From Actinomycetota bacterium (GTDB taxonomy: Bacteria; Actinomycetota; JAHEXW01; JAGVPG01), in the NCBI GenBank assembly GCA_020052375.1, contig JAGVPG010000010.1, positions 1-41,034 of the forward strand: a stretch of DNA of 41,034 nt. Reading direction: 5' to 3'. The notes beneath the pieces were generated by a model, which did no database searches, was not told the DNA's origin, and saw only the letters and a list, made by a program, of their open reading frames with translations. Both the position numbers and the translations under genes were made by a program. Positions 1-41,034 of the stretch are shown one piece after another. Each line of letters begins with the position of its first letter. The first letter of the stretch is position 1.

Positions 1-412
1 CATACAGCTGGAGGTAGTTGTTGGCTATCACCAGGGAGAACATGGCCGCTGTAAACAGGCATAAGGCGGCGTAATACCAGGAGAACCTCTTCTCTCCGTG
101 CATGTAGCCCAGGGAGTAGATCTGGACCATCAACGCCACCGTGGAGATGACTATCAGCATGACGGCCGCCAATGGATCTATCAGCAAGCCGACGCCTACA
201 TGGACGTTTCCGGTTATGAACCAGTCCCTGCTTATCTCAAGGGTCTTCCCACCCATCACCGTTATCAGGATCATGATTGAGTAGATAAAGGTAAACAGGA
301 TGGATCCGATACCAACGTACGAGCCTCTCCCCGGGAGTCTCTTCCCGAAGAAGACGATCAGTATGAACGCTATTAGCGGTAGTACGGGAATCAACCAGGC
401 ATATGAAAGCAT
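1..412 (-). CDS. nuoL: NADH-quinone oxidoreductase subunit L (NuoL), 5' part, cut by window edge
   Basis: Proton-pumping antiporter-like membrane subunit of respiratory complex I. The window holds only the first 137 codons; the gene runs off the left edge. I translated it from the reverse complement: it starts with ATG at 412, about 12 bases after a GGAGGG ribosome site, and begins MLSYAWLIPVLPLIAF. Three hydrophobic segments follow, then a stretch typical of NuoL (LIDPLAAVMLIVISTVA, then IYSLGYMHGEKRFSWYYA and LVIANNYLQLY) that precedes the conserved antiporter-like core. It lies 24 bases after nuoM in the same operon, so here M precedes L, the reverse of the usual L-M-N order. NuoN is not visible and could lie beyond the edge. 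MrpA or HyfB-like antiporters are related, but the context makes NuoL much the best call. Confidence 0.9.
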   Translation of the reverse strand, partial: MLSYAWLIPVLPLIAFILIVFFGKRLPGRGSYVGIGSILFTFIYSIMILITVMGGKTLEISRDWFITGNVHVGVGLLIDPLAAVMLIVISTVALMVQIYSLGYMHGEKRFSWYYAALCLFTAAMFSLVIANNYLQLY

Positions 413-436
413 CGTCTTTACAAACCCTCCGTTATC

Positions 437-1948
437 TTAAGTCACCGTTTTTATCAATGTGTTCACGGATTGGTTTACAAACATCAATAGTGATTCGGGA
501 TATATACCGACTATCAAAGTAAGGGCCATCAATGGGATGAACGTAAAGATCTCTCTGGGTGTCGCGTCCTTCAAATCGCCCAGCCGTTCCGGATACACTC
601 CCATAGCAACGCGTTGCAGCATCCACAAAAGATATGCCGCCGTAATGACGACGCCGGTCGAGCCGACCATCGCCCAGACTTTGACACTTCCAAGATATGA
701 TAAGATCACAGACCAGGTCGATCCGGAGTGAACGACAAAATTCGTTCCCATCGCCCCGACAAGCACCAGGAACTCAGCGACGAATCCGCTCATGCCCGGG
801 AGACCGAGCGAAGCGAAAGAGGCAAAACACAATATGGCCGCCAGTACCGGTATCTTGTTTAGAAGCCCGCCGAGTTCAGGGATCTGTCTGGTATGCGATC
901 TTTCATAAATATAACCTACGATCAGGAAGAGCATCGCCGTTATGCATCCGTGGCTGAACATCTGCATGACCGCGCCGTTAAGTCCCATCGCTGTCAGCGA
1001 TCCGATGCCGAGCATCACATATCCCATATGGCTGACGGACGAATAAGCGACCATCTTTTTCAAATCGGTCTGGATCATCGCGTTCAGAGCTCCGTAGATG
1101 ATATTGATAACACCTAAGATAGCGAGCACTAGAGCGAACTTGCGCGACGCGTGAGGCAGAGTGGGTAGTATGACCCGTATAAATCCGTATGCGCCCATCT
1201 TAAGGAGGATACCAGCCAGTAGCACACTGACCGCCGTCGGTGCTTCTACGTGCGCGTCCGGAAGCCATGTATGGAACGGGAAGATCGGGACCTTTACCGC
1301 AAACCCGGCGAAGAAACCCCAGAAGACAAGGTACTGGAACGCGACAGGATATCCGTGTTTGGCCAGAACGACCATGTCGAACGTATTGGCGCCGCCTTTG
1401 AAGTACAAAGCCAGGATACCCAGGAGCATAAACACGCTCCCTGCCAGTGTATATATAAAGAATTTGATGGCCGCGTATTCACGCCGCTCGCCACCCCATA
1501 TGCCTATCAGGAAATACATCGGAAGCAGGACGAGTTCCCAGAACACATAGAAAAGGACGTAATCCAAAGCGACGAATACGCCGAGCATGCCGACTTCAAG
1601 AAGCAGAAGGAGAGCGAAATAACCCTTTGGTTTTAACGATATATTCCATGAAGCGACAAGGGCAAGCACTGATAGAAGCGACGCCAGGAACACCATCGGG
1701 AGGCTTAGGCCGTCTACGCCCATGTAGTAGGAGGCGCCTACTGTCTTGCTCCAGATGAGCTTGTCGATGAACTGCATGCCTCCGCCCGGCTTGAAACTAA
1801 CGACTACGTACGTGCTCAAAGCGAGCGAGATCAACGTGGCGACCAGTCCGATCTGCTTCATCAACTTTGCGTTTTCTTTCTTTACAAACAGGATCAGCAA
1901 AGATCCGATAAGTGGTGTAAAGACTATGGCCGTAAGAATCCCCTTCAT
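437..1948 (-). CDS. nuoM: NADH-quinone oxidoreductase subunit M (NuoM)
   Basis: Antiporter-like, proton-translocating membrane subunit of complex I, 503 residues, the normal length. The protein is almost entirely transmembrane helices. Family landmarks are visible: FWELVLLPMYFLIG with the conserved glutamate at residue 138, AVKVPIFPFHTWLPDAH with the conserved lysine at 219, a second lysine at 250, and the MVAYSSVSHMGYVMLG segment. The ATG start at 1948 follows an AGGAGGG ribosome site by a few bases. The gene lies 32 bases after nuoK and 24 bases before nuoL, inside the nuo operon. Related MrpD and NdhD-type subunits share these motifs; the adjoining nuoA/H/J/K decides for complex I. Confidence 0.96.
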   Translation of the reverse strand: MKGILTAIVFTPLIGSLLILFVKKENAKLMKQIGLVATLISLALSTYVVVSFKPGGGMQFIDKLIWSKTVGASYYMGVDGLSLPMVFLASLLSVLALVASWNISLKPKGYFALLLLLEVGMLGVFVALDYVLFYVFWELVLLPMYFLIGIWGGERREYAAIKFFIYTLAGSVFMLLGILALYFKGGANTFDMVVLAKHGYPVAFQYLVFWGFFAGFAVKVPIFPFHTWLPDAHVEAPTAVSVLLAGILLKMGAYGFIRVILPTLPHASRKFALVLAILGVINIIYGALNAMIQTDLKKMVAYSSVSHMGYVMLGIGSLTAMGLNGAVMQMFSHGCITAMLFLIVGYIYERSHTRQIPELGGLLNKIPVLAAILCFASFASLGLPGMSGFVAEFLVLVGAMGTNFVVHSGSTWSVILSYLGSVKVWAMVGSTGVVITAAYLLWMLQRVAMGVYPERLGDLKDATPREIFTFIPLMALTLIVGIYPESLLMFVNQSVNTLIKTVT

Positions 1949-1980
1949 GAAACCCTCCTTCTATTATTAAACATGCCTTC

Positions 1981-2289
1981 CTACCACTTGAGCATGTCTA
2001 TCTCGTCGACATTAAGCGTCTGTTTTCCTCTATATATTGTCACGATGATAGCTAGTCCTACGCCGATCTCCGCCGCGCCTGAAGCCATGGCGAATATGGT
2101 GTACATCAATCCGACGATCGTGTGCGGAGTGATATATCTCGAGAATGCAACGAAGTTTACATTGACAGCGTTAAGCATCAACTCTACCGACAACAGTAAT
2201 AATATCGCGTTCCGCCGGGCAAGTACGCCGTACATGCCTATTGAGAACAGGATCGCGGAGAATATGACGAAATAATTGAGCGGTATCAT
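1981..2289 (-). CDS. nuoK: NADH-quinone oxidoreductase subunit K (NuoK)
   Basis: Small membrane subunit of complex I, 102 residues, three predicted transmembrane helices. Typical features are the buried glutamates in LLLLSVELMLNAVN (helix 2) and in ASGAAEIGVGLAIIV (helix 3), which belong to the proton path of the family. A longer reading frame extends upstream, but I chose the ATG at 2289 because it overlaps the nuoJ stop codon as ATGA and its protein starts exactly where NuoK proteins start. An AGGAGG-like stretch at the end of nuoJ serves as ribosome site. Translationally coupled to nuoJ. Confidence 0.95.
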   Translation of the reverse strand: MIPLNYFVIFSAILFSIGMYGVLARRNAILLLLSVELMLNAVNVNFVAFSRYITPHTIVGLMYTIFAMASGAAEIGVGLAIIVTIYRGKQTLNVDEIDMLKW

Positions 2290-2789
2290 TCTTCCTCCTT
2301 GCTTGCCAGAACGAGGACGCCGATCAGCGCAACGAGAAGGAGCACGGATATCATCTCGAACGGCAATACATACTTGGTAAAGAGTATCTTTCCGAACTTG
2401 GCCACCGTTAGGGGCGTCAATTTCTCTTGAGAAGTCGCCCACACCTTGGGCACCAGGACGACTAGAAGGACGGATAAGAAAACACCCGCCGTCGCGAATG
2501 CCATCCCCTTCTGCTGGTTATCCAGAGCAATCTCCATGCCTGCCTTCGGTTTTACCAGCATAAGCGCGAACAATACCATCGTCGTTACAGCTCCCGCATA
2601 TATGAGGACCTGCATTGCCGCGATAAACTGCGCGTATAAAAGTATATAGATACCGCTGACACTGGATAGGGCAAGCAGATGGACGAACACGGCATGCATT
2701 ATGTTCCTGGTGGTCACGATATATACGGCAGCCGACAGGATAAGAGAAGCCAGGATCAGAAATGCTATGGTCGGACCATTGACGGTCAT
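2286..2789 (-). CDS. nuoJ: NADH-quinone oxidoreductase subunit J (NuoJ)
   Basis: Membrane subunit of complex I, 167 residues with about five hydrophobic helices. The conserved helix-3 region with a pi-bulge motif is recognisable as QVLIYAGAVTTMVLFALML. The start is the ATG at 2789, which overlaps the stop codon of nuoH as ATGA; the longer upstream frame would run back into nuoH. The C-terminus ends in KEEE and the stop overlaps nuoK. Both overlaps indicate tight translational coupling H-J-K. NuoI, which normally separates H from J, is absent here because its sequence lies in the fusion gene upstream of nuoA. Confidence 0.94.
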   Translation of the reverse strand: MTVNGPTIAFLILASLILSAAVYIVTTRNIMHAVFVHLLALSSVSGIYILLYAQFIAAMQVLIYAGAVTTMVLFALMLVKPKAGMEIALDNQQKGMAFATAGVFLSVLLVVLVPKVWATSQEKLTPLTVAKFGKILFTKYVLPFEMISVLLLVALIGVLVLASKEEE

Positions 2790-3817
2790 CTGCGCGTCCT
2801 CCCCAGGTATATAAGCGTGGCGATAACGATGGTAAACTCCGTGACCGCCAAGGCAACCGGCCATATATCCGGCAGTAATATGATGATGCTGGCCGTCAAT
2901 ACAATATTAAGTAAAGACGCCGGCAACAGTACTTTCCATCCGAGATCCATAAGCTGGTCAGGTCTGACGCGCGGAAATGTGATCCGGATCCACGCCAGGA
3001 TAAAGAAAAGGACGTAGACCTTCAGTAGAAACCAGACCGGTGGCGGAAGGATCGGTCCCTTAAACCCACCTAAGAACAGTAAAGCCGTCATCGAACATAA
3101 GATGATCAGACTCACATATTCAGCCAGATAGAACAGCGCCCATCTCATGCCGCTATATTCTATATGATAACCGGCAATGATCTCGGACTCCGCGTGAGGG
3201 ATATCGAAAGGCGATCTGGAAAGCTCGGCTTCCGCCGCTATGACAAAAACCAGAAATCCGATCGGTTGGATAAAAGCATTCGGAACTACCTGCTTGTTCA
3301 CGATCGTTATCAGGTTCAGCGAACTTGCCATCATCGCTACACCCGCGATCGTCAGGCCAAAGGGCAGTTCGTAAGAAAGCAACTGGCCAGCCGCACGGAA
3401 CGCCCCTAGTAATGAGTACTTGTTAAACGACGACCAACCGGCCATTATCATACCGACGAATGTGAAAGCCGACAGGGCGATGATATAGAACGCTCCTATA
3501 TCAAGATTGATTACCACTAGCGTCGCGCTTAGCGGAATGGCGCCGATCGCCATGAAAGCCGGAACGAATACAACAAAAGGCGCGACTTTGAAGATCAACC
3601 TGTCCGACGCACCGGGGACGGTATCCTCTTTGTTCATCAGCTTGAGGACATCCGCGAACGGCTGAAGGACACCATGGAACTTTCCGGTCTCTATAGGGCC
3701 ATACCGGTCCATGATATGAGCGAATATCTTAAGCTCGCACCAGATGAACACTATGATATGAGTCAGAACAAGTACTATGACCAGTAACGCGAGTCCTATA
3801 CCTATCAGTAAACCCAT
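2786..3817 (-). CDS. nuoH: NADH-quinone oxidoreductase subunit H (NuoH)
   Basis: Membrane subunit that contacts the hydrophilic arm and forms much of the quinone chamber; 343 residues, normal size. Visible family motifs are RYGPIETGKFHGVLQPFADVLKL near the N-terminus, the loop SRSPFDIPHAESEIIAGYHI with the conserved acidic residues, and EYSGMRWALFYLAEY. The gene lies one base after nuoA and overlaps nuoJ at its end. The protein continues past the usual C-terminal arginine-rich segment (RITFPRVRPDQLMDLGWK) with two more hydrophobic helices, as in normal NuoH. The formate hydrogenlyase subunit HycD is the main alternative and is less likely in this context. Confidence 0.95.
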   Translation of the reverse strand: MGLLIGIGLALLVIVLVLTHIIVFIWCELKIFAHIMDRYGPIETGKFHGVLQPFADVLKLMNKEDTVPGASDRLIFKVAPFVVFVPAFMAIGAIPLSATLVVINLDIGAFYIIALSAFTFVGMIMAGWSSFNKYSLLGAFRAAGQLLSYELPFGLTIAGVAMMASSLNLITIVNKQVVPNAFIQPIGFLVFVIAAEAELSRSPFDIPHAESEIIAGYHIEYSGMRWALFYLAEYVSLIILCSMTALLFLGGFKGPILPPPVWFLLKVYVLFFILAWIRITFPRVRPDQLMDLGWKVLLPASLLNIVLTASIIILLPDIWPVALAVTEFTIVIATLIYLGRTRR

Positions 3818-3818
3818 A

Positions 3819-4184
3819 TCAAACCCATTTCAACACGCCTTTCTTCCAGGCATAGACCAGCCCGAGAAGAAGAATGAATATAAAGACCAGCATCTCTATA
3901 AGAGACGTGATCCCGAGTTCTCTGAATACGGTAGCCCATGGATATAAAAACGCGATTTCAACGTCGAAGATCAAAAAGAGTAAGGCGAACACATAGAAGC
4001 GGACATTGAATTGAGACCAGGCGCCACCGAACGGCACCATTCCGCATTCATATGGTTCGAGCTTGACCGGGTTCTCCTTTTTCGGTCTGACGACCGCCGA
4101 TACGCCCAACAGTATAGCAACAAAACAGAACGCCACCACTGCGAACATCGCCACATTAAGATACGCGCTCAGGTATTCACTCAC
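3819..4184 (-). CDS. nuoA: NADH-quinone oxidoreductase subunit A (NuoA)
   Basis: Small membrane subunit of complex I, 121 residues, three hydrophobic helices. The family signature is clear: KLEPYECGMVPFGGAW with the conserved cysteine on the loop, RFYVFALLFLIFDVEIAFLYPW on helix 2, and a C-terminal AWKKGVLKWV. The open frame extends 44 codons upstream, but those residues are the out-of-frame end of the previous gene. I chose the GTG at 4184, which overlaps the stop of the fusion gene as GTGA and puts the first helix at the usual place. NuoA normally comes first in nuo operons; here it follows nuoB, C, D and the fusion gene. Confidence 0.93.
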   Translation of the reverse strand: MSEYLSAYLNVAMFAVVAFCFVAILLGVSAVVRPKKENPVKLEPYECGMVPFGGAWSQFNVRFYVFALLFLIFDVEIAFLYPWATVFRELGITSLIEMLVFIFILLLGLVYAWKKGVLKWV

Positions 4185-6064
4185 TGGTCGACTCCTAACA
4201 TCCTGTTTTTCCCATAGACGGCGCCTTTTCTCGTATATGTCCCGAGTCCAAAGTCCGGAGTGTGAGATAAAGTAGTCGTCGGACACATCTCGACACATAT
4301 CTTGCAGAACTGGCATCTTCCGTAATCGAGTTCATACACGTCGACCATCCTCTCACCGTTCTGAGAATCCCTGACGGTTATGGCCCTCGTCGGACAGTTC
4401 TTCTCACAAATGTGACAGGCGATGCATCTTTGCGTCATGCATGAAAGACACCTCTCCGCTTGTTTGATCGCAATAGTCCGCGGATAGGTCTTTTCGACCT
4501 CGTCGAAGTTGGTTATCCTTTCCTTGGGATCGAGTTTTTCGGGATGCTCCCTGTTCGGGAGATCTTCATAACGATTCTTCATAGTATCTTCCCGGTTAAA
4601 CGCGTTCGACCAGTATTCACTAAGCTGACCACCGTTCAAGTGACGGTCGATACCCATAGCTGCTTTCCGGGCTGTGCCGATCGCATCGATTGCTATAGAC
4701 GGCCCTGTAACAGCATCACCGGCAGCAAAGATATTTTCCCGGTTAGTTCTGCCGGTTTCAGGATCGACCACTATCGCATCGCGTTTATTACAGTCCAAAC
4801 CCGCCTCTTTGAGCCAGTCCGTTTCCGGAGTCCGGCTTATGGCGGGTATCACCGTGTCGACATCGATCGTATATTCGCTTCCTTTGATCTGTACCGGACG
4901 CCTCCTACCGCTTTCGTCAGGAGGCCCGAGTTCCATTCTTAAAAGCTCCAGTTGCTTGACATAGTCACGACCAAGGACACGGACAGGAGCTACCAGGAAC
5001 TCTACCTTTACGCCTTCTTCCAGAGCGTCTTCGACCTCCGCGTCTAAAGCCGGCATCTCTTTGCGCGTCCTTCTATATAATATAGTGACTTTATCGGCGC
5101 CCATCCGGAGCGCGACTCTCGCGCAATCTATCGCGGTATTTCCGCCGCCTACGATAGCGACCTTTTTACCCATACCTATATCTTGTCCCAGACGGTCTCG
5201 CGCCAGAAATACCTCGCCCGGTATCACGCCTATAAGGTGTTCGCCTTCGATCTCCAGTTCCATCGGTTCATGCGCGCCTATACCAAGAAAAACAGCCGCG
5301 AAGTCTTGTTTTTTCAGATCATCAAGGGTAAGGCCGCCTGGGCCGAAAGGTGTATTGAGCTGTATCTTGACGCCGAGTCTCTTCAAGTTCTCGACTTCTT
5401 TCTCGACGATGGATTCAGGCAGACGGTATTCGGGTATGCCGACTGTCAGCATACCTCCCACTTTTGGAAAACGGTCGAAGACCGTCACATCATATCCGCA
5501 TTTGGCCAGATAGAACGCAGCGCTCATGCCCGCGGGACCGGCACCTATGACTGCGACCTTCTTACCTTTTCTTATCTTTGGCGGCGTATAGACTTTATTA
5601 AGCCTCTCGGCGCTTACGTTATCTGCCATAAAGCGCTTTATCCAGCAGATCGTGACTGGTTCGTCTTCCTCGCCGCGCCGGCAGGCATCTTCGCAAGGGT
5701 GAGGACATACGCGGCCGATGATCGCGGGTATCGGGTTTTTCTCCAGATGTAGCTCAAAGGCGTCATCATATCTACCCGCGGCTACCAGGCCTATGTAACC
5801 TCTTGCGTCCACATTTGCCGGGCAAGCCACCTGGCAGGGCGGCATGACATCCGAAACAAGGACGTCAGGCACGGCCTCGTCTATCGCGCCTTTCATGATA
5901 AGGCGGCCGCGAGACAGGGCCGGGATCGGCAAACGCTCACGCGGATACTGTACGGTGACACTTCTCTTAAGCAAGGTCCTCATCGTGACATACATGCTTT
6001 TCAGAAGACCCAAACCGTATATAGGGATAGAACCGTTGGTCTGCACTTTCGTTTTTGTTTCCAT
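4181..6064 (-). CDS. NuoI split by an inserted GltD-type FAD/NAD(P)H oxidoreductase (fusion protein)
   Basis: 627 residues in place of nuoI (about 160-180 usually). Residues 1-54 match the NuoI N-terminus: an amphipathic segment GLLKSMYVTMRTLLKR, then VTVQYPRERLP and SRGR. Residues about 70-140 are a GltD-type N-terminal Fe-S domain, with cysteines 77, 81, 120, 124 and 128. Residues about 166-480 are a two-Rossmann flavoprotein: GAGPAG at 174-179 for FAD and GGGNTA at 306-311 for the nicotinamide nucleotide, followed by LYRR (330-333), which in GltD proteins favours NADPH. GDAVTGP at 449-455 closes the FAD site. Residues about 547-620 return to NuoI, with two 4Fe-4S motifs (Cys 547/550/553/557 and 584/587/590/594) and a NuoI-like tail. 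Inference: the protein brings electrons from NAD(P)H directly to the complex I iron-sulfur chain and substitutes for NuoEFG. The gene sits between nuoD (10 bases) and nuoA (4-base overlap). The domain calls are firm; the function is inferred. Confidence 0.9.
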   Translation of the reverse strand: METKTKVQTNGSIPIYGLGLLKSMYVTMRTLLKRSVTVQYPRERLPIPALSRGRLIMKGAIDEAVPDVLVSDVMPPCQVACPANVDARGYIGLVAAGRYDDAFELHLEKNPIPAIIGRVCPHPCEDACRRGEEDEPVTICWIKRFMADNVSAERLNKVYTPPKIRKGKKVAVIGAGPAGMSAAFYLAKCGYDVTVFDRFPKVGGMLTVGIPEYRLPESIVEKEVENLKRLGVKIQLNTPFGPGGLTLDDLKKQDFAAVFLGIGAHEPMELEIEGEHLIGVIPGEVFLARDRLGQDIGMGKKVAIVGGGNTAIDCARVALRMGADKVTILYRRTRKEMPALDAEVEDALEEGVKVEFLVAPVRVLGRDYVKQLELLRMELGPPDESGRRRPVQIKGSEYTIDVDTVIPAISRTPETDWLKEAGLDCNKRDAIVVDPETGRTNRENIFAAGDAVTGPSIAIDAIGTARKAAMGIDRHLNGGQLSEYWSNAFNREDTMKNRYEDLPNREHPEKLDPKERITNFDEVEKTYPRTIAIKQAERCLSCMTQRCIACHICEKNCPTRAITVRDSQNGERMVDVYELDYGRCQFCKICVEMCPTTTLSHTPDFGLGTYTRKGAVYGKNRMLGVDQ

Positions 6065-6074
6065 TATCTCCAGC

Positions 6075-7202
6075 TCATCTGTCGATACAACCGAGTACGA
6101 TGTCTACACTTGCCAGTACGGCGACCACATCGGGAAGTACCATCCCTTCGACTACGCGGCTGCCGTACATAAGGTTTGTATAAGAAGGCGAACGCAGTTT
6201 CAGTCTATATGGTTTCTCACCGCCGTCAGAAACCAGATATACTCCGAACTCACCTTTTGTATTCTCTGTCCTTATATAGACTTCACCTTTTGGAAGTCTG
6301 ATCTTCCTGGGTACTTTAGCCCTGATCGGACCCCCCGGCAGTCCCTCGATTGCTTGTTTTATGATCTTCGCCGATTCCCTCATCTCGTTCATCCGCACTT
6401 TAAAGCGGTCGAAGGCATCTCCGTTCTTGCCGACCGGGATATCGAAATCAAACAACGGGTAGACGGAATAGGGCTCGAGTTTCCGGAGATCGATGGGAAC
6501 GCCGGTCGACCTCAAGAACGGTCCGCTGCAGCCGTAGTTGATAGCTTCTTCCTTATCGAGGACACCGACGCCGATGGTCCTGGCTCTGAAGACTTCATTG
6601 TCTTCCAGGAGCATCTCGTATTCATCGACTCTGCCCGGTATCCAATCAGCCAGTTTCTTCACATCGGCCTCGAAATCATCGTGGACTTCTTCTCTTACAC
6701 CGCCATACGTAAGATAGTGATAATGGACCCGGGCGCCTGTGACTCTTTCCATCACACGCTGGATCAAGTCCCGGTCGCGAAAAGAATACATGAATGCCGT
6801 GCCGAATAGACCTACATCGTTTGCGAACGACCCAACCCATATCAGGTGATTCAGGATCCTGTTGAGTTCAAGCATGATGACCCGGAGAAATTCGGCTCTT
6901 TCCGGTACCTTGATCTCCGCGAGCTTCTCGACAGCCATCACATAAGACAGTTCGTTGTTTATGTTCGAGACATAATCCGTCCTGTCAAAGTGGGGCGTGA
7001 TCTGCATATAGGTCAAGTCTTCGCACAGTTTTTCAACGCCTCTGTGCAGATATCCTATATACGGGACTGCCTTTATGATCCTTTCACCGTCAAGAGTCGC
7101 GACGATCCTGAGAACACCGTGAGTCGCCGGGTGATGAGGGCCGATGTTGAGGTCCATCGTGTCTGTTTGTAAGAGCTGCTCGTCGTGTTTGATCTCTTCC
7201 AT
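6075..7202 (-). CDS. nuoD: NADH-quinone oxidoreductase subunit D (NuoD)
   Basis: Hydrophilic subunit that, with NuoB, forms the quinone-reducing site; evolved from the [NiFe] hydrogenase large subunit. 375 residues, normal for a free NuoD (not fused to NuoC). Motifs: LNIGPHHPATHGVLR with the quinone-site histidines, GYLHRGVEKLCED, GSFANDVG, the SYTNL and VVAVLASVDIVLGCIDR C-terminus ending in the conserved aspartate-arginine. The nickel-binding cysteines of hydrogenases are absent, as expected. The ATG start shares one base with the nuoC stop (TGATG). It is followed 10 bases later by the NuoI/GltD fusion. Confidence 0.96.
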   Translation of the reverse strand: MEEIKHDEQLLQTDTMDLNIGPHHPATHGVLRIVATLDGERIIKAVPYIGYLHRGVEKLCEDLTYMQITPHFDRTDYVSNINNELSYVMAVEKLAEIKVPERAEFLRVIMLELNRILNHLIWVGSFANDVGLFGTAFMYSFRDRDLIQRVMERVTGARVHYHYLTYGGVREEVHDDFEADVKKLADWIPGRVDEYEMLLEDNEVFRARTIGVGVLDKEEAINYGCSGPFLRSTGVPIDLRKLEPYSVYPLFDFDIPVGKNGDAFDRFKVRMNEMRESAKIIKQAIEGLPGGPIRAKVPRKIRLPKGEVYIRTENTKGEFGVYLVSDGGEKPYRLKLRSPSYTNLMYGSRVVEGMVLPDVVAVLASVDIVLGCIDR

Positions 7203-7696
7203 CAGTCTTTCTTATACTCCAGTTTAAAGTCCTTCCGTAACGGATAACCTTCGAAGTCGTCGGTCAAGAGAAGTCTCCTTGGGTCAGGGTGTCCTTCAAA
7301 AGTAATACCGAACAGCTCGGCAGTTTCGCGTTCATGCCAGTCGACGCCCATCCATACACTCGTCACGGACGGCAAGACCGGCGCTTCCCTTTTAATACGC
7401 GTTTTCAATGTCAATCTGCACTTATGATCTATCGAGTATATGTGATGCACCACTTCAAGTTCTTTGCCATAGTCGACTCCGCTTGTGCACATGGGATAAT
7501 CGAATCCGAGTTCTTTCTTTAAATATTCCGCGATCGATAGCAAGCCGTCTTTATCGACGAGGAGCATAAGCTCTCCGTCTGCGATATCGCTTGACTTGAT
7601 GAAGCGTCCGAAGGCGCCTTTGAGAGTGCGTTCGATCTCTCCCAGGTGGACGTCCTGTTTTATTTTTGCTTGTTTGTGATCATTATCAGTGTTCAT
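7202..7696 (-). CDS. nuoC: NADH-quinone oxidoreductase subunit C (NuoC)
   Basis: Structural subunit of the complex I hydrophilic arm (30-kDa family), 164 residues, unfused. The family signature is seen in [43 protein letters not shown], of which DWHERE.ELFGI is the most diagnostic part. The ATG at 7696 lies inside the end of nuoB (11-base overlap) and the stop shares a base with nuoD, so B, C and D are translationally coupled. The first 20 residues are polar and poorly conserved. Confidence 0.95.
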
Positions 7697-8159
7697 GACC
7701 TGCTATCTTCTCTCTTAGCATTATGATCCCGTCTATCAACGCTTCCGGGCGCGGTGGACAACCGGGGACATATACGTCCACCGGTATGATCTTATCAACA
7801 CCTTGTACGACTGAATAAGAATCCGCGTACGGACCGCCACCTATTGCACAAGATCCCATAGCTAACACCCACTTAGGATCCGCCATCTGTTCGTAAAGTC
7901 TTAGCACTACAGGCGCCATCTTCTTTGTAACAGTACCGGAGATTATCATGAGATCCGATTGACGGGGAGACGCGGGCAGGGGAAGAACACCGAAACGATT
8001 CGCATCGTAGTGAGGTGCGTAAGTCGACATCATCTCAATAGCGCAGCAAGCAAGGCCAAAGGTCAGTGGCCATAATGATGACTTCTGCGCCCAGTGGATC
8101 AGCTTGTCGGCGTTAGTAAAAACTATATTGTTTGTGTTATATTTCTCAACTAAGCCCAA
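7686..8159 (-). CDS. nuoB: NADH-quinone oxidoreductase subunit B (NuoB), first gene of the operon
   Basis: Carries the terminal 4Fe-4S cluster N2 that reduces quinone. 157 residues. The cluster ligands are visible: the tandem cysteines C38-C39 in [11 protein letters not shown]104 in AMGSCAIGG and C134 in [11 protein letters not shown]. The start is a TTG at 8159 (GGAAGG lies about 9 bases upstream); no in-frame ATG precedes the conserved region at a sensible distance. It is the first nuo gene here because galT, upstream, is separated by 110 bases that contain a promoter-like sequence. nuoA does not precede it, unlike most bacterial nuo operons. Confidence 0.94.
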
Positions 8160-8233
8160 CTTACTACCCTTCCTCGCTTGATTAGGGAATGGAAAAAAGA
8201 TAGTTGCTAGAGTTACAAACTGATTAAATCAAA

Positions 8234-8262
8234 AATATATCATAAGAAACGCAAGTTAGCAA
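8234..8262 (-). promoter_or_regulatory. Putative sigma-A promoter of the nuo operon
   Basis: Read on the minus strand, TTGCTA (8262-8257) and TATATT (8239-8234) are separated by 17 bases in an AT-rich 110-base gap between galT and nuoB. The boxes match 4-5 of 6 consensus positions each. It is the only good candidate between the two genes and would give a leader of about 70 bases before the nuoB TTG. Sequence match only. Confidence 0.5.
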
Positions 8263-8269
8263 AGAATAT

Positions 8270-9247
8270 TTATCCCGATTTCAGAATCTGGGCTGCCGCT
8301 TCCGGAGGAGTCGGGTTGATATAGACACCAGCGCCCCATTCGAAGCCCGCTACTTCCGTAAGGCGCGGAATGATCTCTATGTGCCAGTGGAAGAACCTTA
8401 GATTAGGGGCGTATTGCGGACCTACGTGGATCAAAGAGTTGAAAGGCGGATTGCTTAGTACTTCTTTTACACGTTTGAACAGCCAACTGATTACCTGGGC
8501 CAGATCTTTGAGCTCGTCGAAATCCATGTCTATGAAATTCGACGAATGCCTTTTTGGCAAGATCATCAGTTCGAATGGAAACCTTGAGGCGAACGGACAC
8601 ATGGCTATAAAGTACCGGCTTTCACGAACGAGCCGCTGTTTCCCGTTTATCTCATCCTTGATCATATCGCAATAAATGCATTCGTGGTTCACTTTGAAAT
8701 AGCGTTCGCCCTTTTCCAGTTCTTCAAGCACCCGCGGGGGGACCACAGGTGTGGCAGCCAGTTGCGTGTGCGGGTGGACGAGAGAAGCTCCGGACCCTTT
8801 GCCCTGGTTCTTGAAGATCAAAACATACTTCACCCGGTCATCCTGCATCCAGAACTTATAGCGTTCGCGGTAAGCGTTAAGAACGGCTTCCAGTTCTCCC
8901 AGACTCATCGTCGCCACGGAAGCACGATGTCGCGGCGTGTCGACGAAGAGTTCGTGCCCTCCTACAGCATCGATCGTCGTATACATACCCTTGACCTTCA
9001 TCTTCGGCAGGCCTTCGTAAGATAAAGCAGGAAACTTGTTCGGCAACACCGACACAAACCATTTTTCAGGATGTTCCCAGTGCAAATATACAGCCGCTTT
9101 TTTGATCTCTTCGCTACCGGGATCGAACGGACACGCCCGTTTGACCTTCTTCCCGGCGCCGCCTCTTAAGTCGCCCGGCCTCTTCCACCGGTCTGTTGCA
9201 ATGATCGCCCATCGCCTGGTTGTAGGGTCTTTCCTCAGCTCTGACAA
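8270..9247 (-). CDS. galT: Galactose-1-phosphate uridylyltransferase family protein (GalT-like)
   Basis: HIT-superfamily nucleotidyltransferase, 325 residues, about the length of the shorter bacterial GalT proteins. The active-site triad HPHTQ lies at residues 158-162, with H160 as the expected covalent nucleophile. Other landmarks are RACPFDPG (residues 37-44), VLPNKFPAL, GGHELFVDTPRH, and the C-terminal FFHWHIEIIPR histidines. A second cysteine pair (NHECIYCDMI) may bind zinc. The start is TTG at 9247 after an AGGAGGAAC ribosome site. The family interconverts hexose-1-phosphates and UDP-sugars; some members act on ADP-glucose or dinucleotides. Its position divergent to gpgS suggests it may help supply NDP-glucose, but this is inference. 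Confidence 0.85.
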   Translation of the reverse strand: MSELRKDPTTRRWAIIATDRWKRPGDLRGGAGKKVKRACPFDPGSEEIKKAAVYLHWEHPEKWFVSVLPNKFPALSYEGLPKMKVKGMYTTIDAVGGHELFVDTPRHRASVATMSLGELEAVLNAYRERYKFWMQDDRVKYVLIFKNQGKGSGASLVHPHTQLAATPVVPPRVLEELEKGERYFKVNHECIYCDMIKDEINGKQRLVRESRYFIAMCPFASRFPFELMILPKRHSSNFIDMDFDELKDLAQVISWLFKRVKEVLSNPPFNSLIHVGPQYAPNLRFFHWHIEIIPRLTEVAGFEWGAGVYINPTPPEAAAQILKSG

Positions 9248-9260
9248 AGTTCCTCCTGTG

Positions 9261-9380
9261 CAAGCAAGAAGCGAGAAGCAAGAGGCCAGAAGAAAAACCG
9301 ATTTATTTGTTCTGTCGAATCCAACTATACCTACTTCTTGCTTCTTGCCTCTCGCTACTTGCTACTTGCTACCTGCTCTC
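9261..9380. repeat. Inverted pair of heptamer arrays in the galT/gpgS intergenic region
   Basis: The left arm (9261-9292) consists of 7-base units of the type GAAGCAA. The right arm (9331-9380) consists of seven units CTTCTTG, CTTCTTG, CCTCTCG, CTACTTG, CTACTTG, CTACCTG, CTCTCAT. The arms are complementary in type, so they are inverted with about 38 bases between. The region separates the divergent galT and gpgS genes and could form a cruciform or an RNA hairpin. Purine-rich strands face outward as in the other arrays of this window. Confidence 0.75.
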
Positions 9381-9431
9381 ATGTGCTATCATTATATACG
9401 TCAGTCTCCCGGTTTTGAATAGGAGTGGTTT

Positions 9432-10409
9432 ATGGATGTGGGCCGCTGGTTCAAGAAAAGGACTTACAGCCATCTTGATTACGCCAATCTGCGTCAACTG
9501 GTCGAAAAGAAGAACGACCAGGGTGTGGTCATAAGTGTCTGTCTCCCGACTCTCAATTCAGGGAAAACACTCGGTCTTATCCTGCGAGTCCTCAAAGAGA
9601 TCCTGGTCGATGAATACCCGCTGATCGATGAGCTTGCTATAGTCGATTCTCATTCCACTGACAATACAGTCGATATCGCCGAGAAGTTAGGTGTTTCCGT
9701 CTTCTATGACGACCGGTACTTAAAGCACCTGCCAAAAGCATCCGGCAAGGGCGAAGCTCTCTGGAAAAGTCTCTACTTCTTGAAGGGCGACATCATATGC
9801 TGGATCGATTCGGATATAAAGAACATACATCCGCGGTTCGCTTACGGACCTATCGGAGTACTTTTGAACGAGAAGAAAGTAGGCTATGTCAAGGGCTTCT
9901 ATTCAAGACCGATCAAACAAGGTGGGGTGATCAGAGAAAGCGGCGGCGGAAGGGTGACGGAGATCATGGCGCGGCCGTTTCTGAATCTTTTCTATCCGGA
10001 ACTTGCCGGTGTGATCCAACCGCTCAGCGGGGAATATGCCGGACGGCGAGAAGTACTGGAGAGCGTCCCTTTCTTTACTGGTTACGGTGTTGAGACCGGC
10101 CTTTTGATCGACATCTTGAATAAGTTCGGCCTTGATGCTATCGCCCAGGTGAATCTTGAGAAGCGCATCCACGCCAACCAGACGACTAAGGCCCTGGGAC
10201 GCATGTCATTCGGGATCATGCAGGCAGCCTTCCAACGTTTGGAGGAAGACGGGAAGATCGTGTTGAAAACCGATCTTAACCGGACGATGCAGATAATAAA
10301 GCGCAAAGAGGACGAATACTATATGATGAGGAAGACCATTCGAGAGATCGAAAGACCACCCATGAACACTATCAAGGACTATCACGAGAAATGGAAGGCC
10401 AAAACATAA
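9432..10409 (+). CDS. gpgS: Glucosyl-3-phosphoglycerate synthase (GT81 family)
   Basis: Glycosyltransferase of the GT-A fold that joins NDP-glucose and D-3-phosphoglycerate to make glucosyl-3-phosphoglycerate, the precursor of the compatible solute glucosylglycerate (and of methylglucose polysaccharides in mycobacteria). 325 residues. Visible features: the nucleotide-sugar segment SVCLPTLNSGKTL (residues 35-47), IVDSHSTDNT, the metal-binding DSD at 126-128, the family hallmark RPFLNLFYPELAGVIQPLSG and the late HANQTT histidine. The ATG follows an AGGAG ribosome site. It is the first of two plus-strand genes and is followed one base later by the phosphatase, the usual GpgS-GpgP pairing. A mannosyl-3-phosphoglycerate synthase is the nearest alternative, but the motif set fits GpgS better. 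Confidence 0.87.
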   Translation: MDVGRWFKKRTYSHLDYANLRQLVEKKNDQGVVISVCLPTLNSGKTLGLILRVLKEILVDEYPLIDELAIVDSHSTDNTVDIAEKLGVSVFYDDRYLKHLPKASGKGEALWKSLYFLKGDIICWIDSDIKNIHPRFAYGPIGVLLNEKKVGYVKGFYSRPIKQGGVIRESGGGRVTEIMARPFLNLFYPELAGVIQPLSGEYAGRREVLESVPFFTGYGVETGLLIDILNKFGLDAIAQVNLEKRIHANQTTKALGRMSFGIMQAAFQRLEEDGKIVLKTDLNRTMQIIKRKEDEYYMMRKTIREIERPPMNTIKDYHEKWKAKT

Positions 10410-10410
10410 G

Positions 10411-11262
10411 TTGCAGCAAGAGAGCATAAATAAAGCAAAACAACTGGTAAGTGACCTTAAGATAATATATACGGATGTTGACGGTACGATGGTAGGTCCG
10501 GGTGGTTCCATCTTCCGGGCCGCTGATGGTAGTCTGACCATGGAAGCCGCGAATATCATCGTAAAAGCGATCACATCAGGTATAGACATAGTACCGGTCA
10601 GTGGACGTAACCAGGATCAGCTGAGAGAAAACGTTCGCGTTCTCGGACTTCAGAACTTTATCGCCGAACTAGGCGCGGAGATCATCTATAACCAGGGAGA
10701 ACGGATCATACATACGGCTGAAGAGATCGAGACGCACGGTAAGACTGTCTACGAAACGATCAAGGATCGTAGTATAACGCAAAAGCTGTTGCAGCATTTC
10801 AGTGGGCGGCTTGAATATCATACTCCTTGGTCGGATGAAAGACGTTTCCATTCACATCTTTTTAGAGGGTTCGTAAGCGTCAACGAGGTAAACTCCTTTT
10901 TAGCAGCCAACGGCTCATCGGATCTAAAGCTTGTCGACAACGGCCGGATCGGCCGGCGGGGCGATATGCCACTCGAAGAAGTACATGCTTACCACCTTTT
11001 GCCGAAATCAGTCAGTAAAGCTAAAGCGGTTCAGCGTGACCAGATCGAAAGGAACATAAAGATCGAGCAGACGATCGCAATCGGAGACTCATGGGCAGAC
11101 TTGCCACTGGCAGAGGAAGTCGGCGCCTTTTTTCTGGTCGCTAACGGTGTAAAAGAAGACCCCACACTGGCTGACGGCATAAAAGCTTACGACAACGCCT
11201 TCGTTACGGAAAACGAAAAGACCCTCGGCTGGTCCGAAGCCGTCTCCCTCTTCCTCGAATAA
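10411..11262 (+). CDS. HAD-family glucosyl/mannosyl-3-phosphoglycerate phosphatase
   Basis: Predicted to remove the phosphate from glucosyl-3-phosphoglycerate, giving glucosylglycerate. 283 residues of the Cof-type HAD family: motif I is DVDGT at residues 22-26 (nucleophile D22), motif II lies in PVSGRN, a cap domain spans about residues 95-195, and motif IV is GDSWADLP at about 225-232. The start is TTG at 10411, one base after the gpgS stop, so the two genes are translated together. The pairing with gpgS is the main reason for the substrate call. By sequence alone it could be assigned to mannosyl-3-phosphoglycerate phosphatase or another sugar phosphatase. No convincing terminator was seen in the 73 bases after it. 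Confidence 0.8.
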   Translation: MQQESINKAKQLVSDLKIIYTDVDGTMVGPGGSIFRAADGSLTMEAANIIVKAITSGIDIVPVSGRNQDQLRENVRVLGLQNFIAELGAEIIYNQGERIIHTAEEIETHGKTVYETIKDRSITQKLLQHFSGRLEYHTPWSDERRFHSHLFRGFVSVNEVNSFLAANGSSDLKLVDNGRIGRRGDMPLEEVHAYHLLPKSVSKAKAVQRDQIERNIKIEQTIAIGDSWADLPLAEEVGAFFLVANGVKEDPTLADGIKAYDNAFVTENEKTLGWSEAVSLFLE

Positions 11263-11335
11263 AAAGTGAGTACTTTCGAGATTTAAGGACTTTTTCTCAC
11301 GATTTTATAATGATAGAACCCTTAAGCCATGTCTA

Positions 11336-12004
11336 TTATGCACAAACATATAAGAAACTTAATGATTGATTGTTATATCTACGGCTGTCAAATCCTGCGA
11401 GTATAACTACTCCAAATTGATTCTCAACCCCTGCTAATGGTTCCTGACCTTTAACGTCTATTCCAAAATAGATGGGATCAGCAAGACCTGGGCGTTTGAG
11501 AGTAAACGTTAAACTACAATTCACTTTGAATGAACCTTCTTTACTATTGCAGTAAACGACTAATTTCCCACTCTGTAAAGCATTATCAACAGAGATAGAA
11601 ATATTTTTCTCAGATGCCTTCTCTTTCGGAATACTACTAAACTTTAATAGTTCATCAAAATGTACTACTTGGATTGTTGCAAGATGCTCACCTTGAAACT
11701 CACTTAGTGGCTTTATGCTAAGAGGTCCAGCAACATTCTCTCTATCGCACGAAACATGAACTTGACCAGACTGATGGATAGAGATTTTCGGCACTTTGTT
11801 TGACCTATGTTGCTGTTTGAAGTTGAATGTTTGCTTAAGTTCTTCTTCCATGAAAAAACGGGTTCCATAAAAGAATTCACCTTTTACTCCATATGGGAAT
11901 ATGTATAAGCTTGCATCTCTTCCGCTAAATGCAAATTTACATAGTTTTTTCAGAATGTTTTTATGCTTAACAAATATCCGGGCTTCTCTAATGTTGCTTG
12001 ACAT
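11336..12004 (-). CDS. Uncharacterised protein of the TcmP island
   Basis: 222 residues; I do not recognise a family. There is no signal peptide or membrane segment. The N-terminal third is basic (ARIFVKHKNILKKLCKFAF) and holds GRDASLYIFPYGVKGEFFYG; the rest looks like beta-strand-rich sequence with alternating hydrophobic residues. The ATG at 12004 has only a weak ribosome site. The gene is AT-richer than the chromosome on either side, like the two genes upstream of it. It lies 80 bases after the radical-SAM-like gene on the same strand, so it is probably the third gene of that unit. A role with the other two is inferred only from position. Confidence 0.6.
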   Translation of the reverse strand: MSSNIREARIFVKHKNILKKLCKFAFSGRDASLYIFPYGVKGEFFYGTRFFMEEELKQTFNFKQQHRSNKVPKISIHQSGQVHVSCDRENVAGPLSIKPLSEFQGEHLATIQVVHFDELLKFSSIPKEKASEKNISISVDNALQSGKLVVYCNSKEGSFKVNCSLTFTLKRPGLADPIYFGIDVKGQEPLAGVENQFGVVILAGFDSRRYNNQSLSFLYVCA

Positions 12005-12084
12005 AATGATCCAATCATATAAATGAACTACTCTTTGATATCTCTTTAGGTGGGCTGATTCAGATTCTCGAGAGCCTTTTATTG

Positions 12085-12906
12085 TTAGCTGACTAAAGCT
12101 AACTGCGTGCTGTCGTTCTTGGGTTTTGTTCGACTAAGAATCGTTCCGTTCTTAATGTGATAATCTATGCCGTTTCTCTCGCAGAAACTTATCACTTTCT
12201 CTGCTTCTGACTCATAGAAGTCTGTGTATTCTCGATAGCTATTAGCATGCTTGCTGTAATTCCATTTGCCGAAAACGATCTTGTCGACAAAAGATATCTC
12301 ATCAAGTATCGCATCAATATTCTGCTCTTTTATATTAGGTGTCGGATATGGTTCCATGCTTACCCATGTTCTACACCCTGCTAGATGAAGCTTCTTTAGT
12401 GCCTCGATTCTTTCTTGTATCGGTGCTGCAAACGGCTCATAGTGTCTCCGAAATGACTCGGCGAGTGATACTATTGTGGACCCATATTCGTTATTTCGAT
12501 ATAGGTCGTGATCTGCGAGCTTAGCCGGGTATATTCCTTTTGAGATCAGAACCACTTTTACGTCATTCTGATTAAGACGAGCAAGGATTTGCAGACTTAG
12601 CTTTTCGATTTCTTCATTCTTGTACATGAATGGATCCGTACTGAAACACATAAACACATAGTCGATCTTATGCTTCAATCTCGGTATTTCCTTATCTAAG
12701 AGCTCCAGAGCATTGCTTACAATTCTCGGTTTAATCCAATCTTGGTATCCGCCAATTCGACCACACCGCTTTTTAAGCATCATGGCGTAGCATGGATATG
12801 TACAACCATGTGAACAACCCTCAACATGGTTTAATCCATAGTCAGCATATTCGACTTCGCTTTTGTACAGAAGTGTTTTCCGAAATAAAAGGTCTTGCTC
12901 ACTCAT
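12085..12906 (-). CDS. Radical-SAM-like three-Cys-motif protein, partner of TcmP
   Basis: 273 residues from the ATG at 12906, chosen because it overlaps the tcmP stop as ATGA; a GTG six codons earlier is possible. The N-terminal NHVEGCSHGCTYPCYAMM holds cysteines 31, 35 and 39 with spacing CX3CX3C, one residue longer than the CX3CX2C of classical radical SAM enzymes. The following sequence has the alternating strand/helix pattern of a TIM-barrel (YVFMCFSTDPFMY, VKVVLISKG, RTWVSMEPYPTPN, DKIVFGKWNYS). This resembles the spore photolyase-like and DUF5131 (phage Gp37/Gp68) proteins that are known to travel with TcmP. It probably binds an iron-sulfur cluster; the substrate is unknown. AT-rich codon use suggests acquisition by transfer. 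Confidence 0.72.
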   Translation of the reverse strand: MSEQDLLFRKTLLYKSEVEYADYGLNHVEGCSHGCTYPCYAMMLKKRCGRIGGYQDWIKPRIVSNALELLDKEIPRLKHKIDYVFMCFSTDPFMYKNEEIEKLSLQILARLNQNDVKVVLISKGIYPAKLADHDLYRNNEYGSTIVSLAESFRRHYEPFAAPIQERIEALKKLHLAGCRTWVSMEPYPTPNIKEQNIDAILDEISFVDKIVFGKWNYSKHANSYREYTDFYESEAEKVISFCERNGIDYHIKNGTILSRTKPKNDSTQLALVS

Positions 12907-13988
12907 CGCATTCTCTCTTTGCACAATTCATTAAACATGATTCGATCATTACCGCGTAGTCCTTTTCTTGTTTTACTGGTAATTCTAGTAATTCTTATGT
13001 TTGTTCCCTCCATCTTTTGCAGTGTTTTTCGTATTTCCCCCTCTGTATAGGGAATTTCATCAATAACCTCATCAATTAAATCTTGAAATGAGATTAACTT
13101 ACTGCAATATCTATCAACAAGATACTTCTTGATATCTTTTTCTTTGTATGATGAAAGATCTGACAAAGACATCTGATTACTTCTATTACCCAGATATGCT
13201 AAACGATTGTAGTTTAGCTCTGCGAAGACCGATTTCATAATAGCACACCCTAAAGAAGAATTAGTTAGATGAAAAAGATAGTAGAACGTCCTCTTTCTCC
13301 CAGGAAACTCTATAGGATATGGGTAAACATAGCGAACATTAGCGCATTCTTTGAGTTGATTCCTATATAGTGACACCAAACTTTTCTCCCTTTCAAATCC
13401 ATGAAGTTTATTCAACTCCTGCCAAGGGCATTTTCCAAAATAGTCGTCAAAAACCGCCGTTAGCTTTGGATCAGAAAGAAACTCATTAATCCTAGTAAAC
13501 ATGAAGTTCAGTACGATTTCGGTTTTATCTTGTTCCATAATCCGCCTAACTGTATCTATGCGCACTCCTTTGAAACCAAACGGATCAATAAGCATAAAGG
13601 TTGGGGATAAATTCCCAAGCTTGTCTAGCACAGTATTGATGACGCTATCAAAATCACCCTCTATGTACAGTGGTTTAGTTTCGCATTTAAGACTAGCTAA
13701 GATCTGTTGTATGTTCCTAAGATTTGAAGGATCACGATCAATAAACATAAAGGCTATTGATCGCCTTTTTGGTTTATGGTTCTGTTCAAAGTTTAAGACC
13801 GCTCGAACTGGTGATCCATAATGGATGTCTCTGTTCTCATCAGTATATGCTCCAATACCACTAAACCCATCAACATAATTCAGGTTGTTCCACTTTCCGA
13901 CTATCGTAAAGTACAAGTCTAAGTATTTAGACACGACTGAGTGTTTCATTTTTGTCTGTTCCTCATATTCCCATGTTTCAAAAACCAT
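12903..13988 (-). CDS. tcmP: Three-Cys-motif partner protein TcmP
   Basis: 361 residues. The N-terminal two thirds look like a Rossmann methyltransferase fold: YVDGFSGIGAY at residues 38-48 (SAM-binding-like loop), FMFIDRDPSN at about 80-89, and FMLIDPFGFKG at 131-141, where the DPFG resembles the catalytic motif of nucleic-acid methyltransferases. The C-terminal part (about 290-361) reads as a small winged-helix-like basic domain. These traits match the TcmP family, whose members sit beside a three-cysteine protein; the molecular activity is not established to my knowledge. The gene starts at ATG 13988 and is coupled to its partner by a 4-base overlap. It opens the AT-rich island. Confidence 0.82.
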   Translation of the reverse strand: MVFETWEYEEQTKMKHSVVSKYLDLYFTIVGKWNNLNYVDGFSGIGAYTDENRDIHYGSPVRAVLNFEQNHKPKRRSIAFMFIDRDPSNLRNIQQILASLKCETKPLYIEGDFDSVINTVLDKLGNLSPTFMLIDPFGFKGVRIDTVRRIMEQDKTEIVLNFMFTRINEFLSDPKLTAVFDDYFGKCPWQELNKLHGFEREKSLVSLYRNQLKECANVRYVYPYPIEFPGRKRTFYYLFHLTNSSLGCAIMKSVFAELNYNRLAYLGNRSNQMSLSDLSSYKEKDIKKYLVDRYCSKLISFQDLIDEVIDEIPYTEGEIRKTLQKMEGTNIRITRITSKTRKGLRGNDRIMFNELCKERMR

Positions 13989-14106
13989 GTTCTCTATCTA
14001 CTCTCCCTGTCTTTAGTCTGTCTTTTTGACAACGTAACAAACACATGTTCGGTTGTCAATGTAGCAGCAAATAATGGTGGTGTTCTTTTCTTTTATGATA
14101 CAAGAC

Positions 14107-14311
14107 AGGCAAGCGGGTATACTATTGAGGCGACATTGTGAGCTGACCTGTGGATTTGCGAGGTATTTCCCAGGTCGTGAGGACTGTTTGAGCGACGTAT
14201 TCTATGTTTGTCTAAATTAATCCCGAGCGAGTTCCGCAGCGACCTGCGAAAATAGCGCAGAAAATACCAGGACAGTGAACTAGTCGCTCGAGATGGTATA
14301 CCCGCTTGCCT
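14107..14311. repeat. 205-bp palindromic element (MITE-like or structured RNA)
   Basis: The element fills most of the 329-base gap between tcmP and the next gene. It is closed by a perfect 16-bp inverted repeat, AGGCAAGCGGGTATAC at 14107-14122 and its complement at 14296-14311. Further inward the arms keep pairing with interruptions: GAGGCGAC with GTCGCTC, GGTATTT with AAATACC, and CAGGTCG with CGACCTG. The result is one long rod with internal loops on either strand. There is no open frame of note in it. It could be a non-autonomous transposable element, a large bidirectional terminator or a 6S-like RNA. It sits at the edge of the AT-rich island. Confidence 0.7.
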
Positions 14312-14317
14312 TCATAC

Positions 14318-15175
14318 CTAGGCGGGCCACAACTGGTCGAGCTGCTGGTTGATCTGCGTGATCCGGTCGATCTTCGCCTGTATCTGCTGTTTTAGGGCGT
14401 CGCGGTCTGCGATGTTCTTTCCATAATCCTTTATCGTTCCCTCGACCGCATCCATTTTCGATCCTAACGTGTTATAGGTGTCGTCAAGCGATGACAGATC
14501 GATCGTCTTCAGCCCTTTTTCGATGAAATCGACATCCTTTGAGAAGTTCAGTGAGATGATCGATAGCTTCTTGCGTTTGTCTTTTATTGTATCCAGTTCT
14601 TTCTGGTACTCGCTTCGCTTGGCTTCCATGCCCTCTTTGATGCCGTTAGCATCATCATACTGTGTGCTCGTCTGTCTCTCTAAAGATTGACCGGCCACAT
14701 CAAGACCGTCATATTGACTTACAATCCCTACAATTTCGTTATAGAGAGCGTTTTCTTCATTGACCAACGCATTTACCTGATCCACAAGACCCGTATCAGT
14801 CGAAGAGCCCGATCTTGCGTTGAAAGCTTCGTTATGAGCGAGAAACTCGCTCTGTTTCTGGTTGACACCTGCTCGCCATGTATCCAGCTCCGAATCCTTC
14901 TTATCGTTGTCATCCATACTACTCTTGACCTTCGTATCTCTGCCACTTACACCTGATGATCCTGTATACGGGTCGTTGAAGTCCTTCGTGACCTGGGAGA
15001 TCTTCTTATCGAGGTTCTTCAGTGTTTTGTTCCGATTGTACATCGCGTACCCGAGACCGCTCACGCAACAGCATAATAATAGGACTAATACTGTGGCGAT
15101 CAGGATCAGGATGATCCATTTCCGGCTCTTCTTCGGCTTCGTTGCCGTCGGTGGTGTTTGAGTCTCGGTATTCAT
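14318..15175 (-). CDS. Membrane-anchored coiled-coil protein, function unknown
   Basis: 285 residues. A short proline/lysine-rich cytoplasmic N-terminus (TETQTPPTATKPKKSRK) is followed by one strong transmembrane segment at about residues 19-42, which includes three adjacent cysteines (LLLCCCVSGLGY). The rest is highly charged and looks alpha-helical with long coiled-coil stretches, for example ALKQQIQAKIDRITQINQQLDQL near the end. It is probably anchored with its coiled coil outside the cell. The topology is inferred from the positive N-terminus. No enzyme motif was found. The ATG follows a GGGGG-ATTAAAG ribosome site. It lies 15 bases after glycerate kinase, so it may be cotranscribed with it. 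Confidence 0.65.
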   Translation of the reverse strand: MNTETQTPPTATKPKKSRKWIILILIATVLVLLLCCCVSGLGYAMYNRNKTLKNLDKKISQVTKDFNDPYTGSSGVSGRDTKVKSSMDDNDKKDSELDTWRAGVNQKQSEFLAHNEAFNARSGSSTDTGLVDQVNALVNEENALYNEIVGIVSQYDGLDVAGQSLERQTSTQYDDANGIKEGMEAKRSEYQKELDTIKDKRKKLSIISLNFSKDVDFIEKGLKTIDLSSLDDTYNTLGSKMDAVEGTIKDYGKNIADRDALKQQIQAKIDRITQINQQLDQLWPA

Positions 15176-15190
15176 CTTTAATCCCCCTGT

Positions 15191-16390
15191 TTAAGTCTTA
15201 TCCATTATCTGTTTGAGTCTATAATACATTTGGGTGGTTTTGTCTTCCAGTAATTTCGCCGCATTCTGCATCGCGTAGTCCGGAGCAACCACACCATCAA
15301 CTAACGAGTACACAAGATCTATATCATGTTTCTTAAGATCTTGTTCTTCAACAGTAACTTGTCCGCCGACCGCGACAACCGGGACCCCGGCTTTCTTCGC
15401 CGATCCCGAGACCCCGGATATGACTTTTCCGAAAAAGCTCTGTTCATCTATCTTGCCCTCACCGGTGATCACCAGGTCGGCATCTCTGGCTTTTTCAAAG
15501 AAACCCACAAGCTCCATTATCAGATCTATGCCGTAAACGATCTTTGCTCCGGTAAAGACGATCAACCCAGCACCTAATCCACCCGCAGCACCACTTCCCG
15601 GGATACTGGCAACATCCAGATCCAGGTCATCCTTCACGACCATAGCAAAATTCCTGAGGCCTTTATCCAATTCCTCGACGGCTTCCGGTGTCGCGCCCTT
15701 CTGCGGCGCATATATATGAGCCGCACCTTCCGGACCGTACAGCGGATTCTTGACATCCGACGCGACTACAAACTCCGTATCTTTGATCCGCGGATCCAAA
15801 CCGCTTTTATCTATTCGCCTTATGTTCTTAAGATCTTTCCCGTTCCCCGTTATCTGTTCCCTGTTATCTTTATCATAGAACTTCACTCCAAGCGCCTGCA
15901 CCATACCCATCCCCGCATCATTAGTCGCGCTTCCGCCGATCCCGACGATGATCCGCTTGCAGCGTGCATCAAGAGCGGCTGTTATCAGTTCACCTGTGCC
16001 GTATGTGGTTGTCAGCAGTGGGTTTCTTTTTTCTTCAGGTATCAGCTGGAGGCCGGATGCGAGAGCCATCTCGATGATTGCAGTTGATCCGTGAGTCATG
16101 AGTTGTGAGTCGTGAGTCGGGTGAATAGTCCGTGGGCCGTGAGTCGAGTCTATGATGCCGAAATAGGTTTTGATAGGAGTGCCGAGGGGACCGCTGACTA
16201 TGATTTCTTTCTTTATGCCGCCGGTCGCGTGGATGACAGCGTCCACAGTACCCTCGCCACCATCCGCGAGAGGTAAAAGGATGGTTTCAGCTTCAGGATC
16301 GGATCTCTTAATGCCGCGCCCTATCGCCCGCGCTGCTTCCAGCGCCGTCAGGCTGCCTTTGAACTTATCGGGGGCAATAAGGATCATCAT
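15191..16390 (-). CDS. glxK: Glycerate 2-kinase (GlxK/GarK type) with an in-frame repeat insertion
   Basis: Phosphorylates D-glycerate, typically to 2-phosphoglycerate, feeding it into glycolysis. 399 residues, somewhat long for the family (about 375-380). Motifs: LIAPDKFKGSLTALEAA at the N-terminus, LPLADGGEGTVDA at about 39-51, TTTYGTGELI, GIGGSATNDAGMG and the C-terminal VITGEGKIDEQSFFGKV. Between FGIID (residue 81) and GSTAIIEMALASG (from 101) the usual short turn is enlarged by about 19 residues rich in T, H, P and S (STHGPRTIHPTHDSQLMTHG), encoded by a GTGAGTC heptamer array. The ATG-ATG start overlaps the upstream gene by 26 bases. It may recycle glycerate released from glucosylglycerate; that link is inference. 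Confidence 0.9.
   Translation of the reverse strand: MMILIAPDKFKGSLTALEAARAIGRGIKRSDPEAETILLPLADGGEGTVDAVIHATGGIKKEIIVSGPLGTPIKTYFGIIDSTHGPRTIHPTHDSQLMTHGSTAIIEMALASGLQLIPEEKRNPLLTTTYGTGELITAALDARCKRIIVGIGGSATNDAGMGMVQALGVKFYDKDNREQITGNGKDLKNIRRIDKSGLDPRIKDTEFVVASDVKNPLYGPEGAAHIYAPQKGATPEAVEELDKGLRNFAMVVKDDLDLDVASIPGSGAAGGLGAGLIVFTGAKIVYGIDLIMELVGFFEKARDADLVITGEGKIDEQSFFGKVISGVSGSAKKAGVPVVAVGGQVTVEEQDLKKHDIDLVYSLVDGVVAPDYAMQNAAKLLEDKTTQMYYRLKQIMDKT
16091..16145. repeat. Heptamer array inside the glycerate kinase gene
   Basis: On the plus strand the units GTGAGTC (16091), ATGAGTT (16098), GTGAGTC (16105), GTGAGTC (16112) follow each other. Twenty bases later there is another GTGAGTC at 16139. 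The array belongs to the same kind of 7-base GAGT-containing repeats that are intergenic elsewhere in this window, but here it is translated (on the other strand) as a T/H/S/P-rich insertion. Confidence 0.7.
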
Positions 16391-16850
16391 ATATTGTATT
16401 GATCGCCAGATTCACGGCTTCTTCAGGAGTCTTTGCTTGCTTGACTGTCAGATCTTCTTTTCCCTCACGGGCTAGTTGCCATGTGTTAAGGCCAATGACC
16501 GGCTTGCCCATCTTTAGCGCGAGACCGATCTCTGATAATGTTCCATGCTCGCCACCGACCGCGATCACAGCATCGGCGCACCTTGTAATAATAGCGTTGC
16601 GTGCTTCACCCAGTCCGGTCGCTATGGCGACTTCCAGGTACCGACTGGCACCAGCTCGCGTATCTGACGGCAGGATCCCCACTGCAACTCCTCCCGCTTC
16701 TTTGGCTCCCCGTGCTGCAGCGTTCATCACTCCGCCAAGCCCGCCGCATACCAGGATCGCCTTGTTCTGCGCGATCAGCTTTCCTACTTGATGCGCAAGC
16801 TTTTCGGTATCCATATCGCATTTCCCCGCACCGACTACTGCGATGTACAT
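16365..16850 (-). CDS. TIGR00725 family protein (LOG-like Rossmann nucleotide-binding fold)
   Basis: 161 residues, whole-length match by eye to the small TIGR00725 branch of the lysine-decarboxylase-like/LOG superfamily. Visible: the nucleotide loop VVGAGKCD at the N-terminus, VCGGLGGVMNAAARGAKEAGG at about 38-58, and ADAVIAVGGEHGTLSEIGLALKMGKP in the second half, which contains the GGxGTxxE signature of the superfamily. Members bind nucleotides and some LOG relatives hydrolyse cytokinin-type nucleotides, but the substrate of this branch is unknown. The gene is the first of a three-gene unit with glycerate kinase and the coiled-coil protein. A TATAAT box lies only a few bases before its ATG. 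Confidence 0.85.
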   Translation of the reverse strand: MYIAVVGAGKCDMDTEKLAHQVGKLIAQNKAILVCGGLGGVMNAAARGAKEAGGVAVGILPSDTRAGASRYLEVAIATGLGEARNAIITRCADAVIAVGGEHGTLSEIGLALKMGKPVIGLNTWQLAREGKEDLTVKQAKTPEEAVNLAINTIYDDPYCPR

Positions 16851-16856
16851 AAGTCG

Positions 16857-16886
16857 ATTATAGCGCTATTAGAAAGCAGGTATGAA
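16857..16886 (-). promoter_or_regulatory. Putative promoter giving a nearly leaderless mRNA
   Basis: On the minus strand TTCATA (16886-16881) and a perfect TATAAT (16862-16857) are 18 bases apart. The TATAAT ends six bases before the ATG at 16850, so transcription would start at or next to the start codon. No ribosome site precedes that ATG. The -35 box is partly built from the first unit of an octamer repeat array. Confidence 0.45.
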
Positions 16887-16923
16887 GTAGTAAAGTAGCG
16901 AAATAGGGAAGTAGGGAGATGTG
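16884..16923. repeat. Octamer tandem array
   Basis: Five imperfect 8-base units on the plus strand: GAAGTAGT, AAAGTAGC, GAAATAGG, GAAGTAGG, GAGATGTG. It is a single arm with no inverted partner seen nearby, and lies directly upstream of the TIGR00725 gene. Confidence 0.6.
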
Positions 16924-16933
16924 ATTTTTCCGT

Positions 16934-16961
16934 AGATCCTTCACTTCGTTCAGGATGACAG
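16934..16961. repeat. Short dispersed intergenic repeat (AGATCC..TTCACTTCG type)
   Basis: The sequence AGATCCTTCACTTCG followed by TTCAGGATGACAG forms a small hairpin (ATCCT paired with AGGAT). Closely similar sequences are, from memory, common between genes in many unrelated bacterial genomes. A second relative of the family lies 90 bases further on. Confidence 0.5.
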
Positions 16962-16978
16962 CGTTTACTTATACATAC

Positions 16979-17044
16979 TGTGTTCGGGGAGGTTGAAGAA
17001 TTCTTCGAGCGAGAAGATTTACTTCAACCTAGCCCGGGCACACA
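16979..17044. repeat. Strong 66-base hairpin
   Basis: AGGTTGAAG at 16990-16998 pairs perfectly with CTTCAACCT at 17022-17030. The pairing extends outward as TGTGTTCGGG (16979-16988) with CCCGGGCACA (17033-17042), allowing mismatches, and an inner TTCTTC/GAGAAG stem closes the loop. No run of T follows on either strand, so a simple intrinsic terminator is unlikely. It lies just outside the insertion sequence. Confidence 0.55.
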
Positions 17045-17053
17045 CTTATTCAT

Positions 17054-17084
17054 GAGATTGCTTCGGTCGCTTCGCTCCCTCGCA
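17054..17084. repeat. Second short dispersed intergenic repeat abutting the insertion sequence
   Basis: GAGATTGCTTCGGTCGCTTC followed by GCTCCCTCGCA, a G/C-rich TTCG-containing repeat related to the one at 16934. It stops precisely where the inverted repeat of the IS110-type element begins (17085). This suggests that the element entered the repeat or chose it as target. Confidence 0.5.
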
Positions 17085-17101
17085 TGTATGAAAAAACTGC
17101 A
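17085..17101 (+). repeat. IS inverted repeat, transposase 3' side
   Basis: TGTATGAAAAAACTGCA; pairs with the copy at 18410-18426 with one difference (A versus G at position 12). Confidence 0.8.
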
Positions 17102-17274
17102 ACTGTCAACAACACTTAAACCGACTGTTCGTATAGATCCTCCGATATATATGTTTGTATCTATCCGTTTAGCTCAGTTAAGATCCTTTTTTAAATGCAT
17201 GTATCCGCCCTTAGTAAAGGCATGAGCATGTCTCCCCGGGAGTTTCGCATTCAACGATCGAGTTTAATAGTAAC
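17102..17274 (-). ncRNA. Candidate bridge RNA region of the insertion sequence
   Basis: Non-coding stretch between the transposase stop and the IS end. It holds several short palindromes, for example CCCGGGAGT (17236-17244) that pairs with ACTCCCGGG (17293-17301) across the end of the transposase gene. In IS1111-type elements the guide (bridge) RNA that pairs with donor and target DNA is reported to come from this side. The assignment here is by position only; no fold or guide loops were established. Confidence 0.3.
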
Positions 17275-18345
17275 TCATGCGAGGGTCGCGCTTACTCCCG
17301 GGTGGATAGAACGGTTGTTTCTTGGTTCTTTGTACGGCTCCTTGTTTTTCAAAATATAGAAGCTTGCCTCCGCCAGATGACGGGCTACAGCGACTACTGC
17401 TTTAGGGTGGTTCTTAGTTGCTTTCACTCTGTTGTATAGTCTTGTCACATGACAGTCGCCCATTCTGTCTTTGTGCAGCACAATGCAACTTGCCGCTTCT
17501 ATGAAAGCCCACTTAAGATAATGGTTGACGTCAGAATTTACCCGCCCGAAGTAGGTCTTGCCCCCGCTTGAGTGTATTCGGGGGACAGTGCCTGAATAGC
17601 TTGCCAGACGGGATGAGTCCGGAAACCTACTTACATCCCCGATCTCGAAATCAACCACAACAGACAGAATGGGACCCATACCTGGACTCGTCGTAAGAAG
17701 CTTGATCTCTTCTGTCTCTTTAACTATCTCTCTTATGCGCGTCTCTAGAGTCTGGATGTGCTCTTCCACCTGGTCCAAGAAAAGAAGCTCTTCTCTTGTC
17801 GACCTTTCTGTCTCTTCCGGCAGTTCTTTAAGTCTCTCGTTAAGGTTGGATCTTCCTCTCTTTCCAAACAGGTCGGATGCCTCTTCGATCTTTATGTTGT
17901 ATTTGGACAGGGTGGCATGGACGCGGTTTTTGATCTTTGTGCGGACCTGAGTCAAAGCCATACGTGTCCTTGGAAGCTCTCGTCTGTCCCGGACGTCTTG
18001 AGGCGGTATCCACACCTTGGGCAATGTCCCGCTCTTTAAGAGCGTTGCCAGCCCGTATGCATCCAACTTGTCTGTCTTGTTTGTCTGTCCGAACATCTTC
18101 TTTGCCTTTCCGGCGTGGGCAAGGCACGGATTGAGTCCCAGTCTTTCCATCTCGTCTATCATCCAGTACCAGCTTCCGGTTGTCTCGACAGCGATATCCG
18201 ATCCTTCAGGTAGCGTTTTAAGATATCGAGTCAGGCATCCGTCGTTGTGGTCTACCCTTATCACACCGTTTCTTTCTCCGTTCTCACCTACTTCTGCAAA
18301 CACAGAGTATTTCTTGTGTGCGTCACATCCGATACACTGTTTCAT
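17275..18345 (-). CDS. IS110-family transposase (DEDD recombinase)
   Basis: 356 residues. The N-terminal RuvC-like domain shows the acidic residues expected for the DEDD site: D8 (GCDAHKK), E54 (AVETTG), and D92 and D95 (NKTDKLDAYGLA). The C-terminal Tnp20 domain begins at about residue 218 with TTSPGMGPILSVVV and contains SYSGTVPRIHSSGGKTYFGRV, where the serine nucleophile lies, then SDVNHYLKWAFIEAA. The frame is open six codons further up, but ATG at 18345 has the GGAGG ribosome site 11 bases before it. The gene appears intact. It catalyses movement of its own element, probably guided by a bridge RNA. Confidence 0.93.
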   Translation of the reverse strand: MKQCIGCDAHKKYSVFAEVGENGERNGVIRVDHNDGCLTRYLKTLPEGSDIAVETTGSWYWMIDEMERLGLNPCLAHAGKAKKMFGQTNKTDKLDAYGLATLLKSGTLPKVWIPPQDVRDRRELPRTRMALTQVRTKIKNRVHATLSKYNIKIEEASDLFGKRGRSNLNERLKELPEETERSTREELLFLDQVEEHIQTLETRIREIVKETEEIKLLTTSPGMGPILSVVVDFEIGDVSRFPDSSRLASYSGTVPRIHSSGGKTYFGRVNSDVNHYLKWAFIEAASCIVLHKDRMGDCHVTRLYNRVKATKNHPKAVVAVARHLAEASFYILKNKEPYKEPRNNRSIHPGVSATLA

Positions 18346-18347
18346 GC

Positions 18348-18415
18348 GCTGCAGCACCTCCAAAAGTTATAAGGGCTTTTATTGCACCCATTTTACCAGG
18401 GTGCGGTGCTGCAGC
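18348..18415 (-). promoter_or_regulatory. Hairpin overlapping the transposase ribosome site
   Basis: GCTGCAGCACC at 18348-18358 and its exact complement GGTGCTGCAGC at 18405-18415 form an 11-bp stem; a second stem GCACCC/GGGTGC lies inside. In a transcript running from asd into the element, the 3' arm includes the last bases of the GGAGG ribosome site and reaches to two bases before the ATG. Such a stem would block translation from read-through transcripts, a known protective design in other insertion sequences. A transcript starting inside would escape. Confidence 0.6.
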
Positions 18416-18426
18416 TTTTTCATACA
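18410..18426 (-). repeat. IS inverted repeat, transposase 5' side
   Basis: On the plus strand TGCAGCTTTTTCATACA, the inverted copy of 17085-17101. It overlaps the outer arm of the hairpin that covers the transposase ribosome site. Confidence 0.8.
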
Positions 18427-18458
18427 ATCAACGACACAAGAGGGTTCGGCACTCACTT

Positions 18459-19454
18459 TTAGAGGAGTTCGGCGATCTGAATGGCGTTGAGAGCGGCGCC
18501 TTTGCGCAGGTTGTCCGAGACGATCCACATGTCGAGGCCGTTCTTGATCGACTCGTCTTTGCGGATGCGCCCGACATAAGTCGCGTCATCGCCGGCCGCC
18601 ATAACCGGCATCGGGTACGCGGATTCGGACGGGTCGTCTATGACGATGACTCCCGGCATCCTGCTTAGAAGTGTCCTTGCTTTTGCCGGTGACAGTTTCC
18701 TACCCGTCTCGATATTGACAGCTTCGCTGTGTCCCACGAAAACAGGTACGCGGACACAGGTCGCCGAGATCCGGATAGAGTCGTCATGCAGGATCTTCCT
18801 AGTCTCGTTGACCATCTTGATCTCCTCGTTTGTATAGTCATTACCATGGAAGTAGTCGATCTGCGGCAACACGTTAAACGCGATCTGATGCGGGTATACC
18901 GACGCTATCGCCTCTTCGCCGGAGACCAACGCCTTTGTCTGTTCGTAGAGTTCCGTCATCGCATCACGACCTGTGCCGGATACGGACTGGTATGTCGCGA
19001 CTACGATCCTTTTTATCCGCGCAAAGTCATGGATCGGTTTCAGGACTACCACCATCTGTATTGTCGAGCAGTTCGGGTTGGCGATGATACCTTTGTGCCA
19101 TTTGACATCCTCCGGGTTCACTTCAGGAACCACTAGCGGCACCTTCTTGTCCATCCGCCAGGCGCTGCTGTTGTCGATCACGACCGCACCGCTTTTCGCG
19201 GCATGCGGCGCAAACTCCTTGCTCCGCGCCCCTCCGGCTGAGAATAACGCGATATCTACACCCTTGAATGACGAAGCCTTAAGGACTTCTACTTTTATTG
19301 ATTCATTCTTGAATGGCAGCATCTTTCCGGCCGACCGCTCAGACGCCAGTAACTTCAGCTTCTTGATCGGAAAATCCCTCTCCTCGAGGATCTCCCTCAT
19401 CTTCTGGCCGACAGCTCCGGTCGCCCCGACGACTGCCACATTGTAGCCCTTCAT
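18459..19454 (-). CDS. asd: Aspartate-semialdehyde dehydrogenase
   Basis: Second enzyme of the aspartate pathway: NADPH-dependent reduction of aspartyl-4-phosphate to aspartate semialdehyde, for lysine/diaminopimelate, threonine and methionine. 331 residues. NADP loop GATGAVGQ at 10-17, catalytic cysteine C129 in ANPNCSTIQ, substrate-binding stretch VSGTGRDAM, and active-site histidine H242 in VFVGHSEAV. The ATG at 19454 follows a GGAGG site. It lies 150 bases after lysC on the same strand, with an inverted array of 9-base repeats between them. Its stop is 33 bases from the insertion sequence, so the element did not damage it. Confidence 0.97.
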   Translation of the reverse strand: MKGYNVAVVGATGAVGQKMREILEERDFPIKKLKLLASERSAGKMLPFKNESIKVEVLKASSFKGVDIALFSAGGARSKEFAPHAAKSGAVVIDNSSAWRMDKKVPLVVPEVNPEDVKWHKGIIANPNCSTIQMVVVLKPIHDFARIKRIVVATYQSVSGTGRDAMTELYEQTKALVSGEEAIASVYPHQIAFNVLPQIDYFHGNDYTNEEIKMVNETRKILHDDSIRISATCVRVPVFVGHSEAVNIETGRKLSPAKARTLLSRMPGVIVIDDPSESAYPMPVMAAGDDATYVGRIRKDESIKNGLDMWIVSDNLRKGAALNAIQIAELL

Positions 19455-19507
19455 TTTCTTTACAAAACCTCCATTTACTTAGTTATTACATAATAACAGA
19501 CAAAAGG

Positions 19508-19606
19508 GATGTCGAGGAAGTCAATGATGTCAAAGAAGTCGATGAGATAAAAACGTCTTAGATATCCTTGATGTCGTTGATTTCCTTGACGTCTTTGACC
19601 TCTTTT
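19508..19606. repeat. Inverted pair of nonamer arrays between lysC and asd
   Basis: The first arm (19508-19552) has five 9-base units: GATGTCGAG, GAAGTCAAT, GATGTCAAA, GAAGTCGAT, GAGATAAAA. The second arm (19553-19606) has six units of the complementary type (ATGTCGTTG, ATTTCCTTG, ACGTCTTTG and so on) and reaches the lysC stop codon. The two arms can pair along their whole length with mismatches. They would form a long imperfect hairpin in a lysC-asd transcript, close to the 5' end of asd. Confidence 0.7.
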
Positions 19607-20828
19607 AGGTAGGGTTTTTTTCGAGTGAGAAGGCTTGATGGAGGGCTCTCACCGCGTCTTCCATGCGTTCCCTCCGGATCACACATGATATCTTGATCGG
19701 TGAGGTGCTGATCATCTCGATGTTTATTTTATTCTCGGCTAGCGTCGAGAACATCCTGGCTGCTACTCCCGGATGAGTCCTCATGCCTGCGCCTACCAGC
19801 GAGACGCTTGCTATACCGTTGTCATAGCTCGATCCGGCAGCGTCTAAGTCATCTGTAACCTGTTGAACAACCTCTTTCGCTTTAACAAGATCGTTCTCAT
19901 CCACTGTAAACGAGATGTCCGTGAATCCCTTCTCGCTTACGTTCTGGAGGATCATATCGACATTGACGTTCGCTTCCGCTAAAGAACCAAAGACACTTGC
20001 AGCAATGCCTGGCCTATCCGGGACTCTTTGTATCGTTACCTTCGCCTGGCTTGTATCGAAAGTCACCGCGCTTATTATGGGTTGTTCGGTCATCTCATCT
20101 TCCCCCTTGATAACTGTCCCTTCTTCTTCATTGAAGCTGGACCGGACATGTATCTCGACATCGTAGTTACGTCCGTATTCAACGGCTCTAAGCTGCATGA
20201 CCTCAGCGCCTGTTGCCGCCATCTCAAGCATCTCGGCATACGATATAACCGGTATCTTCCGTGCCTCTTTGACCACCCGCGGGTTAGTCGTATAGACGCC
20301 ATCGACGTCCGTATATATCTCGCATCTTTCAGCGCCAAGCTTAGCGGCCAGCGCGATCGCTGTAAGATCCGATCCGCCGCGTCCCAAAGTCGTTATGTTC
20401 TGCTCGAAGCTTTCTCCCTGAAAACCAGCGACGATGACGATCTTGTCTTCTTTGAGTTCATCAACCAGCCGGTCTGCTCTGATATCCATTATCTTGGCTT
20501 TTGTATGAGCGGTGTCAGTCACAATGCCGGCTTGAGGCCCCGAAAATGAAATGGCGCTTTGACCCAGTGCCTCGATCGCCATAGCCAGTAACGATATCGA
20601 GACATGTTCTCCTGTGGCGAGTAAGACATCCATCTCGCGTTCCGGAGGATTCGGGGTGATAGCATGCGCTTTCTTCACAAGTTCATCTGTCGTATCTCCC
20701 AACGCCGAGACAACGACTACAACGTTATAACCTTTCTGCTTTGTTTTGACTACGCGCTCTGCTACCTTCTTGAGCCGGTCTATATTCGCGACGGATGTAC
20801 CTCCGTACTTCTGCACGATCGTGGCCAC
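19605..20828 (-). CDS. lysC: Aspartokinase
   Basis: First enzyme of the aspartate pathway: ATP-dependent phosphorylation of L-aspartate. 407 residues, the usual size of the monofunctional alpha/beta type. The N-terminal amino-acid kinase domain has VQKYGGTSVAN (lysine 7), FQGESFEQNITTLGRGGSDLTA and EIYTDVDGVYTTNPR. Two ACT domains follow at about 270-400 (VPDRPGIAASVFGSLAEANVNVDMI, then HPGVAARMFSTLAENKINIEMISTS), so feedback inhibition by lysine and/or threonine is expected. The start is GTG at 20828, six bases after the stop of the HD-GYP gene; the ATG nearby is out of frame. In family practice an internal start could yield a separate beta subunit; I did not identify one. Confidence 0.96.
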   Translation of the reverse strand: MATIVQKYGGTSVANIDRLKKVAERVVKTKQKGYNVVVVVSALGDTTDELVKKAHAITPNPPEREMDVLLATGEHVSISLLAMAIEALGQSAISFSGPQAGIVTDTAHTKAKIMDIRADRLVDELKEDKIVIVAGFQGESFEQNITTLGRGGSDLTAIALAAKLGAERCEIYTDVDGVYTTNPRVVKEARKIPVISYAEMLEMAATGAEVMQLRAVEYGRNYDVEIHVRSSFNEEEGTVIKGEDEMTEQPIISAVTFDTSQAKVTIQRVPDRPGIAASVFGSLAEANVNVDMILQNVSEKGFTDISFTVDENDLVKAKEVVQQVTDDLDAAGSSYDNGIASVSLVGAGMRTHPGVAARMFSTLAENKINIEMISTSPIKISCVIRRERMEDAVRALHQAFSLEKNPT

Positions 20829-20834
20829 CCGCCA

Positions 20835-23150
20835 TCAACCCTCTTCTTTATCTCGTTCGTCAAACAGTTCCTGTTGCATGGCTTCTTCGACTTCCTCCGG
20901 TTCCTCTGCAATGATCTGTTCCGTGGGTTCCATTTCTTCATGACCCGGCCACAGGAAATCTGATTCTTCGAGATCCTCGTCGGCCTCTCTGATGTACGCG
21001 TCTATCTCCCCGTTTTCAGCCAGTTTGTACGCTCCTTCATCCTCGATAAGAGCAAGTAGCGCGTTGGCCACATCCGGATCGAACTGTTGACTTAATCCCT
21101 GCTTAAGCTGTTCGATTATTTCCGATTGCGTCATTGCCGATCTGTAAGGCCTGTCCGAGACCATCGACTCGAAAGCGTCCGCAACGGCAAGGATCCTACC
21201 TTCCATGACAATGTCCTTGCCGGCTACACGCCCGGGATATCCCTTACCGTCATATCGTTCATGATGATGCCTAACGGCTTCGAGGACCGGCCATGGGAAT
21301 TCGATCGGTTCCAGGATATCGGCCCCGATCGACGGATGTTGATTGATGATCTCTTCTTCCTCCAGGCTGAGTTGCGCCGGCTTCCTCAATATCTCCTCGC
21401 TGATACCGATCTTTCCGACATCGTGAAGATACGCGGCGATCTCTACACCTCGTATCTGCTCCTCGGACAGCCCCATCTGCCCGGCGATCTTGACAGCTGT
21501 ATTGGCGACACCTTCCGAGTGGCCCTTATTGTATATGTCTTTAGCATCAATGGCCCGCGCGATCGCCCTCGTCGTCTGCGCATAACTCTTATAAAGGCGG
21601 TCATATAGATCGCTTCTCTGGATGGCCACAGCAATATGGTCGCCGATCGATGATATTATGTGTACCCTTTCTTGTGTAAACGGTTTTTCCGAGAAGCTCA
21701 TCGCCATGATCAAGCCGTGCAATCTCTTTTCGACCAACAACGGGAAGAAGTAGAGATACCTGACACCCTCCATGCGCATCACCCGATGTAATGCTGGCGC
21801 TTCTTCAGCGGATACTAAAACGCTCTGGCCGTTCCTTAGTCGGTCTACAACATCCGCACCAAGTGTCTTCTCAAATCTTTTCCGGTCGGTATGCGTAGCG
21901 TTCATCTGCATTATCGCTTCATCGGAGATGCCCCGGCTGGCGCCTATCTTGAGTATGTCGTCCTCTCCGAACAAGAGTATCGACACCATATCCGTCTGTA
22001 AGATGCTACCGATCTGTTCAAGTACAAAGTCTTCTATCTCGCCTAGACCGGCCATCGAGTTTAACGTACTTGTGACACCCCTGAATGTGGACAACATCTT
22101 TGTCATCGTATTGAACGCGTGCGCAAGCTCGACCATCTCTTCAGGCTCTTTGATCCTTAGATGATAGTCGAACTCGCCTGCGCTTACCTTTTCTACACCT
22201 TTCGTCATCGTCGCGATCGGGTCGATTATCATCTTCCTTCCATGGATAAAGAAGGCGACCAGCATGCCCAATCCCAGTATGAACAGGAATGCCAGACCGA
22301 GCCTTATCCAAACAAGGTATGGATAGACCTCTCCGATCGGCCTTACTATGACCACGCCCCAGCCGGTCAGTTTGACTGGGGAGTAACTGCATAGTTTATC
22401 CTCGCCGCCGAGCGGGCATTCGATCGCTCCCGTCTCGCCCCGCATGACGTTCTTAACGGCTGGAAAGTCCCGCAGGCTTTCCTGTCTTAGAACACGCTTC
22501 TGATCAGGATGCATGATGATCGTGCCGACTCTGTCGACCAGAATAGAATAGCCGTTATTGCCGATGTTCAGACCGGTTACGAACTCCGGGATCTCGCCCG
22601 TCGAGAGCGATGCCGTCGCGTTCACCGTACCGATGACCTGGCCGTCAGCCGCTCTTATGGGTGTGGCGATAACGGTAAGCAGCTGGTTGTTTTCGACGAA
22701 CACGTCTGAAAAGTAAGTCCTTTTCGTCTCGATCGGTTTCCGGAAATAGATAGCATTACCATAGTTACGGCTGGTGAAGTTCGGGTCTGCCGGTAAGGCG
22801 GTTATTACGTTTCCTTCCTTGTCCAGTACAAAGAGACGTTCGAAAACGGGATTGAGCTCTTTGCCTAATACTATGATAGGGTCTTGCGTCCCGGGGTCCA
22901 TGGACTGGATCTCAGGACGGACAGCAATGCCTTCGACGTGTGCGGCGATATCCTCGAGCTGATGGTCTATCCGCAGAGCAACGCTCTGGCTTATCAGCAT
23001 GTTGTTCTCGTCGACCTGCCGGGTGAAGAAGTATCCGATATATGTCTCAACGGCGATAAAGATCGTTACCAGGACGATCAAGACAGCGACTACGACAAGG
23101 AGGAATTGGAACCTCAAACCAGTACGCCATGGTGTATCCCGTAAAAACAT
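20835..23150 (-). CDS. Membrane sensor HD-GYP phosphodiesterase (dCache-HAMP-GAF-HD-GYP)
   Basis: 771 residues. A transmembrane helix at about 14-38, an extracellular double-Cache-like sensor at about 40-270, a second helix at 280-302, HAMP at 303-357, and a GAF domain at about 368-512. An HD-GYP domain follows at about 520-700, with H576-D577 in AYLHDVGKIG, HHHER at 628-632 and the DGKGYPG loop that gives the family its name. The intact metal-binding residues predict hydrolysis of cyclic di-GMP (or cyclic GMP-AMP). The C-terminal 60 residues are very acidic (EEPEEVEEAMQQELFDERDKEEG) and have no partner domain I recognise. The gene lies between porB and lysC on the same strand with short gaps, so it may be expressed with either. 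Confidence 0.9.
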   Translation of the reverse strand: MFLRDTPWRTGLRFQFLLVVVAVLIVLVTIFIAVETYIGYFFTRQVDENNMLISQSVALRIDHQLEDIAAHVEGIAVRPEIQSMDPGTQDPIIVLGKELNPVFERLFVLDKEGNVITALPADPNFTSRNYGNAIYFRKPIETKRTYFSDVFVENNQLLTVIATPIRAADGQVIGTVNATASLSTGEIPEFVTGLNIGNNGYSILVDRVGTIIMHPDQKRVLRQESLRDFPAVKNVMRGETGAIECPLGGEDKLCSYSPVKLTGWGVVIVRPIGEVYPYLVWIRLGLAFLFILGLGMLVAFFIHGRKMIIDPIATMTKGVEKVSAGEFDYHLRIKEPEEMVELAHAFNTMTKMLSTFRGVTSTLNSMAGLGEIEDFVLEQIGSILQTDMVSILLFGEDDILKIGASRGISDEAIMQMNATHTDRKRFEKTLGADVVDRLRNGQSVLVSAEEAPALHRVMRMEGVRYLYFFPLLVEKRLHGLIMAMSFSEKPFTQERVHIISSIGDHIAVAIQRSDLYDRLYKSYAQTTRAIARAIDAKDIYNKGHSEGVANTAVKIAGQMGLSEEQIRGVEIAAYLHDVGKIGISEEILRKPAQLSLEEEEIINQHPSIGADILEPIEFPWPVLEAVRHHHERYDGKGYPGRVAGKDIVMEGRILAVADAFESMVSDRPYRSAMTQSEIIEQLKQGLSQQFDPDVANALLALIEDEGAYKLAENGEIDAYIREADEDLEESDFLWPGHEEMEPTEQIIAEEPEEVEEAMQQELFDERDKEEG

Positions 23151-23175
23151 CCCCGCTCCTTATTCGATCGGCTTT

Positions 23176-24108
23176 TTAGTCTAATCTGCAGGCTGACTCG
23201 AGCGCCAAGAGCCGGTCCCACTGGTCATCGACGAACTTCTGGAGCTCGTCCAGTTTATCCGCATTTACGTCTTTGAACAGGTGTTTGAACCTACCTTGCG
23301 GCTTCAGCCATTCGGTTACCGGCTTCTTTGTCTTCGGTTTTACGTTTATTTTGTATTTTCCGCCTTCGACCTCGAAAAGCGGCCAGTAACAGGTCTCGAC
23401 CGCCAGCCGGGCAAACTCTATCGTCTGCTCCGACGGGAAGCGCCATCCTCTGGGGCATGGCGCGAGGACATTGATGAACGATGGACCGTCAAATGCGAAT
23501 GCTTTCTCGGCTTTTTTGACGAGGTCCCGCCAGTTGCTCGGTGACGCCTGCGCTACATACCCGCCATGCGCCGCCATGATGCCCGTTAAGTCCTTCCTGT
23601 GCTGTATCTTCCCTGCTTGTTTCTTGCCGACCTCAGATGTGGTCGTCCACGCACCCATCGGCGTCGCTCCGGACCTCTGGATACCTGTATTCATATATGC
23701 CTCGTTGTCATAACAGACATACAGCATACGGTGTCCCCGCTCGAATGCGCCGGACAATGACTGTAGACCGATATCAAACGTCCCGCCGTCGCCTCCGAAG
23801 GCAACGAAATTGAATTCGTCTTTCATTTTTCCTTTTCTCTTCAGCGCCCGGTACGCAGCTTCAACGCCGCTCATAGTCGCACCCGAGTTCTCGAACGCGT
23901 TATGGATGAACGAGGATCTCCATGACGTATACGGGAAGATCGTCGTCGATACCTCCATGCAACCGGTCGCGGATGCTACGACTACCGGAAGGGTAGACGC
24001 GTTCAGTATCATCCTGGCAACAACGGATGCGCCGCATCCGGCACACAACCTATGGCCCGGAGATAACTTGTCTTCTTTTGCAGCGAGTTCCTTTAGAGTC
24101 GCGACCAA
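23176..24108 (-). CDS. porB: 2-oxoacid (pyruvate) ferredoxin oxidoreductase, beta subunit
   Basis: Thiamine-diphosphate-binding subunit of the four-subunit enzyme that oxidises pyruvate (or another 2-oxoacid) with CoA to acyl-CoA, CO2 and reduced ferredoxin. 310 residues. Cluster ligands in HRLCAGCGASVVAR, ThDP motif in FVAFGGDGGTFDIGLQSL, NEAYMNTGIQRSG, and APCPRGWRFPSE with a further cysteine. The start is TTG at 24108; an ATG eight bases further up is out of frame, and AAGGAG at the end of porA is well placed for the TTG. Last gene of the por cluster. Confidence 0.94.
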   Translation of the reverse strand: MVATLKELAAKEDKLSPGHRLCAGCGASVVARMILNASTLPVVVASATGCMEVSTTIFPYTSWRSSFIHNAFENSGATMSGVEAAYRALKRKGKMKDEFNFVAFGGDGGTFDIGLQSLSGAFERGHRMLYVCYDNEAYMNTGIQRSGATPMGAWTTTSEVGKKQAGKIQHRKDLTGIMAAHGGYVAQASPSNWRDLVKKAEKAFAFDGPSFINVLAPCPRGWRFPSEQTIEFARLAVETCYWPLFEVEGGKYKINVKPKTKKPVTEWLKPQGRFKHLFKDVNADKLDELQKFVDDQWDRLLALESACRLD

Positions 24109-24115
24109 TTTATCA

Positions 24116-25300
24116 TCACTCCTTTAACCCGAGATAATCGACTTTTTTATCGACCTTGCCTGTCTTGGCTACGTTGAGTATATCCTCATATGCCTTTTCG
24201 ATATGGCTTACCAGTACATCTCGTCCTCCGAGACCATAGATATAATTGACAAGCGGTACCGAAGTCCCTGACTGGTAGAGCGCGGACTGGATATCCTGGA
24301 AGATCGGGCCGCCCAGGACATCATATCCCGGTGAACGGTCGAGCACGGCGGCCGCCTTTAGGCCGGATAACGCCTCCACCATCTCCTCGGCAGGAAATGG
24401 TCTGTACAGTCTTATTTTTATAAGACCCGCTTTTATACCGTTCTGCCTGTATGTATCGACCACTGTTTTAGCGGTTCCCGCTGTCGAACCCGCAGCCACG
24501 ATCGCTACTTCTGCATCGTCCATCTTATATTTCTCGAACAGACCGTACTCGCGTCCCGAGAGCTTCGCGTATTCCTTTGCGACTTCTTGAGATACGTCTT
24601 TTGCCCTCTGCAACGCGTCATATTGCTCTTTCTTGTACTCGAAATAGAAACCGCCCAGACCGTCGAATGAACCCCACGTCACGGGGTGGTCGGCATCAAG
24701 AAGAGGATAGTCCGGCTTCCATTCGCCGACGAACTTCTTGACCTTATCCTCATCCAGAAGTTCCACCCGCTGGATAGAGTGACTTATGACAAAGCCGTCC
24801 ATCATGACCATCACCGGCAGCATGACGTCCGGATGTTCGGCTATGCGGACGGCCTGTATGAAGTTATCGTACGCTTCCTGCGCGTTCTCGGAGAAGATCT
24901 GTATCCATCCCGAATCGCGGGCACCCATCGTGTCCGAATGGTCACAGTGGATATTGATCGGAGCGCTCAAAGACCGGTTGACATCGAACATCACGATCGG
25001 GAGTCTTAAGCCTGCCGCGATATACAGCTCTTCCCACATAAGCGCCAGCCCTTGCGAGCTAGTACAGGTCATTGTCCGCGCTCCCGCGGCGGCAGCGCCG
25101 ACACATATGCTCATCGCCGAGTGTTCGCTCTCGGCTGCCACAAACTCCGTTCCGACTTCTCCTTGAGCGACATATTCCGCGTACGCTTCGACGATGATCG
25201 TCTGCGGAGTGATCGGATAGACGCCGATTACATCGGGCTCGACTGCCCGCATGGCCTCGGCAACGGCCACGTTTCCGGTGATTGCTTCTACTCTAGCCAT
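24116..25300 (-). CDS. porA: 2-oxoacid (pyruvate) ferredoxin oxidoreductase, alpha subunit
   Basis: 394 residues. Substrate- and ThDP-contacting subunit: GNVAVAEAMRAVEPDVIGVYPITPQT near the N-terminus, then EFVAAESEHSAMSICVGAAAAGART, TCTSSQGLALMWEELYIAAG and LDRSPGYDVLGGPIFQDIQ. These fit pyruvate-type PorA better than 2-oxoglutarate or indolepyruvate enzymes; the substrate cannot be fixed by sequence alone. It follows porD by eight bases and precedes porB by seven. Ferredoxin reduced by this enzyme would be an obvious electron source in an anaerobe and might also serve the modified complex I. Confidence 0.94.
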   Translation of the reverse strand: MARVEAITGNVAVAEAMRAVEPDVIGVYPITPQTIIVEAYAEYVAQGEVGTEFVAAESEHSAMSICVGAAAAGARTMTCTSSQGLALMWEELYIAAGLRLPIVMFDVNRSLSAPINIHCDHSDTMGARDSGWIQIFSENAQEAYDNFIQAVRIAEHPDVMLPVMVMMDGFVISHSIQRVELLDEDKVKKFVGEWKPDYPLLDADHPVTWGSFDGLGGFYFEYKKEQYDALQRAKDVSQEVAKEYAKLSGREYGLFEKYKMDDAEVAIVAAGSTAGTAKTVVDTYRQNGIKAGLIKIRLYRPFPAEEMVEALSGLKAAAVLDRSPGYDVLGGPIFQDIQSALYQSGTSVPLVNYIYGLGGRDVLVSHIEKAYEDILNVAKTGKVDKKVDYLGLKE

Positions 25301-25308
25301 GACGCCCC

Positions 25309-25599
25309 CTACTCGTCTTCCATATTAATCGCGTCTTTTGGACACTCAAAAGCGCATATTCCGCAACCTTTACAGTGCTTTAGATCGAAACCGACGACTT
25401 TACCGTTCTCAACGATCACCGACGAGTCCGGACAAAACGCGTAACAAAAAAGACAGTTGATGCACTTCTCTTTATCTAAGACAGGGTGTTTGGTCCGCCA
25501 TCCGCCTGTCTCGTAATCGGCCGCTGTCCCCCCCTCGGGGATCACAGCTCCCTTAGGCAGGTCTTTCGCTTTTATGCCTTTATAATTCCATTTAGTCAT
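25309..25599 (-). CDS. porD: 2-oxoacid (pyruvate) ferredoxin oxidoreductase, delta subunit (2x 4Fe-4S)
   Basis: 96 residues. Two ferredoxin motifs, CINCLFCYAFC followed by P and CKGCGICAFEC followed by P, carry electrons from the active site to external ferredoxin. The N-terminal half (KWNYKGIKAKDLPKGAVIPEGGTA, and GWRTKHPVLD) is typical of free PorD. The start overlaps the porC stop as ATGA. The gene order gamma-delta-alpha-beta is the usual one for the heterotetrameric form. Confidence 0.95.
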   Translation of the reverse strand: MTKWNYKGIKAKDLPKGAVIPEGGTAADYETGGWRTKHPVLDKEKCINCLFCYAFCPDSSVIVENGKVVGFDLKHCKGCGICAFECPKDAINMEDE

Positions 25600-26168
25600 G
25601 CCGCCTTCACCTCTTCATATGCCCTCTCAAGAGCCTTTATGTTCCCCTGGACTACCGCGTCGGAGAACTTCTTCCCGAACGATTCCTTAAGATGCTTGAC
25701 GACCGTATCCAGCTTCAGCACTTCACTTACTTTGATGAGAGCGCCAAGCATCGGCGTGTTCGGGATGGCCCTGCCTATCTCCTGCTTCGCTATGTCGGAC
25801 GCGTTCACCGTATAGACTTTTCCCTTGTCGATTCCCAGCTTTGCCTTGACGGACGCGGCATCTTCAGATGTATTCACGATGACGATCCCGTTTTCCTTCA
25901 ACCCTTCGCCGAGGTTTACGACGCCTATCAATGTCGGATCGAGCACCACGACGACATCCGGATCGTCGACATTACAGTAAAGGTTGATCGGTTCTGGGCT
26001 CACCCGGCTGAACGCTCTGATCGGCGCGCCCATCCTTTCCGGCCCGAATTCGGGAAACGATTGAAAGTATTTATCTTCCTTGAGAGCCGATTGGGCTAGT
26101 AATTGAGCGGCCGTGACGACTCCCTGTCCCCCGCGGCCGTGCCACCTTATCTCTACCATTCCCTCCAT
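25596..26168 (-). CDS. porC: 2-oxoacid (pyruvate) ferredoxin oxidoreductase, gamma subunit
   Basis: 190 residues, CoA-binding subunit. The family signature is at the N-terminus (EIRWHGRGGQGVVTAAQLLA), followed by FPEFGPERMGAPIRAFSRVS and IPNTPMLGALIKV. The ATG at 26168 follows an AAAGGAG site. It is the first gene of the por cluster and has a good extended -10 promoter box just upstream. Confidence 0.94.
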   Translation of the reverse strand: MEGMVEIRWHGRGGQGVVTAAQLLAQSALKEDKYFQSFPEFGPERMGAPIRAFSRVSPEPINLYCNVDDPDVVVVLDPTLIGVVNLGEGLKENGIVIVNTSEDAASVKAKLGIDKGKVYTVNASDIAKQEIGRAIPNTPMLGALIKVSEVLKLDTVVKHLKESFGKKFSDAVVQGNIKALERAYEEVKAA

Positions 26169-26189
26169 CTTTTTAGACTCCTTTCTGTG

Positions 26190-26198
26190 ATTATATCA
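26190..26198 (-). promoter_or_regulatory. Extended -10 promoter of the por operon
   Basis: In the 36-base gap between recR and porC the minus strand reads TGATATAAT, a TGn element joined to a perfect TATAAT box. No good -35 box is found 16-18 bases before it, as is usual for extended -10 promoters. Transcription would start about 15 bases before porC. Confidence 0.55.
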
Positions 26199-26204
26199 AA
26201 AGGC

Positions 26205-26798
26205 TTAGATCTCACGCCTTCCTTTTAATGCCGAACCGAGCGTCACTTCATCTGCATACTCGAGATCTCCGCCGATAGGTAACCCGCTGGCCAACCTCGT
26301 TACTGTGACACCCAGCGGTTTGATAAGTTTTGCCAGATACATACCGGTCGCTTCACCCTCGATGTTGGGATTGGTGGCAACGATGATCTCCGCTACCTCA
26401 TCGCCTTCAAGACGCTTCAAGAGTTCCTTGATCCGCAGATCGTCGGGGCCTATGCCGTCTATTGGTGATATCGCTCCGCCCAAAACGTGATAACGTCCCC
26501 TATACTCGCCTGTCTTCTCCATAGAGACGATATCATTTGCCTCCTCGACCACGCAGATGATCGTATCGTCCCTGTGTGTATCCGCGCAGAACTCACATTC
26601 AGGTTCGTCAGTCACGTTATAACAAACGGGACAGAACTTGACTGTCTCTTTCAGATGGACGATCGCCTCCGCCAGCTTTTGCGCATCCTCTTGGCTCGCT
26701 TTTAGCAGATAAAACGCCAACCGCTGGGCCGACTTCGGCCCGATCCCCGGCATCTTCGAAAGCTCATCTATTAAGTTACTTACCGGCGTCGCATACAT
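26205..26798 (-). CDS. recR: Recombination mediator RecR
   Basis: Helps load RecA during gap repair by the RecFOR pathway. 197 residues, standard length. Helix-hairpin-helix [19 protein letters not shown] at the N-terminus, four-cysteine zinc finger [16 protein letters not shown], then a TOPRIM domain with [36 protein letters not shown] and [18 protein letters not shown]. The start codon shares one base with the ybaB stop (TAATG), so it is coupled to ybaB as in many bacteria. Confidence 0.98.
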
Positions 26799-27112
26799 TA
26801 CATCATTCCCGGGATCGCCATACCGCCGGTCGCCGATTTAAGTCGTTCTTCCTGCATGGCTTTGGCTTTTTCAATCGCCTCATTGACCGCTACAAGCACC
26901 AGATCCTGCAGCATCTCCGTGTCGTCCGGATCGACTACCTCCGGCTTGATCTCGATCGAGTTTATCTCACCATGGCCGTTGGCTATCACCTTGACCACAC
27001 CTCCGCCTGCTGTCGCCTCGATCGTCTCGTTTTTCAGTTCTTCCTGCGCCTTCAGCATATCCTGTTGCATCTTCTGTGCCTGTTTCATCATCTGGTTATA
27101 GTTGATCTTCAT
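26798..27112 (-). CDS. ybaB: YbaB/EbfC family nucleoid-associated protein
   Basis: 104 residues. Small DNA-binding dimer that usually lies between dnaX and recR, as here. Features: N-terminal helix rich in methionine and glutamine ([20 protein letters not shown]), [21 protein letters not shown], and a C-terminal helix ending in glycine/methionine residues. The frame opens five codons earlier, but AAGGAGAGAG in that stretch is the ribosome site for the ATG at 27112. The gene overlaps the end of dnaX by 17 bases. Confidence 0.95.
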
Positions 27113-28703
27113 ATCTCTCTCCTTCATTGATTACTTTAGCGTCAAAACTTTCCTTTAGAAGTTCCAACATATCTTGTTTGTCATCCGGCTCCTCTTTAGC
27201 CGGCTCGGCCTTTTCGGAAGCCTCTTTTACGGGTTCTTCCACCGGCGGCTCACCGTTTGGCTGTTCCGCGATCACACACTTGATGCGTATATCTTTTCCG
27301 GTGACGCTTTTCAGGACTTCCTCTATAAGCTCCCGGTTCTGCTCTTTTTCGACTTCGTTTTTATGGAAGCTCGATCTGGTCTTGAATTCAAGCACGAGCG
27401 TACCCGCACATAACTCGATAGGCTTGCACTCAAGGATCAGCGCATATGTTGAGATCTTATTCTCTCGTACCTGTTTTAGGACGGCTTTCCATGTCCGGTC
27501 AAGCTGATCCGGATCACCTTTCACTACAGTCCGTTTCGGCACAACGAGTTTTTCGTCCGGCTTTTTTACCGGATCCTTAGTCAAAACAGGTGCGATAGCG
27601 TCTTCTTTCCCTTGCCCTCGTTTCTTGGCTAGTGTGACCAGTGCGATCTCCAGAACTAAACGAGGATCCTGCGTGAACCGCATCTCGTTTATAAGACCGC
27701 TCAACCTATCGATGGATTCCAGCATCTCCGTTGTCCGGAACCTGCCGGCCATTTCCTCCAGTCTGTTCAAGTCCTCATTACCAAGATCCACTATGTCCCT
27801 CGCGTTCTTCGTGTTCCGGATGACGAACATATTGCGGAAGCTCTCCATCAAATCCCTGGCGAACTGCTGCAGGTTTACACCGCCGTCCATTATTTCGTCA
27901 ACGAACTCGAAGATACCACCCGTATCACCATCAGCGATAAGCTCGACCATCCTGAAGAGCAAGCCGCTTTCTGTCAGCCCCAGCAACGACGTCACATCAT
28001 CCTTGGCAACTTTGTTTGAAGTGAATGAAGCCAGCTGGTCGAGCGTTGAAATCGCGTCGCGCATCGCACCTTGAGCATGCTTGGCAATCAAGGCAAGTGT
28101 CTCATCTTCTATATCTATGCTCTCCGCGGCGGCGATCTCATTCAACCTGTGGATGAGATCGGATGTCTTTATCCTGTGAAAATCAAAACGCTGACAGCGG
28201 GAAACGATCGTTGGAAGGACGCGATGCGGTTCGGTGGTCGCCAGGACGAATACGACATGAGCCGGCGGTTCTTCAAGCATCTTGAGCAAAGCGTTGAACG
28301 CTTCCGGGGTTAGCATGTGGACTTCGTCGACGATATAGATCTTAGTCCGGCTGCCGGAAGGCATATATTTGACCTTCTCCCGCAAGTCCCTGATCTCGTC
28401 GATCCCTCGGTTGCTGGCCGCGTCGATCTCTATGGTATCCAGGGATGTGCCGTTAGATATCTCGATGCAATGGCTGCACTCGTTACAGGGTGTGGTCGTT
28501 GGACCCTTTTCACAGTTCAAAGCCTTGGCAAGGATCTTTGCGACAGACGTTTTACCTGTACCCCGCGGCCCTGTGAAGAGATACGCGTGGGCGACACGGT
28601 TCTGATCTAGCGCGTTCTTGAGCGTACGGACGATGTGGTCTTGTCCAAAGACCTGATCAAAATCTTGCGGTCTCCATTTTCTGTACAGTGTGACGTAGCC
28701 CAA
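27096..28703 (-). CDS. dnaX: DNA polymerase III subunits gamma/tau
   Basis: Clamp-loader ATPase of the replicative polymerase, 535 residues. Walker A in FTGPRGTGKTSVAKILAKA, zinc-binding cysteines CEKGPTTTPCNECSHC, Walker B and sensor region IYIVDEVHMLTPEAFNALLKMLEEPP, VLATTEPHRVLPTIVSRCQRFDF, domain III to about residue 370, then a variable tau-type tail rich in K, E and P. The start is TTG at 28703 with a GGAG site nine bases before it. It starts the dnaX-ybaB-recR unit and follows the HAD phosphatase by ten bases. I saw no slippery A-run that would signal programmed frameshifting. Confidence 0.97.
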   Translation of the reverse strand: MGYVTLYRKWRPQDFDQVFGQDHIVRTLKNALDQNRVAHAYLFTGPRGTGKTSVAKILAKALNCEKGPTTTPCNECSHCIEISNGTSLDTIEIDAASNRGIDEIRDLREKVKYMPSGSRTKIYIVDEVHMLTPEAFNALLKMLEEPPAHVVFVLATTEPHRVLPTIVSRCQRFDFHRIKTSDLIHRLNEIAAAESIDIEDETLALIAKHAQGAMRDAISTLDQLASFTSNKVAKDDVTSLLGLTESGLLFRMVELIADGDTGGIFEFVDEIMDGGVNLQQFARDLMESFRNMFVIRNTKNARDIVDLGNEDLNRLEEMAGRFRTTEMLESIDRLSGLINEMRFTQDPRLVLEIALVTLAKKRGQGKEDAIAPVLTKDPVKKPDEKLVVPKRTVVKGDPDQLDRTWKAVLKQVRENKISTYALILECKPIELCAGTLVLEFKTRSSFHKNEVEKEQNRELIEEVLKSVTGKDIRIKCVIAEQPNGEPPVEEPVKEASEKAEPAKEEPDDKQDMLELLKESFDAKVINEGERYEDQL

Positions 28704-28713
28704 TTTAAGTCTC

Positions 28714-29355
28714 CTAAATGAGTTCCGATGTCTCCTTTATAATATCAAGAAAGCTTAAGTACGGTATGTATGAAACACCGTTCTCGTGGCAGAATTTGGT
28801 CAGCTTACCTTTGGCAAAGATGATATCGCTTTGCTGGGCGATACACCTATCCGACCAACCGTCACCGACATATATGACCTTATTACCCGGCTTCTTGAAC
28901 TTATGGAATATCGAGGTCTTGCAATTGCCGCAGGTCCGGCAGTCGTTGTTTATATGAGGGAAAAACGTCTTGATAGAACCCTCTTGCCATTCAAGATGGT
29001 TCGCGAACACCTCGATGCTCTCGATGCCGTTATTCTTTAGGATGCGCTCGATATAGAAGTCAAAACCATCGCTTATGATGGACAGGGTGAATCCCTTGCT
29101 TTTGCAGTGCCCGACAAACTGTGAGAAATAAGGGTCTATCTCGACCCTGTCTAAGAATGTCTCGACTTCCTCTTGATCCGCCTTGATGAGGGCATACTGC
29201 CCTGCCATGCACTCATGTGAAGATATCAGGCCTTCCTGCCAGTTTTCTTCGAGTTGTTCCCACTCCGGGTTGGCGAACCTTTCAAGCAGCGAGTCTGTGA
29301 CGTCCTTGACCGATATCGTACCGTCGAAATCACAAAGGACGACTACATCATCCAC
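28714..29355 (-). CDS. HAD-superfamily phosphatase, MtnX/phosphoserine phosphatase-like
   Basis: 213 residues. HAD motif I DFDGTIS at residues 9-15, motif II in LSIISDGFDFYIE, motif III/IV in VIYVGDGWSDRCIAQQSD. This arrangement fits the MtnX (2-hydroxy-3-keto-5-methylthiopentenyl-1-phosphate phosphatase) and PSP-like subgroup. A CRTCGNC cysteine cluster in the middle (after FFPHINND) is characteristic of the MtnX side. The start is GTG at 29355, overlapping the end of the aminotransferase gene by eight bases. No other methionine-salvage gene is in the window, so the substrate remains open. Confidence 0.78.
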   Translation of the reverse strand: MDDVVVLCDFDGTISVKDVTDSLLERFANPEWEQLEENWQEGLISSHECMAGQYALIKADQEEVETFLDRVEIDPYFSQFVGHCKSKGFTLSIISDGFDFYIERILKNNGIESIEVFANHLEWQEGSIKTFFPHINNDCRTCGNCKTSIFHKFKKPGNKVIYVGDGWSDRCIAQQSDIIFAKGKLTKFCHENGVSYIPYLSFLDIIKETSELI

Positions 29356-30736
29356 TAACCAGGGCTCCCTGCTTCTTCAGAGCGTTTATCAACGTCTGCT
29401 CGAACAGATCGACGGACATCTCCATCTCGTCCTTAGTGATATCGAATATCGGCGCCAGTGTGAACACGTTCTTATAGTAGCCGCCGACATCCAGGATGAG
29501 ACCGTATTTCTTACCTTTATAGTTCAGATTTCCCTGCAGGCCTTCCTCGAATATCTCATCACAGAGTTCCCGGTCGGGAGTGAAACCGTCTTCCTTGCAT
29601 ATCTCGATCCTCAACGTCAGTCCAAGCCCGTCGACATCGCCGATCTGCGGATACTTCTTAGCCATCTCTCTTAGAAGGCCGAGCATGTACTCGCCTTTCT
29701 CGTTCACCTTGGTCTCGAGATCTTCCTTTTCCATCGCTTCCAGGTTGGCAAGAGCGACCGCCGTACCCAATGTGTTCGACGAGAATGTCGAATGAGTCGA
29801 ACCGGGCGGGAACTTCTCGGGCGTGATGAGTTCCTCGCGCGCCCAGATACCGCTTAAAGGATTGAGACCGTTGGTCAATGCCTTCCCGAAGACCATGACG
29901 TCCGGCGATATGCCGAAGTTCTCAATGGCGAACATCTTGCCCGTCCTGAACCAGGCCATCTGGATCTCGTCATCGACTATCAGGATGTTATATTTATCGC
30001 ATACTTTCTTAAGTTCTTTAAAGTAGTTCTTCGGTGGTATCACATATCCACCGGTGCCCTGAACGGCTTCGATGAAGAAAGCGAAGAATTCGCTTTTCTT
30101 GGCTTTGGCATCCCAGACACCATAATATTCCGTCTCGAACAACTTCTCGAACTGCTTGATGCAGTACATGCCGCAGTCGTCCAGGTTCTTGCCGTAGTAG
30201 CAACGGTAACAGTAGGGATAAGGGATAAAAAGACCCCTGTCTCCGAAATGCCCGTAGCGTCGGCGGTACCTGTAGCTTGATGTTATAGCCGATGCGCCGA
30301 GAGTCCTCCCGTGATAGCCGCCCATGAACGCGAAGACCAGGTTCTTGCCGACATGATTCCGGATAAGTTTGATCGCGTCATCGACCGCTTGGGCTCCGCC
30401 GACGTTGAAATGAACGCGTCCTTTTTCGCCGAATCTATCCTTGGCGAGCTTGCCGATCTTTGCAGCTAAAAGGACCTTTTCCTCGTGAAGATACTGGCAG
30501 GCCAGTTGGGGTAGGGTGTCCAGTTGCTTCTTAAGCGCGTTGTTCAGATTCTCATTCTTGTACCCGAAGCTTGAAGCCGAGTACCACATCTGAAGATCGA
30601 AATAGGGCGTCCCTTGAGAATCGTAAAGATATTGTCCCTCCGACCGACGGAAGATCTTCGGCGGATCACTATAATGGACAGTATCACCGAAAGAACAATA
30701 CTCCTTCTCCAACTCCAAGAGTTCGCGGTCGTCCAA
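29348..30736 (-). CDS. Class III (omega-type) PLP aminotransferase
   Basis: 462 residues. PLP lysine K285 in VFGKALTNGLNPLSG, cofactor aspartate in ILIVDDEIQMAWFRTGK, GGAQAVDDAIKLIR and FMGGYHGRTLGASAITSS. A cysteine cluster (YPYCYRCYYGKNLDDCGMYC; residues 176, 179, 188, 192) resembles the one in archaeal 4-aminobutyrate or basic-amino-acid aminotransferases. The amino donor is not predictable. The frame opens with a GTG inside the AAGGAG ribosome site; I chose the TTG at 30736, eight bases after that site. It is the first gene of the run aminotransferase-phosphatase-dnaX-ybaB-recR, with a good promoter before it. Confidence 0.85.
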   Translation of the reverse strand: MDDRELLELEKEYCSFGDTVHYSDPPKIFRRSEGQYLYDSQGTPYFDLQMWYSASSFGYKNENLNNALKKQLDTLPQLACQYLHEEKVLLAAKIGKLAKDRFGEKGRVHFNVGGAQAVDDAIKLIRNHVGKNLVFAFMGGYHGRTLGASAITSSYRYRRRYGHFGDRGLFIPYPYCYRCYYGKNLDDCGMYCIKQFEKLFETEYYGVWDAKAKKSEFFAFFIEAVQGTGGYVIPPKNYFKELKKVCDKYNILIVDDEIQMAWFRTGKMFAIENFGISPDVMVFGKALTNGLNPLSGIWAREELITPEKFPPGSTHSTFSSNTLGTAVALANLEAMEKEDLETKVNEKGEYMLGLLREMAKKYPQIGDVDGLGLTLRIEICKEDGFTPDRELCDEIFEEGLQGNLNYKGKKYGLILDVGGYYKNVFTLAPIFDITKDEMEMSVDLFEQTLINALKKQGALVSG

Positions 30737-30775
30737 AAAAATCACTCCTTTGATATTTTACCGGCTAAACTCAAA

Positions 30776-30805
30776 ATAATATCAGTTGAACAGGGATTTT
30801 GTCAA
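30776..30805 (-). promoter_or_regulatory. Sigma-A type promoter of the aminotransferase operon
   Basis: On the minus strand a perfect TTGACA (30805-30800) and TATTAT (30781-30776) are 18 bases apart. They lie right after the stop of the CofE-like gene and about 40 bases before the aminotransferase start. Confidence 0.7.
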
Positions 30806-30806
30806 A

Positions 30807-31457
30807 TCAGGATTTCAGCGCTTCCGGCGCTCCCTTTATCACGACTATAGGAGTCATCTCGTCGAAATTACCGAACGGATTGGCCTTTAAGAGTTCGGCC
30901 ACTTTATCTTTATCAACACCATCGGAAGCCCCGAGAGTAGTAGACGCCACGTAGCTGCAGTCCATTATGGCAATATCCACACCGACTTTTCGTTTGATAT
31001 CTTCGGCCATCGCATCAACGTCGAGAGGAGCCAGAATGACATATTCGTTCCACGGCGGTATCGTGCCGGTGCCATCTCCGGCATCATCGATGACCGCGAC
31101 CTTCTGCCCGGTTATCCGGTAGAAATCCCCCTTACGTCCGACCAGCCTGGTCAAACCCCCGATGAAAGCGCCCATGACGACTCTGATATACCCGGCTTCG
31201 TCTATCGCTGCCTGCATCCCTTCAGGGCTGTGCTGGCTGGAAGCGGGGCCGACGAACCGGCTTAAGAACCTGGCCGTCCGGCTTACTTTCATCGATGGCG
31301 CGTGAACCGTCCTGTGCTGAACGATGGAGGCAAGCTTTTGAGCAATAGCGATAACATCGCCAGGCCCGGCGACATCTTTTGTGTATTCCTTAATGACTTC
31401 CGCCAGATCATCATCTTCCATGATCGTCCGCGTCTTCACCGGTATCGTCTCTATCAC
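30807..31457 (-). CDS. Coenzyme F420-0:L-glutamate ligase-like (CofE family) protein
   Basis: 216 residues. The N-terminal sequence ETIPVKTRTIMEDDDLAEVI and PGDVIAIAQKLASIVQ matches the beginning of CofE/FbiB proteins, which add glutamates to coenzyme F420-0. Later motifs are MGAFIGGLTRLVGRKGDFYRI, VAVIDDAGDGTGTIPPWNEYVIL and SYVASTTLGASDGVDKDKV. Many bacteria without F420 have distant relatives, and some residues usual in the true ligase are not obvious here, so the activity is uncertain. The start is GTG at 31457. No other F420 gene is in the window. It lies just after the SRP RNA. Confidence 0.68.
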   Translation of the reverse strand: MIETIPVKTRTIMEDDDLAEVIKEYTKDVAGPGDVIAIAQKLASIVQHRTVHAPSMKVSRTARFLSRFVGPASSQHSPEGMQAAIDEAGYIRVVMGAFIGGLTRLVGRKGDFYRITGQKVAVIDDAGDGTGTIPPWNEYVILAPLDVDAMAEDIKRKVGVDIAIMDCSYVASTTLGASDGVDKDKVAELLKANPFGNFDEMTPIVVIKGAPEALKS

Positions 31458-31474
31458 TTTTTCCCTACTGTGTG

Positions 31475-31502
31475 ACTACTCACTACTCACTACTCACTAC
31501 TC
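31475..31502. repeat. Heptamer array, 3' side of the SRP RNA
   Basis: Four perfect ACTACTC units (GAGTAGT on the minus strand), followed by a related ACTGTTC. It ends 10 bases from the SRP RNA 3' end and is inverted relative to the array at 31809. Confidence 0.85.
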
Positions 31503-31512
31503 ACTGTTCTTA

Positions 31513-31792
31513 GCGGTCGTGCCCCATGATCGACCACCGGCTCAAGATGTGCTTCTCAAAGATGAAGGACTCCCTCCAAGCTGCTCCGCGGCACATGGAA
31601 GGTCTTGTTTACCGCTGCTTCCTCCCGGACCTGACGGGGTTCACAAATTTCCATTGCGCGGGACCTGAAGATCGACACCCTTCGCCAAAGAGGCGAACCA
31701 CCAAACCGGAAGGCCTCAACATGGGAATTCAGCCTCGCTGTAGCGGATTGCGAGTTAAAGGGCACCGCTGGTTCCCCGCCTAGCACGACCAC
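31513..31792 (-). ncRNA. ffs: Signal recognition particle RNA, large Gram-positive type (ffs/scRNA)
   Basis: RNA scaffold of the SRP, which binds Ffh and targets nascent membrane proteins. The diagnostic domain IV tip GTCAGGTCCGGGAGGAAGCA is at 31635-31616 on the minus strand. The 5' end reads GGTCGTGCTAGGCGGGG and, further on, AGCGGTGCCCT and CTCGCAATCCGC, the Alu-domain sequence of long bacterial SRP RNAs. The 3' end GGGGCACGACC pairs with the 5' end (GGTCGTGC with GCACGACC), which sets the ends at about 31790 and 31515. The length, about 280 nt, matches the Bacillus-type rather than the short 4.5S type. The ends are accurate to a few bases. Confidence 0.95.
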
Positions 31793-31808
31793 AGTAATAT
31801 TATAGCAG

Positions 31809-31836
31809 GAGTGAGGAGTGAGGAGTGAGGAGTAAA
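31809..31836. repeat. Heptamer array, 5' side of the SRP RNA
   Basis: Three perfect GAGTGAG units at 31809-31829, then GAGTAAA. It lies 17 bases upstream of the SRP RNA and may overlap its promoter. Inverted relative to the array at 31475. Confidence 0.85.
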
Positions 31837-31855
31837 GAAAAGCAAAAATGGTCAA

Positions 31856-34800
31856 CTAATGAACCTTAATATTCCCCTGGCTTAATGTTCCTTCTGCTAA
31901 ATAGAATTGCTGTCCGGTCGGATCATAGATAGTGAGTTTGAACAGATCATGCTCTTTACCCGGCTCTGCAACATCTGATACTTCCATTTTGAAACTTGAA
32001 CCGCCTATGCCATCTACTGTGCAAAGCCCTGACAAAGTAGCAGACTGACCGGAGAAGACCAGCCACGAGAAAGAGGTGGAATGGATATTCGTGCCTGTTC
32101 CGTGGTCATTAAACTGGAACTCTCCTGACGGAACGGTTTCTCCATACTTGTATTGTGCATTAAACCCGAAGTTGCACTTGTCAGTGTTACGTATGATATA
32201 ACCTCCTCCAGTTACCTTCTCACCGGCAAACGGGTCATAGACGACGAACCAGGACGGAAGAGATGTGGAAGCAAGATATGAATCATCTTCTACAAATGTG
32301 GCCGACAGCGAGTATATACCCTGCGGTTGACTGATCGCAAGGAAGGCGTTGGCAATTCCTTCCGTGTCTGTGACTGCCGATACGGATTGTGAACCCAAAT
32401 TGAAGATGACAGACTTACCAGAGATCGGGTTTCCGTTGTCTTTGTCTGTTAGCTTGGCACTTAAAAGAGGTGTCCCGACAAGAGATGAAAGATGATCTCC
32501 TAAGTATGTTATATCCGTATCTTCCTTTGTGATCTCAAAACCTTGAGATGTACTGCTTTCTCTGTATTGTGTATCCCCTGCAAAGGATGCTGTCAGATTA
32601 TATGTCCCTGCTGGTTGAGAAAGAAGAATTGTAGCGGTGGCCTTGCCGGTCGTATCCGTCTGGGCAGATGTGCTTTGGTTACCAAGACTAAAGACAACTG
32701 CTTTCCCGCTCACAGGCCCTTGTGCATATGTAATATAAGCACTTACAGAAACGGTATCCGAATACTGACCAGTTGTCTGACACGAGGTATCGAAAGATAC
32801 AGTTGTTGAATACCTGACAAACACATGGACAGAAGCAGTCGACGAAGTTCTGTTTCCGGCTTGATCCTGGGAGGTTGCAGATAGAGTGTGATATCCTTCC
32901 GGTATAGTAATATCCGTCTGCCAACTTCCCAGTAGATCGGATTGAGCAGTTGAAACAACCATGCCGTCCAACGATACCTCAACTGAAGAATTCGGCTCCG
33001 CAATTCCAGAAACTGAAACAGGATTCGTACATACCGACTGATCAGAAGGTGAAGAGATCACTGGAGGTTCTGGTGGAACCGTATCGACTTTTAGCTCCAG
33101 GTTCCTTTCATCCTCTTTATTTCCGGCTTTGTCTATAGAATAGTAATAGAGCGTATGGATGCCTTCCGGTGGCGATATTGACCCTGTATATTGATTCTCA
33201 GGTGCTTGGTCCCACTTAAAGTAGATTGTATCCAAACCCGATCCACCCTGATTGTCATTTGCAGTGAGAGTAAGTGTGGGAATCGTTTTATACCAGTTGT
33301 TTTGGCCATCGGGAGATGTGCTCAAAGAGGCTTCTGTCTGCGGTTTTATGCTATCTATTCTAAAGTTTATAGTCTTTGTTGTCTCAACTCTTCCGGTTGT
33401 GTCGACCGAGCGATAAAATACCGTAGTCTCTCCTTCTTTAGAGATTGTTATCGGATTCGCATATGTGTTCCAGGTGGTATTGTTGTCGATGCTGTATTCG
33501 ATCCGATCTATGTCTTCCGACTGTCCGTTGGCAGACATTGTAACTGTAACGGGAGATCTGTACCAGCCGTTTTCACCGTCTGGGTTGGTTGGAGTGAGAG
33601 ATGCATCAGATTTGTATATGGGAATCAAAAGAGACGTTTGGTTGTTACTCTCGTTAAACTCCTGGATCGCGTTACCAGAATCTACCACAACATAGATTGT
33701 ATGCTGCCCGTAGAACGTATTTGTGTCGACAAGGACTTGGGCTTGCGCTTCACCGTTAGCTATTACTTGCGGCAGGACAACATCTCCCCCTACTTGCTGA
33801 GCACCTTGAGCTGGATCACCGTCGAAGAACCTTACAACCACGTTATGGGCATCGGTCTTCCCAGAATTATGGATGGTTGCATTGAGAGGCACGGCTGATG
33901 CATCTGGCGCGTTAGCTGTATCTAGATCGATGTCTGTGTATGTAAGGTAAAGATCGGGAAGACTGCTTCCGTACACGAACTCCGTCTGTTTCTCAGATAA
34001 CAATCCTCCGGAAACTAACCTAGCCGTAAGTTTATGGCTACCCGGTACGACTCCCAGCACAGACTTTGATATCTTTGTATACCCCGCAAGTTCTACCTGT
34101 TCATCGCTAACGACTGTACTGTCAATCAGGAGTTGAAGTTGGGATATTCCGTAACCGTAGGCATCAAGGTCAGCCGTAACCGGCTCGTCCGGCGTAGCAT
34201 AGTCCACTTTGTTAGTAGAAAGATCGACTAATAACGGGATGTTAACATCTATTATTTCTCGTCCAGACGTCAAAGCGGATTTTGAACCCGCCTTGTATAC
34301 TCCATATACCAGCCTATGGATTCCGGGTTTATCGGTACTAAACTGCCCGCTCAATGCCAACGCGTTTTCTCCGATGTTTATGATCTGCTCTCGATCCATA
34401 ATCTTTTGGTAGTTTCCGTCTTCGTCGCAAAGCCAGCATGAAACACGTCCATCAAATTGCTTATCAGACTCCAGCTTCAGGTTCAGTTCTACCGTGTCCG
34501 AGCTGTTGTATGAATCCCTATCGAGCTCGGCATCAACAACCTTGACGGTTAGTCCTTTGATGTCTATAGGTATGCTGCCCGACGAATCTCCCAGTCTGTA
34601 GTCGACCGTGTATGTGCCGCTTGGAAGGTCATCGGGTGCGACAAAACTGAAGTAATCTGTAGTGCTTAGATCAAAACTGGCTGTGTATCCAGGTGCGTCG
34701 ACTTCGAGTGTCCCGGTCTGTCCGCCTGCGTCAACCGACACGTTGACCGTTTCACCACCGGCGTAGACCGGCTTGTCTGGAACAAGAGAGATGCCGTCTC

Positions 34801-37800
34801 CTCGCCCTGTGATATAAGTCGTATTCAGATACATCGCACGTCCGCTCTTTGTATAGACGCCGTATGACAAGAGCTTTCGGCCGGTCTCGACAGGAACGTC
34901 AAAGGTAACCGTCCTGCTCGACAAGGAGAAGCTCTGGGTCTGTTCGGTCTCACCATATTGAACCTTGGCAAAGACATCCAAGGGTTCTATCCCGCTGTCG
35001 TTGTTTACGATCATCGTTAAGGTTGCAGTCTCTCCCGTGTTATATGACTGCCCGTCTAAAGATGCATCGACTGACAGTTTTATGCCTTGGACGTGGAAGC
35101 TGAAGTCATAAGGAACTCCGTTGATCTTGAGGCATGCGGGATAGTCTTTTTCTTCCAAGTCATCCGGAATCGGGACGTTAAAGGTCACGCTGCCTGTCTC
35201 GTTCGGCAGAAGGCTCTTTGATTGTTCCTCCGTCCAGACACCCGGCACATCCAAAACGAGAGTCGCGGTCCCGAACTGCATTCCGGTGTTTTGGATATCG
35301 AAAGACATTGTGGCCGTCTGCCCTAGTGTATACGTCGAGCCTTGGGGTGAGGATCCAATCTCAAACGTCGGCGCCTTAACCTCTATCTGCTGAACTTCTT
35401 CCTTGATAAGAAGACCACTCGAGGCATATACACCAACACTTATGTCATATAATCCGGGGCTCACGCCGGACAGATTCAACCGAAACTGGTCGGCAGAGCT
35501 TCCCCCTCGCGCAAGCTGCACCGAGGCTTCCTGAACGTCGAACAAGGATGAGACTCGTACGTTCCCGTTGAAATCATTGATTCCCATGTTCTTTGTGACA
35601 ACGTCAACAAGCAGGTCGTCTTGATCGCCTGAACTTATACTGTATATCAAGGATATGTCATCCTTTTTTCCAACGGAGAAATGTTTCTCTCCGCCACCGA
35701 AAGGCGAATCGTAGGTAAGTGTATACTCGCCCTTGGCTAGGAAACCGAGATCGATTTGATCCGTGACGAGACCGCCCACTCCGACAGAACAGGGTTTGCT
35801 TGTCAGTTGAGTTCCGTTTAGGTTGAAAGAAATATCAAATTCCGTGTCGAGTGAGCCAGTATTTCTAACTGAGAACGGAACAGAAACCTGGCCCTCCTCG
35901 TATTCGGGGTTCGCGCTAATGTCGATCCCGACTGATTCACCCAATTCGACCTGTTTTGTAAGATCGAGATTCAGGTCACCCGACAGACACACGGTGAAAG
36001 AAGTGCCGCTGTTTGTCGACGCCTGTTTTTGGATGATGCGTGTTTCACCAGGCGGAATAACAAGTGTCTCGTCAAGATCCAAGAACAAGCAGTAAGAACT
36101 GACTTCTGCATCGCTCTTTCCCGTATTCTTTAGAGTCAACGTCACATCGAACGGACCCCGGCCGACAACCGACGGACAGTCGAGAGTCGCCTCGACAATC
36201 GGTGCCGATACCTGCCCCAAATCCGCTAGGTGAACGCCGGAGAAGTAGCCGTCGATCGTGAAATCGCTCGACGGCGCAACTGATGTGGCAACGTAAGATC
36301 TTGTCTCACCAGAGTTTAGAATGTCGACCGATTGGCTGAAGACCAGGTTGTTATTAAGATTGATCGATATGGTCTTTCCTATCAAAGGCTGGTCGGACGT
36401 GTTCGTGATCTCCCCGGAGACTACGATAGACTCTGAAGGACGGTACACTTTCTTGTTCATGCTCATCGTCATAAGTGTTCCCGCCTGGAAGATGTAGAAC
36501 GGGTATTCGTCTTGAGAGATGGTCTGTCCTGTGTTTGAGGTGAGTGTCGCCTGTAGATACAGCTTCCCTGTACTCGACAGACTAGAGACTGTATCGCTAA
36601 TACTCTGGGACTCTCCGGTTGCCATATTTAAAACCGAAGCGCTTTCCCAGAGGGTACTTCGTCCACCGGATCCCGACCTGAACTTCTGAATCCTGTTGTT
36701 CCAAGTATCGGCTACATATATATTGCCGTTGTTGTCGACGTGGACTCCCCATGGTTTGTTGAACTGACCGTCCCCGCTTCCTGTGCCACCGAAAGACGAT
36801 TTCAAACTTCCGTTCTTGTCATATACTTTGATCGCAGAGCCGTTGTCTCCGAAGGCGACGAAGAGCTGGCCTTGGTTGTCTGCCGAGATGTCGTAGGGAC
36901 CTTGATTCTGACCGGTATACCACATGGTGACGAAGTTGCCTTCGGAGTCGAACTTCTGGATGTTGTTGTATGACGCGGACCAGTTGTCGACGTCTGCGAC
37001 GTAGATAAATCCTTCGCTGTCTGCCGCTACCCCCATAGGATACATGAAACTTCCCGGACCTGTTCCGTAACTTCCCCACGTTTTTATGAAATTGCCCTGC
37101 GAGTCGAACTTCTGGATGCGGGCATTTCCGGTATCCGCGATGTAAACAAATCCCGCTTGATCTATATCTATGTCGTATGGTTCCAAGAACTGCCCTTGCC
37201 CGCTTCCGGAAGATCCCCAGGAAAGAATGAAGTTACCTTGTGAGTCAAACTTCTGGATTCTTCGATTGTTGTAGTCGGTCACATAGACGTTTCTTTCTTC
37301 GTCACAGGCGATTCCGAAAGGAAAGTTGAACTTCCCGTTCGTAGATCCGGACCCGCCCCATTTGAGGACGAAATTGCCTTGGGAATCGAACTTCTGGATG
37401 AGGTTGTTGTAGTCAGTCGTATAGACGAACCCGTCTCTGTCTGTCGCAACGCGATGCGGGTTCAGGAAGTCACCATCTCTTATTCCGATGCTATTCCACT
37501 TTCTTAGGAAATCGCCGTCGGGGCTGAACTCTTGGATGCGTAAAAGCTGGTAGTCGGATGTTAGCACCTTTCCGAACTGATCACACGTGATGTCGATCAG
37601 ATATTGGAACTGGCCGTCTCCGTCACCGGGACTCCCCCAGCTTCTGATCAAATTTCCCTCGTTGTCGAACTTTGTGATTCCCGGGCTGACCGCCGCATAG
37701 ACCGCTTGCTGGTTATCTGTTGATATACTGTATGCTTTGTATGTTGTAGCCCAGCTCTTGACGTAGTTTCCGTAGAGATCAAACTTCTGAATCCTCGGAG

Positions 37801-40800
37801 AACTTTGCCTGTCGCCAACATAGACGAAACCTAAGTTGTCTACCGCGAGCCCCTGGGGGGATACGAACTGCCCGTTGCCCGATCCATAGACTCCCCATGT
37901 CATTAAAAAGACACCATCCGATGTGAACTTCTGGATCCTGTTGTTGTAGTAGTCGGTCACATACAGGTTGTCGTAGATATCGAAAGCAATGTTCATCGGG
38001 GTTTTGAAATAACCCGGGGTGGTTCCGTAGCTGCCCCATGATTTTATAAACGCGCCGTTCGATGTAAACTTGGTAATGCGATTCAAAGAAGAGTCAAGCA
38101 CGTAGACGTTTCCTTCACTGTCCACGCCGACATCCCGGGGCAACACGAACTGACCGGGCTGTGAGCCAGAGCTGCCCCATGTCAAGACGGCGTTTCCATC
38201 CGGATCGAATTTCTCGATCCTCGGATTACTCGCATCTGCTACATATGTGTATCCGTCTCTGTCTACCGCGATTCCGTAAATAGAGTCCTTGACAGCTCTT
38301 TGTCCCCACTTTCTCTCAAACGATATCCCTTTGGGCATCGGGCCTGATAGAACTTTAACGTCCAGATCCCCATCCGTAATCGGTCTTTCCTGGTTCGTTA
38401 CGGTCGTTTGAGTGTTTACCGCATCACCCTGTAGGTAAGTCTGCCTATCCGTTTGTGTATCCAAGGCTGCGCTTACCCCGCTTATCGAGAGGACTGCGGT
38501 TTTAGATGTCCTTTGGTTACATCCAGTGTCATCGCATTCCAAGAACAACACATATAGACCTGACTTGAGCTGAGGCGGCAGGTTTATCGCGAAATCTTTT
38601 CTTTCCCCTGAAAGGATCGAGCCGTTCTCGGATTGCTCGAAAAAGGACGTTCCGAAGGCGTCCTTGAGGCTCGCCTGAAGTGAGTAGCCCGTATCGACGC
38701 CGCCTGTGTTCTCGAGCCTAAATGTGGCCGTTTCTCCGGCAGAGTAGTCGGTTCTCTCAGTTGAAAACCCGAGTTTAGAGTTGGACAAGACAAAGCTCGT
38801 AGTTTCTGACTGCTCCGACAAGCCGAGTCTTGCTTTAATATATACCGGATGAACACCAGCAGGTAGCGTCGACGGCAGGGAAACAGCATATGGAAGACTT
38901 ATATTCTGTGCAGGCATAAGTGATAAGGTTCTTGTTTCACTGAACCCTATATCCGGGATGTTAACGTCGATAGCCAGATCTTGCCTTAACTCACCCGTGT
39001 TCGTCATGTCCACGTTGAAGCCCAAGTCTTCTCGAATACGATACGAGGGTTTGTTAAATGACGGTTTGATATCAAGCGAGACCGGTATCGATATATCCGC
39101 CTGTCTAGGCCTCCCGTCGTATTGAAGCAGATAGCTCATCTTATATGTTCCGTACATCAATTCTAGTACGCTCGACTCAAATACCAGTTGTGTGGTTGCT
39201 CCGGCTGACAGTGTAACCTGCTGGGTCTGCTGAGAGACAAGTCCCTGGCTCGGGTCTTCCAGTTTGAAGCTGAACACTCCGTTTGAGACGTCGGTAAGTC
39301 CCGTGTTCGATACCTCAAATGGTGCCACAAACGAACCCCCACTATATGTAACAGGAAGACTTCTTACTACAAGCTCAGGTGCCGGCACACAAAAAGACGT
39401 TGCGGCCGTCCCGACTACACTCTGGCCATTCTGAGCCTTCAACAAGATGTTAGATGTACCGAACTCACAGTCGGAAGGGATATCGAACGACACTGGTTGT
39501 TCGACGCTCTGATCGGGTGACAAGTCGATATCAAACTGTCGGCTTAAAATCACGCGACCTGTTGGATCGACTACGTCGGCAGTTATATGGGTTCCTGGTA
39601 AACTGATCGGCTTATTGTTTAGGATATTGAGGCTAAGAGACAGCTGATCTCCACGCTTATACCAGGTTTTGTCAAGCGCCGGCTTCATACTAACGGACGG
39701 CTCAAAGACCCAGTATCCCTTGGAAACCGCGCCAAGAGGAGTTTCGTTTTCATCAAAGAGCTTGACCGTCAGGCGTCCGCTTTTCTGAATCGAAGAGATC
39801 GTATGGATGAAACTTTCTTCGCCGTTTGCGGGAACGGTGACTGTTCTTGATTCATCCCCAATCTTACAAGTTACGTTTTTATCAGAAGCTTCCCTGTTGT
39901 AAAGATGAACGGTAAATACAGCGTCACTTCCTTTGGCCAGTCTGAAGTCTTGAGAAGTAATGTTTGCGGAAACTCCCGCGCCTTGCCTTATATAACCGCT
40001 GGGACCCGCAGCGTAGTTGCTGACAGCGAAGCGCTCGCCTTCACCCTGAGGTTGCACTTCGTTTCCTTCGGCATCAAATAGAACGTAATCTAGATAGTAT
40101 ATGCCTAAGAATGACGGGGCTGTATGAGAGAACGAGATATCGGCTTGTTGGCCCGCACCAAGGAACAAGTCTCTGCTTTCTGTGTGGACCACATACTTGT
40201 CAGGAGACATCAAGCGGAGCTCAACACGAGAAGCCGGCTTGTCGTTTAAGTTGCGTATTGTCTGCGTTATGTTCAAAGTATCTCCTGGCCTGTTGTTCGG
40301 AACCTGGTCTTTCTTCTTCGCCCAGGATATAAGGTCTCTTATCATGTCTTCTTCCGATTCCGCTGCTCCGGACATGCATGAGGCCCAATCTGTATAGAGG
40401 GTTGACGCAATCACCTTTCCCTGCCCATACGGGTATGAAAGAAGCACAGGGTAGCCGCCGGCTCTCGTTGATCCGCGGAGCATCACCGTCGCGTCGTCCG
40501 GCCATGACGTGAAGTATCCGTCTTGAGACGTCTGGACGGAGTACTCGGCAAAGCTTTCGGGAAGAGACGACAAGGCGGGTGTGTATGTGTCCAGCTCCGC
40601 GTTGTAGAACTGGCAGGATATGGCTTCCCTCCACCCATACCCGTTAACTTGAGATCCCGGAAGCGATTGGTATTCGTAACCGTGCTGTTGGTCGAAGACT
40701 ATCAGAGTGCCACCGTTCTTGGTGTATTCTTCAAGCTTAGCTTTGATGAACGGGGAGCCATTTAGACCGAACAGACCGCCCGTCGGAACTACAAGGATCG

Positions 40801-41034
40801 GGTGCTCATATGCCAATGTTGGAGAGAAATCAAGATCGACCAGCTTGACCGGCTCTTTTTGAGTCTCAAGGAAGGATCGGCATTCCTGCCAGAAGCCGCT
40901 CTTTAAGACGAGGACATCCGGAACGCTGTCGAGCTCGCTATGGATCACAGTGGATGCCGCATCTATGGTTTGGACGGCTGGTATGGCTTTGCTTAAAACT
41001 GATTGTATTTCTTCAGTTGTCGCGGTTTCTGACA
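31856..41034 (-). CDS. Giant surface/secreted protein with NHL repeats, CARDB and Ig-like domains (5' end outside window)
   Basis: The frame is open without a stop from 31856 to the right edge, at least 3058 codons; the GTG at 40948 is only the first possible start, and the residues before it (SETATTEEIQSVL...) read as ordinary coding sequence. The start and any signal peptide are therefore missing. In order: a class I glutamine-amidotransferase-like domain (about 40300-40950), a long array of beta-sandwich, CARDB-like modules, twelve NHL repeats of about 47 residues (about 36650-38320; RIQKFDSQGNF and similar, probably two six-bladed propellers), more beta-sandwich modules, a clear CARDB domain (about 33620-33990), OmpL47-type Ig-like domains with YRSVD and YYSIDKAGNKE (about 33080-33560), two invasin-like Ig repeats (about 32240-32800), and a C-terminal beta domain. 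No LPXTG, SLH or membrane anchor is seen at the end. Probably extracellular, in adhesion or polymer binding. Confidence 0.9.
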   Translation of the reverse strand, partial: SETATTEEIQSVLSKAIPAVQTIDAASTVIHSELDSVPDVLVLKSGFWQECRSFLETQKEPVKLVDLDFSPTLAYEHPILVVPTGGLFGLNGSPFIKAKLEEYTKNGGTLIVFDQQHGYEYQSLPGSQVNGYGWREAISCQFYNAELDTYTPALSSLPESFAEYSVQTSQDGYFTSWPDDATVMLRGSTRAGGYPVLLSYPYGQGKVIASTLYTDWASCMSGAAESEEDMIRDLISWAKKKDQVPNNRPGDTLNITQTIRNLNDKPASRVELRLMSPDKYVVHTESRDLFLGAGQQADISFSHTAPSFLGIYYLDYVLFDAEGNEVQPQGEGERFAVSNYAAGPSGYIRQGAGVSANITSQDFRLAKGSDAVFTVHLYNREASDKNVTCKIGDESRTVTVPANGEESFIHTISSIQKSGRLTVKLFDENETPLGAVSKGYWVFEPSVSMKPALDKTWYKRGDQLSLSLNILNNKPISLPGTHITADVVDPTGRVILSRQFDIDLSPDQSVEQPVSFDIPSDCEFGTSNILLKAQNGQSVVGTAATSFCVPAPELVVRSLPVTYSGGSFVAPFEVSNTGLTDVSNGVFSFKLEDPSQGLVSQQTQQVTLSAGATTQLVFESSVLELMYGTYKMSYLLQYDGRPRQADISIPVSLDIKPSFNKPSYRIREDLGFNVDMTNTGELRQDLAIDVNIPDIGFSETRTLSLMPAQNISLPYAVSLPSTLPAGVHPVYIKARLGLSEQSETTSFVLSNSKLGFSTERTDYSAGETATFRLENTGGVDTGYSLQASLKDAFGTSFFEQSENGSILSGERKDFAINLPPQLKSGLYVLFLECDDTGCNQRTSKTAVLSISGVSAALDTQTDRQTYLQGDAVNTQTTVTNQERPITDGDLDVKVLSGPMPKGISFERKWGQRAVKDSIYGIAVDRDGYTYVADASNPRIEKFDPDGNAVLTWGSSGSQPGQFVLPRDVGVDSEGNVYVLDSSLNRITKFTSNGAFIKSWGSYGTTPGYFKTPMNIAFDIYDNLYVTDYYNNRIQKFTSDGVFLMTWGVYGSGNGQFVSPQGLAVDNLGFVYVGDRQSSPRIQKFDLYGNYVKSWATTYKAYSISTDNQQAVYAAVSPGITKFDNEGNLIRSWGSPGDGDGQFQYLIDITCDQFGKVLTSDYQLLRIQEFSPDGDFLRKWNSIGIRDGDFLNPHRVATDRDGFVYTTDYNNLIQKFDSQGNFVLKWGGSGSTNGKFNFPFGIACDEERNVYVTDYNNRRIQKFDSQGNFILSWGSSGSGQGQFLEPYDIDIDQAGFVYIADTGNARIQKFDSQGNFIKTWGSYGTGPGSFMYPMGVAADSEGFIYVADVDNWSASYNNIQKFDSEGNFVTMWYTGQNQGPYDISADNQGQLFVAFGDNGSAIKVYDKNGSLKSSFGGTGSGDGQFNKPWGVHVDNNGNIYVADTWNNRIQKFRSGSGGRSTLWESASVLNMATGESQSISDTVSSLSSTGKLYLQATLTSNTGQTISQDEYPFYIFQAGTLMTMSMNKKVYRPSESIVVSGEITNTSDQPLIGKTISINLNNNLVFSQSVDILNSGETRSYVATSVAPSSDFTIDGYFSGVHLADLGQVSAPIVEATLDCPSVVGRGPFDVTLTLKNTGKSDAEVSSYCLFLDLDETLVIPPGETRIIQKQASTNSGTSFTVCLSGDLNLDLTKQVELGESVGIDISANPEYEEGQVSVPFSVRNTGSLDTEFDISFNLNGTQLTSKPCSVGVGGLVTDQIDLGFLAKGEYTLTYDSPFGGGEKHFSVGKKDDISLIYSISSGDQDDLLVDVVTKNMGINDFNGNVRVSSLFDVQEASVQLARGGSSADQFRLNLSGVSPGLYDISVGVYASSGLLIKEEVQQIEVKAPTFEIGSSPQGSTYTLGQTATMSFDIQNTGMQFGTATLVLDVPGVWTEEQSKSLLPNETGSVTFNVPIPDDLEEKDYPACLKINGVPYDFSFHVQGIKLSVDASLDGQSYNTGETATLTMIVNNDSGIEPLDVFAKVQYGETEQTQSFSLSSRTVTFDVPVETGRKLLSYGVYTKSGRAMYLNTTYITGRGDGISLVPDKPVYAGGETVNVSVDAGGQTGTLEVDAPGYTASFDLSTTDYFSFVAPDDLPSGTYTVDYRLGDSSGSIPIDIKGLTVKVVDAELDRDSYNSSDTVELNLKLESDKQFDGRVSCWLCDEDGNYQKIMDREQIINIGENALALSGQFSTDKPGIHRLVYGVYKAGSKSALTSGREIIDVNIPLLVDLSTNKVDYATPDEPVTADLDAYGYGISQLQLLIDSTVVSDEQVELAGYTKISKSVLGVVPGSHKLTARLVSGGLLSEKQTEFVYGSSLPDLYLTYTDIDLDTANAPDASAVPLNATIHNSGKTDAHNVVVRFFDGDPAQGAQQVGGDVVLPQVIANGEAQAQVLVDTNTFYGQHTIYVVVDSGNAIQEFNESNNQTSLLIPIYKSDASLTPTNPDGENGWYRSPVTVTMSANGQSEDIDRIEYSIDNNTTWNTYANPITISKEGETTVFYRSVDTTGRVETTKTINFRIDSIKPQTEASLSTSPDGQNNWYKTIPTLTLTANDNQGGSGLDTIYFKWDQAPENQYTGSISPPEGIHTLYYYSIDKAGNKEDERNLELKVDTVPPEPPVISSPSDQSVCTNPVSVSGIAEPNSSVEVSLDGMVVSTAQSDLLGSWQTDITIPEGYHTLSATSQDQAGNRTSSTASVHVFVRYSTTVSFDTSCQTTGQYSDTVSVSAYITYAQGPVSGKAVVFSLGNQSTSAQTDTTGKATATILLSQPAGTYNLTASFAGDTQYRESSTSQGFEITKEDTDITYLGDHLSSLVGTPLLSAKLTDKDNGNPISGKSVIFNLGSQSVSAVTDTEGIANAFLAISQPQGIYSLSATFVEDDSYLASTSLPSWFVVYDPFAGEKVTGGGYIIRNTDKCNFGFNAQYKYGETVPSGEFQFNDHGTGTNIHSTSFSWLVFSGQSATLSGLCTVDGIGGSSFKMEVSDVAEPGKEHDLFKLTIYDPTGQQFYLAEGTLSQGNIKVH

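Follow-up and report, generated by a model that had tools for sequence, protein, structure and literature searches.

A circularly permuted GltD-type flavoprotein built into the complex I subunit NuoI of anaerobic actinobacteria: a probable NADPH input module

Anaerobic actinobacteria from several families carry a complex I in which the NuoI subunit is fused to a flavoprotein that apparently replaces the three missing NADH-input subunits. The fusion was found in a 41,034-nucleotide stretch of an Actinomycetota draft genome (contig JAGVPG010000010.1), which we call the window. Judging from its sequence, the gene likely encodes a NuoI with a built-in, non-bifurcating NADPH dehydrogenase, which would take the place of NuoEFG in an otherwise ordinary complex I. 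Here, we describe the gene and its distribution, and then weigh the possible electron donors.

The fusion gene lies in a minus-strand cluster with the order nuoB-C-D-[I-GltD]-A-H-J-K-M-L. The cluster runs off the contig within nuoL, and the remainder of nuoL, followed by nuoN, is found at the start of another contig of the same genome (C25; L192). NuoB, C, D, H, A, J, K, and the antiporter subunits are thus all encoded together, as follows:

7686..8159, minus strand, nuoB (Oxidored_q6)
7202..7696, minus strand, nuoC (Complex1_30kDa)
6075..7202, minus strand, nuoD (Complex1_49kDa), the sole nuoD of the genome
4181..6064, minus strand, nuoI-gltD fusion gene (open reading frame, 627 aa, protein P0001)
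3819..4184, minus strand, nuoA (Oxidored_q4); the listed open reading frame starts at 4316, but a GTG start at 4184 is likelier
2786..3817, minus strand, nuoH (NADHdh)
2286..2864, minus strand, nuoJ (Oxidored_q3)
1981..2442, minus strand, nuoK (Oxidored_q2), with the true start probably inside the open reading frame
437..1948, minus strand, nuoM-type antiporter subunit (Proton_antipo_M)
2..412, minus strand, nuoL N-terminus, cut by the contig edge

P0001 consists of a NuoI N-terminus, a GltD/NfnB-type flavoprotein (about residues 71-543), and a NuoI bis-4Fe-4S C-terminus, in that order. The first-pass annotation had already read NuoI ends around a GltD-type insert at this position; Pfam, NCBIfam, and alignment results all bear this out. 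It gave no strand, which is minus (the plus strand at 4181-6064 has many stops). The GltD-type cysteines, the GAGPAG motif at the FAD site, and the GGGNTA motif at the NAD(P) site are also as it described them. The parts of the gene are the following:

5891..6064, minus strand, NuoI N-terminus (residues 1-58), with an amphipathic helix and a VQYP..RGR motif, by match to a standard NuoI (L154:7635-8150)
5606..5842, minus strand, Fer4_20 domain (residues 75-153; Pfam, 2.4e-22, from profile position 30), with two 4Fe-4S sites
4676..5563, minus strand, FAD/NAD(P)H oxidoreductase domain (residues 168-463; Pfam Pyr_redox_2, 9.5e-40), with GAGPAG and R214
4835..5170, minus strand, NAD(P)-binding sub-domain (about residues 299-410), with GGGNTA and YRR at 330-332, by alignment and column analysis
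4436..4588, minus strand, relocated GltD/NfnB N-terminal segment (residues 493-543), ERITNFDEV...RCLSC with C539 and C542, by BLASTP against the genome's own NfnB
4181..4435, minus strand, NuoI bis-4Fe-4S C-terminus (residues 544-627), clusters N6a/N6b (NCBIfam TIGR01971, 1e-24)

Both ends of P0001 can be traced to one and the same ordinary protein, a 172-aa NuoI from a relative: residues 15-52 correspond to its residues 14-51 (E 2e-9, 45% identity), and residues 544-614 correspond to its residues 63-135 (E 2e-7). The C-terminal part has two CxxCxxCxxxCP motifs for N6a/N6b and a NuoI-type tail, and it is matched by Pfam Fer4_7 (546-596, 5e-9) and by the NuoI model TIGR01971, whose alignment (544-622) reaches the model end. 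The insert brings the total TIGR01971 score under the family cut-off; the NuoI-GltD architecture has no NCBIfam model of its own, and the best models score under their cut-offs. The N-terminus has the membrane-associated helix and the YP..E...RG motif of NuoI. In the alignment of the fusions (A1), Y40, P41, R52, and G53 of the NuoI N-terminus are invariant, as are all of the Cys ligands. By column analysis, the Fer4_20 part contains C77, C81, C120, C124, C128, and a proposed ligand, K143. The AlphaFold model of P0001, which was based on an alignment of 12 sequences only, has pLDDT values of 30-60 in the Fe-S parts.

The flavoprotein is not simply an intact NfnB placed within NuoI. In BLASTP comparisons with the NfnB encoded elsewhere in the same genome, P0001 75-477 aligns with NfnB 61-486, while P0001 493-558 aligns with NfnB 5-68, i.e., the N-terminal segment of NfnB (R..NF.EV...EA.RCLxC) is on the C-terminal side in P0001. 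These alignments indicate that the NfnB/GltD fold is circularly permuted in the module. Among 73 related domains, eight have an N-terminal RCxxC and none of these eight has a C-terminal one; the C-terminal RCxxC is present in 64 of the 65 others, and the exception (L101) has a frame that stops short of the motif. Simple insertion is ruled out by the BLASTP result and this distribution. The relocated RC(L/M)xC (C539, C542) is invariant in the fusions and is located four residues ahead of C547, the first N6a cysteine. If the ligand pattern of dihydropyrimidine dehydrogenase applies to P0001, as we presume, C539 and C542 would complete the distal cluster together with C77 and C128. The best sequence and fold matches, the GltD-NuoG subunits found in NfnABC and StnABC, have the permuted form as well.

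The source genome (1.64 Mb, 95% complete) is a 35-contig draft, and an assembly error or a chance read-through could in principle join nuoI and gltD. We searched 297 genomes of Actinomycetota and then examined loci one by one. The assignment to this phylum agrees with the presence of WhiB in the co-phylum genomes; among 14 control genomes, WhiB gave a signal in Corynebacterium alone. The same N-GltD-C fusion is present in 18 genomes including that of the window (17 full-length, one cut by a contig end), which belong to eight Actinomycetota families (f68, f49, f53, f63, f45, f27, f18, and the window's f1), and one of these genomes, G131, is a single contig of 1.84 Mb. In addition, GC3 is even across the joins, and the source genome has no other NuoI. 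An assembly error, which the first-pass annotation had named as one way its reading could fail, is rejected by the recurrence in 17 other genomes, and we regard an artefact as having a negligible probability. In searches centred on two other phyla, with 300 genomes around Desulfosporosinus and 247 around a Deltaproteobacteria MAG, there was no fusion among the ~150 best matches listed.

All of the fusions are placed in nuo clusters. The f18 clusters have the order A B C D H [I-GltD] J K L M N, with the fusion exactly between nuoH and nuoJ, showing that it occupies the nuoI slot. NuoI was searched for in 14 genomes. In 11 of them, among which are both genomes that have a shortened form of the fusion (described below), there is no NuoI other than the fusion or this form; in the remaining three (G131, G164, and G250), a normal NuoI is encoded as well, in a second cluster of the ordinary 11-subunit kind.

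No nuoE, nuoF, or nuoG is present in the window, as had been pointed out, and the same is true of complex I-linked nuoEFG in the whole 1.64-Mb, 95%-complete genome, where the only NuoI match is the fusion itself. The genome has a single Complex1_51K (NuoF-like) gene, which adjoins the gene for a formate dehydrogenase alpha subunit and belongs to that enzyme. This NAD-linked alpha subunit (L103:6479-9166, minus strand) has one in-frame TGA (CARL-TGA-HAPTV), a probable selenocysteine codon. The NuoF-like genes of the fusion genomes are distant from the nuo clusters, and in 13 genomes checked, there was no NuoF gene adjoining the fusion-bearing cluster. The earlier proposal of a one-piece NAD(P)H input module in NuoI that replaces NuoEFG is well supported, and neither a separate nuoI nor a complex I nuoEFG was found elsewhere in the genome to contradict it.

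How the flavin would handle electrons is suggested by the ligand of the FAD-proximal cluster. In NfnB, this cluster has a Glu ligand that helps it to reach a low potential, while StnC has Lys170 in its place, and its FAD is non-bifurcating, with electrons passing linearly to the later clusters (PMC10482914). The corresponding column in the 17 full-length fusions has Lys in 10, His in seven, and Glu in none; seven of eight NfnB/GltD types, including the genome's own NfnB, have Glu. The residue in P0001 is Lys143, which an ungapped alignment places at position 170 of 9bov, the same number as the StnC ligand K170.

The first-pass annotation had also raised bifurcation between NAD(P)H and ferredoxin. 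In this alternative, the fusion is a bifurcating or confurcating entry in which NAD(P)H, ferredoxin, and quinone are coupled at the FAD, as in NfnB but with a quinone branch. The NfnB fold with 46% identity to the genome's own copy would fit this, and the organism uses ferredoxin, as seen from its POR and CODH/ACS genes. P0001 also keeps, as R214, the Arg equivalent to NfnB R201 and StnC R239; this Arg supports bifurcation in NfnB, but the non-bifurcating StnC keeps it as well (PMC10482914), and StnC combines the same ligand with the same permuted fold. Moreover, none of the 17 fusions has the low-potential Glu, each having Lys or His instead, and the nuo cluster in the window has no NfnA-like partner, while a true NfnAB pair with the Glu ligand is encoded separately on contig C7. 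Bifurcation is thus disfavored, and we consider it unlikely. Since Lys or His stands in place of Glu, and Lys is also the ligand in StnC, linear NADPH input is the preferred reading.

The ligand types coincide with two nucleotide motifs. All ten Lys-type fusions, including that of the window, have YRR after the second Rossmann strand, which is typical of 2'-phosphate (NADPH) binding in this flavoprotein family, and the seven His-type fusions have at the same position an LE pair, as expected for NADH. This suggests that the Lys-type fusions, including P0001, are specific for NADPH and that the His-type fusions are NADH-like.

The main reason for caution about the electron donor is a deletion in close relatives. 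We compared three genomes of the window's class: the source genome, G002, and G018. At the same cluster position, G018 (L115:2560-4068) and G002 (L116:5611-7119) have a 503-aa version that keeps the NuoI ends, Fer4_20, the FAD motifs, and all cluster Cys, while the NAD(P)-binding domain, which corresponds to about residues 280-410 in P0001, is cleanly missing. By comparison with P0001, these two genomes, which belong to the same order as the source genome, have lost only this domain, which shows that the scaffold can be of use even when NAD(P)H is not bound in cis. Their loss of the domain provides a ready-made natural comparison. It would also agree with a different reading, in which the true donor is a protein, either ferredoxin or another, that docks at the Fe-S clusters, with the flavoprotein as a docking platform or relic; ferredoxin is also the donor usually assumed for 11-subunit complexes (PMC11238625, PMC9686372). 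However, 17 fusions from eight families retain intact NAD(P) and FAD motifs, with the nucleotide motif in two types, and an unused site would decay, as it did in G002 and G018. For the full-length fusions, a protein donor of this kind is accordingly a doubtful explanation.

With NADPH as the donor, a hydride would pass from NADPH to FAD, and single electrons would continue from FAD to the two 4Fe-4S clusters of the Fer4_20 part, then to N6a and N6b in the NuoI part, to N2 of NuoB, and to (mena)quinone, which would drive ion pumping. The flavoprotein exit would be wired directly to N6a through the distal cluster at C539/C542, at the point where NuoG normally delivers electrons. We infer this cluster ligation, the direction of flow, and quinone as the acceptor; in the reverse direction, quinol could reduce NADP+ along the same path, powered by the ion-motive force.

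Parts of this arrangement are known from other enzymes. The best sequence and fold matches to the fusion are StnC and NfnA of StnABC and NfnABC (8oh5, 9bov, 9n5u; PMC10482914), in which a GltD-type FAD/NADPH module is likewise joined to a complex I-type Fe-S subunit, with the RCxxC segment C-terminal and Lys at the FAD-proximal cluster. However, those complexes are soluble, pass electrons to a HydBC-like bifurcating FMN module, have GltD joined to NuoG rather than NuoI, and lack a membrane arm and quinone site. P0001 has no NuoG/FdhF domain (Pfam), and StnAB partners are also absent, the neighboring genes being nuoD and nuoA. NfnB (NfnL) of NfnAB shares the GltD fold, two 4Fe-4S clusters, FAD, and an NADPH site with the fusion, but it has an N-terminal RCxxC, a Glu ligand, and an NfnA partner, and is a bifurcating enzyme outside complex I. 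The N-module (NuoEFG) of the 14-subunit complex I also passes pyridine-nucleotide electrons via Fe-S clusters into N6a, but with three subunits of an unrelated fold (FMN in NuoF). PRK12771 and PRK12814 GltD-like proteins, the best NCBIfam models although under their cut-offs, have a permuted GltD followed by bis-4Fe-4S; unlike the fusion, they lack the NuoI N-terminus, have a ferredoxin tail that is not of NuoI type, and lie outside nuo clusters.

The complex of the window resembles the 11-subunit complex I-like enzymes, such as that of Desulfitobacterium, which have NuoA-D and H-N without EFG; these, however, have an ordinary NuoI and no flavoprotein (PMC11238625). The donor of such complexes is a standing question, and one conserved electron-donating protein was sought without success, according to the account of Moparthi and Hagerhall 2011 given in PMC11238625. 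One group now appears to have the donor site covalently inside NuoI. This makes a testable prediction for this group of stripped-down complexes, that they use NADPH or NADH and not only ferredoxin, and it shows fusion to be a way in which complex I can exchange one input module for another.

The first-pass annotation knew of no description of this domain arrangement, and we found none in the literature searched, which was mostly that outside subscription journals. A survey of Nfn lists four fusion patterns, none with NuoI (PMC6405883). Thus, complex I and GltD-NuoG chimeras are known, while a flavoprotein inside the NuoI of complex I is undescribed in that literature. The fusion may nevertheless have a cultured representative. 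For Parvivirga hydrogeniphila Es71-Z0120 (Anaerosomatales), a pair of nuo loci was reported, and the subunits listed for one of them, NuoACDHJKLM, do not include NuoI; NuoEFG was stated to be missing, and ferredoxin was suggested as a donor (PMC9686372). Genome G164 in our set has a His-type fusion (L111), two nuoD loci, and a locus GC of 66.7%, against 67.65% reported for Es71-Z0120 (PMC9686372). Altogether, this suggests that the cultured relative probably carries the fusion, unrecognised.

In a tree of the flavoprotein domains, the Lys and His types do not form one clade. A single origin for all of the fusions is rejected (delta lnL 110, AU p = 0.001), while joining the two Lys-type groups as one is not (p = 0.55); the tree was made quickly, the branches of the His group in it are long, and the subgroups were named after the tree was seen. 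The result implies either that there were at least two captures of such a module by NuoI or that the module was replaced after one fusion. In the nuoBCDH tree, the complex of the window groups with those of G002 and G018 (100/100). We lean toward a class of complex I that uses a permuted StnC/NfnB-type flavoprotein in NuoI as its NAD(P)H input, captured at least twice (NADPH/Lys and NADH/His), with one lineage re-specialised by loss of the NAD(P) domain.

Other loci have permuted GltD domains in different surroundings. In two loci, L152:4.9-18.6 kb (Thermoleophilia UBA2241, G300:C16) and L153 (G301:C139), the nuo cluster is rearranged in another way. The first half of NuoI, containing a single CxxCxxCxxxCP, is joined to a NuoE domain. 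NuoF comes next, and after it an 833-aa protein that combines a NuoG-type 2Fe-2S domain, a permuted GltD, and a bis-4Fe-4S end that resembles the NuoI C-terminus. NuoI thus appears to be split over two chimeric genes. Two further loci, both of Thermoleophilia (L014:6600-10874 and L015:5495-10195), have very long open frames of 1425 and 1567 codons with a permuted GltD domain, and are further multi-domain members of this flavoprotein family. In the source genome, L105:986-6567 encodes CODH/ACS alpha/beta and gamma subunits and then a 629-aa PRK12771-like permuted GltD protein whose C-terminus gives an HdrA-like match; this may be a further flavoprotein for electron input in the Wood-Ljungdahl pathway.

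Elsewhere in the window, positions 31856-40948 (minus strand) encode a probable surface protein of 3030 aa that has an NHL beta-propeller, CARDB, and Ig-like repeats. The stretch from about 11000 to 14000 has a GC content of 0.37-0.40, compared to about 0.50, and contains a radical SAM gene (12085-12924) along with two genes that have no Pfam match; it is possibly acquired DNA.

What the first reader, a model, noticed from the sequence alone, without database searches (positions are those of the whole stretch)
11336..13988. AT-rich three-gene island: TcmP, three-Cys radical-SAM-like protein and an unknown protein
Seen: clear base-composition contrast, three same-strand genes, 4-base overlap between the first two, palindromic element at one edge. 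Known: TcmP occurs next to three-Cys proteins, often in mobile regions, with no established function that I know of. Inference: a mobile system, possibly defence or nucleic-acid modification, here with a third component.
Basis: partly seen in the sequence, partly recalled or inferred. Interest (0 to 1): 0.62.

Follow-up and report, generated by a model that had tools for sequence, protein, structure and literature searches.

The report
TcmP paired with radical-SAM repair-like enzyme
A foreign-looking stretch of DNA carries a widespread two-enzyme pair (a base-methyltransferase-like protein plus a radical enzyme shaped like a DNA-repair lyase) that probably chemically alters nucleic acid and often sits beside bacterial anti-virus genes; the third gene next to it looks like a bystander.

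Summary
In detail: an AT-rich (37.7% GC against about 50%) three-gene, same-strand stretch with an ATGA overlap between the first two genes. The first gene is TcmP. The second is not the usual TcmP partner (DUF5131, C-x6-C-x2-C): it is a radical-SAM protein whose model fits spore photoproduct lyase best (Z 17.8) and which carries an unusual C-x3-C-x3-C motif. TcmP models as an RlmJ-like base methyltransferase (Z 17.6). The pair is a widespread module: a TcmP gene lies directly upstream of this radical-SAM family in 41 of 44 loci. In one phylum, 35 of 35 assessable TcmP genomes have a three-Cys partner: 24 DUF5131-type, 10 this family, 1 a canonical relative. Radical-SAM proteins 82% alike can carry TcmPs only 17% alike, so TcmP looks like an exchangeable subunit under a constant radical enzyme. 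Neighbours are often restriction-modification genes. The third gene was found nowhere else, against a three-part cassette. Best reading: a two-component nucleic-acid base-modifying module, a variant of PADLOC's untested candidates PDC-M30/M41; the chemistry is inferred. The edge palindrome is a separate genomic repeat.

The parts
12903..13988 (-). TcmP, 361 aa: RlmJ-like Rossmann methyltransferase fold plus C-terminal winged-helix-like region
   Evidence: TIGR04474 180 bits, cut-off 53; AlphaFold2 pLDDT 86.6; RlmJ 6qdx Z 17.6, 208 residues, 2.8 A; GMT-wHTH PF22560 20.4 bits, below its cut-off of 27
12085..12906 (-). radical-SAM protein, 273 aa from the ATG (279 aa from an alternative GTG at 12924), spore-photoproduct-lyase-like fold, TcmP partner
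   Evidence: PF04055 36.8 bits, cut-off 29.5; AlphaFold2 pLDDT 85.6; SPL 4fhc Z 17.8, 240 residues, 3.4 A
12903..12906 (-). ATGA overlap of tcmP stop and radical-SAM start
   Evidence: sequence
12790..12816 (-). C37-x3-C41-x3-C45 motif (numbered from the GTG)
   Evidence: invariant in alignments A1 (13 rows) and A5 (23 rows)
13944..13946 (-). TcmP Lys15, likely equivalent of the motif X lysine of RlmJ (equivalence inferred)
   Evidence: K in 60 of 60 TcmP rows
13851..13871 (-). TcmP motif I, DGFSGIG (presumed SAM-binding loop)
13575..13586 (-). TcmP motif IV, DPFG (RlmJ has DPPY)
   Evidence: PMC3814359 passages
13008..13175 (-). TcmP C-terminal winged-helix-like region (aa 272-327)
   Evidence: PF22560 E 7e-4, sub-threshold; 7 of 27 TcmPs of A4 match it at E up to 1
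11336..12004 (-). orphan 222-aa protein, probably a passenger and not part of the module
   Evidence: no homologue or family found
14107..14311 (.). 205-base palindromic genomic repeat at the island's edge, not specific to it

Best explanation
The island carries a horizontally acquired two-gene module that most likely modifies bases in DNA or RNA. TcmP, an RlmJ-like methyltransferase, recognises the target (in many copies with a C-terminal winged-helix-like region) and probably methylates or flips out a base. The second protein, a spore-photoproduct-lyase-like radical-SAM enzyme, then does radical chemistry on that base. The radical enzyme is the constant subunit and TcmP the exchangeable, specificity-like one. 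The module serves phage-host conflict, either as defence or as protection of prophage DNA. Shown here: gene pairing, folds by model, conserved motif residues, subunit exchange, accessory distribution, frequent restriction-modification neighbours. Inferred: substrate, order of steps, product, biological purpose. The third gene is a passenger.
For: TcmP directly upstream of the radical-SAM gene in 41 of 44 loci. All 27 TcmPs of A4 match TIGR04474. 35 of 35 assessable TcmP genomes of one phylum have a three-Cys partner, 2 more being cut at contig ends. Folds: RlmJ on top for TcmP (Z 17.6, 208 residues, 2.8 A); six SPL entries on top for the radical-SAM protein (Z 17.6-17.8, next family 14.3). Lys15 in 60 of 60 TcmPs; motif IV Asp in 27 of 27 rows of A4. 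Subunit exchange: over 34 loci mean identity 58% (radical SAM) against 23% (TcmP); L073/L054 82% against 17%; the partner label changes 6-7 times on the TcmP tree, at least 4 forced by well-supported branches. Among 75 downstream neighbours: type III methyltransferase 7, ResIII 7, N6_Mtase 4, Eco57I 4, GmrSD 2, HindIII 2, AIPR 2, DUF1156 2.
Against: No biochemical or genetic data. The neighbour counts have no background control. TcmP motif IV lacks the second proline of classical amino-methyltransferases and varies (for example DPAG, DAYT), so some copies may not methylate. Other acceptors (protein, small molecule) are not excluded by fold. Five of the 15 genomes with the radical-SAM family have no TcmP match (G059 and G173 hold broken copies; G275 and G304 are incomplete; G327 looks a true solo).
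Confidence: 0.5

Rival explanations
1. DNA repair or counter-defence: like spore photoproduct lyase, the radical-SAM enzyme reverses a base lesion or a defence-made adduct, and TcmP is only the recognition and base-flipping subunit.
For: SPL is the closest solved fold; viral-contig locations; single neighbours that may remove ADP-ribose-type marks (NADAR in L034, macro domain in L044; ADP_ribosyl_GH in one neighbour).
Against: TcmP keeps Lys15 in 60 of 60 rows and the motif IV Asp in 27 of 27, more than a pure recognition subunit needs; the C-x3-C-x3-C motif departs from the canonical spacing.
Confidence: 0.2
2. The radical-SAM enzyme modifies TcmP itself (protein radical or residue modification), which switches TcmP on.
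For: Strict adjacency; PFL-activating enzyme is among the next structural neighbours, Z 14.3, 206 residues, 3.0 A.
Against: Radical-SAM proteins 70-82% alike serve TcmPs only 15-21% identical, hard to square with a conserved modification site; SPL fits better by about 3.5 Z.
Confidence: 0.08
3. Toxin-antitoxin-like pair: TcmP modifies host nucleic acid harmfully and the radical-SAM enzyme undoes it.
For: Two-gene operon with short overlaps, mobile distribution, tandem tcmP copies in L055, L068, L069, L070.
Against: The near-constant gene would be the antitoxin and the variable one the toxin, with no matching diversification; an apparently solo radical-SAM copy in G327.
Confidence: 0.1
4. Ordinary accessory rRNA or tRNA modification pair with no conflict role.
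For: TcmP's best solved fold is that of a 23S rRNA methyltransferase.
Against: Patchy presence (37 of 396 genomes), viral-contig copies, restriction-modification neighbours, fast subunit exchange.
Confidence: 0.09
5. Three-component system including the 222-aa protein.
For: Same strand, same low GC, 80-base gap.
Against: No homologue at any other TcmP locus or genome searched.
Confidence: 0.03

Closest known systems
PDC-M30 / PDC-M41 (PADLOC-DB 2.0 phage defence candidates; TcmP + DUF5131)
   Same: TcmP subunit (PDC-M30A 82 bits) beside a three-Cys protein; neighbours of defence type
   Different: Partner is not DUF5131: 19-21 bits to the B models where two DUF5131 partners score 382-405; Cys spacing x3/x3 instead of x6/x2; here the partner lies directly downstream of TcmP (41 of 44 loci), whereas DUF5131 genes lie on either side and strand
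Spore photoproduct lyase
   Same: Best solved fold for the radical-SAM protein (Z 17.8, 240 residues, 3.4 A)
   Different: 13% identity; C-x3-C-x3-C; paired with a methyltransferase-like protein
RlmJ (23S rRNA m6A2030 methyltransferase)
   Same: Best solved fold for TcmP (Z 17.6, 208 residues, 2.8 A); a lysine and the motif IV Asp kept
   Different: Motif IV DPFG, not DPPY (PMC3814359 passages); extra C-terminal winged-helix-like region; accessory distribution
PA0069 / Rv2578c / rSAM mobile pair B radical-SAM families
   Same: Closest NCBIfam models by sequence (55.8, 35.4 and 42.9 bits)
   Different: Far below their cut-offs (360, 430, 410); 16 distant relatives examined have C-x3-C-x2-C; none of 16 loci of such relatives had TcmP nearby
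Trm5-TYW1 in wybutosine synthesis (recalled, no call)
   Same: Methyltransferase followed by a radical-SAM enzyme acting on the methylated base: a precedent for the proposed chemistry
   Different: Different subunits; acts on tRNA

Membership tests
TcmP (TIGR04474) | score over curated cut-off (53 bits) | tested here: met
   180 bits
TcmP (TIGR04474) | adjacent three-Cys protein | tested here: met
   radical-SAM gene overlapping its 3' end
DUF5131 / PDC-M30B / PDC-M41B | Pfam gathering score 28.9; scores like true members | tested here: not met
   21.9 bits; 19-21 bits against 382-405 for two DUF5131 partners
DUF5131 / PDC-M30B / PDC-M41B | C-x6-C-x2-C motif (WNPxTGC...C..CYA) as seen in the 24 partners here | tested here: not met
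   C-x3-C-x3-C
Radical SAM superfamily (PF04055) | score over gathering cut-off (29.5) | tested here: met
   36.8 bits; radical-SAM structures on top
Radical SAM superfamily (PF04055) | canonical C-x3-C-x2-C motif | tested here: not met
   C-x3-C-x3-C in the window and in 40 of 40 rows of its family in the tree set
Radical SAM superfamily (PF04055) | [4Fe-4S] cluster and SAM cleavage | not testable with these tools
   needs purified protein
Spore photoproduct lyase | fold | tested here: met
   Z 17.8, 240 residues, 3.4 A, well above the next family
Spore photoproduct lyase | catalytic Cys; spore photoproduct as substrate | not tested
   residue position recalled and from entry titles only; no alignment of that residue made
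PA0069 family (NF033668) | score over cut-off 360 | tested here: not met
   55.8 bits
RlmJ | fold | tested here: met
   Z 17.6, 208 residues, 2.8 A
RlmJ | motif IV DPP[YF] | tested here: not met
   DPFG in the window; no DPP in the 27 rows of A4
Phage defence system | measured protection from phage | not testable with these tools
   no experiment; PMC10855318 (passages) calls the PDC systems not experimentally validated

The most novel reading that the evidence does not exclude
A modular radical base-modification system, a further kind of modification beside classical restriction-modification: swappable RlmJ-like TcmP subunits choose and methylate a nucleotide, and a constant SPL-like radical-SAM enzyme with a C-x3-C-x3-C cluster motif rebuilds that methylated base into a hypermodified one. 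DUF5131 is the alternative radical subunit of the same architecture, so TcmP is a common platform for at least two radical enzymes.
Probability: 0.3. Interest if true: 0.82.

Novelty: new variant of a known kind. Interest (0 to 1): 0.58.

Why it matters
TcmP is a named protein of unknown function in accessory genomes. This work links it to a base-methyltransferase fold and its partner to a DNA-acting radical enzyme fold, and shows that the partner comes in alternative kinds while TcmP is exchanged under a near-constant radical enzyme. That turns an orphan gene pair into a concrete, testable proposal (nucleoside mass spectrometry) and would, if right, add radical chemistry to the ways by which bacteria and phages mark nucleic acid.

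Tried and rejected
Third gene as component: rejected. The one weak hit (G135, L080, 18.8 bits) lies in a frame with two stops, across a stretch that codes for other proteins.

DUF5131 as identity of the second gene: rejected by scores and motif.

ADP-ribose link: single ADP-ribose-related neighbours (L034 NADAR, L044 macro, one ADP_ribosyl_GH) were seen, too few to build on.

Palindromic element as mobility boundary: it is a genome-wide repeat of this organism, found in 1 of 246 genomes, the window's own, without an Rfam match; no link to the pair was found. Exact ends of an insertion could not be shown: G002 keeps galT-glycosyltransferase-HAD and glycerate kinase-TIGR00725 in the same order, but between them holds other genes (CrcB and DUF190 by eye) and lacks the window's coiled-coil gene too. 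In G001 the two flanks lie on different contigs, so it says nothing.

Sequence-only search of solved structures: RlmJ appeared only at E 1.3 for TcmP, and nothing for the radical-SAM profile; the fold comparisons gave the answer. The RlmJ likeness was first recalled, then tested. A motif IV likeness to Trm1 (DPFG) is recalled and untested; no paper with DPFG was in the listing.

Literature: 'three-Cys-motif partner' is in 3 papers; in the two I looked into, the passages are gene-table entries. DUF5131: 0 papers. CX3CX3C with radical SAM: 2 papers, one with a passage on NifB that elsewhere in the same section gives CX3CX2C, one on peptide cysteines. No description of this pair was found; most subscription papers and all preprints are missing from that library.

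Rows dropped: L052 and L059 (near-duplicates), TcmP pieces under 200 aa, and loci L131, L141, L146, L147, L150 and L152-L156 were left out of the tree. In one search, 75 downstream genes were given, most of those listed; doubtful frames were left out by eye and one macro-domain frame was added. Broken copies L047 and L048 were not among the 44 loci; with them the count is 41 of 46. L051/L052 and L059/L060 are near-duplicates. In one search L048 bears the label CX3CX2C_out but prints as C-x3-C-x3-C. The 29 viral loci were found with patterns that include HGCxYPCY, so the motif count is unbiased only for the 15 other loci (15 of 15). In one search the motif IV list for SPL-partnered rows prints only the 12 commonest strings (35 of 42 rows).

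Full report
Observation. The three genes are present as described, on the minus strand, in a stretch of 37.7% GC; outside it 2653-base windows average 50.4% with a minimum of 45.9%. Third-position GC is 0.28-0.42 in the three genes and 0.51-0.62 in six flanking ones. TcmP (12903-13988) scores 180 bits to TIGR04474, cut-off 53. The radical-SAM gene overlaps it by ATGA if it starts at the ATG ending at 12906.

What the second gene is. It passes the Pfam radical-SAM cut-off (36.8 against 29.5) and fails DUF5131 (21.9 against 28.9). NCBIfam's nearest models are far below cut-off. The PADLOC B models for TcmP partners give it 19-21 bits, while two DUF5131 partners from other loci score 382-405. A modelled structure (23-row alignment, pLDDT 85.6) fits spore photoproduct lyase first: the six top Foldseek hits and Z 17.6-17.8 over 238-245 residues at 3.3-4.0 A, the next family at 14.3.

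Its cysteine motif is C-x3-C-x3-C (GCxHGCxYPCYA), invariant in 13- and 23-row alignments. Because the viral scan used a pattern containing the motif, the fair count is the 15 loci found otherwise, 15 of 15. Sixteen more distant relatives have C-x3-C-x2-C. No TcmP was found at the 16 loci of such relatives checked, though 14 of these had only about 1.5 kb of flank; one canonical relative, L151, does lie beside TcmP.

What TcmP is. The model (27-row alignment, pLDDT 86.6) matches RlmJ, the 23S rRNA m6A2030 methyltransferase: Z 17.6, 208 residues, 2.8 A, with RlmJ or its DUF519 relative in 10 of the top 11 rows. RlmJ uses a motif X lysine and motif IV DPPY (PMC3814359, passages). TcmP keeps a lysine (Lys15) in 60 of 60 rows and the motif IV Asp-Pro in 27 of 27 rows of A4, but has strings such as DPFG and DPYG in place of DPPY. 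Methylation of a base is therefore plausible, not shown.

The pair is a module. The radical-SAM family (E <= 1e-25) is in 15 of 396 genomes of the phylum, in an Omnitrophota and a Cloacimonadota contig, a fecal phage record and 29 viral contigs. A TcmP gene lies directly upstream in 41 of 44 loci; all 27 TcmPs of alignment A4 match TIGR04474. Conversely TcmP is in 37 of 396 genomes. Reading their surroundings, 24 have a DUF5131-type partner (C-x6-C-x2-C), 10 the present family, 1 a canonical C-x3-C-x2-C relative, and 2 are cut at contig ends. No homologue of the third gene was found at the 28 loci read.

Exceptions: five of the 15 genomes with the radical-SAM family lack a TcmP match. G059 and G173 hold broken copies, G275 and G304 are incomplete (89% and 79%), and G327 appears to be a genuine solo copy.

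Subunit exchange. Over 34 loci, mean pairwise identity is 58% for the radical-SAM protein and 23% for TcmP; L073 and L054 share 82% and 17%. On a tree of 60 TcmPs the partner label (DUF5131 or the SPL-like family) changes 6-7 times, at least 4 forced by well-supported branches, against about 15 in shuffles. So labels cluster, yet partners have been exchanged repeatedly. Four viral loci carry a long and a short tcmP in tandem. This resembles a constant catalytic subunit with changeable specificity subunits; the comparison is inference.

Setting. A small helix-turn-helix-like gene (by eye) lies just upstream of TcmP in 13 loci. Among 75 downstream neighbours, type III methyltransferase (7), ResIII (7), N6_Mtase (4), Eco57I (4), GmrSD (2), HindIII (2), AIPR (2) and DUF1156 (2) stand out. 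There is no background control. The island is absent from the two same-order genomes held; in G002 the flanking genes keep their order without it, though the gap holds other genes.

Mechanism proposed. TcmP binds and flips a base, probably methylating it; the SPL-like enzyme generates a radical at that base or its methyl group. A recalled precedent for a methyltransferase followed by a radical-SAM enzyme is Trm5-TYW1. Steps shown: pairing, folds by model, conserved residues, exchange. Steps inferred: substrate, order, product, purpose. Rivals are lesion reversal, activation of TcmP, toxin-antitoxin and plain RNA modification.

Known or new. TcmP with DUF5131 is catalogued as candidate defence PDC-M30/M41 in PADLOC; PMC10855318 (passages) calls such candidates not experimentally validated. 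I found no description of the present pairing in the paper searches made. I rate it a new variant of a known but untested kind.

Noticed in passing
14107-14311: A 205-base hairpin repeat (z -9.5) with 7 other partial or full copies in this genome; in five copies the outer arms differ in sequence but stay complementary. It has no Rfam match and was found in 1 of 246 genomes, the window's own. It could be a lineage-private structured RNA or a miniature mobile element.
   Followed up: partly
L055:3949-5970, L068:3932-5967, L069:3938-5975, L070:3932-5967: Two tcmP genes, one long and one short, in tandem before one radical-SAM gene, followed by type III restriction-modification genes.
   Followed up: partly
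L151:3821-5648: TcmP beside a radical-SAM-like protein with the canonical C-x3-C-x2-C motif (CKHDCKYC): a possible third partner type.
   Followed up: no
L041:7125-7922: An apparently solo copy of the radical-SAM family without TcmP, upstream of an AAA_21 ATPase gene.
   Followed up: no
L152:3611-6657: A tcmP gene next to genes that read by eye as a C5-cytosine methyltransferase and a Vsr-like endonuclease.
   Followed up: no
31517-31788: Bacterial large signal recognition particle RNA, Rfam RF01854, 180.9 bits.
   Followed up: no
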